This document shows, piece by piece, positions 1-64,000 of a DNA stretch of 64,000 bases. The notes under the pieces were generated by a model. That model saw nothing but the letters and a program-made list of their open reading frames with translations. It was not told the DNA's origin and made no database searches. The position numbers and the translations under genes are program-made. Positions within the stretch are counted from its first letter, which is position 1, and each line of letters opens with the position of its first letter. Source of the stretch: Hericium rajendrae. Lineage: Eukaryota > Basidiomycota > Agaricomycetes > Russulales > Hericiaceae. Location: assembly GCA_033439255.1 (NCBI GenBank), contig CM065880.1:3534001-3598000 (forward strand), given 5' to 3'.

Positions 1-357
1 GAGGGAAAAGGCACCGGCGAGATTCGCCTGGCGCGCGAAGGGCGAATAACCCTATTTCGTGCGTCCAGTCGTTTCATCGCTAGACTAAGCTGCGTGTCGA
101 CTGCGAGGCGTCCGATGAGCGTGTTCCAAACCGAAAAATACACCGATGTTAGATGATACTAACACGAATGAGCTGCGCACCGCTTATAAATGTGAGATAC
201 ATAGGGCTTACCAGCGAATAGACCGCCAAGAGGCTCACAGCCCTTGCTATTCTCGACGTGTCACATCAGGACGTATCTGTTCCCCAGATCTGTTCCCTAT
301 TCCAACCTTTGTTTGCGAGAGGCGTAAGTGTGATTCACGTCGGGCCTGGAAGTCACG

Positions 358-1953
358 TCAACGGTTTGATTGCATCCCCAGGTGAATTGAAGAAACACAA
401 ACCCAGAACCCCCTGAACGCAGTTTTCAGGGCGTGCTTGTAGCCAACGAGAGCCAAGGAGTCATCCGTAGTCTGTGAGGTCTGAATGCCATGTGGAGTAG
501 CAAGGTATGGAATGTCTTGCTGAGCAGTAAGATCCAAGTCTGGTCGGGTATCGCGAAATAAGCTTTTTACGAAATGTTCCGCGGAAAAATGATCGGGCTC
601 CAAAGGGTCGGGCCAGGAGGACCAGTCATGTCGGATCCGAGTCCGGTGAAGAGCATAATGATAGAAGTTTCTCATGCAAGATCCACCTTGAACATCATCG
701 GAGATGTTCTGCAGCTCTCTGCAAGCCACTTTTCTGAGCAGCAGTTTCTTAATCTGCAGGCTAAGCTGGTCACATACCCGCGCAACTTTTCAACATTCTC
801 GTTTAAGCATCCTGCGTAACTCGGGGGTAAAGATGCATCCTCTGAGTCAGAGGAAACAGCGCGAGAAAACTCTTGAATTTCCTTCACTATCATTGATTCA
901 ACCGAAGACCGAAGGGGGCTGACGTGATATTGCTGTCCAAACCGACGCCGTTCAGCATACCATCGCCCACAACTATGAGGATTGCAACTACCTTGATAAC
1001 CATCATTATGCCGTCCGCGACCTTGACGACACGGCGGACCCAACTTACATAAGGGCGACTCTCGTCCGATGCTTCATTGCCGAGCTTTGCATCCCATATG
1101 TCGGGCTCCTCACCAGGAAACATGGGGCGGTCATACGAGTACCCCGATGCTGCATCGGTATCAGGCGCCTCGTCCGAGTCGGAGGCATTGGGCTGTTGTA
1201 GAGTATGCACAGCGGCGGCAATAGCAGCTTTAAGCTCCTCGTGATTCTGAATCTGGCGCTGCTGAGAAGCGAGACTCATACGCATCTGCATAGAAGAGGT
1301 CGGTCAAAGTGCAGCAGATTTCATATAGAAACAGTATATGACCTGGAAGTCCTTGAACGCGGCATCGATGGCCCGCTTGCAGTCTCCAAGAGCTTCTCTG
1401 GTAGAATCTAAGGTCCAAAACCGACCGAAATACCCGTTCTTGAGCTTCGTCAAGTCCGAGTATACTGCGATTAGATCACTACTAGTTTTATCAGCCCCAC
1501 TGAGTACCGTTCACAGCAAAGCCTAGATGAGCGTACGTCAAAAGCCCGTCTACATCTTGCTCGAGGCTCAGATCCATCGTTTTCTCGTTATTGCAGAGCT
1601 TATCGACGACTAAAGCCACTTCCCGCTGGATACTCCTCGCCAACGCATCGCTGTCCTTCTTGATCGTTGTGGCATCCTGTAAAGTCCATCGCCGATGACG
1701 GTCAGCGTATTCGTCCGCCCTCAGCCCATAATAGAAGACATACCCGCGCCCTCCTAATGATCTCGCTGCCAGCAACGACGATCCCTTTGAGGAATGGTAT
1801 GCCGTTGAGGGTCTCCGCGGTGATATTGAGGCCTAGCAGAGCTATATCTGCAGCAGTCAACAGGCGCTGCGACCAGTCGACGGCTGGATTATCTGGCGGG
1901 GCGCCATGTCGAGACTGCGCCCGGAGGGAGCGCAGGGATGGGGAACGGGGCAT
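358..1953 (-). CDS. NLR-type N-terminal helical domain protein (stand-alone)
   Basis: The ATG at 1953 opens a spliced frame. Exon 1 (about 1953-1731) encodes a hydrophobic helix pair (LLTAADIALLG, IPFLKGIVVAG) ending at a gtatgt donor. Exon 2 begins after ttacag near 1681 and reads DATTIKKDSDALARSIQREV. Exon 3 contains DLTKLKNGYFGRFW and ends AAFKDFQ before an intron at about 1357-1291. Exon 4 starts MRMSLASQQRQIQNHEELKAA and becomes acidic. A strong gtaagt donor near 1049 with an acceptor near 936 keeps the frame open toward 672; the last exons down to 358 are uncertain. The pattern (amphipathic helix, 'ALARSIQREV', 'GYFGRFW', 'AAFKDFQ') resembles the helical N-terminal region of basidiomycete NLRs, including the one at 59.5 kb. 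No NACHT or repeat domain follows, so it may be a stand-alone or truncated signalling domain. The family assignment is inference from this pattern. The true C-terminus is unknown. Confidence 0.5.
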
Positions 1954-2896
1954 CGAACCGGATGTGAATGAAGCAGGACAAGTCAGTACGGTACATATAC
2001 AGAACCTCAGTGACAGCTTTGCGTTTAGCTGTGTCTTCGACGCTCCACAGCTTGCATGTTTGATACGTTCTAGAATGCACAGGATGGGAATGAGTATTCT
2101 CGTCATCTATTGTCAAATCCAAGAAGAGTGCATTCTTTAGGAGGCTCAAGCCTTGCCCGGCCCTACCTCTAGTCGACAAGGTCAAGACGAGTCCGACGTC
2201 GACCGCGACGGCGAGGATTTGAATGTCCTCAGAGCTGCGGGGACCGGCATCGAGCTGCATAGCAGCACCGGAAAGCAAACGTAAAGTGTACTTGGCTGAC
2301 CTTCAATAGGGCGGTTCAACGCGCGCCAGAAGGAGCGGATATAGAGCTGTCAATCGATTGAGCGTAAATGGATGGCATGTGAGCTCAATAACCTACGTTT
2401 TCCCCAGCTTCATGAGAGTTGCAAGATAACATCGCTAATCTAGACTGCAGCTTGCGGATTTAGGTAGGCTTTGAGCGCACGAGGCCGCAAGTGTCGACTA
2501 GATTCACTCGGACTGCAGTGTCTGCATCGGAACAACGGGAAGTACGGATGGCCATACGAGGCGCAGAACCCCAAGTTGCTGTAGAATATGTAGTAGACAT
2601 GCAACGGGTAACGGACAGGCTGGACACCTCACATTGAACAAGTTTGACGGGCAACATGGCAACATCGCTTTGTGCCGCCAGATGTGGAGCCGAAGTGGTC
2701 AAGTGATTGGGCATACACATAGGCCCTCCAAAAATAAGTGATAGTGGCCCGTGGCCGGACATGTCAACGGGCACCCGCAGCCATCTTCCCACATCCACTT
2801 AAGACAGCAACGGCGACAAGCACGCATAACCGCCAAGAACAGAATCCAAGCATAAAGAGAAATGAATATTTATTCGCACCACATACTCTACACAAC
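1954..2896. other. Intergenic, no recognised gene
   Basis: Short frames occur on both strands but none shows a recognisable domain or a convincing splice pattern. The stretch separates the tail-to-head genes at 358-1953 and 2897-4751. Confidence 0.4.
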
Positions 2897-3921
2897 CTAC
2901 TGCGCCGCCCGCACCGCCGGCGCGCCAACCTCAGGCAGCTGCGCGCCGAGATTATCCGGCACCGCAAGCGTCGGGTCCACGTCCCGCGCCATCCGCCCGC
3001 CAAACAGCACGCCGCCCTCGCGCGCACGGAACGCGGCGATGCGCTGCTCGACCTCCGGGCGGAAGTGGCGCATCAGGCCCTGGATCGGCCACGCCGCCGC
3101 GTCGCCGAGCGCGCAGATCGTGCGGCCCTCGACTTGTTTCCTGCGGAGGGGTCAGCGGGTGAGGGGGGAGGGAAGGAGGGAGGGGGAGGACGCACGTGAG
3201 CTCGAGGAGCATGTCGATCTCGCGCTGGTGGCCGCGGCCTTCGACGAGGCGGTCCATCATGTTCATCATCCAGGTCGTGCCCTCGCGGCAAGGTGTGCAT
3301 TGCCCGCATGACTCGTGTTTGTAGAACTGTCGAGGCGCACGTCAGTAAGTGGACGTGGAGGAGAATCAGAGAGTACGGACGTGCGAGAAGCGCGCGATGG
3401 CGGCGACAATGTCGGTCGACTTGTCCATGACGATGACGGCGCCAGTACCAAGGCCGGACTGGGCGTCCTTCAGCGAATCGTAGTCCATCCTGTGAATGGT
3501 CAACAAGATGTTTCATCAAGTGTAAGTCCCCAGAAAGACTCACAAAACCTCCTCGCACTTGCGGATAGGCAGCACAGGTACCGAGGATCCACCCGGAATG
3601 ATTCCCAGCAGGTTCTCCCATCCACCGCGCACACCTCCACAATGCTTCTCAACGAGGTCCTTCAGCGGAATACTCATCTCCTCCTCGACCACGCACGGGT
3701 TGTTGACATGCCCGCTGATGCAGAACAGCTTCGTGCCCTGATTCCGCGCCCGCCCAAAGCCCGCAAACCAGCTCGAGCCGCGCCTGCAGATAGTAGGCGC
3801 AACCGCGACGGTCTCGACGTTCGCGACGGTCGTCGGGCAGCCAAACAGGCCGACGTCGGCCGGGAACGGCGGCTTCAAGCGCGGCTTGCCCTGCTTGCCC
3901 TCGAGACTCTCGATGAGCGCC

Positions 3922-3961
<40 letters not shown>

Positions 3962-4751
3962 GGTACACGTCGAACGCGTAGCCGGACCCGCACGCGTTCT
4001 TGCCGAGGTAACCCGCCTTGTACGCCTCGTCGATCGCCTGCTGCAGGTGCGATGCCTCCTGCACGAACTCGCCGCGGATGTAGATGTATGCGGCGGTCGC
4101 GTTCATGGCGCGGCCGGCGACGAGGCAGCCCTCGACGAGCTTGTGCGGGTCACCGCGCAGGATTTCGCGGTCCTTACATGTGCCAGGCTCGCCTTCATCG
4201 GCGTTGACGACAAGGTAGCGGGGTCTAAGTGCGGTTAAAAGTGAGTCTGACAATCACAAAAGCGAATTGCGCATGATGAGACGCACCTTGGGTCTTTCTC
4301 CCAACCTGGCTTGTTCATGAAACTCCACTTCAGCCCGCTGGGGAACCCAGCGCCTCCACGTCCCCTCAAACCTGAGTCTTTGATCGTCTGAATGATCCAC
4401 GAGTCGCCCTTCAGAATGATGTCTTTTGTACGATGCCAGTCACCGCGGGACTGCAAGCACATCAGAGTTTGAGCTTATAACGTGGTGATTTTTGGAAAAC
4501 TACGCACCACAGCACCCTTAATCCCATGATCATGTCTACAGTATGCATTGGTGAAGATGCGGTCCTGGTCTTTGAGGCCGCCGTAGCGGCGAACAGGGGT
4601 GTCCTCGACCGTCGCAAAGGTCCGTCTGCTAGCAGCAGCGGGCCGTGGTATACCTGCAAACATCATCGAATGAGCCCGTGTCCCTCATGATACATGATAG
4701 AAGCTAAAGACGGGCGAAATACGCACGGGCTAGCCTGGAGGCTTTGAGCAT
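2897..4751 (-). CDS. NDUFV1: NADH:ubiquinone oxidoreductase 51-kDa flavoprotein subunit (complex I)
   Basis: This is the NADH-oxidising subunit of mitochondrial complex I, which carries FMN and the 4Fe-4S cluster N3. The start at 4751 gives MLKASRLAR followed after an intron by a basic, Arg/Ala-rich matrix-targeting region ([16 protein letters not shown]). The mature protein shows [16 protein letters not shown] (FMN/NADH glycine-rich site), [35 protein letters not shown], and [13 protein letters not shown] with a later TICALGD cysteine, the four ligands of N3. Introns with clean signals lie near 4713-4655, 4504-4448, 4290-4229, 3540-3490, 3380-3327 and 3195-3143. Stop TAG is at 2899-2897. The encoded length is about 500 residues, normal for fungal NUO-51. 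It is the only clear housekeeping gene here and is intact. A GAC-rich purine tract at about 4757-4785 lies just upstream of the start. Confidence 0.96.
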
Positions 4752-5332
4752 CGTTGGCGACGGCGACGACGACGACGACGAGGAAGATGGGTGCAACGTC
4801 GAGGACGGGATTGGCTGTTCGGTCAGCTCACACACCCGGCATTTCCCGATTACTTATACCCGCCCCCGGTCCGCCGATGGGCGCTTGCCATCACTCCGCA
4901 CGAAACACCCTCCTCAAGTTTAGAGTGTGTTGAGAGTCCTTGCCAGTAAGTTGTTCCCTGTTTCTGGTCCATATTTCTCGAGAATTCTGACGCAATTTTT
5001 ATCCTAGAATTATGTCTCCGGTTTTATGGCTTTGCAGAATTTGAAAGGCTGATTGCAGACTTATGCACACTACTTGTCGTAACATGGACTCGCGAGCTGA
5101 TAATTTTCAACACTCGAAAAGCTCGAAGGAAACCATTTTACGCGTATTCATTGAAACGTGCCCCAGACGCATGGCTTGCTGTGTGATTACCTTATTGACC
5201 GAACAGATTGCCTGGATCGCTGCCACCACGCTGAAGAAGGGCGACGTCCACGCGCGAGCGCGGCAAGCCCGAATTTGTGTAAGTGATTTCGATGTCATCG
5301 CTCCTGCTGCTGTACGCCTTTTTCGCCATCCA
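4752..5332. other. Divergent intergenic region
   Basis: This lies between the complex I gene (minus) and the first FunK1 copy (plus). It contains the (GAC)n tract near 4757-4785. From about 5215 it carries a block (CTGCCACCACGCTGAAGAAG and following) that recurs upstream of copies 2, 3 and 4 near 6425, 7645 and 8975. That block is therefore a conserved leader or promoter segment of the repeated gene unit. Confidence 0.4.
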
Positions 5333-6197
5333 ATGGCATCAGACGAACAGATGCAAGCTACGGGCTCGACGCATCCCGAGACTTTCTCCCGCAGTAACGG
5401 CTTCATTCTTCCACTCCGACTGGAGAGCATTATAAAATCGGAAGGCGAGGACTTTATTCGAGTGTGGCTGGACTGCGTAAAGTGTGAGTCGCTTTACACA
5501 TTACCAGCCCGTCCCAGGAACTGATGATGTAACAGGTCACTACGACCTATGCCAATCTGACGAACCACCAACCACGCTCGGCCTGGCGAACCTCACTTTC
5601 GACCCTTCTGCTGGCCATGCCGGTGCGTTCATCGACTGGGATGCTGCTATAGTCACGCACTGCGAAGGCAATCGAACAGGCGCATCTCCGTTCCTGGCCC
5701 TGGACATGTTATGGAAATCCCCAGCTCCACAGCTGTATCGCCATGACCTCGAATCGTTTATTTGGATATTGCCGTGGGTATTCCTTCAATATGAGGGAGG
5801 TCGCAGGAAAAACCGTGTTCTTCGGTCCTGGGAGGGTCCAGATTCTGATAGCCTTCATGGTGTAAAATGCTCTTTCTTTGACAGGTTATCAGAGTTCAGT
5901 CCAATGCCTCGGTACAAAAACGAATGGCGGATTGCTAAGGTGCTATTATTCTGGTTGACCTCGGAGGCAAACCGTCGACAGACCGAAGCGGAGAGCCTTG
6001 AACGCGTGATGAAGGATAAGCAAGGCAAGCTCGCAGATTTTATCAAGCAAATCAGATCCATGCCGAAGGTTGCTGAGCCTGAGGAGAAAGAGCCTGGACA
6101 GGTTTACCGAGAGTTTTGGAAAACAATAATTGTTGCGGTAGAGGAGGATCGGGTGGCCCTGGGCTATGCTTACGATTGTATGCCACTCGATGGTTAA
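5333..6197 (+). CDS. FunK1-family C-lobe-only kinase-like protein, copy 1
   Basis: Two exons, 5333-5483 and 5536-6197, joined by a gtgagt...aacag intron. The start (CCA-ATG-GCATCAGACGAA) is chosen because the same context recurs in copies 2-4. The protein (about 270 aa) has the FunK1 landmarks LPLRLESI, WLDCVKCHY, FIDWDAA (the DFG-like region), PFLALDML (the activation-segment end) and LYRHDLESFIWILPWVFLQ. It ends QVYREFWKTIIVAVE. It lacks the N-lobe and the canonical HRD catalytic loop; the corresponding stretch reads SDEPPTTLGLANLTFDPSA. Full-length FunK1 proteins (PF17667) are normally several hundred residues longer. It is probably catalytically dead, and any role as a pseudokinase is inference. 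Confidence 0.8.
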
Positions 6198-6532
6198 GTG
6201 TCTAGTGTGTCCGTCCTGACATAACTGGCATGCGGATCTTTCTCTGACTGCCGTGGAGTCGACAAAGTTGTTTTGGCGAAGCTGAGTACGTCAATCCTCG
6301 CGTGAATGCGATGGATGCAGTCGTACGTGATCGCGACCATGCTCCCCACGCTGGCATACGTGTAAGTAACCGTGTTCAGCACGCCATTTACAACTCGTTA
6401 ACAGAGAAATTGCATAGATCACATTTACCACGCTGAAGACGGACGACATCCGCAAGGATGTGGTAAGTCGGACTGTATCATATCTCAGGTTGTCGTCGCC
6501 CTTGCTACCTCGCACCTTCCTCCCCATATCCA

Positions 6533-7408
6533 ATGGCATCGGACGAAGAGACTCCGGCTACAGTCCGGTGTTCCGAATCTCTCTCTTATAGTAACCACAT
6601 CCTTCCACTGCGACTAGAGAGCATCCTCAAATTGGAAGGCAAGGACTTCGTTCGCGCCTGGCTGGATTGCGTGAAATGTGAGTGGCTTCGCGTTGCACTA
6701 GTCAGCGGTTGCTCACACTAGAGTCTAGGCCACTACGTCCTATCGCAATCTGGCGAACGGGTCACCACGCTCAGCCTTACGAGCCTCGCCTTCGACCCTG
6801 CGGCTGGTGGATCCAACATACTCATCGATTGGGATGTTTCTACACCCACGCATGAGGAGGGTGTTCGCACCGGCGCGCCTGCCTTCCTGGCCATGGATAT
6901 GCTGGGCAAGACCACAATCCCGCGGCTGTATCGTCATGATCTTGAGGCATTCATTTGGATTCTGCCTTGGGTATTCCTCCAGTTCCAGGACGGGCGCAGG
7001 ATCAGCCGTGTCCTTAGCTCTTGGGACAGTGCTGACTATAACGCTGTCCGCATTCAGAAAAGCGACATCCTTTATGGAGTCAGGTCAGAGCTGCACCTGG
7101 AGAAGACCTCGCCATTCCTTCAAGAGTGGCCGCTTGCCAAGAGGCTAGTCTATTGGTTGTTCTGCGAGAACGTTCGTCGGATGGAAGCAGCGATGTTCCA
7201 ACTCCTGGCGCACGACGAGAAAACCTCCACTCGGGACGCCCATCCGGTGCCGACTTACATCAAGAGGGTACCAGCGCCAAAAGCGCCTGAGCCCGAAAAA
7301 AAGGCTAAGCAGGTCTACATAGATTTTTGGAAGGAAGTAGTTGAGGTAATACGTGGCTATCCGCAGGAACTGGATTATGTATACGATTGCATACCACATA
7401 GTGTCTAG
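6533..7408 (+). CDS. FunK1-family C-lobe-only kinase-like protein, copy 2
   Basis: Exons 6533-6677 and 6729-7408, with intron gtgagt...tctag. Landmarks are LPLRLESILKLEGKDFVRAW, DCVKCHYVLSQSGERVTT, ILIDWDVS, PAFLAMDMLGK, LYRHDLEAFIWILPWVFLQ and the tail QVYIDFWKEVVEVIRGYPQELDYVYDCIPHSV (shown here as pieces of one tail). Like copy 1 it has no N-lobe and no HRD motif. The frame is fully open and both splice sites are clean, so it may still be expressed. It lies 335 bp after copy 1 in the same orientation, with the shared leader block in the gap. Confidence 0.78.
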
Positions 7409-7742
7409 TAGTCTGGATTGTCCTCTTCCGAGTGCAGATATTTCTGTGATCGGTATGTCGATAGTGTTCTTCCGATATACCTCTTTTACGTACATAGCAG
7501 TGATAGCATGATGGAGCGAGCTCGCGCTCGTCGAGGTCGGGTTGGGTGCCCTCAAAAAAACGGCATGTAGCCAGCCATTACGACTCGCGGACTGTAATAT
7601 GAATCAACGGGATCTCGCTAACGGAGCGGATCTCTCAGATCATCGCTTCCACCACGCCGATGAAGGGCGACATCCGCGAGGACCTTGTAGGTCGTATTTG
7701 GGTCGTATTGCTTACCCTCACTTACTTTGACCCACACATCTA

Positions 7743-8581
7743 ATGGCGCAGGATGAAGGAATTCAGGCTACGAGCCCGTATTCCAACACTTCTCCTCACG
7801 ATATCGAGCTCATCCTCCCGCTGCGGCTAGAGAGCGCCACGAAGCTGGAAGGCAAGGATTTCGTTAACGCTTGGTTTGATTGCGTGAAATGCAAGTAGCT
7901 TCCATACCGTTCTATTGTGACGTGGGTACTTACTCTGTCGCAGGCCACTATATTTTATGGCAGTCGGGCGAACGACCCACTACGCCGTGCCTTACGAGTC
8001 TCGCCTTCGACCCTTCAGCCGACCGATCCAACATACTCGTTGACTGGGATTCCGCCACGGCCACGCACGGAGAGAGCGATCGGCGCGCGGGCTCACCTGC
8101 CTTCTTGGCCCTGGATATGTTGCGCAAAGCCACAGTTCCGCGGCTCTATCGCCATGAGCTGGAGGCCCTGGTTTGGATCCTGCCCTGGGTAGTCCTCCAG
8201 TACAAGAACGGGAAAAGAAGCTTCAATGTCCTTCGATATTGGGAGAGCGCAAACTACGGACACGTTCGCATTACTAAAGCCGGATTTCATTATCAGTTCT
8301 ATGATGTTTGGGAAGGCTCGTCGTTCCGTAATGAATGGTTGATCGCTACAAGACTGGTAGCTTGGTTGCAAGCGGAGAATGCTGATCGAGCCATAGAACA
8401 AAGGAAGCCCCAGCACATGCCAGCCTCCACCGCCCTGAAGAAATGCATGCTAGTTGTTGCTGAGCCTGAGAAAGAGCCGAAGCAGGTTTACATAGAGTTC
8501 TGGAGAGCAGTAGTCAACGCGATACGATGGTACCCAAAGGAGCTGCATTATGTCCGTGCTTACATACCAAAGAGTGTCTAG
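7743..8581 (+). CDS. FunK1-family C-lobe-only kinase-like protein, copy 3 (GC-AG intron)
   Basis: Exon 1 is 7743-7890 and exon 2 is 7944-8581. At the position where the sister copies have AAAT|gtgagt, this copy reads AAAT|gcaagt, so the 53-nt intron would be of the rare GC-AG class. Removing it restores CVKCHYILWQSGERPTT. Other landmarks are ILVDWDSATATHG, PAFLALDMLRK, LYRHELEALVWILPW and QVYIEFWRAVVNAIRWYPKE. The HRD motif is absent as in the sisters. If the GC donor is not used, translation stops at the TAG two codons into the intron and only about 50 residues are made. Confidence 0.7.
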
Positions 8582-9083
8582 TAACGCAATTGTTCTTATT
8601 CGAGTACAGATAGTCCTTGTGATCAATATTACATCGCTTACATACCTCGAATATGCTGCTTTCACATGCATTGTACGATGAAGTCTGGACGATGCGCCGT
8701 GCATATTCTCAGCAGAAGCGACGACCAATGAGAAAGAAGCCGATCAGAGTCAAGCTCGCTGCATCGTCTATCGTGTTTCGTCTAGAAGCATATTTCTTCG
8801 GTCCCTCGCTAGCGCGCATAATTAGATAAAATACATACCAGTCATTGCTACCTCGAGATCGGACTATAAGACAACCTGTTGAGCAAGTCCATCAGCAAGT
8901 GTGAGCTCGGGCATCGGACAACAATGTGAATGAATGGGATCTCACCGAGAGAACCGATCTCCTACATCGATGCTTCTACCACGCCGAAGAAGGGCAGCAT
9001 CTGCAAGGACCTGATAAGCCTGAATTCGTTACTCCATGTGACTCAAGAGTCCTCGCCACTTCTCACCTTCCTCTTCACACACA

Positions 9084-10841
9084 ATGGCGTCCGACGACCG
9101 CACCCAATCCACAAATTCGCATCCTGAGACTTCATCCCTCTGTCACGAAAAGCTCGTTTTTTTATTTCTTTGCGACTGGAGAGTATCACGAAGCTGGAAG
9201 GCAAGAATTTCGTTTGTGCTTGGCTGGACTGCGTGAAATGTGAGTCGCTTTCCGTGCTGCTACGTCGTTGGACTTACCAGGTAGCAGGCCACTACGCTCC
9301 CTGGCAATTGGGTGAACAACCCATTACGCCATGCCTAAGCAGCCTGACCGTCGCTGCTTCGGCTGGCGCTTCTCGCGCTTCGTCGATTGGGATTCTGCCA
9401 CGTTGTTGCGCACGGGCAATGGCATAGGTGAATCTGCGTTCCTCGTCCTGGATATGCTGTGTAAAACCAAATCTCCACAATTATACGATCACGACCTCGA
9501 ATCATTCATTTGGATTCTGCCTTGGATGTTCCTTCAATACGATCGCGGCTGCAGGATCGGCTATGCTCTTCGGTCTTGATGAGAGCGCAGACTACGGGAT
9601 CGTTCGCGATGCCAAATCCGGATTCCTTATTTCTTTGTCAAAGATCAGTCCGATGGAGCAGTTCGAAAAGGAATGGCGAATTGCTCGCCGGCTATTAACA
9701 TGGGCGAGGGCGGAACAGATTCGCCGAGACGAAGCGGAATGGTTGGTCGCCTTGCAGAGCGACAGACCCGGGGAATTATATTGATTTGGAGCTGCCGGTG
9801 GGGACAGGCAAGCTTGGGGAGTATATCAAGCGACAGAGGTCCGCACCACAAGTTGCTGAGCGTGAGGAGAAGAACCCTGCGCAAGTTCCCGCTACCTTTA
9901 GGTAGTGGGTCTATAGGGCACCTAAACGTGCTTCCGCTTTCTCGAGTGTTTTTAACTTTGAGTGGCTGTGCCCATAGCCAAACTCCGCTGCAAACTCGCT
10001 GCCATGGCTGTGGACCCAGCCAAGCTCCGCTGCAAAAATTTCTGCCCGGCAAGAGTCTGACCTTCTTTCTTCCTCATCTCGCGCTCCCTCGCTAATCGTC
10101 GTTCCTGCTGTGCGCAAACGGTGTCTGCATGACAGGCATGAGTGCTTCCTCGACGTACGTGGCAGCAGCAGCTGCTGCTGATGAAAGAGTGCGCCTCCAT
10201 TGCTGTCGCCGTTTATGGCTTACACTGTCCTTCGTTTCGCGTATGACTGGCCGTCTTTCTCCAGTCTTTCTATATCTATATTTCTTCTCGGTGACTTTCT
10301 ATACTGTACCTTACTGCCGCCTGAATTACCCATAATCTCTATGTTTCTTCCATTTTCGTGTAAATAATCATCACTTCCTCTGTTCTGTATCTGTAGCATC
10401 CTGTTCAATTAAAAAAAAATCTTTAAAAGAGGCCATTTATCCACTATTCTCGTGGGCTGAAGGATAGACGACTCGAATGCTGCAATACACGCGCGCTACT
10501 ATCGACAACGACGCCTATGCCAGTCACGGTGGTGTCATACCCTTCCTATATCTCTTGTGTTGGCATGTAGCAAACTCTGATATTTTGACGATCCAGTTCG
10601 TTCGCTCATTACTGCCGGCTCGCGCTTTCAAAAGCTACATACTTCTCGTACAGTTTGTATCCTCGACGGGGCTGTCACCGTACCGGTCACTGTGACCTAC
10701 ATAACGACCTAAGGTAGCGGGCGTTGCCGCGTAAGACGGCGCTGTCGTTATTTGAGAGGAATTTTGGAAAAGAATGATTGACGTGATAGAGGAGCGGCCA
10801 GAATTGGTTTATGCTTATGCTTGTATGCCACGAGATCTTTA
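9084..10841 (+). pseudogene. FunK1-family copy 4, broken and split by an insertion
   Basis: The conserved ATG context is at 9084. Exon 1 goes out of frame after a run of seven T near 9155. Exon 2 (from about 9290) retains FVDWDSA, FLVLDMLCK and LYDHDLESFIWILPW, then shifts frame near 9577 (ALRS stop, then ESADYG in another frame). Further on, the frame carrying VAEREEKNPAQV stops at 9887. The missing tail (REFWKRMIDVIEERPELVYAYACMPRDL in sister-like order, given here only as its landmarks EFWK and YAYACMP) resumes at about 10747 and ends at 10841. The 859 bp in between (9888-10746) are foreign. The copy is therefore a pseudogene, with at least three frame breaks plus the insertion. Confidence 0.72.
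9888..10746. mobile_element. Insertion of unknown class splitting FunK1 copy 4
   Basis: Homology to the sister FunK1 copies stops at CAAGTT (9887) and resumes at GTTATTTGAGAGG (10747). The insert begins CCCGCTACCTTTAGGTAG and near its right end has CTAAGGTAGCGGG, the reverse complement of the left end with a one-base gap. The left end is itself a hairpin (CCCGCTACC/GGTAGTGGG). About 26 bp lie outside the right inverted repeat. The only flanking duplication visible is GTT. It contains a two-copy internal repeat (AGCCAAACTCCGCTGCAAA and near copy, about 9977-10036) and an A9 run at about 10410, but no coding frame. It may be a MITE or another non-autonomous element. The class is unresolved. Confidence 0.45.
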
Positions 10842-11131
10842 ATCTATGATGCAATGCTGCTCACCCGATTTTACTCCTGCCGCCACTATGTCACCAGGTT
10901 GTCGTGCCAATGAGATCGGCACCTTGGATCGTCTTGAGCAGAGATTTTCCGGAAACTTGACATTGTCGCCATGAAGCTCTGGTGTTGATTTCGTCCTCAA
11001 CGAAGATCAACAACAGAAGAGATCAAAGAAACATACTCAAATCAACAAGTTGCTCAGCGAGTCATGCCGGAGGAGTACATCAGTAATCTCTTGGTCGTCT
11101 TAATGGCGCGGGAAGATGTGTGCCACCTGAC

Positions 11132-12498
11132 AGGACCCCCGAATATCCCTATATATGTTCCATCCTTATGCGGACGGAAACCGACCTAATTGTTGACCGA
11201 GGTATCATCATAATGCGGACGGAAAGCCGCAAATTTTGGCGGACGTCCCATCCAAATTGAGGTCAGATCGGGCCGGTCGGCGATGAGGTCCCATCGACAT
11301 GCGGACAGATCCAAGGTCGGGTGGGACGATGCCACGATGGTCACGAACCTCTTCCGGAGTAAGTTACCTCCAAACAAAACCTGTGATAGACTGAAGTCGG
11401 GCAACCTTATTGAAGCCGCTATGAAAGTCTCGTGCGATGGTGCTCTGCTCGACGACCCATGGTTAAACTTATCCAGATTATCTTCTCCGCGCGTGCCGCG
11501 TTCATTGTTCCCACGCTTCTTGTTCTTGTCCACAACCCTCCGCAACCGCGTCGTAATTCTCAATCATGTCCCAACACTCCAGGCAAAGCGCGAGTGTCGT
11601 CATATACCTGGGGTTGAGCTTGTTTTCAGCTCATAGGTGTGTCATGACTCGGCACTCAACATTGACAAAATTAATGCCCTGTCATACGCCCTCGCGACAT
11701 GTCGCTCCCGCACGCCTATATAACTCTCCCGGTTTCGTACATTGTTACACTGCGTTAGCAGTGCGTGCTTTCTCTAGTATATCTAGCATCTTCATCGACA
11801 GTGCTTTACGTCAATGCCCGCCTGCACCCGCGCTCGTGCGCCCATTCGCCGGCAGCAGCTGCACTCCCGCAACGGCGGCCCACGGGCGTGGTCTACACAC
11901 TAGCTTGCTATCAATCTTGTGCCGCGTCCATACGATATCCCGTTCTCTGTGCATATGCGAGACGTTTCTGCTCGCTCGACATGCCAGCCTATTCGACCCC
12001 ATCCCTCAGCATGCATGCTCTTACCATCTGTCTGCTCGACACCAAGTTATTTCGTGCGCACTAACCTGCTACTGGTTCACTTAACGACACAATCTACACA
12101 CAGACTTGATAATCCTTTTTCAGGTGCTTGCAAGATTCATACATTGTCCGTGCATGAGCACTCTGTCTGCTCAATTTTGAGGACACAGGCGTGCCGCGGT
12201 GCCCTTGTCGTCTGCTTGAGGGGTAAATGGTTGGATAGTGCTCGCAGACATGTAGCAGAACCTTTATTTACCTACCATTACATTGAATGTGGACATAACA
12301 CCGATTTTATGAGCTTCCATCGCATTATGCGGACGGTATGCATGCTATACAAGGTCCCATCCGGTTAGGCGGACGGATTGGTCGAAAATCAGACGTCCCA
12401 TCCGATTTTCGGACGTTTGAGGCCAAAATCCATGCGGACATAAAGGCCAAAATATGGCGTTTTTGGATGGAACCTCTAACCGCATATTCAGGGGCCCT
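11132..12498. mobile_element. hAT-type non-autonomous DNA transposon
   Basis: The element is 1,367 bp and is flanked by a perfect 8-bp direct repeat CACCTGAC (11124-11131 and 12499-12506). Its ends form an imperfect inverted repeat of about 34 bp with 27 matches: the left begins AGGACCCCCGAATAT and the right, reverse-complemented, begins AGGGCCCCTGAATAT; both reach GTTCCATCC. Many subterminal GCGGACGG/GGACGTCCCATCC motifs occur near both ends. An 8-bp target duplication, short inverted repeats and dense subterminal motifs are typical of hAT elements. No transposase domain is visible inside, so it is presumably mobilised in trans. Unit 2 of the duplication has the uninterrupted site, with matching sequence on both sides near 17760-17860. 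Confidence 0.85.
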
Positions 12499-12889
12499 CA
12501 CCTGACTTGTGTATTTTCGTATGGACGTGGAAAATTGGAGAAGGTTTTGACAAGGCCATACTTCCGTACCTTGGTATGAATGTTAGTACGTCGAGGATAG
12601 GATCCGGACACAGTAAGTGTGACCGAGGGCCTGACTGGAACAAGATGGCCATTCTTCCGGCAATGCGTTGATGATCACATTCGGCAGATCTGCGATCTCA
12701 CGCCGTCGATCCTCAATCGATCCTCCTTCCTACAATCGATCTACTCGTGAGCGTTTATTTCTCCTCTTTCTCAACGAGACCAAGTCACCGACCACTATAA
12801 AACGATCTTACCACTGATCGACGCCGTCAGTGAGTTATCACATCTCTCCACATTTTATAGACAGCACTGAAACAACCATCTGGGAGTAG

Positions 12890-13928
12890 ATGTCCCCGAT
12901 CATGAAGCACGCTCAAGCGGATACTACTGACAACGTCCGAGACCATATTCGAGAGGCTCCTCATTCCGCAGATTTTTCGAGCCCTAGTGATAACATCGGG
13001 AACCTGAGATTTGCCGTTTTCCCTACCGTTCATGCGCAGAAGCTTTCCGTGCGGGTTTTACAAGCCACCATCTTCCGCCGCTTGGAACCTATTACGAACT
13101 TGCAATCTGGAGAAGAGTTCATGAAGGTTTGGTTCCGATGTGTGAAAAGTAAGTAAACATTTTTCGTATGACTTCCGCATCCATCGCCGATGCTGATGCT
13201 GGACAAAATTGGTATTGCCACAATTAGACCATTATGCGCGTTGGGAGCGCGGAATGGAGCACCCCGATCCCAGTATCGTTAAGCTCATGACGAGCGGTTG
13301 CGATAAGAACAGGGGCATTTTGAATGACTGGGACCTAGCCATCATCCATGTCCCTAACAATGAGAACCTACCCCATAGCGAGCGAACTGGGATGCCGCCT
13401 TTCATGGCAATTGATCTTCTTTCAAAGGCTTATTACGACGGCCACATGAAGCACCTATATCGTCATGATCTCGAAGCCTTCATTTGGATTCTCCCTTGGG
13501 TATTCCTCCAATATGAGAACGGGAGGAGGAAAAACCGTGTTCTTCGGGGTTGGGAGAATGCAGACTACAGGGCCGTTCGTGAAAAAAAGTCCGCTTTCCT
13601 TATTGCCTTGTCGGAGGTCAATATCATGGAGCAATTCAGAAACGAATGGGCCATAGCTCACGGACTATTAAGTTGGCTTTTGACGGAACAGGGTCGCCGA
13701 GGCGAAGCAGAAGGTCCTCAGTCCGAGAGCCCTACCAATCTTAATGCGCTGGCAGAGGAGGTGCCTTCCTTCATCGAGCGATCCGCGCCAAGTGTTCAAG
13801 CTGCGCCCAAGGAGAAAGAGCCCATGCAGATCTGCAAAGAATTCTGGACTGTAATAGTCAACGTGATAGATAAGGTTCACAATCCAGCACTGAAGTATGT
13901 TTACCGTTGCATACCAGATAGTATCTAG
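12890..13928 (+). CDS. FunK1-family kinase-like protein, copy 5
   Basis: Exon 1 is 12890-13148 and exon 2 is 13228-13928, joined by gtaagt...attag. The protein (about 320 aa) has the conserved FunK1 run RRLEPITNLQSGEEFMKVW and CVKNHYARWERG, then MEHPDPSIVKLM where a normal FunK1 reads HRDxSxxNLM. It continues GILNDWDLAII, RTGMPPFMAIDLLSK and LYRHDLEAFIWILPWVFLQ. The catalytic Arg of HRD is Pro and the loop Asn is Lys, while the Asp is kept. The N-lobe is missing. The frame is open. It belongs to a second subgroup (with copy 6) that differs from copies 1-4 in the N-terminal exon. The hAT element lies about 390 bp upstream. Confidence 0.78.
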
Positions 13929-14899
13929 TGTCGTCCGCGTTACCAAGGAGAGACACAGTATCTTTGCCATGTGTACTTTCAATATGAATACAAATACACG
14001 ATTTTGAACAGGAACGATGGTCACTTGCATTCGCCATTCGAGCGCGTGATCTCCACCGGTCACTGGTCGTACGACGAAAATCCTGTCTTTCAATTTTTGG
14101 CCACTGATCTACTCACCGACAATGAACGTAGTAGAAAAGATCTTATCAGAGTAGTCGTCCATGGAATACACCCGCAGCTGCCCTCCAGGGTCCGATTTCT
14201 GACGTGGACAAAGTTACTGTAGCATATCACATTGTGTGCAGTATATGCAGGCTCTGCGGGCGCCGAACAAGACGAGAGAACTGCCTACCATCTGATCGCT
14301 CAAGATGCCGACCAGGGGGGTCATCCAGGAGCATATGCTGGAAATCATCCTGCGTCCTCCACGCTACGTTGCTCCCCAAGCTGCACATCCGAAATGGCCC
14401 ATGCAGGCTGCGACTTCTGAGAAGTCCCAAAAGTCGCAGATACCTTCCACCAATGCAGAGGTCATCGAAGCTGCAGCTCCTTGAGGTACAAGTGACACGC
14501 TTCGCAAGACAACTTGCCGGTGCAGATGAGGTTCTCGCTGCCGCTCTGGTAGACGAAGATCCTGCAGCTCTGATCCCGAGACGAGGGCTCCGGTGAAAAG
14601 TGATAAACTCCTGGTCATCCCTGGGAGCAGATCTGCGCTGCTTTTGCTAGCTTACGGCTGGCAATCCTTTAGCTCGAAACCGACTTGGAGCGGAATGTTG
14701 GGCGTGTTCACTATCTGGATGATCGTCGTCGCTACCGTATGCAACCACAGATCCACGCTGCTACAAACTGTGCCCTCTCATCGGACGAAGACGACGAATG
14801 CACACAGTACACACCTGCCTGCATATGCGAGGATGTATGCTGAGAACGCCACCACGGCAGCCTGCACGAACATTCGCGGAACACCTGGGCGCGAACCCA
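13929..14899. other. Region after FunK1 copy 5, partly unit-1 specific
   Basis: The corresponding stretch in unit 2 is only about 285 bp. The extra sequence in unit 1 (about 14300-14900) contains no recognised element ends. A short minus-strand frame at about 14590-14460 has spaced Cys residues (CRIFVYQSG, CTGKLSCEACHLYL), but no known domain is assigned. Confidence 0.35.
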
Positions 14900-15470
14900 G
14901 CCGACCATTGGGAGACTTCCGGTGCCAAACAGCCCGACGAGCATGCCATATCTGCTCTCGGTAGGTAACCAGTCACCAGTGCATGCGATGACAACGAAGA
15001 TACTGACTATTGCGGGGTCGGGCGATCGCCTGGCCCCGCGAGCCATGCACGCGCGACGTGATATGCATACAGCGCGGGCGTCACTGGCGCGAGCGTGGAC
15101 ACCACTGTCGACTGCGTAAGTCAGTCTCATGCAAATTTATACTCGCACAACGGAAACTCACCATAGCAGAGACGACAGTGAGGTCCGTCAGTCGCGCAGA
15201 GTCCACGCCGCCTTCCTTCTTCTCACTCTTGTACAGCAGGAACGCGTTATCCTGGTAGAGCTGCGCAAGCGAGTGGTGCGTGGCGTGGACGAGCAGCTAG
15301 CCGAAGAAGCCGAGCGCGATCCCGGAGGCGGCGGCGAATGCGAGCACTGCGCGTAGTCCAGCCAGAAGTGCGCGACTGTGCGATGCGGGGTATAGATGGC
15401 GCGCTGGATGGGAGTAGAAAGTTGTGCGGCCCCATGCCCGATGATGGGAGGCGGGCCACTGCGAAAAGTA
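14900..15470 (-). pseudogene. Multi-spanning membrane protein, unit-1 copy with nonsense codon
   Basis: Minus-strand exons parallel the unit-2 gene: AVLAFAAASGIALGFFG, then LLVHATHHSLAQLYQDNAFLLYK, GGVDSARLTDLTVVSAMV, an intron (gtgagt...acgcag, about 15170-15121), STVVSTLAPVTPALYAYHV and later SIFVVIACTGDWLPTESRYG. A TAG at about 15298 replaces the Trp that unit 2 encodes (FLGWLLV becomes FFG-stop-LLV). The hydrophobic segments and order resemble a widespread uncharacterised Agaricomycete membrane-protein family; this is recognition by pattern only. It is probably a pseudogene. Confidence 0.5.
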
Positions 15471-16773
15471 CTGCGGTCCATTGACAGATGACTTGCAAAT
15501 CGGCGCGGACAAGCGTGGCGGGCTCTGTGGTTTATTGGCATAGTCCTGTGGTTCGTTAGTCGAGGATGGCCAATGTGATGAAGATGCGTGTTGCGAGACA
15601 ACACTATGGGCGTGGGCGTGAATGATTCATGAAAATCGGAGCCTGCACACATATTTATTGCAAGCGCAGCTCTCTGCGCACAATAAGATGCTGGGCTGTT
15701 CTTACGCAGAATAACAAATCGACGCGCACTGGTGCTTTCCCTGAACGAATCGTGACGGATACTACATAAGTAGCATGGGATTGAATGCTTCATAACATTC
15801 GGAGCTTGTACGCATATAATTATTGCCAGTGCAGCTCTCTAGGAAGCGAAGATGCTGTGCGACGCTGACATAGAATGAAAAACCGAGGTGCACTGGTGCT
15901 TTCCTGAACACATCGCGATGGATGCTAATTAGCGACGGATGCGGTAGATTCGAGGTGATAACTCACCTACAGCAGCAAAAGCAACTGCTTCAAAATGAGC
16001 AGAAATAGCACCTGTACCGCGCATACCCGAGGACATAACAGACATATCCGACTTGAACGAAGCGAGAAGAGTACTTTCGTGAGCCATTGGGACGACTTGA
16101 AATGTCGGAAGAGCGGACAGCAAGTGGCAAGCGCCTGGCGCCAAAGCATGGAGGTACGATAAGATAAGATAAGATTTACGAAGCTTGAAGATTTGCCTCC
16201 GACTCGGCACGTCCCTACACCGTTGTCCAGTCGTTGTCCCTACTGACAGTGACTGTCTCCTCAGACTCGACCGCTACGGTCAAATCGAGTGCAAGGACTG
16301 ATGGTTATCTGTCAGCCTATCTGGAAAGAGCCCGACAATTATCGTGGAAACGGTACGTGCGGTTTGCGCCGACTTTATCCTCACATGGATCTCTCTACAG
16401 TAGCTGGACGTCGGATTAGCCCGCCGCACGACTGAACCAGCCGTGATATTGCACTTGCAGTTGTGAGCTTAAATTGGCCCTGAGAGTTTGTGTTTCATTC
16501 TGACATTACGGTTTATTATAGATGACTTGATCAGTCTTCGCCTATGGAGTATAGGCCCGCAGGATTTGTAGGTAAAAGTAACGCAAGAAATGACTAGATT
16601 CTGGAGATGCTTCAATCCACACCTTAGCTATAATCAGCTGGATCATTGCGCTTTAGCATCGTTGATATCAAGCTGATACTTTTTTTCGGCGCTTCCGCAC
16701 ATTGCCTTCAGATACTAAGTATCTATCATTTGTCTAGTACGAGGTAGCGGCATCATGCAGCACGACCCACCAC
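15471..16773. other. Repeat-rich spacer, unit 1
   Basis: It holds two degenerate copies of a 160-bp direct repeat (about 15615-15775 and 15776-15940), a GATAA triplet repeat near 16158-16173, and unannotated sequence that is conserved in unit 2. No coding gene is supported. Confidence 0.45.
15615..15940 (+). repeat. Pair of ~160-bp direct repeats (unit 1)
   Basis: Both copies run from GAATGATTCAT/GAATGCTTCAT through TCGGAGC, ATATTTATTGC/ATAATTATTGCC, GCAGCTCTCT and AGATGCTG to GCACTGGTGCTTTCC and GAACxxATCG. A second pair is at 20243-20560. Confidence 0.6.
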
Positions 16774-17433
16774 TCAAGCCCTCACGTACCACATTGGAGT
16801 CACGTCCTTCTTCATGAACGACCTGCACACCTGAACCCACTTCTCCGGAATCTCCTCCACCGTGCGCGACCCATATTCATTATCCGTCATCTTCAGCACG
16901 CTCACCTCCTCCCAGTAATCGCCATCCGGGCTTATTCTTCCCGTATACCCGGTCCTCACGCTGATGAGCACGCGGTTGTTTCTGCAGTAGTCGGAGATCT
17001 CGGAGAGGAATTCACTGCCGTCGATCTCCTCGTCCGTGCTGTTGCCGTCCTTGGTTTCCTTGGCCCAGGCATCGAGATACGCATCGTCGACTTCGATACC
17101 GTAGATCCATTGACGAACAGCCGGGCCGCGCGGGTCTCGCGTGGCAGGGGTGTCGCTCGTTGGAGGAGGAGGTGGGCGCATCACCTTTTTACCTTTCGAT
17201 TTCTTCTTTCTCTTCTGCGTCTGCGTCTGCGTCTGCGGCTCAGCGGTGACTTGTGGTGCCATCGCAGGCTCAAGCTGCCAGGCCGGCGCCTGGATTATGG
17301 TGATCATGTGTTCAGATTCACTTTCGAGTATGTCCTGCGAGTTGATCTCTGGAATCGTAGACTCTGGCTGGGACCTATGGAATTCTTAGTGAGTCTCGCT
17401 TCTAGCTCTGAGGGAGAGACGAAAATGGCATAC
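16774..17433 (-). CDS. Small WY-motif family protein, unit-1 copy
   Basis: The main exon (about 17388-16774) encodes SQPESTIPEINSQDILESE, an Ala/Gln/Lys-rich linker, a proline run, then the conserved part WIYGIEVDDAYLDAWAKE, FLSEISDYCRNN, VSVLKMTDNEYGSRTVEEIP and the C-terminal VTPMWYVRA. Its 5' end sits at a ccatag acceptor. A short upstream exon ending in AT before gtatgc (about 17432) would supply ATG through the splice junction, as in the 35.6-kb paralogue. No known domain is recognised. Paralogues in this window are at 21474, 35630 and 57372. The family signature is an N-terminal W/F-x-x-G-[IL] with Leu/Asp-rich helix and a C-terminal PxWY. Function unknown. Confidence 0.6.
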
Positions 17434-18230
17434 ATGCTGGCGTGAAGGAGAGAATACAGAAGACCAAGATGCAGTCTATCCAGACGCGTACATCACAGCG
17501 CTGCCGCGTGCATCGCGCGTGCATCAGTCGTGTCAGCCTGATATCGATCCCTCGTTTTGACTCGCCTGTGGATGCGGGCAGCGTCTTCCACCATGTTCAA
17601 ATGAAGTCGAACTTCCGTTTCAGGATGCAATTGAGACTTGCCTGGTCTACCCGGACTCTCAGCTGAGTTTGGAGGTGTGGTTCTGAGGTGAGTTATCCTG
17701 GAGAAACACATCAGTAATCTCTTGGCGATCTCACTGGAGCGTGAAAGTGTGCGCCAGCATGAGAGTGACAGAACTTAAGCGGCCCAAATGAACAATACAC
17801 CCAGACTATATGATAGGCTTGGAGCATCGCTAAATCGCTTGAAGGAGTGACGCGATGCCCTGGCTTGTGTATCCGCATAGGCATGGAATTTTGGAGAAGG
17901 TTTCGACAAGGCTATACCTCCACAGCTTGGTATGAATGCGAGTACGTCGAGGATAGGATCTAGACATAGTATGATTGAGAGCCTGACTGGAGCAAGATGG
18001 CCGCTGTTCCGTAAATGCGTTGATGATCGCATTCAGCAGATCTGCGATCTCACGCCGTCGATCCTCCTTCCTATAATCGATCTACTTGTGAGCGTTTAGT
18101 CCTCCTCTGTCTCAACGAGACCAAGCCACCAACCAGTACAACACAATCTAACCTCTGGTCGGCGCTGTCAGTGACTTATCGTGTCTCCTAGAATGTTTTA
18201 TCCAGTACTGAAACAAGCATCTGGTAGCAG

Positions 18231-19275
18231 ATGTCCTCGATCATAAATCACGCTCGAACGGACACTACTGACAACATCGAGGGCCACATTCCTGAGGCTG
18301 CTCATTCCGCAAATTTTTCGAACCCTAGTGAAACCGTCGGGAACCTAAGATTTGTCGTTTTTCCAAGCTTTTACGCACAGAAACTCTCCGTGCGGGTTTT
18401 ACGAGCCACCGTCTTCCGTTGATTGGAACCTATTACGAACTTGCAATCTGGAGAGGAATTCATGAAAGTTTGGTTCCAATGTGTGCAAAGTAAGCAAACG
18501 TCTTTCGTACGACTTCCGCGTTCATTGTCGATGCTGATTCTGGACAAAATTGGCATTGCCACAATTAGACCATTATGCGCGTTGGGAGCGCGGAATGGGG
18601 CACACCGATCCCAGTATTGTTAACCTCATGACGAACCATTTCGATAAGAGCAAGAACATCTTTAACGACTGGGACCTAGCGATCATCCGTGTCCCCGACA
18701 AGGAGAGCCTACCCCATAGCGAACGAACTGGGACTCCGCCTTTGATGGCACTTGATCTCCTCACAAAGGCTTATCATGACGGCGAGACACCACGACTGTA
18801 TCGTCACGATCTTGAGGCATTTATCTGGATCTTGCCTTGGGTATTTCTCCAATACCGGAACGGGAAAAGGGCAATCAGTATCCTTCGGTCTTGGGAGAGT
18901 GCAGACTACCGAGAGGTTCACTCTGCCAAAACCTCCTTCCTTGCGCGGTTTGTCTCGGAGTACGGTGTCGGGGAAGACTCACCGTTCTATAACGAATGGT
19001 TGATCACTAGGGCACTATTGACCTGGTTGAAGACGGAGGACAGTCATCGAACCGAGGAACAGATAAAGCCCCAGCACATGTCGGCCCCTACCACCCTCAA
19101 GCAAATATCTTACCCAGACTTTATCGACCCTGAGGAACCCACGCTACCTGTTGCTAAGCCTGAGAAAGAGCCTAGGCAGGTTTACAGAGAGTTTTGGAAC
19201 ATAATAGTCAAGGTCATACGGAGGTACCCACAGGAGCTGGATTATGTCCGCGCTTGCATACCAAAGAGTATTTAA
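18231..19275 (+). pseudogene. FunK1-family kinase-like protein, copy 6 (stop in exon 1)
   Basis: Exon 1 is 18231-18489 and exon 2 is 18569-19275 (gtaagc...attag). It is the unit-2 counterpart of copy 5. In exon 1 the frame reads RATVFR-stop-LEPITNLQSGEEF: a TGA at 18420-18422 stands where copy 5 has an Arg codon. Exon 2 is intact: HYARWERGMGHTDPSIVNLM (HRD is HTD; the loop Asn is kept), IFNDWDLAII, RTGTPPLMALDLLTK, LYRHDLEAFIWILPWVFLQ. Unless translation restarts downstream or the stop is a sequence error, no full product is made. Confidence 0.7.
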
Positions 19276-19297
19276 CATAGTCATCCTTACTCGAGTA

Positions 19298-20040
19298 TAG
19301 ATATTTTGTTGTTGTAGTGGTCTGCAAACTCCGTGCGAAATTGTCCTCCAGGTTCCTGTTTCTGGTGTCGAGTAAGGGTTGCTACTATGAAATGAGAACC
19401 GCCTACCATCTCGCCGGTCCACTGCCTCACAAACGCGTCCTGATACGGGCTATCTTCGCTATCACTGTCTTCGCTGTGCTCTTCACTGCCGACGACACCA
19501 TCAACATCCTCAAAGCCAGCATGGCCGACCGTGGAGAGGCTCCCGGTTCCACTGAGTAGCCCTACGGATATCCCATATCTGCTCTCGGTGGGTAATCAGT
19601 CACCAGTGAATACAGCGACAACAAAGACAATGGCTGTTTCGGGATTGGGCGACCGCGTGGCCCCGCGAGCCGACATGATATGCGTACAGCGCGGGTGCCG
19701 TCGGCGCGAGCGTGTATACCACTGTCAACTGTGCAAGTCAGTCCCATGCAAATTTGCACTCGCACGACGGAGACTCACCACAGAAGAGACGATCATGAGG
19801 CCCATCAGTCGCGCAGAGTCCACGTCGCCCTCCTCCTTCTCACCCTTGTACAGCGGGAACGCGCCATCGCGGCAGACCTGCGCGACCGAGTGCTGCGTGC
19901 CGTGGACGAGCAGCCAGCCGAGGAAACTAGGCGCGATCCCGGCGGCGGCGGCGAAAGCGAGCATCGCCAGCACGAGGGCGCCTGGCGCGGGACTCAACCG
20001 TGCGTGTGACTGTATGATACGGGTGTAGGGGGCGCTCTGG
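19298..20040 (-). CDS. Multi-spanning membrane protein, unit-2 copy
   Basis: Exons read GALVLAMLAFAAAAGIAP, SFLGWLLVHGTQHSVAQV, CRDGAFPLYKGEKEEGDVDS, ARLMGLMIVSSVV, intron (gtgagt...gcacag, about 19789-19740), LTVVYTLAPTAPALYAYHV, then AIVFVVAVFTGD. The acidic tail reads LLSGTGSLSTVGHAGFEDVD, EEHSEDSDSEDSPYQDAFV and ends KISILE-stop near 19298. About three hydrophobic stretches are visible. In one continuous reading a TGA follows FTGD (about 19598), where unit 1 has Trp, so this copy may also be damaged, at a different Trp from unit 1; an unseen intron could also remove it. The 5' end is not fixed. Confidence 0.45.
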
Positions 20041-21473
20041 ATGAGAGAAAAAAAGTCTTGCGGCTCTATTCCCGACGGTGGGAGGCGGGCCGCTGAAAAG
20101 TGTCGCAATTCGTTGGAAGATGACTTGCAGGTCAGCGCGGATAAGCGTGGCTGGTCCTATCGTTTATTGGCCTGGTCCTGTGGTTCGTTAGCCGAGGATG
20201 GCCGATGTGACGAAGATGCGCGGTGAGAGACAAAGGGCGTGGGCATGAATGATTCATGAAAATCGTGTGTCTGCACACACATTTATTGCAAGTGCAGCTC
20301 TCCGCGCACGATAAGATGCTGGGCTGGGCTTACGCAGAATGATAAACTGATGCGCACTGGTGCTTTTCCTGAACGCATCGTGACGGATGCTACATAATTA
20401 GCATGGGGTTGAATGCTTCATACAATTCGGAGCTCGTACGCATATATTACTTCCAGTGCAGTTTTATGAGCACGAGGAGATGCTGTGCGGCGTTGATGCA
20501 GAATGGAAAAGCGAGTTGCACTGGTGCTTTCCTGAACACGTATATAGTGATGTCTGCGGTAGATTCGAGGTGATAACTCACTTACAGCAGCAAAAGCGAC
20601 TGCTTCAAAATGAGCAGGAGCAGCACCTCGACCCGTCTGCGTCCTGGGATAGAACAGACATGCTCAACTTAAACGAATTGAGAAGAGTACTTTCGTGAGG
20701 CATGGGGACGACTTGGAGTGCCAGAAGAACGAACAGCGAGCAAGCGCCCAACACCGAAGCACGGAAGTACGATAAGATAAGATAAGATTTACCAAATCTG
20801 AAGATTTGCCTCCGTCTCCGTCTCCATCTCCGACTCGCCCGACGACCACATCCCTACTGTCACCTCACACTCGACAACTAAGTACTTACAGTATGGCAGT
20901 CGAATCGAGCAAGGATCGGTGGTCATCTGTCGGCTTGTGTATATTCATGAATATGTACATCTGCAAAGAGTTCTTCAACAAACACGCGGCTTGCGTTGGG
21001 CTTGCGCCTTTTTTTTTCTCGCATGGAGCTCAGCGCTCAGTCTCGACTCTCGTCTACAGCTGGATGTCGGATTAGCCCGCCGCAAGACCGAGCCAGCCGT
21101 GATATCGCACTTGCAGTGGTGAGTTTAAATTGGCCCTGAGAGTTGTACTGTATCTCATTCTTACATTACGATTTATTATAGATGACTTCATCAGTCTTCG
21201 CCTATGCAATGTAGGCCCCACTGTGAGACCAAGAGGTAAAAGTAACGCGAGAAACGATTGGGTACTGAAGATGCTTCACTCAGCTTTAATCAGCTGAACG
21301 ACTTGGCATGCACGATACCATTGCGCTTTAGCATCGTTGATACGGTTTTTTCAGCGCTTTCACAAATTGTCTTCAGATACTATTGATCATCTGTCTAGCT
21401 ACGAGGTAACAACATCGTGCAGCGCGACCCACCAATCAAGCCCTCACGTACCACATTGGAGTCACATCCTTAT
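20041..21473. other. Repeat-rich spacer, unit 2
   Basis: Counterpart of 15471-16773. It includes the second pair of 160-bp direct repeats (20243-20560), the GATAA repeat near 20770-20787 and a C/T-rich tract (CTCCGTCTCCGTCTCC) near 20812. No gene is supported. Confidence 0.45.
20243..20560 (+). repeat. Pair of ~160-bp direct repeats (unit 2)
   Basis: Two degenerate copies (about 20243-20400 and 20401-20560) match the pair at 15615-15940, making four copies in the window. Confidence 0.55.
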
Positions 21474-22085
21474 TCATAAACGACCTGCACACCTCCGCGG
21501 AATCTCCTCCACCGTGCGCGACCCAAACTCGTTATCCGTCATCTTCAGCACGCTCACCTCCTCCCAGTAATCGCCATCCGGGCTTATTCTTCCCGTGTAC
21601 CCGGTCCTCACGCTGATGGGCACACGGTTGTTCCTGCAGTAGTCGGAGATCTCGGAGAGGAATTCACTGCCGTCGATCTCCTCGTCCGTGCTGCTACCGT
21701 CGTTGTTTTCCTTGGCCCAGGCATCGAGATACGCTTCGTCAACTTCGATACCGTAGATCCATTGACGAACAGCGGGGCCGCGCGGGTCTCGCGTGGCAGG
21801 GGTGTCGCTCGTCGGAGGAGGAGGCGGGCGCATCACCTTTTTTCCTTTCGATCTCTTCTTTCTCTTCTGCGACTGCGACTGCGTCTGCGGCTCAGCGGTG
21901 GCCTGTGGTTCCATCGCAGGCTCAAGCTGCCAGGCGGGCGCCTGGATTATGGTGATTATGTGTTTAGGTTCGCTTTCGAGTATGTCCTGCGAGTCGATCT
22001 CTGGAATCGTCGACTCTGGCTGGGACCTACGGAGTTCCTGGTGAGTCTCGCTTCTAGCTCTGAGGGAGAGACGAAAATGGCATAC
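21474..22085 (-). pseudogene. Small WY-motif family protein, unit-2 copy, C-terminus lost
   Basis: Nearly identical to the 16.8-kb gene through SVLKMTDNEFGSRTVEEIP. A deletion of about 10 bp near 21497 (unit 1 reads CCTGAACCCACTTCTCCGG, unit 2 CCTCCGCGG) then shifts the frame, giving RRCAGRL-stop. This removes the conserved PMWYVRA end that all other members keep. It is probably non-functional, or a truncated variant. Confidence 0.55.
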
Positions 22086-22825
22086 ATGCTGGCGTGAAGG
22101 AGAGAATACAGAAGACCAAGATGCAGTCCTACCTAGACGCGTACATCACAGCGCTGCCGCGTGCATCGCGCGTGCATCAGTCGCATCAGCCTGATATCGA
22201 TTCCTCGTTTTGACTCGCCTGTGGACGCGGGCAGCGTCTTTCGCCGTGTCCAAATGAAGTCGAACTTCCGTTTCAGGATGCGGTTGAGACTTGCCTGGTC
22301 TACCCGGCCTGACTTTGCAAGTGTGAGTGGTTCCGAGAGATTGTGCATAGAAATACAGTTGTATATATCCATGTGTATCGACACAGATCCAACAAGACAT
22401 GTCATAACTAGAAGGTCCATGGCGGCCCGGTATAACTATAGTGAGATATAGAGATGCGATGCAAGAGAAAAGAAACGGAGAAAGATCAAAGGAAAAGAAA
22501 AGAAAAATGTCTACTGATACGCTCTCATCAGCTCTACAACACTGGCCGTCTGCTGGCGGAAGGCAGGCTAATAGGCCCAGGACTCGACGTGGCGACCGAA
22601 ATGGTTAAGTACAAGCCGAGCAGCAGCGAAGTGTTCCACCATCCGCGCCCGTGATGGCACACAGTGCGAAAGGCACATGCAGCCGCGCAGAGGCACTGAG
22701 CCCGTCGCAGATTCCGGTCGTCGATGGCTCCAGTCGCTGGCTATTCTTCACGAAGACATCTCCACCGCGGAATAGCCCCCTCGGGACACCCAAGCGCAGT
22801 GTCCTCCACGGGAGCCGTCTCCAAT
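22086..22825. other. Intergenic, end of duplication
   Basis: It contains the distal edge of unit 2 (to about 22315) and a purine-rich AAAGAAACGG/GAAAAGAAAAG tract at 22465-22510. No gene is recognised. Confidence 0.4.
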
Positions 22826-25504
22826 CTAAGCGCTACTGCGAAGCGCATTCGCGACCGATTGTTCATTGTCTATCAAGTCGTTGTACCGCAGAATCTGTGC
22901 AGCACGTAACTCAGCGTTCGTAGGCGTGCGAGGCGTCGCAGCCTGGGCGGAGGGCAGCGTTGGCTCCGAGGGCCCGAGTAGATCATTGTACCGCTGTATG
23001 AAGGCTGCGCGAGCCGCGGGAGTCTCGAGGGCGGGCGCGGCGGGCGTCGGGGCAGACGGCAGGCTTGTCTGATTGTCTAAGTTCAGGCTGTCCATGCGTT
23101 GCAGGATACGTTCGGAAGCCTCGGCCACGCGAGCACGGGCTCCCTGCGTGGCGGGGTTCCTGAGTCGCGGGTCTGTCGTTCTCTCCACTCCATTAGGGTA
23201 TCGCGCTGGAGGATTCGCGGGGGCATGCGACGGACGTTGAGGTGTTACATGCGCCTCCGCCTGAAGACGAGCAATGACGGGCAGGATGGGCTGCTGCATC
23301 GGCTGTGTGTAGGCATTGGTGATAGGGTGTGTCGGCTCCCAATCTGCGAACGCAGGAAGGCCGGTAATCTGTGGCTCCAGGACCTGTTGTGTGTACAAGG
23401 GCTGAGTCTGTTGCGTGTATAAGGGCTGTGCCTGTTGCGGGTACAAGGGCTGGGTGGGCTGTATGTAGACGGGCTGCTCCTGGATGGGCGATGCATAGAA
23501 GGGTTGCTCCTGGGCGAATGGGATACAGGTGGGCTGTTGCTGAGGAGGCATGTAGAAGTTCCCTTGAGCCAGGCCTGTCTGTTCACACTCCATATACTCC
23601 TCAACCTGCGGAAGATATGCCTGCGGAGCACCAACTTGCGGGATAGGGAGCCCGAGACCCGCCATGACAGACGCTAGTGCAGGGTTGTCGAAGGCAGGAG
23701 CACTGGGCGCGGAGGCCAGAGCGGGAAGCGGGGCTTGATACGCTGGAATTGGAGCTGGAAACTGTGGCTCATGGTGGACGAGGGAAATTAGGGGAGGCTG
23801 ACGACCGGTCGTTGCGCTCGCTGAAGAGAGAGGTTGCCAGCGGATCGGCGCAGCATCTCTCGCTGCGAAGGCCCTGTTGTTATCCGACTATGAGTCTTCA
23901 TCGTCCGGCGCATGATCCGCGGCTCCAGAAACGCACCCTTTAGTCTCATAAGAATGCTCCTTGACGCCTTGCTTTGGATTTGCCGTCCGAACCTCCTTCG
24001 TGTTATCGACGATCTTGCCCCACAGACTTCCTTGCGCCAAGAAAGCCTTCACGCCAGCGAGGGGGTCTTCGGCAGGCTCGGCAGATTTGAGAGGCTGTGC
24101 GGAGACCTTAGGCTTCGCCGCGATCTTCGCAGCGCCTTCCCGGCTTGACGGTGAAGGGCCGGAGGGGCGAACCGGTTCACCGAGCACCTTGTGCACGAAG
24201 CTTTGAAGTCTTTCGACCTCCTCGAGATGCGTCGCCACGTCCAGCTCTGAGTCGCCGGCTTCGTTGGTCGATGGGGTAGCCCGGTAGTCGTCGTCGCGGT
24301 AGCCGACCCAGACGGAGTCGTCGAAGTCTGAGCGAGGCCGCTGCGGCATCTTGTACGATTTCTGCTTGTCCCAGTACGCCGAGATCGGGAAGCAGATCGG
24401 ATCCCGGCGGCGGGTGGACAACGATGATGAAAGGCGGAGCTTGCTGATGGAAGAGGTGATAGAGCTGGCCAGGGATTTAGAGCTGGCCAGGGAGGGAGGA
24501 GAAACTTGTGAAGTGACACATTTCGGTGTCCGTTGCCAGACAGTGCTGGCAAGTAGACTCGATCAGCGAGCATCCAGAACCGCGGGGCTGACGCACCTTT
24601 GTGCTGTGGGGATCTTGGGTCCGTAGTCGGGAGCCCGTGCTCGCGGCACGTTGTTCTCTGGAAACTGATATTCAGCAGTCCGAGCGAATGATACCATGCA
24701 GGACGTACCAATTGGAACGAAGTGGTCGCGTCCGAGGACGTTCATCCTCTTGTACTGGACCTCGCCTTGGGGCTCAGTCTGCACTTGAAGCATGGAAGCA
24801 CCGAGATCGCTTGGGGGAGCCAGAACGCTTGGAGGAGCCTTCTGGCGGCTCTGCGAATACCCTGGGAGGCATCATCAGTCGGAATATCGGAGGCCATGCA
24901 CATGCCACTCACGTTTCAGTTCATACAACACTACCTCGATCAAATGGCGCACAAGTATCCCGACGCAAGTCCCAACCCAGCGCGCGCAGACACAAGCGGC
25001 CTCCAGGATGGCCTGCACTAATGGCCCGAACCCCACAGGGAGTTCGTATCCGTCGCGAACAGGCTGGTCGTGCTTGTCAGCTTGGGTACGCAGGAGCTCA
25101 GCGAAGAGCGTTTGCCGAATGGGATGGCAGAAGTAGAGGTGGAGCGATTGGCCTGACGGGACAGCGAGGAGCATCATGAGGAAGCGGTTGAGTGGGTCGA
25201 CGCCGTCGTACATGGGCGTCGACATGCCCGTCGCGTTCTTCATTGACGTGTTCTGAAGGTAGAAATGGGCGGAACGGCGGTGCTCGAGTATTGGGTACAG
25301 GATCATGCAGAGTGAAAGAAGCCATGGTGATAAGAGGAGGAGGAGGTCAAGCAGACGCGTCGACCAGCGCAGGGCGTGGACGACATTCGACGTGTCTAGC
25401 GAGCGACGCGCGTGAACGAAGTTCGGCGTGCCTAGCGAGCGACGCGCGTGGACGACGTTCGGCGTGCCTAGCGAGCGCGTCGCAGGTCGTCGCGAGCAAC
25501 TCAT
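22826..25504 (-). CDS. Membrane-anchored protein with Pro/Gln-rich C-terminus
   Basis: The ATG at 25504 starts MSCSRRPATRS, three 12-residue repeats (SLGTPNVVHARR), a hydrophobic helix (LLDLLLLLSPWLLSLCMILY) and a second hydrophobic stretch (LVQAILEAACVCARWVG). Introns follow near 24911, 24716 and 24597. A later exon reads STRRRDPICFPISAYWDKQK, DDSVWVGYRDDDYRAT and THLEEVERLQSFVHKVL. A 49-nt intron (gtgcgt...catag, 23936-23888) removes the apparent stop of DDEDS. A further weak intron (gtcagc...ccacag, about 23808-23768) joins FPAPIPAYQAPLPALAS. The end is rich in QPLYTQQ repeats and finishes ALRSSA-stop at 22826. Without the last two introns this would be two genes. No known domain is recognised. 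Confidence 0.45.
25375..25485 (-). repeat. Three 36-bp coding tandem repeats
   Basis: On the minus strand CGCTCGCTAGGCACGCCGAA and its continuation are repeated three times with few changes. They encode SLGTPNVVHARR, SLGTPNFVHARR and SLDTSNVVHALR, in phase with the reading frame. Confidence 0.75.
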
Positions 25505-26708
25505 GACAAGTACGATGTTCTTCAGATTCGAAGGGTGTGTTGGATTGAAAGTGGTGGAGGGAAGAGAGAGATAAGTGGGACAAGCAACGCTATATGTACG
25601 ATTTTGCCGTGGATGCCACAAGTCCACCGAGTTGAGCTTTGATTGCATTTTCTACATTGTTCGCCTGCCTCGTGGCATGCGCGCCCTCGCGCCGGATAGT
25701 CAAAGCGTTGAGCGGGAGCCGAATCCGTCGATGACGAGCTTATCGTCGTCTATTAACGTAAGGTCACTGAATACGTCGGCGAGATACGTTGTCGAGCCCG
25801 CCGTCGGGGAGCTCTGGAAAAGGCGCAAGCTGTATTGAGGGTGCACGTTTGGAAGCCGAAGCAAAATCTAGGCTGAAATTAGGGAAAAATCTGGGAAGAT
25901 CAGTAGGTTGGGAGGCAAAAAGGCCAAGGCCAAGTCGGGGACCAGCTTGTCGGGGCACCTGCCTGCGAGTCAAAGCGCTGACGCATTTTCGAGCGACGCC
26001 CATGGAAGGACGTTCCACTGGAAGGACAAAGCTGCATCCTTGTAAGCATTATAAATGTGGGGGACATAGTCGCTTTGCCCTCCAGAGAGCTCCAGCGCGA
26101 GCTTTGATTGATCGTCGTCGCGGGCATTCTGACCTGCTCAACATCTAAAAAATGCTATGACAGACAACGCACCGCGGCGAGTTTTCCGCATGACAGGTCA
26201 CACCAAAAGGAAGAATAAAGCGGAATTCTGAACGATACGCACCACGGCTAGATGCTGCTGAAGTCGAAAACAAAGTATGCCGCTGTCGATGGACTCGATG
26301 GTCCATACGTGTCGACCGGAACCGGTTACTGATCCCGTTCCCATCAAACGCCTGCCCTAAACTCCTCTTCGTATATAATCCAAGACCCAGCATTCATGTT
26401 TCCTTAGAACATACTCAGCTAGGATCTATTCTATAGAAACTAACTCGAGTCTCGCATGTTTACACATGCCGCATCCTTCATATCCAGCCGATGACGCTCG
26501 CGCGCACTCGTTATACCGAGAACATGCGCACGCTTTGGCGTGCGCTCGAGGACGTTAGGCAGGTTTGCTGCGAGTGCCTTAGGGTGCTTACGGCGGCTTG
26601 CCTGCGAGTTGCGCGTTTGTCTGATGGATTCCCGTAGGGTCTGTGTTCTGTAAGTGGTTATGTTACGAAGACAATGTATCTAGCAACGTTTTGATTATCT
26701 TGAAAATT
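25505..26708. other. Intergenic, no recognised gene
   Basis: Upstream of the 22.8-25.5 kb gene, with a TATA-like CTATATGTACG near 25591-25601. No protein domain or RNA gene is recognised in the rest. Confidence 0.4.
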
Positions 26709-26951
26709 TATTCGCTTGCCATCTCTTCGTCCTGCGGGTCCACGAAGTCGCTTTCACCTCCTTCATACAGCTTCGTACGTGCTGGACTTTTTACGGGGAG
26801 AGCACTGATCGCATGATACTGCTTGCCAGAATCCGTGCGCCTCTCGCTTTCTGACCACTGCTGTACTGACAGTCTCTGCGGCATAACTGACGCGGTTTCC
26901 TGGCGGCTGGCCTACATTTTTCTCTTGTTGTTAGTTTGACAGGCCACTTAC
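26709..26951 (-). pseudogene. Putative 3' exon of a host gene split by the transposon
   Basis: On the minus strand the transposon's 10-bp target copy ACTGTGATAG abuts a strong donor gtaagt. A 40-nt intron with a CTAAC branch site and gtag acceptor follows (about 26951-26912). The next exon carries an open frame ending EGGESDFVDPQDEEMASE-stop at about 26709. The matching 5' side would be 35285 onward. Gene identity is unknown and the frame is not proven. Confidence 0.35.
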
Positions 26952-26961
26952 CTATCACAGT

Positions 26962-27055
26962 TAGGCTCGGTCAGCCCCTCCTGTAAGCGCCGGAGGGGCT
27001 TGTATCAAAGTCCTTATCTTGTAGGGGGTCAGGTAGGTGGCCTTATCTCGCCGTA
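26962..27055 (+). repeat. Transposon left terminal inverted repeat
   Basis: Starts TAGGCTCGGTC. A perfect 9-bp hairpin AGCCCCTCC/GGAGGGGCT lies at 26973-27000. Then come TTGTATCAAAGTC, GGGGGTCAGGTAGG and two CCTTATCT subterminal motifs. Confidence 0.8.
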
Positions 27056-27204
27056 GATAACGCTCGATTAGGGAAATCTTAGTGAGATTGCATTACATAA
27101 ACCCCGGATCTGAGCTCGGAGATGAGATAGCGGCGAACTCTAGGGAAGCCAATCGAGTACGAGCGACGTGCGCAGCACTGTCGCTCTCTTGCTCGAACGT
27201 CGAC

Positions 27205-29959
27205 ATGACTACCCAAGAGCAACATGTACGGAAGGTCAGGAACATACTGAATGCCATAGCAGCAGAAGACTGGTCTGTCAATGAGTTTCTGATCAACTTC
27301 TACACCTCTAACAACCCGGACATCCGAGCTCAAGCCAACCGAAACCTCACATATGTCGAGGGTACCAGATATGGACCAGACGCTATCCTCAATGCCTGGA
27401 CACACAACGTACCGAACCGTCCCTCCCGTGACCGCTTGAACCGGAGCCTCACCGAGCAAGTGGCACATGTCGTAGTCGAGGAGTCGACCAAGGCTTATCA
27501 TCACCCTGACCTGCATCTTCCGGCGACATCTGCAACTACGCAACAATTCAGCACTCAATTCCCATTCGAAAAGATTCTTTCGATCTACAGCACGCTTCTT
27601 CCGTGCCTCTGGATCATCCTGCATGCTATGCTTACTGCACAGAATGATTACGAGCGCAAGCGCGGACATCCAAAGGAAGACAAGGAGTTTCGGGCATCGG
27701 GAGTAAGTCATATGATTTATGCTACTGATTCATCCTCTAATAATTGGGTATGAATGTGCAGATTATCCTGGTCATTATTAGCATGTTACTATTCGGACGC
27801 AATCGCGCAACAAATGTGTTTCAACTTATCTTCGGAGTTTTCCTATCGAGTTCTGGTGCCGGACGGCGGGTCCTTGATGTTTGTAACCATATGGGTCTCT
27901 CAGTGAGCTACATGTAAGATAATTTTCTGCTTCTTGTCTACACTCTTATTCATTCACATACAGGACAGTCCAGCGCTGTCTGCGGTCACTTACACAGAGT
28001 GCACGGGCAAATGTCATTGATTTCATACAGAACTCGAATCGCCTTTTTGCTGTGGTGTACGATAATATCAACTTCACGCTGCGTAAAGCTGGTCAGCGCC
28101 TCGACAACACTACAGAACAATTGAATGCCACCACAGCTGCTGTCTTCACTCTTCCTTCCCGATTCACCCGTACGATGCATGACAAATTTCTATCACGGGA
28201 CTCTCGAAAACATGGCCTGCGTAAGGAGATGAAGAAGGAAGACTTGCGCATCACAGAGGAGAAGCAGAGTCATATGGTTGCTGCATTTCAGTGTCAGATT
28301 GAGCTGATACTCCTGCAACATGCTCCAGGATTAAGACAGAACTCAAAATGTCGAAAGCGGCTGATGAAGAAGTCTAGAAATGCAGCTCCCAAGCTACGTT
28401 CCCTTGGATATGAAAAGACAGAGTTCTATCCTCTGCCTGCCTTGGATGAAGAAGAGGCATCAGTTTCGGGAACAATTCGTGTCGTAACCAAGATCTTTAC
28501 AGCAGCTCTCAACATGGCAATTGGAGTCATTGAAAGTCAGCTTCGCCTTATGGTTGGAGACTGGCTTACCATTCACAATCTTCGCTTGATGAGGCAGGAG
28601 CGTTCTCAGGAATTTAATCTCTTCGAGCGCATGGACTGGATACAAGAAGCATCAATGCCATTTCATTTTCAGCTCAATGCAATGTATGCCCTCTTTAGGA
28701 CACATCTAGGACATGCAGGCGATAATGATAGTAGCTCACTGGGCCACCATCGTACTATTCTGCGAAGAACTGGGCTTGATCCCAAGAAACCAGAGTACAA
28801 TCGAGCTGTTGAATTGGTTTCTCATTCTCTTATTGCACGAATTCTTGATTGTACACGGTGCGTGAGCTTCTTCTCTCTCTATATATCATACATCAAATTC
28901 TGACTTGATATCCAGCATTGTGCTAGGAAAGGAGCATGTTGCAGACCTCAAGTTCTGGAAGCCTTCCTGGAATGATTTTAGGCAGCTTTCAAGTACCATA
29001 GCTCTGCGCTATGCTTCCACAGCAGCTGATCATGATGCACTTGAGCATGGTGATGAGGTCTTGGCCCACAGCATCTTTCTTATTCGAGATTCTCTCTTAT
29101 TCTTTGAGTTCAACTCTGCAATCAAGGAGGCTGATGTTGGACGAATGTGGATGGTCTATGATCACTGGCTCTTCATGCTACGTGGAGCTGGTTGTCACAA
29201 TTATGGAAATGAGATCTTGGAGATGAAGGCACAGTTTGAGTATGAGTATTCTCCAGAATTGGCAGATATTGTGGAGAACACGTGGATCGTCAACCGATGG
29301 GGTCAATCAGGAAAGTCAATTGCCACTGATCGTTACCTGGAACATAATAATGGATTTATGAAGGTATGTTTCTATATCTTCTGACTTTTCATGGTCTCAC
29401 AATTTGATACCAGACAATGTTTGATGCACAAGGAAGTGGGTCATCTATGGATTACATTATACACAAGTCATCAGCCTGTGTTGAAGTCTTACGATCACTC
29501 GCACATGCCATCACATTATTCTTTGGAATCGCAGACCATCACCGTGGACACAAAGAAGTCAATATCTCTGGAGATCTGGCTGCATTGTGCCTAGACATGG
29601 AAACACAACAGCTACATACAATGCAATCACGGCGAGTACCCCCGCCTGCTTCAGGTGCAGAGAAAGGACGGCCCCGCAAGCAGAAGGCCAAAACTGGTGT
29701 ACGTGACGTGCTGGAGGATGGAAGGGATTTACTTCTACACAAAGGCCTGTTTGAGAAGTGGAAAAAGCGGACAGGCGAAGGGAATGCAGGCGAAGGGAAT
29801 GAGGACGAAGCTGAAGTGGAAGAAGACGAGATTATGACAGGTACTGCATTCGATGATCCAACTGGTGCATTCACTGTGGACCACTCGCTGGACCCAGATC
29901 TTGACGACGAATGTCCCTTTGGAAACGTAGATATAGTCATCAGTGTGGGCGAAGAATGA
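27205..29959 (+). CDS. DUF6589-domain protein, probable transposase
   Basis: Five exons: 27205-27702, 27762-27913, 27964-28858, about 28914-29364 and about 29414-29959, all with good GT-AG signals. The protein is about 845 aa with no break. The ATG at 27205 (MTTQEQHVRKVRN) is the first in frame. Conserved features of DUF6589 proteins are visible: LLFGRNRATNVFQ, VVYDNINF (about residue 249), VGDWLTI (about residue 414), RTHLGHAG, YGNEILEMKAQF and ENTWIVNRWG with KSIATDRYLEHNNG. The Asp of YDNIN and of GDWLT are good candidates for acidic residues of an RNase H-like transposase core. That function is inferred from its place inside the inverted-repeat element. The tail is Glu/Asp-rich with a basic GRPRKQKAK patch that could be a nuclear localisation signal. 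It is more AT-rich than the neighbouring cargo gene. Confidence 0.82.
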
Positions 29960-31047
29960 CAAATGACAAATGATTGTAAGATGTGTACCTTCGAGTTCAG
30001 TACGTAGCGCATAGCGATATGACCATATTAGCGGGGCACGGTTCCATCGACACCCACTGATTGCACCCAATGCAAATCGCTCGTACGGGTGCCAATAGAT
30101 AAAGCAGCCATACGGAGGGCGCGAGCATCACATGCGCTGCCCGTTGATGATATTGACGTGCACGTCGTGGAGCTCAGAGCAATTGGATGGTATCGCATGG
30201 GCTCGGGCAGATGGCATCGTGCGTGCTCGGGCGGATTGTGTCAGCCCGAAGACGGCAAGCTGGTCTGCATTTGCAGCACTGTGGCAGGAGATCCTCGTAG
30301 GAGGTGAGGGCCATCCCGCGGTTGGATCCCGCTTCCCGCGACGGACTGCGGCGAAATGAGACCGAGTACGCATTTCAGTACGCATCTCAGCGAGTTGTGA
30401 GTCCAGCAGGTCCATGTTCGCGGTGTCCAGCATGATGTATGTCCGTGCCGTCCCTCTGCGAGACAGCGACGTCTGCCTGCGCGAGCGCGAGGTCGTCGTT
30501 CCTCCCGTCGCCGGAAAGAGCATGGCTGTGCACGTGCAGCTGCCCTGCAGGGTGTGCGCGCGCGAGAGCTTGTCTTGCGGCGTGCAGCACCTGACGGCAC
30601 GAATGGGCGCGAGGGCGCAGACAGCAGACTAAACATCGTGACAGGCTTGCTCACGAGCAAGCACAGGCTGCCTAAGTCACGCTTCACGCGTGCCTCGCCG
30701 CATTTGAGCACGCTATACCGCGGTCAGCAAGGCAGTCAGTAAGTATACATGCATGAGGCGAGGGCGGACACACCTGACGTACCGCGCGGCCTTGCCCAGG
30801 GCATTTGTCGCACTGGTCTTGTGGGAGATCTGCGCCTTGTCCGCGTGGCCCTGCCCTGCATGGGTTGAAAACATTCCGAAACGAAAACGGAAAGTACAGT
30901 ACTCTAAGTGGAAGGTAAGAACTAGATAGGCATGAAATGGGAGCAGCAAAAACCAAGAAAAGTCCGTTCGGCTTCCATAGATCCCTCCAAAGCACGTAAA
31001 AGAATGCGAGACACAACCAAGCCGCCATCCAATAAGGGAGCGTGAAC
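29960..31047. other. Transposon interior, no supported gene
   Basis: It lies between the transposase stop and the cargo gene stop. Base composition becomes GC-rich from about 30120. Frames here look like by-products of composition; part may be flank of the captured gene. Confidence 0.4.
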
Positions 31048-32120
31048 TCACGCCTCACGCGCCCAGTCCTCCCACCACCACGGTCCCTCGCGCGCCGCAA
31101 GCTGCGCCATAAACCGCATCCTCCCCTCCTGCCCCTCCTCCTCATCGGGCACCACGAGCTGCCGAAACCCGACTGCGCGCGCATCGAGGAACCACAGCTC
31201 CGCGAACGGCGTGGGCAGGCGCAGGTGCTCATCGAGGAACGCGTCCGCCCACGCCGTGAGCTCGACGAAGTTGCGCGTGTACGCGCTGGGCCCGGGCGAC
31301 AGTGGCGGGGAGGGCGACGGTGAGCGCGAGGAGCGGGACGCGGAGGAGAGCGAGGAGAGCGAGGGGGACGGGGAGGGCGAGAAGGGGAGGGGCGCGTGCA
31401 GGTCGAGGACGAAGAGCGCGGCGAGCGCGAGCGTGTGCAGGTGCGGGATCTGGCGGAACGCGGCGCCCCATGCGTCCTGCACCGTGACACGTCAGCGTCA
31501 GGCTCACAAGATGAGAGGGGGAGGGAGGAGCACGCACGAGGTCGCCGCCGGGCAGCGCGCAGGCGGCGTGCATGCCGGTCTGGTCGAGCGCGAGCTCGTG
31601 CAGCGTGGGCACGAGGCGCGCGAGCATGAGCACGTACGCGGGGCCGAAGTCGGGGAGCCACGCGCCGCCATAGTTGACGACGAGGCGGAGGTGCATGAGG
31701 CGCGAGAAGGCGAAGCTGCGCACGAGGTGCTCGAGTGCGTGCGGGACGAGCACCACCTCGAGCGAGAACGCGCGCAGGTTCGCGAGCGCGCGAGTCGCCT
31801 GTGTCGGTGTCAGTGGGGAGAGGGAGAGGGAGGGGGAGGAAAGGACGCACGAAGCCGTGCGCGAGGCACTCGCTGTAGGCCGCGGCGTTCGCGCCAAGGT
31901 GCGTGGGCAGTGTGCAGACGACGAGCGTGTGTAGGCACACGGCGGCAGAGGTCCGACCACTCCATTCAGACACGGCGCCTTTGAGCGCCTGTAAGCGTAC
32001 GTTGAGGTTCGTGCGGAGGAGCCACTCGAGCGTCGTTCGTTCGTCTTCGGGCAGCCGAGTGTTCCCATGAGTGAGGTGCCGGACCCGATGAGCACAATAC
32101 TGGCGGGTTCGGGCAGGCAA
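31048..32120 (-). CDS. Leucine-repeat (F-box/LRR-like) protein, probable captured host gene
   Basis: Three exons read on the minus strand: HLTHGNTRLPEDERTTLEWL through SECLAHGF, intron gtgcgt...gacacag (about 31853-31802), ALANLRAFSLEVVLVPHALE and LMHLRLVVNYGGAWLPDFG through CALPGGDL, intron gtgcgt...ggtgcag (about 31539-31478), then DAWGAAFRQIPHLHTLALAA and a Ser/Pro linker, ending EGPWWWEDWAREA-stop at 31048. Spaced leucines (LRAFSLEV, LHELALDQ, LHTLALAA) resemble the LRR half of basidiomycete F-box proteins. The F-box itself is not visible and the 5' end is uncertain, so it may be a fragment. The extreme GC-richness contrasts with the DUF6589 gene, supporting acquisition. Confidence 0.55.
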
Positions 32121-32155
32121 TCAAGAGGGGGTGGGTGAGGTCGAAGGCCTCATCT

Positions 32156-35013
32156 TCAACCTTCCATTAGTGATCCAAAAGCTTCATTAAGCTCCGTCAC
32201 AGTCTGTTGGTCGCTGATTGCATACTGGAATCCTTCATCGCCATGAATGGGACCCAAGTTCGAAGGCCCCGCGCTTGTCGAGCTTGATGGCCCAACTGTT
32301 CTCGAACTTGATAGGCCCTCCGTCGCGAAATCTGTTGTCCCAGTGACACCAAAATCCAAATTTCCGCTTTCCCAGGCGGCAAATGACCAAGCACGATGTT
32401 GGCCGTAGGAGAAGAATGGCTTGAGGTCAGGCGGTGGCAATAGAGGGTCCAAGAAGATGTTCTCAGGTTCGTGTTCGAACTGAGTGCGATAAGTGGATGG
32501 ATATATAGGACGTGGGCGAGGGGGAGGCTGGAAATGAGGGTATGAGTGCTCGGCTTCGTGACCTAGAGGGGTGAGAACCAGCGGCGCCATTGGTTCGCTG
32601 TTGAGAAATCAGTCCCCGTTCCACCAAAATGTCACTGTACACTCACACTAAGGATAGCTCATCATCAGGTGCGGGATTCCATGCCATCCCTGATGCGTGA
32701 CTGCTAGGTGATGGTGGAGATGCATTGCGCGTCGTTCTCCCCCGCTTCCGAGCGCGCTTTGCGGCACGTTCAGCTACCTTCTCAGCGCGTGTTTCAGCAC
32801 GCTTAGCGTGGATATGAAGTCGGAAACGATCCAGCGTGTCTGCGAGTGAAACTGACGTAGCATCGGAATCTGTAAGGAGGTCTGAAATACGATAAACAAA
32901 GTCCACGGTGATGGTATCTGGCACGCCGGTGATCCAGTTCGCCTTTTCGACAAGACGGTCGAGAGCTGCGGATGATAGGATCCAGCTCTTGGAGAGCCCA
33001 GGATTCCTCACTCGTATTTCTTGCCATCGTCCGTCGCGCCAGTGTTCAAGGCGCCGTCGAAGATCGTCACGTTCGAATGGAGAGCAAGATGTGGAAGATA
33101 GCTTCGGCAGTGAAGAACTTGATGAGGAATGATAGGCAGGATGAGACATGGCTGCCAGTAGTATCGAGTAGTGCCTGATGCGGGCAAGCTCCTCGTCGTT
33201 GACAACACCTATAGGCAAAGACGGGGATAGCCAACACGACTGCGAGCTGCAACAGGCGCCGAGAGGTGGTTTGGCCGGCATTGCGTTGACCTGCCAGGTC
33301 ACGGTGTGACTCTCACCTTCCTCATCTTCGCCATCACTGCTGTCGCTGTCCATGCCAAGGCATCCCATGGACAAGGCCAATTCATCCTCTACTTCTCCGG
33401 CGCCAGTCTTCTTGAGCCCACGGATGTGTGGTGTTGGGCGAAAATACTCACGGGCGTAGTCCCGCAGGCATTCGCCCGACACCGAACGACTGATATATTC
33501 GAGCGCTGCAGGGTCTACCTTCTCCCCTCGCTCTTTCAGCGCAGCCTTCATGGGTGGGTTCACTTGATCATCACGAACGCCATCACCCGCTCGATCCCTC
33601 TCATCTTGACCATTAGTTGGCTCGCCTCCATAGTCTAGATACTCGAAGACCCAGTCCTCGACCAACCAGACCATGGCTGCTGATGTATCAGCCTTGCGCC
33701 CTGCTCGACCACCCTTCTGCATAGCCGAACAGAGGTCTTGGATCCCGTATACCATGGAAAGTTTGATGTCCGGTATGTCGCATCCCATCCCAGCAGCATC
33801 TGTAGCAAATAGCCACCTGATGATTCCAAGTTCATACAGAGCCATGGCTTCGCTCCGGAAGCTCTCTGAGTTAATCCCTGTGAACGAGTATAAGCACTCT
33901 CGCAGGTGAGACGGCAATAATGCACGGAGCATCTCGCACGCTTGACGCGCCTCGCGTCGCATCTTGAAATAGAAAATGGTCTTAGGTAGGTCATCTGGCG
34001 ACGTTGTTGCTGACAGGTTTGCGGGCAGGAATGCGAGTAACGATGCAAAAGATTTTGAGGAAGAGGCCATAGGCCGGACGTATTGCGCCAAGTTTGGTCG
34101 ATCGGCTCCCAGATCAATGCCCCAGAACGGGCGTGCACTACCAAGCCCTAAGGATGCATAGACAGTGTCGAAAATGTGAGTGGGTACGGTTGCTGAGAAT
34201 GCTGCCATCGGGATTTCAGAGCCTGACACGATGCGAAGTGTCTGCAGTTCACCATAGTCTTTTCGAAATTCCCGTTGCCATTGCTCGATGATATGTGCTT
34301 CATCGACAATGGTGACTAATTGCCGCCGTCTGAATGCCTCCGCGCGGAAGAAAGCCTTGAAGCGGTTATTTCGCAGCAAGCACTCAGGCGATGCGTAACA
34401 TAGTCGTATTTCCCCCCTTTCTAACCGTTTGAAGTCTTGCTCCTCTTTGTGGTCTTCATTGATGGCTAATGCAGTTATTATAGGATGGTCAACATCCATA
34501 GCATCACCTGCAATAGTATGTCGATGCGTGCCGTTCAACCGGTTAACCTAGGCATGATGGTTTCAGCCGATGGTGAGTTTGCCTGCGCAGTCATGAAAAC
34601 GGGCTCACTTGATCCATTTGCAGGGCTTTTAGTGGACAGATCACAATGACGAGACTGTCACTGCATGTTAGCTCAGCAGCTATGGCGAGCATCGCAAAGA
34701 CAAGTGATTTTCCGGCGCCGGTAGGTGCAATCACAAAGACATCATTGTTTTCGAGAATTTTGACGGTTGTCTGTACTTGCCAGAGATGCGGCTGGTATCC
34801 AAATATTGTCCGGGTAGCTTTGGTAAGCTGCGCGACTGGGACCATGCCCTTCAATCGTGGCCATGGCTTTCTTCCGCCCGACTGAGACAAGCTCTGCTCG
34901 AAGATATCTAGGGTATTGTTTGCTAGTGGTGCTCGTGGTGGTGTGGAAAAGCGAAATGAGTGTAGATGTGAAGGAGGGGATGGTGGTGGAGTAGTATAGA
35001 TATCTATGTCCAT
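32156..35013 (-). CDS. RecQ-like superfamily 2 DNA helicase
   Basis: The start at 35013 gives MDIDIYTTPPPSPPSH. Exon 1 (35013-34609) has GYQPHLWQVQTTVKILEN and Walker A APTGAGKS, and ends KALQMDQ. An intron (gtgagc...cctag) leads to exon 2: VDEAH (motif II), MAAFSATVP (motif III), FYFKMRREARQACEML, LFATDAAGMGCDIPDI (motif V) and QKGGRAGR (motif VI). It runs to DDELSLV at about 32644. A third exon after a 49-nt intron (gtgagt...caacag) ends at 32156 (FGSLMEG). The predicted size is about 900 aa. The motif set is that of RecQ-family 3'-5' helicases; the C-terminal half has no recognised RQC or HRDC domain. Its location inside the inverted repeats, convergent with the transposase, suggests a role in transposition. 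Confidence 0.88.
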
Positions 35014-35189
35014 GTCTTTACCAGAAAGACGGAGAGTGTAGCACTTTTCTGAACAGACAGGCTCGACTTCAAAGCAATTGAAATGCCAGATCTCATCTTA
35101 TCGGTGTGGTTTTTAATCTTATCGACGGAACCTGTCTCATCTCCGAGCGGAATTACATAATCTGTAATGAGTCTACAAAAGTTTTTGTA

Positions 35190-35284
35190 GTGCGACTACA
35201 AGATAAGCCGGCGCCTACCCGACCCCCCGGGCGCTAACGACTTTGATACAAGACCCTCACGCGTGGGGTCTTGGTATGAGACTA
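35190..35284 (-). repeat. Transposon right terminal inverted repeat
   Basis: Read from the end on the minus strand it starts TAGTCTC. A near-perfect hairpin follows (plus strand AGACCCTCAC 35251-35260 / GTGGGGTCT 35263-35271), then TTGTATCAAAGTC, GGGGGGTCGGGTAGG and GGCTTATCTTGTAG. Confidence 0.8.
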
Positions 35285-35294
35285 CTATCACAGT

Positions 35295-35629
35295 CGCGAT
35301 CTGGACAAAGTGTGGAAGGAAGATTTCGTTCCAAGCTCCTTGGCTCCGTTCGCGCAATCGACGATGTACAGGTATTGAACAGCTTGTAGACGTCCACTCC
35401 CCAGGTGGTCGAACTCGATGGTGTTCCAATCACCACCATGCCGCATCCACGCTCCCAGTCGCTGCTCGAAAACAAAGTCGACAATGCCTATGCAAACGTG
35501 TTGATGTGTTGTCGGAAGCGGCGTCATACAGAGATGTCGTTGTCAACAGTTACAGGACTACATCGATAAAGATAACTTTTCCCTGAGGACATGGGTATAG
35601 CAGTTACAGGTTCCTGGTACGATTAGGCG
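35295..35629 (-). other. Flank of the transposon, possible 5' part of split host gene
   Basis: Minus-strand frames here are open toward the insertion site (VDFVFEQRLGAWMRHGGDWN in one frame, HFVQIATVI in another). Which frame is coding cannot be decided by eye. See 26709-26951 for the other side. Confidence 0.3.
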
Positions 35630-36318
35630 TCATTCATCTATCGCATACCACAACGGCGTGATCTTCTCAACGCCCATGAACTTCCGATATCGCTCAATCC
35701 GCTCCGCCGAGATATCCTCCACAGCCTGCGACCCCAGCTCATTATCCGTCAGCCACAGCACCGATATCACCACTGGGACATCGTCGCTCGGCGGCGGTAG
35801 ATACCCGCCCGCGAACGCGTTGACGCACCAGGTTGTCGGTAGACCATGGCGGGATAGGAAAACCATTTTCAGGCTTGAGAAAAACTCCGAGTGTGCCACA
35901 TCCTGGTCGAGCGGGTCGTCGAGCGGGCCAAAGTCATTCTCCGTGCACCATTTGTCGAGAAAGGCGTTGTCAAAGCCGATGCCGTAGACCCATTTTCGCC
36001 GGCCAGGGTGGTCCCTGCGTCGGGTGGGCGGAGTGGTAGTCATAGGCGCGGGCGCGGGCTCTCGCGCTCTTTGTCTCTGATGTCTTGCGTCCTGCGTCAC
36101 TATTTGTGGCGCTGCGGATTCTTCTTCGTCCCCCGAATGCTCTGGAGTTATTGTCCCAGTTTCGGAGTGTCTCTGTAGAATCGCAGGCACCGCACCAACT
36201 TGGACTTGTTCGGCTGTGGATTCAGGCTGGGACCTGGGCAACTGTGAGCAGCAATCTCGTGGTGTATCCCAGGAAGCAGGACACGTACATGTTGAGGGAC
36301 GTGTCGGAGATCATGTAC
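35630..36318 (-). CDS. Small WY-motif family protein
   Basis: The main exon (about 36237-35630) is preceded by a 26-nt exon (MISDTSLN plus AT) joined through a gtacgt...gcccag intron, so ATG is completed at the junction before SQPESTAEQVQ. It has the conserved set seen at 16.8 kb: WVYGIGFDNAFLDKWCTEND, FFSSLKMVFLSRHG, VVISVLWLTDNELGSQAVED and the C-terminal ITPLWYAIDE. About 210 residues. No known domain. It is intact and more divergent than the 16.8/21.5-kb pair. The common exon structure shows that the three genes are paralogues. Confidence 0.65.
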
Positions 36319-36330
36319 AACCCATAGCGC

Positions 36331-37607
36331 GTGTCTGAGCGCTATATATTTCAGAACACGCAGGCGCTCATGTTTGCGCCGTCGTGTCTGCCTCATTCCC
36401 GATATCGATGGCCGTTAAGTAGCTGTTCCAATTCGGAAGTTCCTCGCGGGTTTGATTGCCTAGAGCGTGGCCATGGAGTAGATGGGCGCAGAGGCTGTAT
36501 TGCACCGTTACTAGACAGGCCGCTGGCTGCAATCACGCAGCATACGTAGAGTTTATAGCCACCGTGCGTGAAGGTTCTGCTTCGTGCCGTGTCCTTGTTC
36601 TGTATATGGACGGTGACGCTTTGAAAGGCTTGTCGCGACGATGAGTCTGATTGTGATATGTGCTAATTCGTCATCTGGATGGCTCTCTCTGAACAAAAGC
36701 CCCGGCTAAACGATATGAGAAATGCACATGCGGCGTTCTCTGCGGCGGATGTAAATGCTACAATCATCGGTGCAAAACGTGGCCACGAATTACTTACACT
36801 GCGTGCCCGGCTGCACGTCCTAAACTCTGTTTTTTGACGCTTTCTGTCAGGATGCTGGATCTGGAATCATGACCGCCGATCGCTCGCACAAGCGTACAAG
36901 GTCTCTTGGGTTCTACTGAGGAGCTTCGTAGCAATGGCCTCAGCCCAGGGACAATACCAGCTACGCACCTTGGGTCAAGAACGTGAACGCTGTGCAGTTC
37001 CGAAGCGCGACCCGGTTTACATCTTGATTGACCGGTCGCGAAATTCCTTCATGATTCCAAGGCAGAGATCTGAAATTCTCGGATGCTTGAGATGGACAGC
37101 GTCCACGATTCATGTCAAGAGCCATAACAACGAAAACAGATGAATTACATCAAGAGCATAGGAATGTCTACCCTGGTGGGCAGATCTTCCAGCGACCGTT
37201 ACCGAAAGGTGAGAAAACAAGCCATCCACTGTCCTTGTTCGACCTTTATGGCCTGGCGTGGCAACGACCAGCGCGTTTTCTGCACATGAATCAGAACTAA
37301 TTCCAATAGTTAGGACCCGAGTATACCATTCAGGAATAGATCCCCTGCGGACACTGGTACGGACGCCAAAGCGCACCCGGCGTACGAGGTCCCGAGCTCA
37401 CGCAGCCTTTTTGGTATCATGACGCCGCAATCTGAGCACAATGCGAGAGGTCAAAGCGAGAATTGACTCGTATGCGGCGGGAATGAACCTACGTATCACT
37501 CCTGTTCGGCGCCATATATAAGGGGACGTGAAAGCGGAAGGCCCTTTTTCTTTCAATAGTTCCCGTTCCTTGCCTCGACTTCCTCCACTACAATACCCGC
37601 TTTGACG
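36331..37607. other. Intergenic, promoter of zinc-finger gene at right end
   Basis: No gene is recognised. The right end holds a TATA box (next entry). Confidence 0.4.
37513..37522 (+). promoter_or_regulatory. TATA box of the C2H2 zinc-finger gene
   Basis: CATATATAAG lies about 90 bp before the ATG at 37608. This is a suitable distance for transcription starting near 37545 with a short 5' leader. Confidence 0.5.
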
Positions 37608-39307
37608 ATGACGTCTTCGCTAGATTCTCTGGACCTGCGGGTCCCTGCGTCTGTTACCACCCAGGATATATACGACGCGGTCATCAGCTTCAGCGACGAC
37701 GCTGAATTGCTTGATATTCTCGCTACTCTTCCCCCACAAGGCGACCAGGTGAGCGCGTATAAATTTCTGTACTGGATCGCGGTGCCCACCGTTGTCACCA
37801 CATTCGCCTAGGACGCCTTCAACATGGCCATGGGCCATGTCCACAGCGACTTCAACGCCAATGACACGACTACCTTCCAAATGGTGAGTGTCGCTTTCGC
37901 TTCTAATATGAGATGCACATTCCACCGACCTTGTTGGACCACGCAGGATCCATGGTCCACCGCCGCGACGACCCGCACTACCATCTGCGATGCAGATGCT
38001 GGCAGCGCCTATGGCATCCCCGCCGGATTTAACGATAGCCAGGATGCATGGAGCAGTCGCCTGGGTGAAATGAATGTGAGTATTTCGTACACGAGGAGAG
38101 AAATGAGTTACATACTGTTATCGCCTAGGCCATCTCCAGTCAGTCCTCGAATTTTGAGCAATATAACGCCCTGCCTGAGGTCAGCATCGCCAGCATGGGT
38201 ACGATGCACGCCCAAATCCCGACATCCGCAGCCCATCCTCACTTCCATCGTATATCCCCGAGAAGCGCTTACCAGCGACCTTGCAGCGAGCACACCTACA
38301 ATGATCAGCACATCCAGCAAGTTGCTCACACCGTCTATCAGCATACCATCGACCCACGCCTGCTTCTGAACGGCGTGAATGTGCCCTCCCAACCTACGAC
38401 GCCGCCGCTCCCAAAATGGTCTCCGCACAGCCCTGCCATGCGGTCATTGGGTGATACCAGTTCCTCTGCGATGTCACTCTCATCGACGACGCCCAAGTTG
38501 CCCATTTACCCGGAGAACATCGGCATGAAAATCGCAGGGTCCCCGTATATGGGCCGCGAGAAGCCGGTAGTGACGACAGCCGTCCAGATGCCATTTTCCG
38601 CGCTGAGCGGGCATGGATCGTCGCGCGCTGAGGCTGAACAGTCGGCGTTAGCATCAGGACGGACGCGCGGAAAGCGCAAGGCCGACGAGGCCAACATCGG
38701 AGATCATGATCATCACCTAGACCATGATAGTGCTGCACAGAGCAGCATACAGACCCACCCTCGGTCGGCCAAGCGGCAGAGGATGTCAGCTGCCCAAACC
38801 AGGGCCCAAATGACCGTCAGTCCCAACGTCGGGACCTCAACCCAGACGGCCATTCAGGCCCTGAAAAAACCACAGATAGACTCCAAAGCTTCCAGCCTCG
38901 GAGACCAAGTCCCCAAGACCTTTAACTCGGAGGATCTACCTGGGTCCATCACAGGGCCCAGCACAGTTACGCCCAAGCAGATATCCCCGGGCAAGAAGCG
39001 GAGGACGAGACGGAAAGCGAAGGGAGAGAAGGAGGAGATGTGTCCTTGGGACGGATGCGGGAAACACGCCAGCCGACTAGCTGACTTGAGGCGCCATATT
39101 AAAAACATCCACCTCCAGCAGAAGGCACGTTGCAAGATTTGCGGGAAGGGCGCGAAGGAGCACCGCAAAGACTCCGTCCAGAGGCACTTGAGAACAACCC
39201 ACCACTTCTCGGAGACGGCGCAGATGGAAGCACAAATCGTGTACTTGGAGGTGAAGGTGGAGCCACGGGTGTTAGAGTGGCTGAAGGCTGTGGGGATCGA
39301 GCTATAG
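37608..39307 (+). CDS. C2H2 zinc-finger protein, putative transcription factor
   Basis: Four exons: 37608-37748, about 37812-37884, 37948-38074 and 38130-39307, each with a GTGAGx donor and CTAG/GCAG acceptor. The protein is about 500 aa. The N-terminal region is acidic and low-complexity. A long Ser/Thr/Pro-rich middle contains RTRGKRKADE, and a basic stretch GKKRRTRRKAKGEK (likely nuclear localisation) precedes two C-terminal fingers, CPWDGCGKHASRLADLRRHI..H and CKICGKGAKEHRKDSVQRHL..H. It ends EWLKAVGIEL. The second finger has an unusually long spacing between Cys and His pairs. Target unknown. Two damaged partial copies of its last exon occur at 41150-41696 and about 56070-56330. Confidence 0.8.
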
Positions 39308-41149
39308 TGGAACGCGAGGGACGAGAGCAGAGGGCTCGTCGAGAATGAGGAGGCAATCAAGCGAGATGTGTGCTTTGGGGTAACAATGCAGGTCGCTCTC
39401 CCGTCGCGAGCGAGTCGCGAGCGCGTTACAACACGTTCTCTTGAGCTTTCAACGGTGAGCATACAAAGACCAGCTACGGCACAGTGCAGGATATCGGTAC
39501 TGGATGGACGTTACCTTTTTATTTCTACCTTTCTCTTTTATCGTATCTGGCGCAAGATGTTCCGTTCCCACATGATCCGCCCTGTATTTTCGCATGTCAT
39601 CTTCTCGTGTCTCTTATCAACGGCCATCGCCATTGCTTCTGGCGTTGTCCATCATCATCGCCGTATTCCTTATCTACACAGTGCGACATGTCGTACATCC
39701 AAACGTGAAATCCTGAGATTCGATGACAGGAAATCATGGGGTCGCATTCGACTACTTAGTACCAGACGACAAGCTTCTCCTCGAAAACATAACTCACCTG
39801 CGATCCCTCATGCAACATAGATTCGCAAAGCAGCAGGGATGATCAATAATGATGTCGGGGCTGAGCGCTGAGACTCGGCTGAGACAGCGACAAAGAGGAG
39901 AAACCGAACCATCAAGTGAACCAGAACGGCGTGTGAATCGCTAAATAAGCGCCCAATACCTCTGTTTAGCGGCTCCCGAACTTCGCAAGCTTCACACTTC
40001 AAGGGCTCCATTAACACTCTGCAGGACTTTCCGAATCTTATATTCCACCACGCTAGATGAGTAGGGACCGGCATGTGTGCCAGTGAAGGTGCGTACAATG
40101 CACGTCGTTTATTTACTCGCCTGGTCCTTAGACTCTTCGATCTCTGTGAAGACGTCGGTCCTTATGTGTCCGTTTGGACGCATGGGAATGCACTATGAGC
40201 ACTGTGACGGCGTAGTGCATGTAAGGCTCGTGTTTTGTATCATTATGTCCCTACCACGCGCATGCGCGCATTCGACGTTCTCATCCAAGTTAGTGACAAT
40301 TTAAAACGGCACGACCTAGCATGCATGATGATGCAGATGCATTCCCCTAACGTCATGGCCTTCCAGATTTCCGGCGCGACTACCCGCGAGAGTGATCATA
40401 CTGTTGCGGGCATGCGCCAGACTCTTGCTAACGGCCAGAGAAGCACGACGATCATACCGCGCTGGCACTGCGAGCTGCAGCTAATTGACCGAGCGCGGGA
40501 CCATGCTTAAAAAACAGTGATTGTGGCTTTGTCGAAACGAGCAAGCTCTCCTTCAAGATCTATGATGAGTACCTCAGGCGGATTGTACGGCCGCCTGTCC
40601 CGCAGCCCCGTTGGAGATTATCTGAGATGTCTGTGAAGCAACAATCGTCGTGGGCCGTTCTCGATGGACCGATAATGGACCTCATTGACCAGGATGTGCT
40701 GCACGATATCGTCGTGAATCGCCCCGAGTTACTGTGACAGACGCTCGTGAGCGATTCCAGGAAAGCTCGTCAGGATAGTAGCATACGGTAGGATCGCACC
40801 CGACAGCGGCGCATCGCACTCGACAGCGGATCGCACTCGACAGCAGATCGCACTCGACTTTGTCGCTGCTTCGTTGATCTCTCCTTGAACAGATGCAATA
40901 GAACCGACCTCGGCCACGACCCTCGAGAGCTAGCTCCTCTAGACCAACAAATAAGTGCGAATGATGGTATCTAACCACAGAGAGGATGGCCCCATAGTGA
41001 CACCGGCTGCTGCCAGACAGTAGCGGTACGCAGCACGCCGAAACCAAGTCGACGACATTGCGTCAAGCACGGCAAGCGTAAGGCAGATGACATCGAGAGC
41101 GTGATCGCCAGCTCGATCATCGTAGCACTGCATAGAGCATACAAAGACA
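39308..41149. other. Intergenic, small tandem repeat
   Basis: No gene is recognised. A short imperfect tandem repeat (GATCGCACTCGACAGC units, about four) lies at 40793-40860. Confidence 0.45.
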
Positions 41150-41696
41150 TCCTCAGTCGGCGAAACGGCCGAGGACATCATCAGCCCGAACCAGGGCCAG
41201 AATAACCGTCAGTCCCAATATCGGGACCTCAACCCAGACGGCCGTTCCGGCCCTGGAAAACTCACAGATAGACTCCAAAGGCTCTGGCCGTGGAGAACAA
41301 GTCCCCAAGACCTTCAACTCGGAGGATCTACCTGGGTCCATCACAGGGCCCAGCACAGTTACGTCCAAGCAGACATCCCCAGGCAAGAAGCGGGGGACGA
41401 GACGGAAAGCAAAGAGAGAGAAGGAGATGTGCCCATGGAACGGATGCGGGAAACACGCCAGCCGATTGGCTGATATGAGGCGCCATATCAAGACGATCCA
41501 CCTCCAGAAGAAGGCGCGTTGCAGGATCTGCGGGGAGGGCGCGAGGGAGCACCGCAAAGACTCCGTCAAGAGGCACTTGAGAACAACCCACCACTTCTCG
41601 GAGACGGCGCAGATGGAGGCGCAAATCGTGGAGGTGGAGGTGGAGGTGGAGCCACGGGTGCTAGAGTGGTTGAAGACTGTGGGGATCGAGTTGTAA
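41150..41696 (+). pseudogene. Partial duplicate of the C2H2 gene (last exon only)
   Basis: It matches about 38770-39307 of the parent gene. An open frame runs ARITVSPNIGTSTQTAV, EQVPKTFNSEDLPGSITGP, GKKRGTRRKAKREKE, both zinc fingers (CPWNGCGKHASRLADMRRHI and CRICGEGAREHRKDSVKRHL) and the end EWLKTVGIEL-stop. The first three exons and promoter are missing. A truncated product from the ATG before CPWNGC (41427) would still have both fingers. Confidence 0.65.
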
Positions 41697-42427
41697 TTGA
41701 AACTCAACTGACGAGTCTTGTACTTTCGCGTGGCATTTGATTGTGTCTCTTATCCACGGCTATCGCCAGTGCTTCCAGTTCCATCCACGATCTTTGCAGC
41801 ATCTCTGATCTGCAATGCAACGTGTTATCCATTCGAACGTGAGCTTCAACGACAGCTGCAGATAGAAAGCCGGACAACAAGCTCATCTATAACTTAGGAA
41901 GAGATAGCACTGTGAGAGCTCACCTTTGCTTCCCTGTGGAGAATACAACCTTGTATAACAAAAGAGCCCGTCTCGCGCGAGAACAGAAGGATTAAGTGTT
42001 CAAGCTCGTGGATGTTGAGATGTAAAGTCAAAGAGTCAGACGAGAGTGAGATTCCTCCGGCACATCTCGCAGATCGCGGTGCCGCGGTAGCCGAATCGCC
42101 AAGCGCCCAGAGAATGGCGGCCACCACGCAATCTTCTCCAAAGCTGTCGAGCTCAACAGTTTCAAATCGCCTTTCAATTGCAGTCACGATGTCCAGTATA
42201 AACACTCTCTCATTCTATCGCCTGAACACTTTACGATCACAGCGCAACCTGGTTCCACAATTCTATCTCAATGCAGATCAGTCTCACAATTCACGGTGAA
42301 GACGAGGACCGAGTGCGAGCTCGAGCCAACTGATGCTCTGCAATCTCACCATACAGAGCGCATAAAATAAGCATCCATACTCTGCGTAGATACCTCCACG
42401 GACTGAGCCGTATCTACCAAGTAAAAC
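41697..42427. other. Intergenic, no recognised gene
   Basis: A minus-strand frame at 42205-41894 (ERRFETVELDSFGEDCVV) is open, but it has no recognisable domain or splice context. Confidence 0.3.
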
Positions 42428-43610
42428 TCAACGATACGCAAAAGACCCGCCATTGAGCGAGACCTCAGACAGCATACATATGGAGTCTTCCGCCTCCATC
42501 TCTCCGTCCTCCCCGTCCCCGTACCGCTCGACGTACTCTCGCTCCAGCCGCGCGGCGTTCTCGGCGGCGAGCGCAGGCAGCGGATGCCCCGCGCGCGCGA
42601 ACGCGACGAATGCGGGATCGCCCATGATGCTCAGCACCGCTGCGCCGTACATGTAGTCGAGCGCGAGGCTGGATGGCGCGTGCGCGCAGTGCGCATCGCC
42701 GTTACGCGTGCCGTCGACGAAGGGCACGCGGCGCGTGGTGTGCAGGAACTGCAGCGTGAGCCGTGCCGCCGGCGTGCTCGGGAGCGGCTCTGCGCCTGGG
42801 GCGTACGGGACGTCGGCAGGGTCCATGGCGAAGTTCGGGGTCTGGCGATTCGGTGAGCGGCTAGTATGGAATGGACGGCGGCACCACTGACGAGGAGTAT
42901 CGCGCTGGCGCATGGGATATCGGCGGACGCGCCGTACAGGTGGCAGTGGATGTTCTTCGAGACCATGATCCGATTGCGGACGTCGTCGATCGTGTCGATG
43001 CGGTCGCTGAGCCGGCGGGGATCGCCCTCTGGGTACTTCGCGCTGGCTCTGGCGGATGTGAGCGCGTGTATGTACTGCCGCAGCTGCGATAAATCCGGCG
43101 TTGGAAATCGGGATGGAGGACGACTTACTTTGTCGCCCTTTGCGTAGGGGATTAAATGGACGCCGGCGAGCGCAGCAGAGCCGGTAAAGATGCAGTTCTC
43201 ACCGTCCCGCTCGAGCAGCGGGCCTAGGTCCTGCTCGCACGGTTTTGAGATGCTGTCGACGTCTGGACAGCAGAGCTGGATAGCCGATGGGTCCACGAGG
43301 AGCTCCGCGAGCGATGATAGCGCTGACAACAAGCATAAGAATGAACTTATCTAGATACAGCAGATAGATCCGTACATCCCTGTGGCTTGAAATAGTACTT
43401 GTCAAGCAGGCCATCTGTGGCCTCGTAATCGACAACTTCTTCACCGTCTTCCGTCTTGCGCAGCTCCCCCTCTAGCCCAATTATGCAGTATAAGACATAA
43501 CGAAGCCATTTGAGAGGCCGGTGGCTGAGCGTGAGCAGCCGCTCGGTGTCGATGCTGAAAACACGGCGTGGTTCATCCAGGAGTGCGACTACTGTGATGT
43601 TGCTGGTCAT
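42428..43610 (-). CDS. HNH_2 nuclease-domain protein, copy 1
   Basis: Four exons from the ATG at 43610. Exon 1 is MTSNITVVALLDEPRRVFSI, HRPLKWLRYVLYCIIGLEGE and LLDKYYFKPQG. Exon 2 is the HNH core, LLERDGENCIFTG, VHLIPYAKGDK. Exon 3 is YIHALTSARASAKY, IDTIDDVRNRIMVSKNIHCHLY. Exon 4 begins TPNFAMDPADVPYAPG and includes LALDYMYGAAVLSIMGDPAF. Introns are gtacgg...tgtcag, gtaagt...cggcag and gtcagt...cgccag. H (VHLIP), N (DVRNRI) and H (NIHCH) match PF13391. Its C-terminus (SICMLSEVSLNGGSFAYR) lacks the EDAVAGLWFSA tail of the sister copies, so it is shortened. Cellular role unknown; this nuclease-like family is greatly expanded in Agaricomycetes. Confidence 0.78.
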
Positions 43611-44054
43611 AGCGGTCGGCGGGGTTCACGATTGTGCTGTCCATTGTTAACATTGGCTAATGTGAAGCTTTGAAGCCTCCCGCTCGCTGGTCTCCCCTTT
43701 CTGTCATGACGTCACGGCACTTACGTTTCCGCTTGCTGACTAATCACCCGCTTCAGCCGCCCGCCCGTTCGGCGCACATTCACGACCTCCCATCTTGAGC
43801 ACTAAAGTACTGAGCGCCGCAAACAGGGTAAATTTCACGTCGTTTTTCACGTCATATTCCCGTGGAGTTCATGACAAGTCAAGATGAATAACTCGAGGTA
43901 AGAACACGCAATCTCCATGAAGCATGATTCATGAAGCATGAGGTCGTGCTGTAGGGAGTATTGAGGATGTTCATTTACGTCACATCCTCCATCATATATA
44001 ATGCCTGCTTGCTTGCAACGAACAGCAGTAGCTATTGTGGGACCACCAAGGACA
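43611..44054. promoter_or_regulatory. Divergent promoter region with TATA box
   Basis: It separates the HNH copy 1 (minus) and the kinase-like gene (plus). ATATATAA at 43994-44001 overlaps an in-frame ATG at 44000. Transcription from that TATA would begin beyond it, which favours the ATG at 44055 as the start of the next gene. Confidence 0.45.
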
Positions 44055-45164
44055 ATGCTGGACATCGACACCCTGCCCGAGTGCTACGGCTACGACGGCC
44101 CCCTCATGCACCAGTACGACGCCCCACTGTCCCAGAAGAACATCGACCCAATGGATGCCTCGTTCCGCCTGTACCCGCACCTCGATGTCCAGTGGGCCAG
44201 ATGCGTCAGTAAGGCAGACGTCTTCGACAGTCTGACACTCGACCAGCAGGCTGCGCTCACAGGCGAGGAGACCCTCCCAGAGCCGCCCGAAGCCCTGAAG
44301 CATGTCCCGCCGCTTGACGAGCTGGACGTCGAGATCACGGACGTGCGCTGGCTCGCGGACATCAGCGCGAACTATAGACGCAACGCCGTGTTCAAGGTCG
44401 AATGGCAGGGCGCCATCTATGCGCTGAAAGTGGTACGTCTGCGCTTTGTATCGGGTACATAGCTAGTGGAGTCGTGCTGACGAGAGGTCGCTCTGCTGGG
44501 TGTGTAGTACCACGAAGATCCGCCCGAAGAGGGGTCGCTGGATGGGGACGAGCGCTTCCGCGCCGAGCAGGAGCGGCGCGCATATGCGAACTTCAAAGCA
44601 GCCGGGATCTGCGAGCTGGGGCACGGGCCCGTGCTCTTCCCGTATGGCGCGCTCCTGCTCCCCGGCCCCGGCGACTCAATGTGGTGGAAGAAGAAGAGGG
44701 GCATTCAAATCAGCGAGACCGACTCTGCGAATCCATTCAAGACGTGGTTGAAGGCCTTCGCGAAGGCGCGGGGCCCCCTGGACGCGCTGTTGCTGGAGTG
44801 GCTCGACGCGCCGCCACGGCTGGACCGCACGACGCTGACCGTCGTGCAGGGCCGCACCGTGCTGCGCGCGATGAAAGCCGTGCATTATGCGCGCGTTGCG
44901 CAGCGCGACGTCGGGTACCGCAAGATCCTGGTATCGCCGTCCTCGGGGCGCGCAGTGATCGTGGACTTCGAGGAGGCGACCGTGTGGCCGGATGCGTCGT
45001 GTGAGCTGCGGCGAGGCCTGTTGCGGAGCGATATGGGCCAGGCGATCGTTGCGTTTTATAGGAGGGATCATACGCCGTATTATGACTCGGATGAGGATCA
45101 CGACGACGAGGACGAAGTGGATGTCGAAGGCGTGGACGTGGACGTGGAAGAAAATGAGAAGTGA
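44055..45164 (+). CDS. Protein-kinase-like protein with altered catalytic loop
   Basis: Exon 1 (44055-44431) encodes MLDIDTLPECYGYD, ITDVRWLADISANYRRNAVF and KVEWQGAIYALKV, the last resembling the beta-3 lysine strand. A 77-nt intron (gtacgt...tgtgtag) leads to exon 2, YHEDPPEEGSLDGDERFRAE, AYANFKAAGICELGHGPVLF, LLLEWLDAPPRLD, AMKAVHYARVAQRDVGYRKILV and VIVDFEEATVWPD. QRD-V-x-x-x-K-I-L-V stands for the usual H-x-D-x4-N, so the His and loop Asn are changed, and DFEEA stands for DFG. The tail is strongly acidic. About 330 aa. It resembles small FunK1/choline-kinase-like proteins of basidiomycetes. Activity is doubtful. Confidence 0.65.
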
Positions 45165-45630
45165 GACTGGAGTCTGTTCTGTGCTAGAGTCCGTCGGGCT
45201 GTTAAGTCCACGACACAGTTGAGCATGTAGTTTCTGTGATGATCGAGCTGACCTTGTACCGTGAATCTGCGTTTGGATGAATTAGATACAGCATGGCGCC
45301 TAGTTGCGAGACAATGCGGGCACGGCCCATTTGTTGCGTATGTCGTCGCCGCTGGTTAAGCGTTAAGGAGCCCTGCGGAAGGATATTGCCCAGTAAAGCA
45401 GGACCGTTCGCGTCAGCACGAGCGCATGAGGCGGGCAAGATAGGTTCTGGGCGTGACCCTCCGTACAAAATCAGCTGCCCGCTCTATATTGGACGGATAT
45501 TTGAGCATCGTGGCGCATGTGGGAGCGAGGACGATGTCGGCGGCGTGGACTTGGCGAATTAGTCGGGAGAGCACCTATATGAAGATAACCAGTGATTGCG
45601 AAGCGATGAACGAGATACTTACAGTACATG
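45165..45630. other. Intergenic with a small gene fragment
   Basis: Around 45488-45525 the sequence GATATTTGAGCATCGTGGCGC matches the 5' end of the small membrane-protein gene at 56520-56870 (minus strand there too). It appears to be a stray duplicate of its start region. Confidence 0.4.
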
Positions 45631-46997
45631 TCACAGAAAACCCTCACTTTCTTCCGGTTCTCCATCGTCTTCTTGCGCTTCAGCGCATTGTTGCGCCCAC
45701 GCACTGATAGCAGATTGCTTCTCCTTTTCCTCAGCCTCTTTGCTTTTTGTCATAGCCAACCGATCAGGATGGCTTGCAGAGAACCACAACCCCGCGACTG
45801 CATCCTCCACTCGCGTGTTCCAGTCCTTCTCAGACGGCGCCACACTCTCGTCAAGCGCATCTACGCGCCTGGCCCCTTCCCTCTCCGCATGCCGCCTCTC
45901 CACAACTCTGGCATTCTCGGCGGTAAGAAAAGGAAGCGGATGGTTCGCGCCGGCATACGCGATGAACTGCGGGTCGCCGAGAGCCCGCAGGACGGTTACG
46001 CCGTACATGTAGTCGAGGATGATCCTGGACGGGGCATTGTCGCTCTGCAGAGAGTATGCGAGCTGCGCATCGCGGTTGTGAATGCCATCGCAAGGGACTG
46101 CGAGCTCCCGCCCGCGAATATACTGCAACGTCAGTCGCTCTGCAGGCGCGCGGGTCTCGGGGGCCTCTGCGCCAGTAACGTCAGGCGACGCGGGCACGTC
46201 GGCGGTGCCCATGGCGAAGTTGGGGGTCTGTGGGCAGACTGAGCTGTCAATCGAACTCAGAACACGCAGGCGAGGCGCTTGCCGGTAGCAGTGCGCTACT
46301 TCCCTCCATGTCGTCCGACATGCAGTACATGTGGCAGTGGATGCTGAACGAGACCACGATCCCGTTGCGGACGTTGTCGATGCGGGCGACGCGGCTGCTC
46401 TGCCGGCGCGGATCGCCTTCCGCGTACTTTGCGGCGGCCCGGCTTGTCGTGAGCATGTCGATGTACTGCATAGGAAAAGTCAGTATGAGGTTGAGTAGGG
46501 GTCCGCAGGACGACAGACCTGGTCGCCCTTTTTGTAAGGGATGAGGTGGGAGACGACGTTGGCCGACCTGTCGGTAAACAAACATCGTTGACCGTCACGT
46601 GCGAGCACTGAGTCCTTGAAAGATTTCTCGCTCAAAGTCGAGCTGCCGCTGCTAGGCATATGATAAGAGCGGACCGCAAATGGGTCCACGATGAGCTCTG
46701 AGGTCGACAGCAGGGCTGGAAGCAATCAATCAGAAACGAAATGTAGGAGATAAAGAGCATACATCCTGCGGGCTTGAAGTAATATTTGTCCAGGAGGCCG
46801 TCTGTCGCGTCGTAGTCTTCGACCGGTTTACCGTCTGCCGTCTTGTTCAGCTCCCCTTCGAGGCCGAGAATGTAGTACGAGACGTAACGCAGCCATCTCA
46901 GGGGACGATGGATCAGCGTGAGGAGTTGAGCGGTGGTTATGCTGAAAAGAGGGCGCGATTTGTCTATGAGTGCAAAGACTGTGATTTTGCCAGCCAT
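45631..46997 (-). CDS. HNH_2 nuclease-domain protein, copy 2
   Basis: Four exons from the ATG at 46997: MAGKITVFALIDKSRPLFSI, RPLRWLRYVSYYILGLEGEL; core SVLARDGQRCLFTD, VSHLIPYKKGDQ; YIDMLTTSRAAAKYAEGDPR, IDNVRNGIVVSFSIHCHMY; and final exon TPNFAMGTADVPASPD, RIILDYMYGVTVLRALGDPQ, WNTRVEDAVAGLWFSASHPD, ending EPEESEGFL. The H-N-H triad is complete. Splice sites mirror copy 1. It faces away from copies 3 and 4, which are on the plus strand. Confidence 0.78.
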
Positions 46998-47193
46998 AGC
47001 TCGAGCGAAATCTAGCTGTGGCAGGGATAGTTTGGTAAGGAAGGAAGAACGTACTTATACGTAGGACTGATTCCTGGTCCTGGTCTCCCTTTAGTATTCA
47101 GTGTCCGTCGTGACATGTGACAGGCCGTTGCTTCCGTCGGGCGACGCGGCAGGCGCGAACACACAACTGCATCCCTGATCACCATCTGCTCTA

Positions 47194-48532
47194 ATGGATG
47201 CCGCTGTCGTGCCGACGCCCCTCCCGAATAATCCAGATTGGAAGCAAGCCATCTCTCCAGAGTTAACCGACGCTTTCAAGACCTGCAAACAGCTCGAGGT
47301 CGCCGAGAATTGGGGGACTAAAGACGCTTCAGGACACACCATGCTCCGCATGAGCCCTCAAGTCGCTGCGCGGACGCTTGGATATGCTCTCATTTACGCC
47401 CCAAGCGAGGACGCCCGCGACTCTGTCGCTCGCGAAATCAATGCCTGCGATCATGATCCAGAAATTCTCGCTGGCCTCGCACATCTCTATATCCATGGCA
47501 TGATCCGTGTCTGTGGGCAGATGTCCTGATTGACGTTGTCTCAGTGCTTATAGTCTCGAGCAGTTAGAAACCCCAAGGGCCCTACACCGCCCATCTCGGA
47601 AGAACTGAGTCCCGGAGTGCCCGTCGAAGAGCACGATCGGACCACGACACCGGTAGGCAGAACTCCCCATTGGTTGAAGGAAATGGTACGCAGATTGGCC
47701 CTCTTTTGTGTAACTGATATTGAGTACGTACGAAGCTTCTACTTCGCGATAACTACTGTTGTGCTCTCACGAAACGACTGGATATCCCATCCGTTATCTC
47801 TGGCGTGGTTCCATACAATCCCGCAGAGCTGAAAGTAAGCGGAGTGGACACTTTGAAGGTGGCGCATATCATCAGTCAGCCCTTAACGGGCGGCGTTGGC
47901 GAGATGACGCCGGCTGCGCAAAACAAGGTCAGTTGCCCTCCATTCCAGTGATGCGTAATGAGCATTTCAGCGTACATTACTCTCAGTTTCCATGGGCGTC
48001 CTCTGCTGCTGCTGTCCTCGACCGCTTTGCAGCCATCGAGATCCAGACACTTCTCGACGGTCTCAACCTGCATCACCCCATGAATGCCATGATGTTATCT
48101 TCAAACGTGCACCACTTGTTTGACCAGTTGATGATCTCGTTGATGCCTTCCTCGGTACGTCCTGTTCTCTCCAAGGTTACAACAGATGTCAAAGATGCCA
48201 CCATTTCGTAGGATGCCGAGAACACCTACGACGTCCATGTTGACCACCCAGTTCTCCGTTACATGGGCCTTCCCCGACAGGTTCAGTTCCAAGCCTACAC
48301 GACTCCCGAAGGCGACGCCGTGCCGCCTCCGAGTCGGAAGCTCCTCGAGATCCATGCTGCGTGTGCGAGAATTGCGCGCCTGTCTGGGGCTGCGGAGCTC
48401 CTCGACGAGTTCTATGGTAACGGGGACACGGACGGAGACGCGCTGCCGGGGTTGTCGCACGACCGTGGGGACATGTCTGGTGTCAGCGCATTGGATCGTG
48501 CATTGCGGAGGGTCCAGGTCGCAGGCCCGTAG
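47194..48532 (+). CDS. HNH endonuclease-domain protein (second type)
   Basis: About five exons. Exon 1: MDAAVVPTPLPNNPDWKQAI, DPEILAGLAHLYIHGMI. Exon 2: RNPKGPTPPISEELSPG through PHWLKEM. Exon 3: LLRDNYCCALTKRLDIPSVI, LKVAHIISQPLTGG, AAQNK. Exon 4: LDRFAAIEIQTLLDGLN, LHHPMNAMMLSSNVHHLFDQ. Exon 5: DVHVDHPVLRYMGLPRQVQF, GDAVPPPSRKLLEIHAACAR and LRRVQVAGP-stop. The HNH triad is AHIIS, the Asn of HPMNAMML, and NVHHLFDQL, as in HNH_2 proteins that target DNA. It differs from copies 1-4 in having a longer lead-in. A damaged inverted copy lies at 54303-55560. Confidence 0.75.
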
Positions 48533-48892
48533 GCGTCGTCTTGTCTTCGCTGCCTAACGCAGTGTCGCGCATCCTTGCATTACCAGTTGCAGCCGTAGTA
48601 AGTGGGCACTCACGATATGTAGAGCGTGTCTCACGACTGGGTCCCTAGCAGCACGACACCAACATGTCATCCGCTCGCCTTGCAACGATCTCCATCGTGT
48701 CCTGGGGTGCCACTCTCCTCACTCGCTGAGATATCGTGACCTGCAGGCTTCGCGCCGGGTGCCGCCGTTCGAGCGGACTAGAGAACGGCGCAGCAGGGCA
48801 ATTCCCTGGCCGAATACGTGATGAATTGAGCCGGACTGCTGCGACAAGCCAGGAGGAAGAGTGCTAGAGGCGAAAGCGGGAAGAAACATGCA
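47240..48892 (+). repeat. Inverted duplication, left arm
   Basis: It matches 53970-55565 in reverse complement. It covers most of the second-type HNH gene plus downstream sequence (GTCGTCTTGTCTTCGCTG near 48536; CTAGAGGCGAAAGCGGGAAG near 48865). Confidence 0.7.
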
Positions 48893-49256
48893 TGTTATAC
48901 ATTCGATTATCAGCTTCGACGAGGATTCTTCGCGAAATGGTACTGAATATACAACTCACCCAATTCTTCATTGTGAAGTTAAGTCTCGTAGAGAAGTACA
49001 CTGGCTTGTCGTGCGTGAAGGAAGAGGGACCATTGAGTAGGGCACTCAAGAAAACTCGAAGCTCTAGGGCGCTGTAGGGCGGTGAACGTCGGGACCAGCG
49101 TGATTAGTAAGCAGCATTTACGAAGGAAGGAAGTGGAGAGCCGGAAGCAGATTACTGTACTTACATGTACTGTAAGCAAGCATGTGAGACATGAAAGGCT
49201 CCTCAGCGGACATCTAAGGATCGCATCGACACAATCGCTCAACAATTATTACCGCC
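48533..49256. other. Intergenic with dispersed repeat
   Basis: Besides the end of the left arm, 48900-49045 (GTACACTGGCTTGTCGTGCG region) matches 57055-57190 in reverse complement. No gene is recognised. Confidence 0.45.
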
Positions 49257-50585
49257 ATGACCGACAACATCTCAATTCTCGCACTCCTAGACGAGCCGCG
49301 GGTTCTTTTCAGCATTAACACCCATTGGTTGTTCACGCTTACTCCTCGGCCCCTCAAGTGGCTGCGCTATGTCTCTTACGCCGTGATCGGACTAGAAGGG
49401 GTGTTGCAAAAGGGGGAGGAAGGGGATACTGTTGATGATTATGAGGTGACGGAAGGTTTATTGGAAAAATATTACTACAAGCCAGAAGGATGTACGATCT
49501 TCGTCCTCTACATTTTCCCGTCCCCGCTGACTGCTTTCAGCTCTTTCGTCGATCTCTGACCTGGTCATTGACCCATCCGCTGTCCGGTCGTACCATGCGG
49601 GCAGCAGCAGCACCTCGAGCTCGAGCCCTCGTGACGACAGGTTTATGGATCTTCTGCTCGCGCGGGATGGCGACAGATGTGTGTTTTCAGGCTCGGCTAT
49701 GAACACTGGCGCTCATCTTATCCCTTACATGAAGGGTGATAAAGTAAGTTAGCTACCCATATGGGTCGTAGCGTTCGCGCTGATATACATTGCCATTTAG
49801 TATGTAGACATCCTCACAACAGCGAGGGCCGCCGCAAAGTATCCAGAGGACGATCCTCTTCGGCTTCGCCACCGCGTCATCGGCATTGATGACCTTCGCA
49901 ATGCGATCCTAGTTTCGAAGAACCTGCACAATCATTTATATCGCGTGTCCGACCAGATCTCCTACAGCAGCGCACTTTTACTGGTCCGTGCCTTATTCGT
50001 TTGTTCTATGTTCGTTATTTATCGATGCCAACACAGACCCCCAATTTCGCGATGGACTCTGCTGACGTCCCGTCGCCGCCGGAGTTGTCTGGTGCCGAGA
50101 GGCGAGCGCCCACGGAAAGGCTCACCCTGCAGTTCCTCCGCAACTCGCGATCGCGACCTGTCCCCCCTGCGGATGGTGTGCCTAACAGCGATGCGCAAGT
50201 GCCATATTCCATGGACAGTGACAACGCCCCCTCCAGAATCATCCTCGATTATCTGTATGGAGCCACTGTTCTGAAAGTCATGGGGGATCCGCGGTTCATT
50301 GAGTTCGCGAGCACACATCATCCACTGCCTGCACTTGCCGCCGAGAATGCTGAAAGACTCGAAGGGCAGCGCCGAGAGAGGAGAGAGGAGATGCGGGTAC
50401 ATGCGCTTGACGGGGGGGCGACCCCGCCTAAAGACTGGAATACCAGAGTGGAAGATGCGGTCGCCGGCTTGTGGTTTTCGGCAAGCATTCCTGCGAGGCT
50501 GGCCATAGCTAAGCGCATCGAGGCTGAGGAAAAAGAGAAGCAGTCTGCTATTGGCGCGTGGGTGCAACAATGTGCTGACGCATAA
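49257..50585 (+). CDS. HNH_2 nuclease-domain protein, copy 3
   Basis: Exon 1 from the ATG at 49257: MTDNISILALLDEPRVLFSI, RPLKWLRYVSYAVIGLEGVL, LLEKYYYKPEG. Exon 2 core: LLLARDGDRCVFSG, GAHLIPYMKGDK. Exon 3: YVDILTTARAAAKYPEDDPL, IDDLRNAILVSKNLHNHLY. Final exon: TPNFAMDSADVPSPPELSG, RIILDYLYGATVLKVMGDPR, WNTRVEDAVAGLWFSASIPA, ending GAWVQQCADA-stop. Triad complete, frame open. It is closest to copy 4, its tandem neighbour. Confidence 0.78.
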
Positions 50586-51421
50586 GAGCGAGGAACTCGA
50601 AGGATGTCACCCTACCATCCACGATCTGACTTGTAAGTACTTCGTTGGTCCCTTCGTGATTGCTGCTCATCACAGTATAAGTCATGTTTAGGCCTCCTCT
50701 CATACATTTTGCGTGAAAATGACGGTCTCGCTCTGAATTACAGCACTTTAAAGTTTTTTCCTTTTTTTTTGCTGGAAGTACAGGGTTCTGGGTTCATTTT
50801 TCTTGGCACAGGAAGGTCCATCCCCATGATTTTCATCATGCGGTGGATGGTGCGTCCGTCTACAGCAATAGTACCTATGGTCTACCTCAGCTTATGTGGG
50901 ATCAACTTGTGACTGTTCTCGTTGCTTGTGTCCGCATATTCCTCCCCGCACCATCTCCCACGGTAGGTTGGACAAGAGTTTGGACAAGCTGTTCTATCAG
51001 TGTTGGGAACTTTCGACGCCTGAACCTGTCGGGCTTCGTGCCGCACGACGCCCGACGTACCGTCACAAATAATTGTGAACGAAGCTTTCAAGCCTGTCTT
51101 CGTCTGTGCATTCTGTCGTACGCGCTGCTGTAACAGAATCTCAGATGTCTACTCAGTCTGATCATTTTCATGGCAAAAGGACAGGATGTTGACGCTTCAA
51201 GGAAGTACATGCGTTGGAACGAGCGCTTATGTCATTGACGAACTTAGCAGGAGCATGGATATTTACGGACGTCGGGGCACATTGTCGCAGGCAGACTCAA
51301 CCTTATGAGTTCTACGGTGTTCTTGCCTTTAATTCACGTGTTGCTACGACACCATCTAATAGTCCATTTACATTCAACCACGTCAGCCCCACTTCGCTGA
51401 AGCTCGACATCTTCACTCGCC
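50586..51421. other. Intergenic between HNH copies 3 and 4
   Basis: No gene is recognised. A T-rich run lies at about 50755-50770. Confidence 0.4.
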
Positions 51422-52984
51422 ATGGCTAATCAGTTCACGATCTTCGTGCTTCTGGACAAGCCGCGGCGTGTTTTCAGCACAGACGCTGCTTTTTTACCCG
51501 CGCTCGCCATCCGCCCTCTCAAATGGCTGCGTTATGTCTCATATTGTATAATCGGATTAGAAGGAGTGTTACAGAAGGCGAAGGAAGGTAGCCCTGTGGA
51601 TGACTATGAGGCGACAGACGGGTTGTTGGGCATTTATTACTTCAAACCAGTAGGAGGTATGCTTTTTGGCTTCTGATTTGAGCATTTTTTTTTCTGACCA
51701 GCTCATTCTAGCCTCATCCTCAATCCCATGTCAGATTGTCGACCCTTCCGCGATGAGAGCCCGTGGCGTCACCAGCAGCCCGTCAACATATTCCCGACGT
51801 GACCCTCATTTCAGGGATTTGCTGATTCGGCGGGATGGGGTGAATGGGCACGGTTGTGTATTTACCGACTCAGCTGCAACCATTGGTGCCCATCTTATCC
51901 CTCACGCGAAGGGCGATAAAGTAAGTCAGCCACCTTCATGAATAGTAGTGTTCGCGCTGATATACATTTTCATATAGTATTTAGACGTCCTCACAACGAC
52001 GAGGGCTGCTGCAAAGTATGCAGAGGACGATCCTCTTCGGCTTCGCCACCGGGTCCTCAGCATCGATGACATTCGCAATGGGATTCTAGTTTCGAGCAAT
52101 GTGCATAAACATCTGTACTGTGTATCAGCAATTTTGCTGGTCAGTGCCTTATTCGTTTGTTCAATATCTGTTATTTATCAATATAAATACAGACCCCAAA
52201 TTTTGCGATGGACCCTGCTGATGTCCCGTCATCACCGAATGTCTCCATGGCCAGTGCCGAGAGGCATGCGCCCACGGAAAGGCTCACCCTGCAGTTCCTT
52301 CGCAACTCGCCATCGCAACCTGTCCCCTCCGTAGACGGTGTGCACAATAGCGACGCGCAAGTGCCTTACTCCATGGACAGTGGCGACGCTCCGTCTAGAA
52401 TCATCCTCGATTATCTGTATGGAGCCACCGTTCTGAAAATCATGGGAGACCCACAGTTTATCGACTTTGCGGAAAGGAACCACCCGCTTACTCGTGCTAC
52501 TACCGACCAGACCAGTTTCACCGAGGAACGGACGGAGCGCAGACGCCAGGACACGGAAAGTCGAAAACTCCGTGCTCAGCATCGGCATGATGAAAGGGAA
52601 CATCATGGGGCAGGTACCAGGCAGGGAGCACTTGCGATTGACGAAGATGCAGATGCGGATCATGGGAAGTCGAAATTGCCTGAGAAGAACTGGGCCACGA
52701 GGGTGGAGGATGCGGTCGCCGGGTTGTGGTTCGCAGCAGGCAATCCCGGGAGGTTGGCCATGGCCGCACGCACAGAGGCTGAGGCCGGAGAGAAGAAATT
52801 AGCTACCGGCGCATGGGCACAGCAATGTGCTGGCTCGGGGGAAGCGGAAGAGTCGAAGTCAGAGACGTCGAACGACCCGGAGACCCTAACGGTGAACCCA
52901 CCTCCTATGCAAAACCCCAACGACTCTTCCGCAAGCACCTGGATACATGGCGTCGGCACCAACGAACCGTATCTTAAGACATGA
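51422..52984 (+). CDS. HNH_2 nuclease-domain protein, copy 4, with added C-terminus
   Basis: Exon 1: MANQFTIFVLLDKPRRVFST, RPLKWLRYVSYCIIGLEGVL. Exon 2 core: LLIRRDGVNGHGCVFTDSAA, GAHLIPHAKGDK. Exon 3: YLDVLTTTRAAAKYAEDDPL, IDDIRNGILVSSNVHKHLY. Final exon: TPNFAMDPADVPSSPNV, RIILDYLYGATVLKIMGDPQ, a charged insert (TERRRQDTESRKLRAQHRHD), WATRVEDAVAGLWFAAGNPG and GAWAQQCAGSGEAEESK. Beyond the end of copy 3 it continues through PETLTVNPPPMQNPND into STWIHGVGTNEPYLKT-stop. This resembles the WIYGIEVDDAYLDAW start of the WY-motif family, suggesting a fused fragment. Triad complete. Confidence 0.76.
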
Positions 52985-53969
52985 CGCATCAAATGCGACG
53001 TGCAGACCTGGTCGCATATAGCGGAGAAAGCTATGGAATTGGCTCGTCCGAGGTTGTAGGTGGCTCGTGGAGATGACATGATGTGATTTGTGCCAGTGAA
53101 AGCTCGAGTGACAGGACACATCGTGTTCTTTCGTTTCTGTTCCGTTCCTTGCGAGGCTGCATCCTTTGCCTTGAATCTTGATCACATGTAGGCACATGCC
53201 TCTCCTTCATTGCATTTCCTTGAAATCATTTCCTTGTGCTATTCTGTCGTGCCGTATGCAAAGCTCTATGTCAGTTTTTACTAGTACTCAATCTTCATTC
53301 AATTCATTGCCGGCATCAAACTTAAAGTTTGCGGATGAGCATGTTGCATGAGTGCGAGCCCTTCTCGTACGCCCGGTGCGCTTTGACTTCTGCGCGGATG
53401 TTCGCGGTGGATCTATCCCCCAAATGTATATATGGGTCCTGTCCACTGGCTGCTGGGTGGTCCATGAAGAGAGAACATGTTTTTCGTCGCCACACAAGGC
53501 TCATAACGTTCGGACAATGACCAGCTCACCTCGACTTTTCGGTCGCGGTCGCTGTCACTGGAGGACCTGTACGTCAGCGGCATCTTTCCTATTCACTAAT
53601 CCAATCTCGATTTTCTGACGGCAACTTCATTATGTTTGACTCGAGCACCTAGCCATCTACAATTTTTGGGCTATCCGGGTGCACCATCAAGTACAGTGGT
53701 AGCGGGAAAACCCCGGTTTCGGATCTCACTCCAAAATGGCAGCGGTGCACCTCTTCCTACCGCGCTACGCCATGCCAACTCCAGAAGACCTTCAACCTGA
53801 GCCTCGTAACCATGGCGGAAAACCGGTGGGTGCTATTGTCATAGTCTCTCCCCCGAGTTGACCCCCAGGGTAGGTTCCGAGTTTTCCACAGGACAAGACC
53901 ACTATTTCTCTTCCGATATAAGCTTTTATTCTACAAAGGAAACTTCCGTAGGCTAGTATATCACCACTG
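52985..53969. other. Intergenic, possible small exon on minus strand
   Basis: A 60-residue minus-strand frame (53504-53322: FMDHPAASGQDPYIHLGDRS, SHSCNMLIRKL) looks protein-like, but no neighbouring exons could be tied to it. Confidence 0.3.
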
Positions 53970-55565
53970 CATTTTTCTTCCCGCTTTCGCCTCTATCACC
54001 TTGCCTCCTGGCTCGTCACAGCAGTCCAGCTCAACTTCATCACGAAGTCGGCCAGGAAAGTGCCTCTGCCGTGCCATTGTCTACGTTCGCTTGAACAGCA
54101 GCACCTGGCGCTCGGAAGCTGTCAAGTCCGCGGATCACAAGATATCAACGAGTGAGGAGAGTGGCACCACAAGGGGTGGCGCGGCGGGTGGGACGAGGCG
54201 CGGGGACGCGACGGAGATCATGAGTGCTCACATACTACGGCTACGATTGTTAATCCGACAATGTGTGAAGACAAGTTAGACAGCGAAGACAAGACGACAC
54301 CTATGCGCCTGCAATTTGGATCCTCCTCAATGCACGATCCAACGCGTTGACGCCAAATGGATTGAAGGACATGTCCCAGTGGTTGTGAGGCAACCCCGGC
54401 AGAGTATCTCCGTCCCTATCCCCAGTACCATAGAACTCGTCGAGGACCTCCGCGGCCCCGGACAGGTGTGCAATTCTCGCACACGCAGCATGGATCTCGA
54501 GGAGTTTTCGACTGGGAGGCAGCACGTCATCGCCTTCGGGAGTTGTGTAGCCTTGGAACTCAACCTGTCGGGAGAGGCCATATCATGGAGAACTGGATGG
54601 TGGACGTGGATATCGCAGGTGTTCACAGCGTCCTAAGGAATGATGGTATCGTTCACATCCGTGGTAATATTGGAGAGAAAAAGACATACCTGGGAGAATG
54701 TCAACCAGATGTTCGACTGGTCAAACTGACAATGCGCGGCTTCGGATAACATCATGGCATTCATGGGGTGATGCAGGTTTAGACTGTCGAGGAGTGCCCG
54801 GGTGTCGATGGCTGCAAAGGATCGAGAACAGCAGCAGCAGAGGACGCCCACTGAAGCTGAGAGCAGTATACGCTGCATGTCACCCTGAAATGCTCATTAC
54901 GTCAGAAAGGAAGGCAACCGACCGTATTCTGCGCAGCCGCCGTCATCCCGCCAATGCCTTCCGTTAGGGATCGACTAATGATGTGCGCCACTTCCGAAGA
55001 GTCCATGCCGGTTGCTTGCAGCTCTGTGGGACTGAGTATGATCACACGAGAGACAATGGATGGGATATCCCGTCGTTTCATGAAAGCACAACGGTAGTTA
55101 TCGCGAAGTAGAAGCTTCGCATATACTCAGCATTGTTTACACAAACGAGGGCCAATTTACTTACCATTTCCTTCAACCGATGGGGAATTCCGCCTACTGG
55201 TGTCATGGTCCGAGCGTACTCTTCGACGGCCACTCTGAATGACGCTCGGGGACTCAGTTCTGCCGAGATGAGCGCTGTAGGGCCCTTGGGATTTCTAACT
55301 GCTCGAGACTAAGCACTGAGACAATGGAGATGGAGGACGTCTGCCCACAGATACCGATCATGCCATGGATATAGAGATGTGCGAGGCCAGCGAGGATTTC
55401 TGCATCATTGCTTGCAGGCATTGATTTCGCGAACGACGCAGTCACGGCCTTCCTCGCTTGGGGCGTAAATGAGAGCATATCCAAGCTACCGCCCGGCGAC
55501 TTGAGGGCTCATGCGTAGCATAGTGTGTCCTGAAGCGGCTTTGGCGAGGTCGTGGAAGAACGTTC
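53970..55565 (-). repeat. Inverted duplication, right arm
   Basis: Reverse complement of 47240-48892. The order is preserved (downstream block first, then the HNH gene). The 5.1 kb between arms contains HNH copies 3 and 4. Confidence 0.7.
54303..55560 (-). pseudogene. Decayed inverted copy of the second-type HNH gene
   Basis: The HNH start is still readable (LLRDNYRCAFMKRRDIPSIV, SSEVAHIISRSLTEGIGG, AAQN), as is DSLNLHHPMNAMMLSEAAHC. The HxxF histidine region is changed (NVHHLFDQ to AAHCQFDQ). Relative to 47194-48532 there are single-base losses in at least two places: near 54825 (CTCGACCGC versus CTCGATCC) and near 54578 (ATGGGCCTT versus ATGGCCTC). Frame is also lost in the first exon around 55490, and the first part of exon 1 is missing where homology ends near 55565. 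The end (PPSRKLLEIHAACARIAHLS, LRRIQIAGA-stop) remains. It is a pseudogene. Confidence 0.7.
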
Positions 55566-55594
55566 CCTAACTGTCGGCGGCCTCGAGACGCAGG

Positions 55595-55828
55595 GTGGTC
55601 GTGGACTTCGAGGAGGCGGCGGCGTGGCCGGATGCATTGTGTGAGCTGCGGCGGGGGCTGTTGCGGAGCGAGATGGACCACGCAATCGTTGCGTTTTACA
55701 AGAGGGATCATACGCCGTGTTATGCGTCGGATGAGGATCACGATGGCGATGACATGGACGATGGCGACGACATGGACGATGGCGATGACATGGACGATGG
55801 CGATGACATGGACGAAGACGAGACGTGA
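55595..55828 (+). pseudogene. 3' fragment of the kinase-like gene with expanded acidic repeat
   Basis: It matches about 44955-45170: VVVDFEEAAAWPDALCELRR, AIVAFYKRDHTP, then a short tandem repeat of 18 bp (DGDDMD about four times, 55741-55815) ending EDET-stop. Everything upstream of the DFG-like motif is missing. Homology to the parent continues past the stop to about 55925. Confidence 0.65.
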
Positions 55829-55949
55829 GACAGGCATTTGTTCTGTGCTGGAGTTCGTGGGCTTGTCAAGTCCACAGCACAGTTGACCATGTGTTTTCTG
55901 TAATGATCGAACTGGCCTTGTACCATCCCTGACCATCGACGTCAGCGCA

Positions 55950-56075
55950 CACCCAGAAAACGCAAGGGCGACGAGGCCAGCGGGTGGCCAGCGCCGAAGA
56001 CCATGCCCGTCCCGGATGCGTCCCAGCGCAGCGCGCAGATCCATTTGTCGTCGGCCAGGCGGTCGAGGGCATCGA
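55950..56075 (-). pseudogene. WD-repeat-like coding fragment
   Basis: The minus-strand frame reads ALDRLADDKWICALRWDASG, TGMVFGAGHPLASS, similar in rhythm to a WD40 blade. It has no start, stop or neighbours that fit. It lies between two other gene fragments and is probably debris. Confidence 0.3.
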
Positions 56076-56330
56076 CAGCCCAAGTCAGTCCCAGCATCAG
56101 GATCTGAGCCCGGACAGCCGTTCCGGCCCTGAATAGCTGATGGAACACAAATCAACCTTTGAGGATAGTGGCCGTGGAGACACCATACGCCTCGAAGGTA
56201 CACCTGGGTCCATTGCTTCAGGGCCCGGAAGGCTACGCCCGAGACTAGAAACCGATGCAAGAAACGGGAGGCGGCCCGCTGCGCAAAGCACAGCGGTCGG
56301 ACAGGAAAAAGACCAGCCGCGCAGAGAGAG
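56070..56330 (+). pseudogene. Third, highly decayed copy of the C2H2 gene
   Basis: Order-preserved matches to 41200-41410: CAGTCCCAGCATC, GACAGCCGTTCCGGCCCTG, CACCTGGGTCCAT, then a diverged stretch. The frame is lost and the zinc fingers are absent. Confidence 0.5.
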
Positions 56331-56519
56331 GGACGAAAGAAGTGGATGCATGGAGGTCAAAGAGATAGGGTTGAAGAAATAGATAATATAGATAGGACGG
56401 ATGGACAAGATGCAGTGCGTAGTATGTGCGAAAGCAAGGACAAAGCGGCGGGAGTATGTAAAGTCATGTCGTGCAGTTCGTGAAGAGTCGTCAACGTTCA
56501 CGCAGCGTCAGCGTCACGG

Positions 56520-56870
56520 TCATCGGGGCACAGGCCGCCCGGCATCTACAAACCGACATGAGCGACGCGACATTTCGAAGTAGAGCCGCAACGCACTCTG
56601 CTTGCCCACGGTCCAGAGCACCCACGCGGACAGGAAGCAGCCGAGCGAGCACAGCGCGAGGCCGACGAGGCTGAGCGCCATGCGCTGCTCGTAGGTGACA
56701 TGCGCGCGGGCGGTCTCGGTCTGGGAGGAGGCGGCGGCGAAGCGGGAGGCGGGGCGCAGCTTGGAGGGCGTGCGGAGGCGGGGGGCGGAGGCGTGGCGGA
56801 GGCGGTAGGCGCCTTTCTCGATGGCGACGGAGGGGGAAGCATGGGTTGGGCGGGTCGGGAATTTGAGCAT
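56520..56870 (-). CDS. Small single-pass membrane protein
   Basis: A single GC-rich exon from the ATG at 56870, 116 aa. The N-terminal half is Arg/Ala/Ser-rich (MLKFPTRPTHASP, RLRHASAPRLR), which could be a mitochondrial presequence. Then comes VTYEQRMALSLVGLALCSLG, whose hydrophobic stretch continues for about 20 residues (CFLSAWVLWTVG) as one transmembrane helix, and a short basic tail. No family is recognised. A fragment of its start recurs at about 45488. Confidence 0.45.
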   Translation of the reverse strand: MLKFPTRPTHASPSVAIEKGAYRLRHASAPRLRTPSKLRPASRFAAASSQTETARAHVTYEQRMALSLVGLALCSLGCFLSAWVLWTVGKQSALRLYFEMSRRSCRFVDAGRPVPR

Positions 56871-57371
56871 CGTGGCGCGTGCGGGGGAGGGCGTCGTGGG
56901 TTGGTCGTGAGTGAGCGGAAGCTTGGCTGTGGTTGGTTATGGACGCGTGTGGGTGGAGGTCAGCCCACGGAATCAACGCGACGCGACGCGTCCTTTGGGC
57001 GCTTACAGACATGGAAGGAACGGTCTGTCACACTCCTGTCACCTTCTCTTTGCCTGCTCGACGCTCAACGGTCCCTCTGCATTCACGCACGACAAGTCAG
57101 TATACTTGCTGAGGAAAGTTATATCCTCAATTGGGTGCGTTATGCATTCACTACGATTTTGCAGAGAAGAATTTGTCGGCTGAATTCCATGGTGGTCAAA
57201 ACGACACGGTCGACGTTTCGTTCGCCATCGAAGCCGGTAATCTAATGTAATATAACGCATCACACGGCAGATACGATGGCGATAGCCGTCGATAACAACC
57301 ACTAGGAGGCTGCAACGCGACAGAATACAAGGCGCCTTGTGGGAAGTCTTGGATCTCAAACATGTGGTGCC
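56871..57371. other. Intergenic with dispersed repeat
   Basis: 57055-57190 is the reverse-complement partner of 48900-49045. No gene is recognised. Confidence 0.45.
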
Positions 57372-58729
57372 TCAATCCACCTCCTCTCGTAACGGTATGT
57401 CATACCACATCGCAGGCCCAGAGATGCACAGCTCCCGCCGTAGCATCTCCACCGCCCGCGTTACGGTCTCATCTTCGATGTTCCGGTCGCACCACGTATA
57501 GTTGTTGAACAGAACAAGCACCCACTCGTGCTCCGCGACCGTGTCGAGCTGCTCCGTATACAGCTCCATGCCCGTGAGCCCCGACAAGTGCTTCACGGCG
57601 AGCCCCATCGCATAGTGGCGCGCGAGCGGCGTCTTATGCCGCCAGCGAAGACGCGCGGTCCGCGCGTCGGGCACGGCGAGGTTGTACTTTTGCGCAAAGC
57701 CTGCCACAAACGCCGCGGGGTTGGTCAGCCGCAGCAACCGCTCCTCATCGGAGTACGGCTGCACACGCGGCCGGGTGTACCGCACCCACGCGTCCTCGCG
57801 GGGGGCCAGGCCGTGGCGCGCGGCATGCGCCTCGAGATCCGCGGTGTCGAGTGCGAGCCCGAAGTGCAGCGGCGGCGGCGTGTACCGCGAGACGCCGGCG
57901 AAGGGGGCAGGGCGCGTGAGGAGCGCGGGGGGGATGTGCGCGAGCGGCGCGTGGCCCGGCGCGTACACGACGCGCGCGGGGTCCACCGGCGGCGGGAATC
58001 TGCAGCGTGAGCACGAGATGGATGCACGCGGCGGCGGCGGCGGCTCACCCGTTTGCGGCGCTCAGGAAGGGGCGGATGTCGTAGCCGTAGTACCACTTGG
58101 CCGGGCCCGGGACGCGCAGCTCGGCCTGCAGCGTCGCGAAGAGCGCGGCCTCGTCCGCGTCGCTTGTCTCCCGGAAGTACCAATCGTAGTTGTGGTACAG
58201 CGCGATCATGCAATCGTGCGTCGTGTCGAGCGGGGGGACGTCGGCGTACATATACACGCCTGTCTTCGCGATGAGGTGCTCCGCGACGGCGTTCTTGGCG
58301 TCCAGGAGGACGTACTCGTGTCGCTTCTGCGGCGTGAGCTGACTGTAGGATTCATCCATGGTAGGCGTGATGTCGTGGCGTGCCGCGTAGGCCAGGACAT
58401 CCTCCGTGCTGAGGCCAAGGCCGAAGTGGAATTTCGGTGGCTTGTGGTGGGGGAGCTGTACACGGTGTGCGAAGAGGAAGTCGTCCAGCTCTTCGGTGGG
58501 CTCCCTCCCCTTCAGATAGTAAGTGCGAGGCTGGAAGAGGATACCTCAGGGGGGACACTAGATGAGCGCAGATTGGAGTAGAGGGACAAACATCTTTCAG
58601 CTCCTCGTATTGGCGGGAAGTCAGGCGAAAGATGGTCTCCGGGTCGGGAATGCGGTTACCGTCAGCATCAAGTTCCATTTCTACCCAATCTGTATGGTCA
58701 GTTCGTGAGCCCCATTCTGATTTCGGCAT
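57372..58729 (-). CDS. Two-domain WY-motif family protein
   Basis: Three exons from the ATG at 58729. Exon 1: MPKSEWGSRTDHTDWVEMEL through RQYEELKD. Exon 2, after an acceptor near 58528: TYYLKGREPTEELDDFL, PPKFHFGLGLSTEDVLAYAA, TTHDCMIALYHNYDWYFRET and the end LRVPGPAKWYYGYDIR. A 49-nt intron (gtgagc...ctgcag, about 58049-58001) joins exon 3: FPPPVDPARVVYAPG, PPLHFGLALDTADLEAHAAR, WVLVLFNNYTWCDRNIEDET and LCISGPAMWYDIPLREEVD-stop. There is no ATG at the start of exon 3, which supports one gene with two tandem homologous domains (about 430 aa). Each repeats the FGL...L...A..H start and PxxWY end seen in the single-domain paralogues. GC-rich. Function unknown. Confidence 0.6.
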
Positions 58730-59486
58730 GACGTGAGAACTGAAGAGCTGGTAGGCTTAGGGAGTTGTCGACGAGGATGAGAGTGGGATTAGGAGACGCC
58801 CAAATGAATCGCTTACGTCATTTCGGACGCGGTCATGTGCCTTTTCCAGAATGGATGTGCCTCTGGAGTCCGAGTCGTCGAGCATTCCAAAGAAAAAGAG
58901 TCGCAAGCCTGTTCTGATATGCGACGCCGAGAACCCCATCTTTTCTGGCCGTGGTACGTCGTACAGCCCTATTCACGCTGCAGCTTCTCCATCGCCTCCG
59001 TCGCAGCCGGATCATCGATGTCCAGCTGTTGTGCTATACCGCACAAGTTCCAACGCACGTGAGAACGGTGTGCAGAGCGGAATTTGCTCGATGCATGTGA
59101 AAGGCCATGGATGCAAGTTTAGTTGCAGTTGAGAGCGGAGGACGGAAGGCAGCAGGTACTGCCTAACCGAGAAATATCCCGTATGTTCTTCTTCTTTTCG
59201 TGGGAGCTTGGATATGCTTCGGGTGGGAGAATACTGACTTGGCTATCTCCTTCCCAAGCAAACATACACGGGAGCTTCGAAAGACCTGTTCTATCATGCT
59301 AGAGCCCCCTCGAATAGCCTGCTGAATGTGTCCAAGGGCCTTTTCACCCCACTTCGAGCGTTTCCGTCAAGTTTTATCTACAAGAATTATGGGGATTGAG
59401 TAAGCTTCATCTGTCACCTTCTGCCTCATGGATGCCACGCAGTCCGGACAAAATAGTGACGAAGCACGTTCCGCCGCTATCTCACT
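58730..59486. other. Upstream region of the NLR gene
   Basis: A plus-strand frame from the ATG at 58851 (MDVPLESESSSIPKKKSRKP) ending near GRG|gtacgt could be a first exon of the NLR. This is not proven. Nothing else is recognised. Confidence 0.35.
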
Positions 59487-62400
59487 ATGTACAAAGCGCC
59501 GGGCTCCTTCTTGTGGAAGGTGCGAAAGCAAATTCGCTCGTCCATTCCTCACACCTCCGAATCTCTAGTCTTCGGGATGAACGATCCACGGAATGCAAAG
59601 GACGTCGCTGTTGGCGCTCTTGTCACGGCTCTCGAGGTGACGAAGGAAGTCTCGGCTTCGTTTCCACCACTGCAGGGAGTCGCCGGAAGTATATTAGCCA
59701 TAAAGAACGTACTAGAGGTGCGTACCATCTGCTTGGGTCATACGTCCTGACGATCACTGTTAGAAACTGTCCTCGAATGTGGATGACATCGAGGCCCTCA
59801 GCAAGTACGTAATGGAGCTGAATTCAATGATCAAAACGTCGATACCTGAAGATTACGAGTCCTCTCCCGAAGCCTTGAGGAAGAGAATCGACGTCCTTAG
59901 CAGGTCCGCTTCGATAATGCATCCATGGACATGGAGCTCACTGATCTTCCAAGCGATGTCGATGACATACTCATGGGCATCAAAAATTTGAGATCTCAAA
60001 GTAGAATTACACGTATATTCAACGCTGAAGCTACCTCCGGGAAAATGCAAGAGTATCTACGCCAGCTGATGTGGACCATTCACACATTTATCGTGAGTCA
60101 CGACAGAGCTTGGACCATTTTTTATCCCTGACTTGCTGTACTCAGGTGGGAGGAACCATCGAACTCGAGATGGCAGTCGACGTCAGTATCTCTGCATTCG
60201 GTCGCGAACCGCCCTTGAACACTACCTAGGAACTCCATGTTGTCGTACAAGAGGGATTTGAACATACGAACGCGCTTTTCGAAGGCCTGGACGGGCAGAT
60301 GACCAGCCGCGCGCAGCAAGTCCAGAATCGAAAGAGGTGGGCGGAGGTATGCATCAAAGCACATCCAACTATCATGCGCCTTTGCTCAAACCTTCTTCGC
60401 TCTCGATAAGTTAGGAGATGACCGTGCGTGTTGTCATTTCCTTCTCTGCGGTCTCACTGACCCACTTTTCACATGAAAGATGTCCCTATCCCTCGGTATG
60501 CGGCATCAGCGCGCTTTGATTCTATCAGTAATCGGGTCGTTTGTGAAGAGAGCACACGAGTGGAGACTTTGGCCACCATCTACCATTGGATCAAGCCCGG
60601 AGATTCCCGTCTCGCAGGACTTACCACTGATCTCATTCAGGAGCCCACCGAGAGACGAGTGCTTTGGTTAGATGGTCCAGCTGGCACGGGAAAATCGACG
60701 ATTGCTCAGACCACCGCGGCGTGGTGCGATGCCGTTGGCTATCTAGGCGCGAGCTTCTTCTGCGCCCGGGACTTGGACGAGTGCAGCGATGTTCAACTCG
60801 TTTTCCCCACCATCGCATACCATCTTGGTCTTTACAGCGTTGACTTCCGAGATCGGGTCGCCGACGTCCTGCGTGCAGATCCAGATACCCAGGATTCGTC
60901 TGTATCGCGCCAGCTCCAGAAGCTGATCGTGGAACCGCTGCTAGCCGTCAAGTCCAATGGCACCTTCCCCGCATGTGCGGTGATCATTGACGCACTCGAC
61001 GAATGCAAAGATGACCAGGCTACGTCTATCGTTCTCAAAGCGCTTGCCCACTACATTGATGACCTTGACCCTCTTAAATTCTTCATTACCAGCCGTCCGG
61101 TTCAACAGCTTAATATCGGTTTCCGCATGAGTAGACTCGAAGACATTACACAGCACCTCGCCATGAACAGCATCTCTACAGAGATCACGACTCGGGACAT
61201 CACGCAGTACCTGCAGAAAGAGCTCGCAGACGTGGCGCACCGCTATCACATTTACAGCTTATGGCCTTCGGACGTTGACATGGCGGCGCTCGTTCACCAG
61301 GCAAATGGGCTCTTTATCTTCGCGGCGACAGCTGTCAGGTTCATCCAGGATCTTCGCTACAATGACCCCGAGGCCCAATTGAAGACACTTCTGAGTTCTC
61401 AGTTACCGATTTCTGCCACATCGCCATATCATTTCCTTGATGCTCTGTATACCGAGATTCTGCACACTGCATTCCCCGAAATCGACCGGGCATCCAAAGC
61501 CAGACTAAAGATGGTGCTTGGCTCAATTGTGCTCGTTCGGGATCGGCTCCCATCATCCTCGATCGAAGCTTTGCTGAGCTTGGAGCATGATACTGTTCAG
61601 AGGACCTTGCATCACCTACATTCTTTGGTCATCATCCCTGAAAATGACAATGACACCATCCGCCTTATTCACCCGTCCTTTCATGACTTCTTGACGGACA
61701 GATCACGGTGCACGGATCCGAATTTTGTCGTCCACCGCAAGATACAGCACAGTGTTTTGGCGCAACATTGCCTTCGGACGCTGCAGCACCTTCGGAAAGA
61801 CATCTGTGATATTGGAGACCCATCGAAATTAAACATCGACGTGCCCGATTTGGACCATCGAGTGGCCGAGCACATCCCGCTTCACCTCCAATATGCATGT
61901 AAGCATTGGGCGTTTCATGTCGCCAATGCGGAAATTAGCGAGGACATCTACGAGCTTCTCGTAGTTTTTGCTACTGAACATATGCTACACTGGTTGGAGG
62001 CACTGAGTCTGCTCAGTGATATTGGAGCTGGAATTGAAGGACTAGCTATTGCTCGGAAAGCGTTACAGGTATGCATACTTCTTGACAGATATCACGAATA
62101 CTGATTTTATTGCTGCATCAGCGTCTTCCTCTTCCCGCGTCTGACGTTCCCGATCTGCTATACGACTGCGAGCGAATCGCGAGGCAATTCTACCTTTGTC
62201 TGAGTGTGTCATGCTTGCAGGTGTACGTCGGCGTCATTCCTTTCTGCCCCATCGACATCAAATTCCGCAGGCAATACGAACTTAAGGTAGGCTCACAATT
62301 CATGCATGATGGTGAGCTGACAGAGGCTGCACGAGCAGGGACCAAATGTCGCCACACTGCTCAGTGGTTCTCAACGCGTATGGAGCCCCTGCGTTAGGAT

Positions 62401-64000
62401 TATGGAAGGCCATTCCGACTGCGTACAGGCTGTCGGATTTTCGCCAAGTGGGGAGCATATAGTCTCCTGTGGGCACGATCGCACCATTCGCTTGTGGGAC
62501 GTGAAGACAGGTTCGCATCTGCACACCCTTAGTGGCCATTCTAACGAGGTCAACGCTGTGGCATTTTCTCCAAGCGGGTGCGAGATTGTATCGGGCTCTT
62601 CTGACAGGACTCTTATCGCATGGGATCCCGTAACCGGGGGCCAGTTGGACAAGTGGAGCATGCATACTGGTCCACTGCGTGCTATAGCATGGTCTCCTGG
62701 AGGGAGGTATGTCGGCTCTGGGTCTGACGACTGCACCGTGATAGTTTGGGATGTGACGACTGAAGAGCCGGTCTCCGTTTTCCGAGGCCATACTGCTGAC
62801 ATAGTCTCCCTCGTCTTTTCTCGCCACGGTTCGCTCGTCGTATCATGCTCTGAAGACGGCACGTGTGCAGTATGGAACCTCCAGGACGCGTCTCTCGTTT
62901 TGAGGTTCTTGTACAAGGTTTTGGCACGTTCAGCTGCGCTGTCACATGATGACAAAACCATTGCAGTTGGTTATGCGGATGCGGTCATCGCGCTGTGGGA
63001 CATGGGAGATGGGAGGTGCATTCGCGAGCTGAGAGGTCATAGGTCCAGCGTCTGGTCCGTTGATTTCTCGAGCGATGACCAGATTTTGGTGTCCGGGTCA
63101 CAGGACAATACGATCTGTCTATGGTCTGTCAGTAGCGGCACTCAGCTTGTTGCATTGACAGGACACTCAGATGGGGTTCGTTGTCGTTTCCCGGCTTATT
63201 GATATGTCGGAATGCTGAGTCTATCATCGTCAGGTCCGCTCCGTGCAGTTCTCTCCGGACGGCAGCCTCATATGCTCTGGTAGCTTGGACCGCACTGTTC
63301 GAATCTGGGAGTGCACAGATACAATTACGGCTGCGCGCCAGACTCGTGTGAATTCCTCATTCATTTCTTGGACCAGCTCCAGACGTCGGCAGGATGACTC
63401 TGACGATCTGTCTTCCTGTGTTTGGAACGAAGTAACCGGGACATATTCCAGCTCGACTCGGAGTGATCACCATTCCAGTTCTGTGCTTACAGTAGCATTT
63501 TCAAGCAACGGTACTGTCCTAGCCACTGGCTCTCGGGGTGGGACAGTTCGCCTCTGGGATACATCTACTGGCACTCGAATGCAGACACTTTTTGGTCACA
63601 AGGGTCCCATCAGCTTCGTTGCATTCTCGCCCAGTGGAAAGCAGCTCTCATCGGCGGGACACGGGGACAACACGGCTCGGGTCTGGAACGTCAAGAAGGG
63701 CCAGTGCGATCGCGCGTTTGAGGGCCACACCAAACCGCTTTGGATGGTCGTCTACGCTCACGACGAGCATACGCTTCTGTCGTGCTCCGACGATGGGAGC
63801 CTTCGGCTTTGGGATACCATGGCAAAAGCAAAGGCAGCGCGTTCTTCGGGCGAGATTCTGTATCACAATCTCGAGCCCATCCGTACAATGTCTGTCTCAC
63901 CAGACAAGCGGTTCGTCCTCTTTGGGAGCATACACCTGTCGGATGGGAAGGAGATGAGGCTGAGGCTCCTTGACATGACAACGCGAACCGTATTGTGGAT
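59487..64000 (+). CDS. NACHT-WD40 NLR-like (STAND) protein, 3' end beyond window
   Basis: At least eight exons. The N-terminal helical region reads DVAVGALVTALEVTKEVSAS, then VDDIEALSKYVMELNS, YLRQLMWTIHTFI and EGFEHTNALFEGLDGQM, typical of basidiomycete NLRs; one junction near 59905 could not be resolved. The NACHT follows in the long exon from 60479: VLWLDGPAGTGKSTIAQT (Walker A), ACAVIIDALDECKDD (Walker B), KFFITSRPVQQL (sensor). A helical linker ends IARKALQ. Short exons lead to WD40 repeats: HSDCVQAVGFSPSGEHIVSC, TIRLWDVKTG, VRSVQFSPDG and more, at least seven visible, with a Ser-rich insert near 63350-63470. An intron lies at about 63177-63234. The reading runs off the end at 64000. Such proteins are thought to act in fungal self/non-self recognition. 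Confidence 0.85.

Follow-up and report, generated by a model that had tools for sequence, protein, structure and literature searches.

We analysed a 64-kb window of the Hericium rajendrae genome (contig CM065880.1), in which two large spliced genes, one for a DUF6589 protein and one for a RecQ-like helicase, are arranged convergently and lie wholly inside a segment bounded by inverted repeats and flanked by a short direct duplication (Table 1). Without this duplication the element extends from position 26962 to 35284 and is 8323 bp long. The exon borders of both genes are predictions from reading frames and splice signals.

Table 1. Features of the element and of its borders (window coordinates)
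Feature	Coordinates	Strand	Details
Target-site duplication, left copy	26952..26961	+	CTATCACAGT; adjoins left end TAGGCTC
Left terminal inverted repeat region	26962..27150	+	imperfect, gapped; inner border approximate; core TTGTATCAAAGTC at 27000-27012
Hairpin, left end	26973..27000	+	9-bp stem, 10-nt loop; from element base 12
DUF6589 gene (presumed transposase)	27205..29959	+	845 aa; unbroken frame, GT..AG introns; 5 exons: 27205-27702, 27762-27913, 27964-28857, 28916-29363, 29414-29959
Gene fragment without start codon	31048..32111	-	316 aa; exons 32111-31851, 31798-31538, 31476-31048
RecQ-like helicase gene	32156..35013	-	915 aa; 3 exons: 35013-34609, 34547-32647, 32597-32156
Right terminal inverted repeat region	35110..35284	-	inner border approximate; core TTGTATCAAAGTC at 35251-35239
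Hairpin, right end	35249..35273	-	8-bp stem, 9-nt loop; from base 12 counted from the right end
Target-site duplication, right copy	35285..35294	+	CTATCACAGT; adjoins inverse of TAGTCTC

The flanking sequence CTATCACAGT is repeated perfectly over 10 bp and has only these two matches in the window (both strands), none of them beyond the element flanks; 0.09 matches were expected, and two were reached in 1 of 100 shuffles. Immediately inside the duplication lie the element ends, TAGGCTC on the left and TAGTCTC on the right, followed after 38 and 33 bases, respectively, by a 13-bp core common to both, TTGTATCAAAGTC, which occurs exactly twice in the window (once per strand) and is absent from shuffled sequence. 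Another sequence, CTTATCTTGTAG, is also present in two copies in the window, one per end region. The similarity of the inverted ends extends beyond these motifs: their gapped alignment (200 x 200 bp) reached a score of 104.5, compared with a maximum of 64.5 among 1000 dinucleotide shuffles (mean 38.8, sd 5.9). An earlier note on this DNA had described the 10-bp direct repeat at both edges, as well as inverted termini sharing the core at 38 and 33 bp from the ends. Both observations hold, and the inverted repeat is in fact longer than was described there. Since the duplication is perfect and the genes are intact, the insertion is probably recent.

It is conceivable that all three gene-like units of the segment are host genes, in which case the locus would be an ordinary host gene neighbourhood with repeats that arose by chance. 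This is contradicted by the anatomy of the borders, where the 10-bp repeat exactly adjoins inverted repeats with a common 13-bp core, and by the frequency (2.3e-6) with which two random 10-mers of the window are identical; the probability that we assign to it is almost negligible.

Each end also contains a hairpin starting at its twelfth base, a feature left out of the earlier description. Stems of at least these lengths arose in 16 of 20000 shuffles for the left end (52 nt) and in 46 of 20000 for the right end (46 nt); these chance values must not be multiplied, because the ends are homologous and hence not independent. Among 20000 random 50-mers taken from the window, stems of at least 8 bp were found in 90 and of at least 9 bp in 13, and the whole 64 kb contains 13 and 2 stems of these respective lengths (loops of 3-12 nt). 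When folded as single-stranded DNA, the left end gave a z value of -2.22 (4 of 200 shuffles were as stable) and the right end a z value of -3.05 (1 of 200). With the two ends anchored on TTGTATCAAAGTC, six hairpin pairs are common to both; three further inner pairs are present only in the left hairpin, and two outer ones only in the right. One of the common pairs is C-G in the left end but A-T in the right one, so that both of its bases differ, and is therefore compensatory, which, as a single case, is only suggestive of a hairpin structure. A palindrome in this position could equally be the binding site of a protein dimer on double-stranded DNA. Two other interpretations of the ends were rejected: that the two hairpins have unrelated arms (the anchoring on the core shows their homology), and that a second stem of 6 bp (bases 82-99 on the left, 85-99 on the right), which is too weak, is a real feature.

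The DUF6589 gene is interrupted by four GT..AG introns, each 50-59 bp long. In its 845-aa product DUF6589 (PF20231) was the sole Pfam family found at E up to 1, with a match of 359.2 bits (E 3.2e-107) that joins residues 303-710 to positions 4-410 of the 410-position profile. NCBIfam gave no model up to 0.01, and no chain in the PDB matched by sequence up to E 10. The contribution of individual segments was assessed by masking, in which ten 41-residue blocks of residues 231-760 were replaced in turn by X. Relative to the 359.2 bits of the whole unmasked protein (not of the trimmed piece), the largest losses were caused by masking residues 590-630 (274.9 bits) and then 631-671 (286.7 bits), and the smallest by masking residues 303-343 (344.5 bits). 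Three acidic residues picked by eye, D250 (in YDNIN), D416 (GDWLT) and E657 (LEHNN), are candidates for a catalytic triad; the first of these motifs, YDNIN, is situated upstream of the start of the Pfam match. Single-sequence AlphaFold models of the exon 3 and exon 4 pieces, predicted apart, had pLDDT values of 40.7 and 47.1 and were all-helix and meaningless as evidence for or against an RNase H-like core (the first ~16 residues of the exon 4 piece are intron read-through).

Searches of non-fungal collections, which carry low weight for a fungal protein, gave no match of the DUF6589 protein to plasmids and phages (tblastn, E up to 0.1), and no confirmed relative of the protein or its pieces among viral and genome contigs; the same was true of helicase residues 1-434 compared with viral contigs. 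DUF6589 is not named in the literature searched, in which PF20231 and IPR046496 (the latter presumably the accession for the same domain) retrieved no related paper, apart from one string match in nanophotonics that is surely unrelated.

The helicase gene has two introns (61 and 49 bp, GT..AG). Residues 1-769 of its product match the Pfam families DEAD (1.7e-20) and, just above the cut-off, Helicase_C (2.7e-5), and in the C-terminal tail, scanned separately, no domain was found. The best solved relatives are chains of helicase Q5 (best 9.2e-19), the Bloom protein and helicase Q1. The whole protein scored 122.7 bits (1.7e-35) against TIGR00614 (recQ_fam), below the curated cut-off of 219.8, and 107.8 bits (5.1e-31) against the RecQ equivalog model, far below the cut-off of 640.2. 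RQC/zinc-binding and HRDC domains are typical of RecQ helicases; neither residues 1-769 nor the tail, each scanned apart, gave a Pfam family of either kind at E up to 1. Because both model scores are below their cut-offs and because RQC and HRDC families were not found, the protein is, judged by its sequence, a RecQ-like helicase and not a standard RecQ.

The two large, unbroken, spliced and convergent genes that the earlier note had described are thus confirmed, with five exons and 845 aa in one and three exons and 915 aa in the other. Its picture of the interior was nevertheless incomplete, as it left out a GC-rich stretch carrying a third gene-like unit. The approximately 2.2 kb between the two stop codons have a G+C content of 63.5%, compared with 46.4% in the DUF6589 gene and 52.5% in the helicase gene. 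Within this stretch lies a 316-aa gene fragment with two apparent introns and a frame open to a stop, whose first exon has no ATG and is preceded by an in-frame stop just upstream. Its third-position G+C is 0.883, as against 0.463 in the DUF6589 gene and 0.507 in the helicase gene, and is higher than in each of the six other frames of the window that were measured (0.811 in the Complex1_51K gene, 3540-4253, and 0.519-0.688 in the remaining five). A Pfam scan of the fragment gave nothing at E up to 5, nothing else in the window resembled it convincingly (best 0.057), and a parent gene was not found. It is probably part of a host gene that was captured at the DNA level with its introns kept; origin by a nested insertion is less likely. 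The fragment lies about 45 bp past the stop codon of the helicase gene, in the same orientation, and is a possible source of exons for a helicase fusion.

Of the 54 listed frames, ten that lie outside the element were scanned in Pfam, as a whole or in part. Five related frames on the forward strand (5481-6197, 6722-7408, 7880-8581, 13197-13928 and 18538-19275) resemble, by eye, the C-terminal part of fungal kinases; the only one of them that was scanned, 5481-6197, matched Pkinase_fungal (2.8e-8). Two similar forward frames (38129-39307 and 41136-41696) appear by eye to have a zinc-finger-like C-terminal region, and the only match of the former was to zf-H2C2_2, below the cut-off (0.0043). Three further frames, on the reverse strand (16774-17385, 21474-22145 and 35630-36310), seem by eye to be related to one another; no Pfam match was found for 16774-17385 up to 0.01, and the only one for 35630-36310 (PAX) was below the cut-off. 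The last of these frames has its 3' end some 340 bp away from the transposon. At 60461-63202 (forward strand) there is a frame for a NACHT-type NTPase (NPHP3_N, 5.2e-23), followed by one that, by eye, looks like a WD-repeat protein. The matches to Pkinase_fungal and NPHP3_N, taken with DUF6589 and the shortness of the introns, point to a basidiomycete host.

The best explanation of the locus is that it contains an autonomous DNA transposon belonging to the AcademH lineage, in which the DUF6589 protein would act as a DDD/E transposase aided by the RecQ-like helicase, and we regard this as very probable. The anatomy of this one element suggests that DUF6589 is the AcademH transposase, since it is encoded by the sole large domain-bearing gene besides the helicase. 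The earlier note had already presented the segment as a whole helicase-bearing AcademH-like transposon with DUF6589 as its transposase. The first part of this proposal is well supported by the duplication length, the inverted repeats, the presence of two intact genes and the RecQ-like nature of the helicase; the second part, for which the same anatomy argues, is the best reading of a single element.

Two alternatives concern the identity of the transposase. In the first, the unit would be a MuDR-type (MULE) element that has acquired a helicase. The available part of PMC10045372 gives 4 to 10 bp as the length of IS256/MuDR-type target duplications, a range that includes the one found here, but no MULE transposase model was found in Pfam at E up to 1, DUF6589 being the sole family, and the likelihood of this alternative is slim. 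In the second, DUF6589 would be a passenger or accessory protein, and the unit would be moved by another protein or by a helper element. The catalytic role of DUF6589 is indeed deduced indirectly, as the protein has no PDB match up to E 10 and its AlphaFold models are of low confidence. Against this, the helicase gene is the only other large, multi-exon, domain-bearing gene of the element, and what remains is a fragment that lacks a start codon and matches nothing in Pfam. We consider a passenger role unlikely, and it would be compatible with an AcademH-like element; the probabilities attached to the alternatives are thus not always exclusive of the best explanation.

DDD/E transposases cut at the inverted repeats of an element and then perform a staggered joining to the target. 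Starting from the borders, duplication, open spliced frames and domain identities, all of which are observed directly, the movement of an AcademH element with a DUF6589 transposase may be envisaged as follows: (i) the DUF6589 protein would bind both inverted repeats and cut the element out, (ii) it would join the element to the target by staggered strand transfer, and (iii) repair of a 10-nt stagger would generate the 10-bp duplication that is observed. The RecQ-like helicase might assist by opening the duplex, either at the ends or in the target, or it might act in repair. A far-reaching extension of this scheme, in which DUF6589 proteins would be transposases family-wide, the ends would be recognised partly as hairpins that the element's own helicase would help to extrude or resolve, and host gene DNA would be captured by the element, is speculative and, taken together, rather doubtful.

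Should DUF6589 prove to be the AcademH transposase, proteins now labelled in Pfam as being of unknown function could be re-labelled as transposon genes. Besides this link, the locus provides one copy that looks intact, has defined ends and lends itself to testing, and the hairpins and the captured fragment offer further leads. No second copy of the ends or of the genes was found within the 64-kb window, and a search of the window for an empty site with the joined flanks returned, apart from the flanks themselves, one match of 69 bp at 72% identity.

Among known systems, RecQ helicases are not confined to Academ elements. The sections of PMC9587614 available to us describe KolobokH, which has been found in fungi only, as encoding a RecQ helicase; they further describe Kolobok-1_CCri, from a red alga, whose RecQ helicase lies on the opposite strand, in a layout like that of the present element. 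KolobokH, or another RecQ-bearing Kolobok, would therefore resemble our element in its helicase and, in the case of KolobokH, in its fungal host. The helicase reported here is encoded by a separate convergent gene, but gene layout alone rules out no Kolobok, because Kolobok-1_CCri, which is outside KolobokH, has its helicase on the other strand (same source, same sections). It is the duplication that contradicts this alternative: Kolobok elements are reported there to duplicate the 4-bp sequence TTAA, whereas the duplication described here is 10 bp long and contains no TTAA. We accordingly hold a Kolobok origin to be very improbable.

The 10-bp duplication together with the helicase favours AcademH over KolobokH, and the element is most likely an AcademH, as judged from the length of its duplication, the type of its helicase and its inverted repeats, not from transposase sequence. 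In the accessible part of PMC10045372, AcademX, a member of the same superfamily, is described as having a nuclease in place of the helicase and duplications of 3 or 4 bp, and thus differs from the present element in both respects. Bivalve Academ elements, with a mean length of 5565 bp according to the part of PMC10294476 at our disposal, are shorter than the 8323-bp element described here. As for fungi, excerpts of PMC8290104 report insertions in a mushroom that are putatively non-autonomous Academ elements, and PMC12210899 and PMC9970103, as far as their available text goes, do no more than mention the AcademH paper or cite it. According to excerpts of PMC10799480, the DEAD and Helicase_C domains are treated as helicase domains of AcademH, KolobokH or Helitron elements, and AcademH is cited as occurring at low copy number in Basidiomycota, Ascomycota and Mucoromycota; the element of H. 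rajendrae, with its DEAD/Helicase_C helicase, is in keeping with this. It also shares terminal inverted repeats with AcademH, which the seen part of PMC9587614 presents as a general feature of DDD/E elements. Finally, AcademH target duplications are stated in the available part of PMC10045372 to be 9 or 10 bp long, a length related to the helicase of these elements, and the 10-bp duplication of the present element fits this rule.
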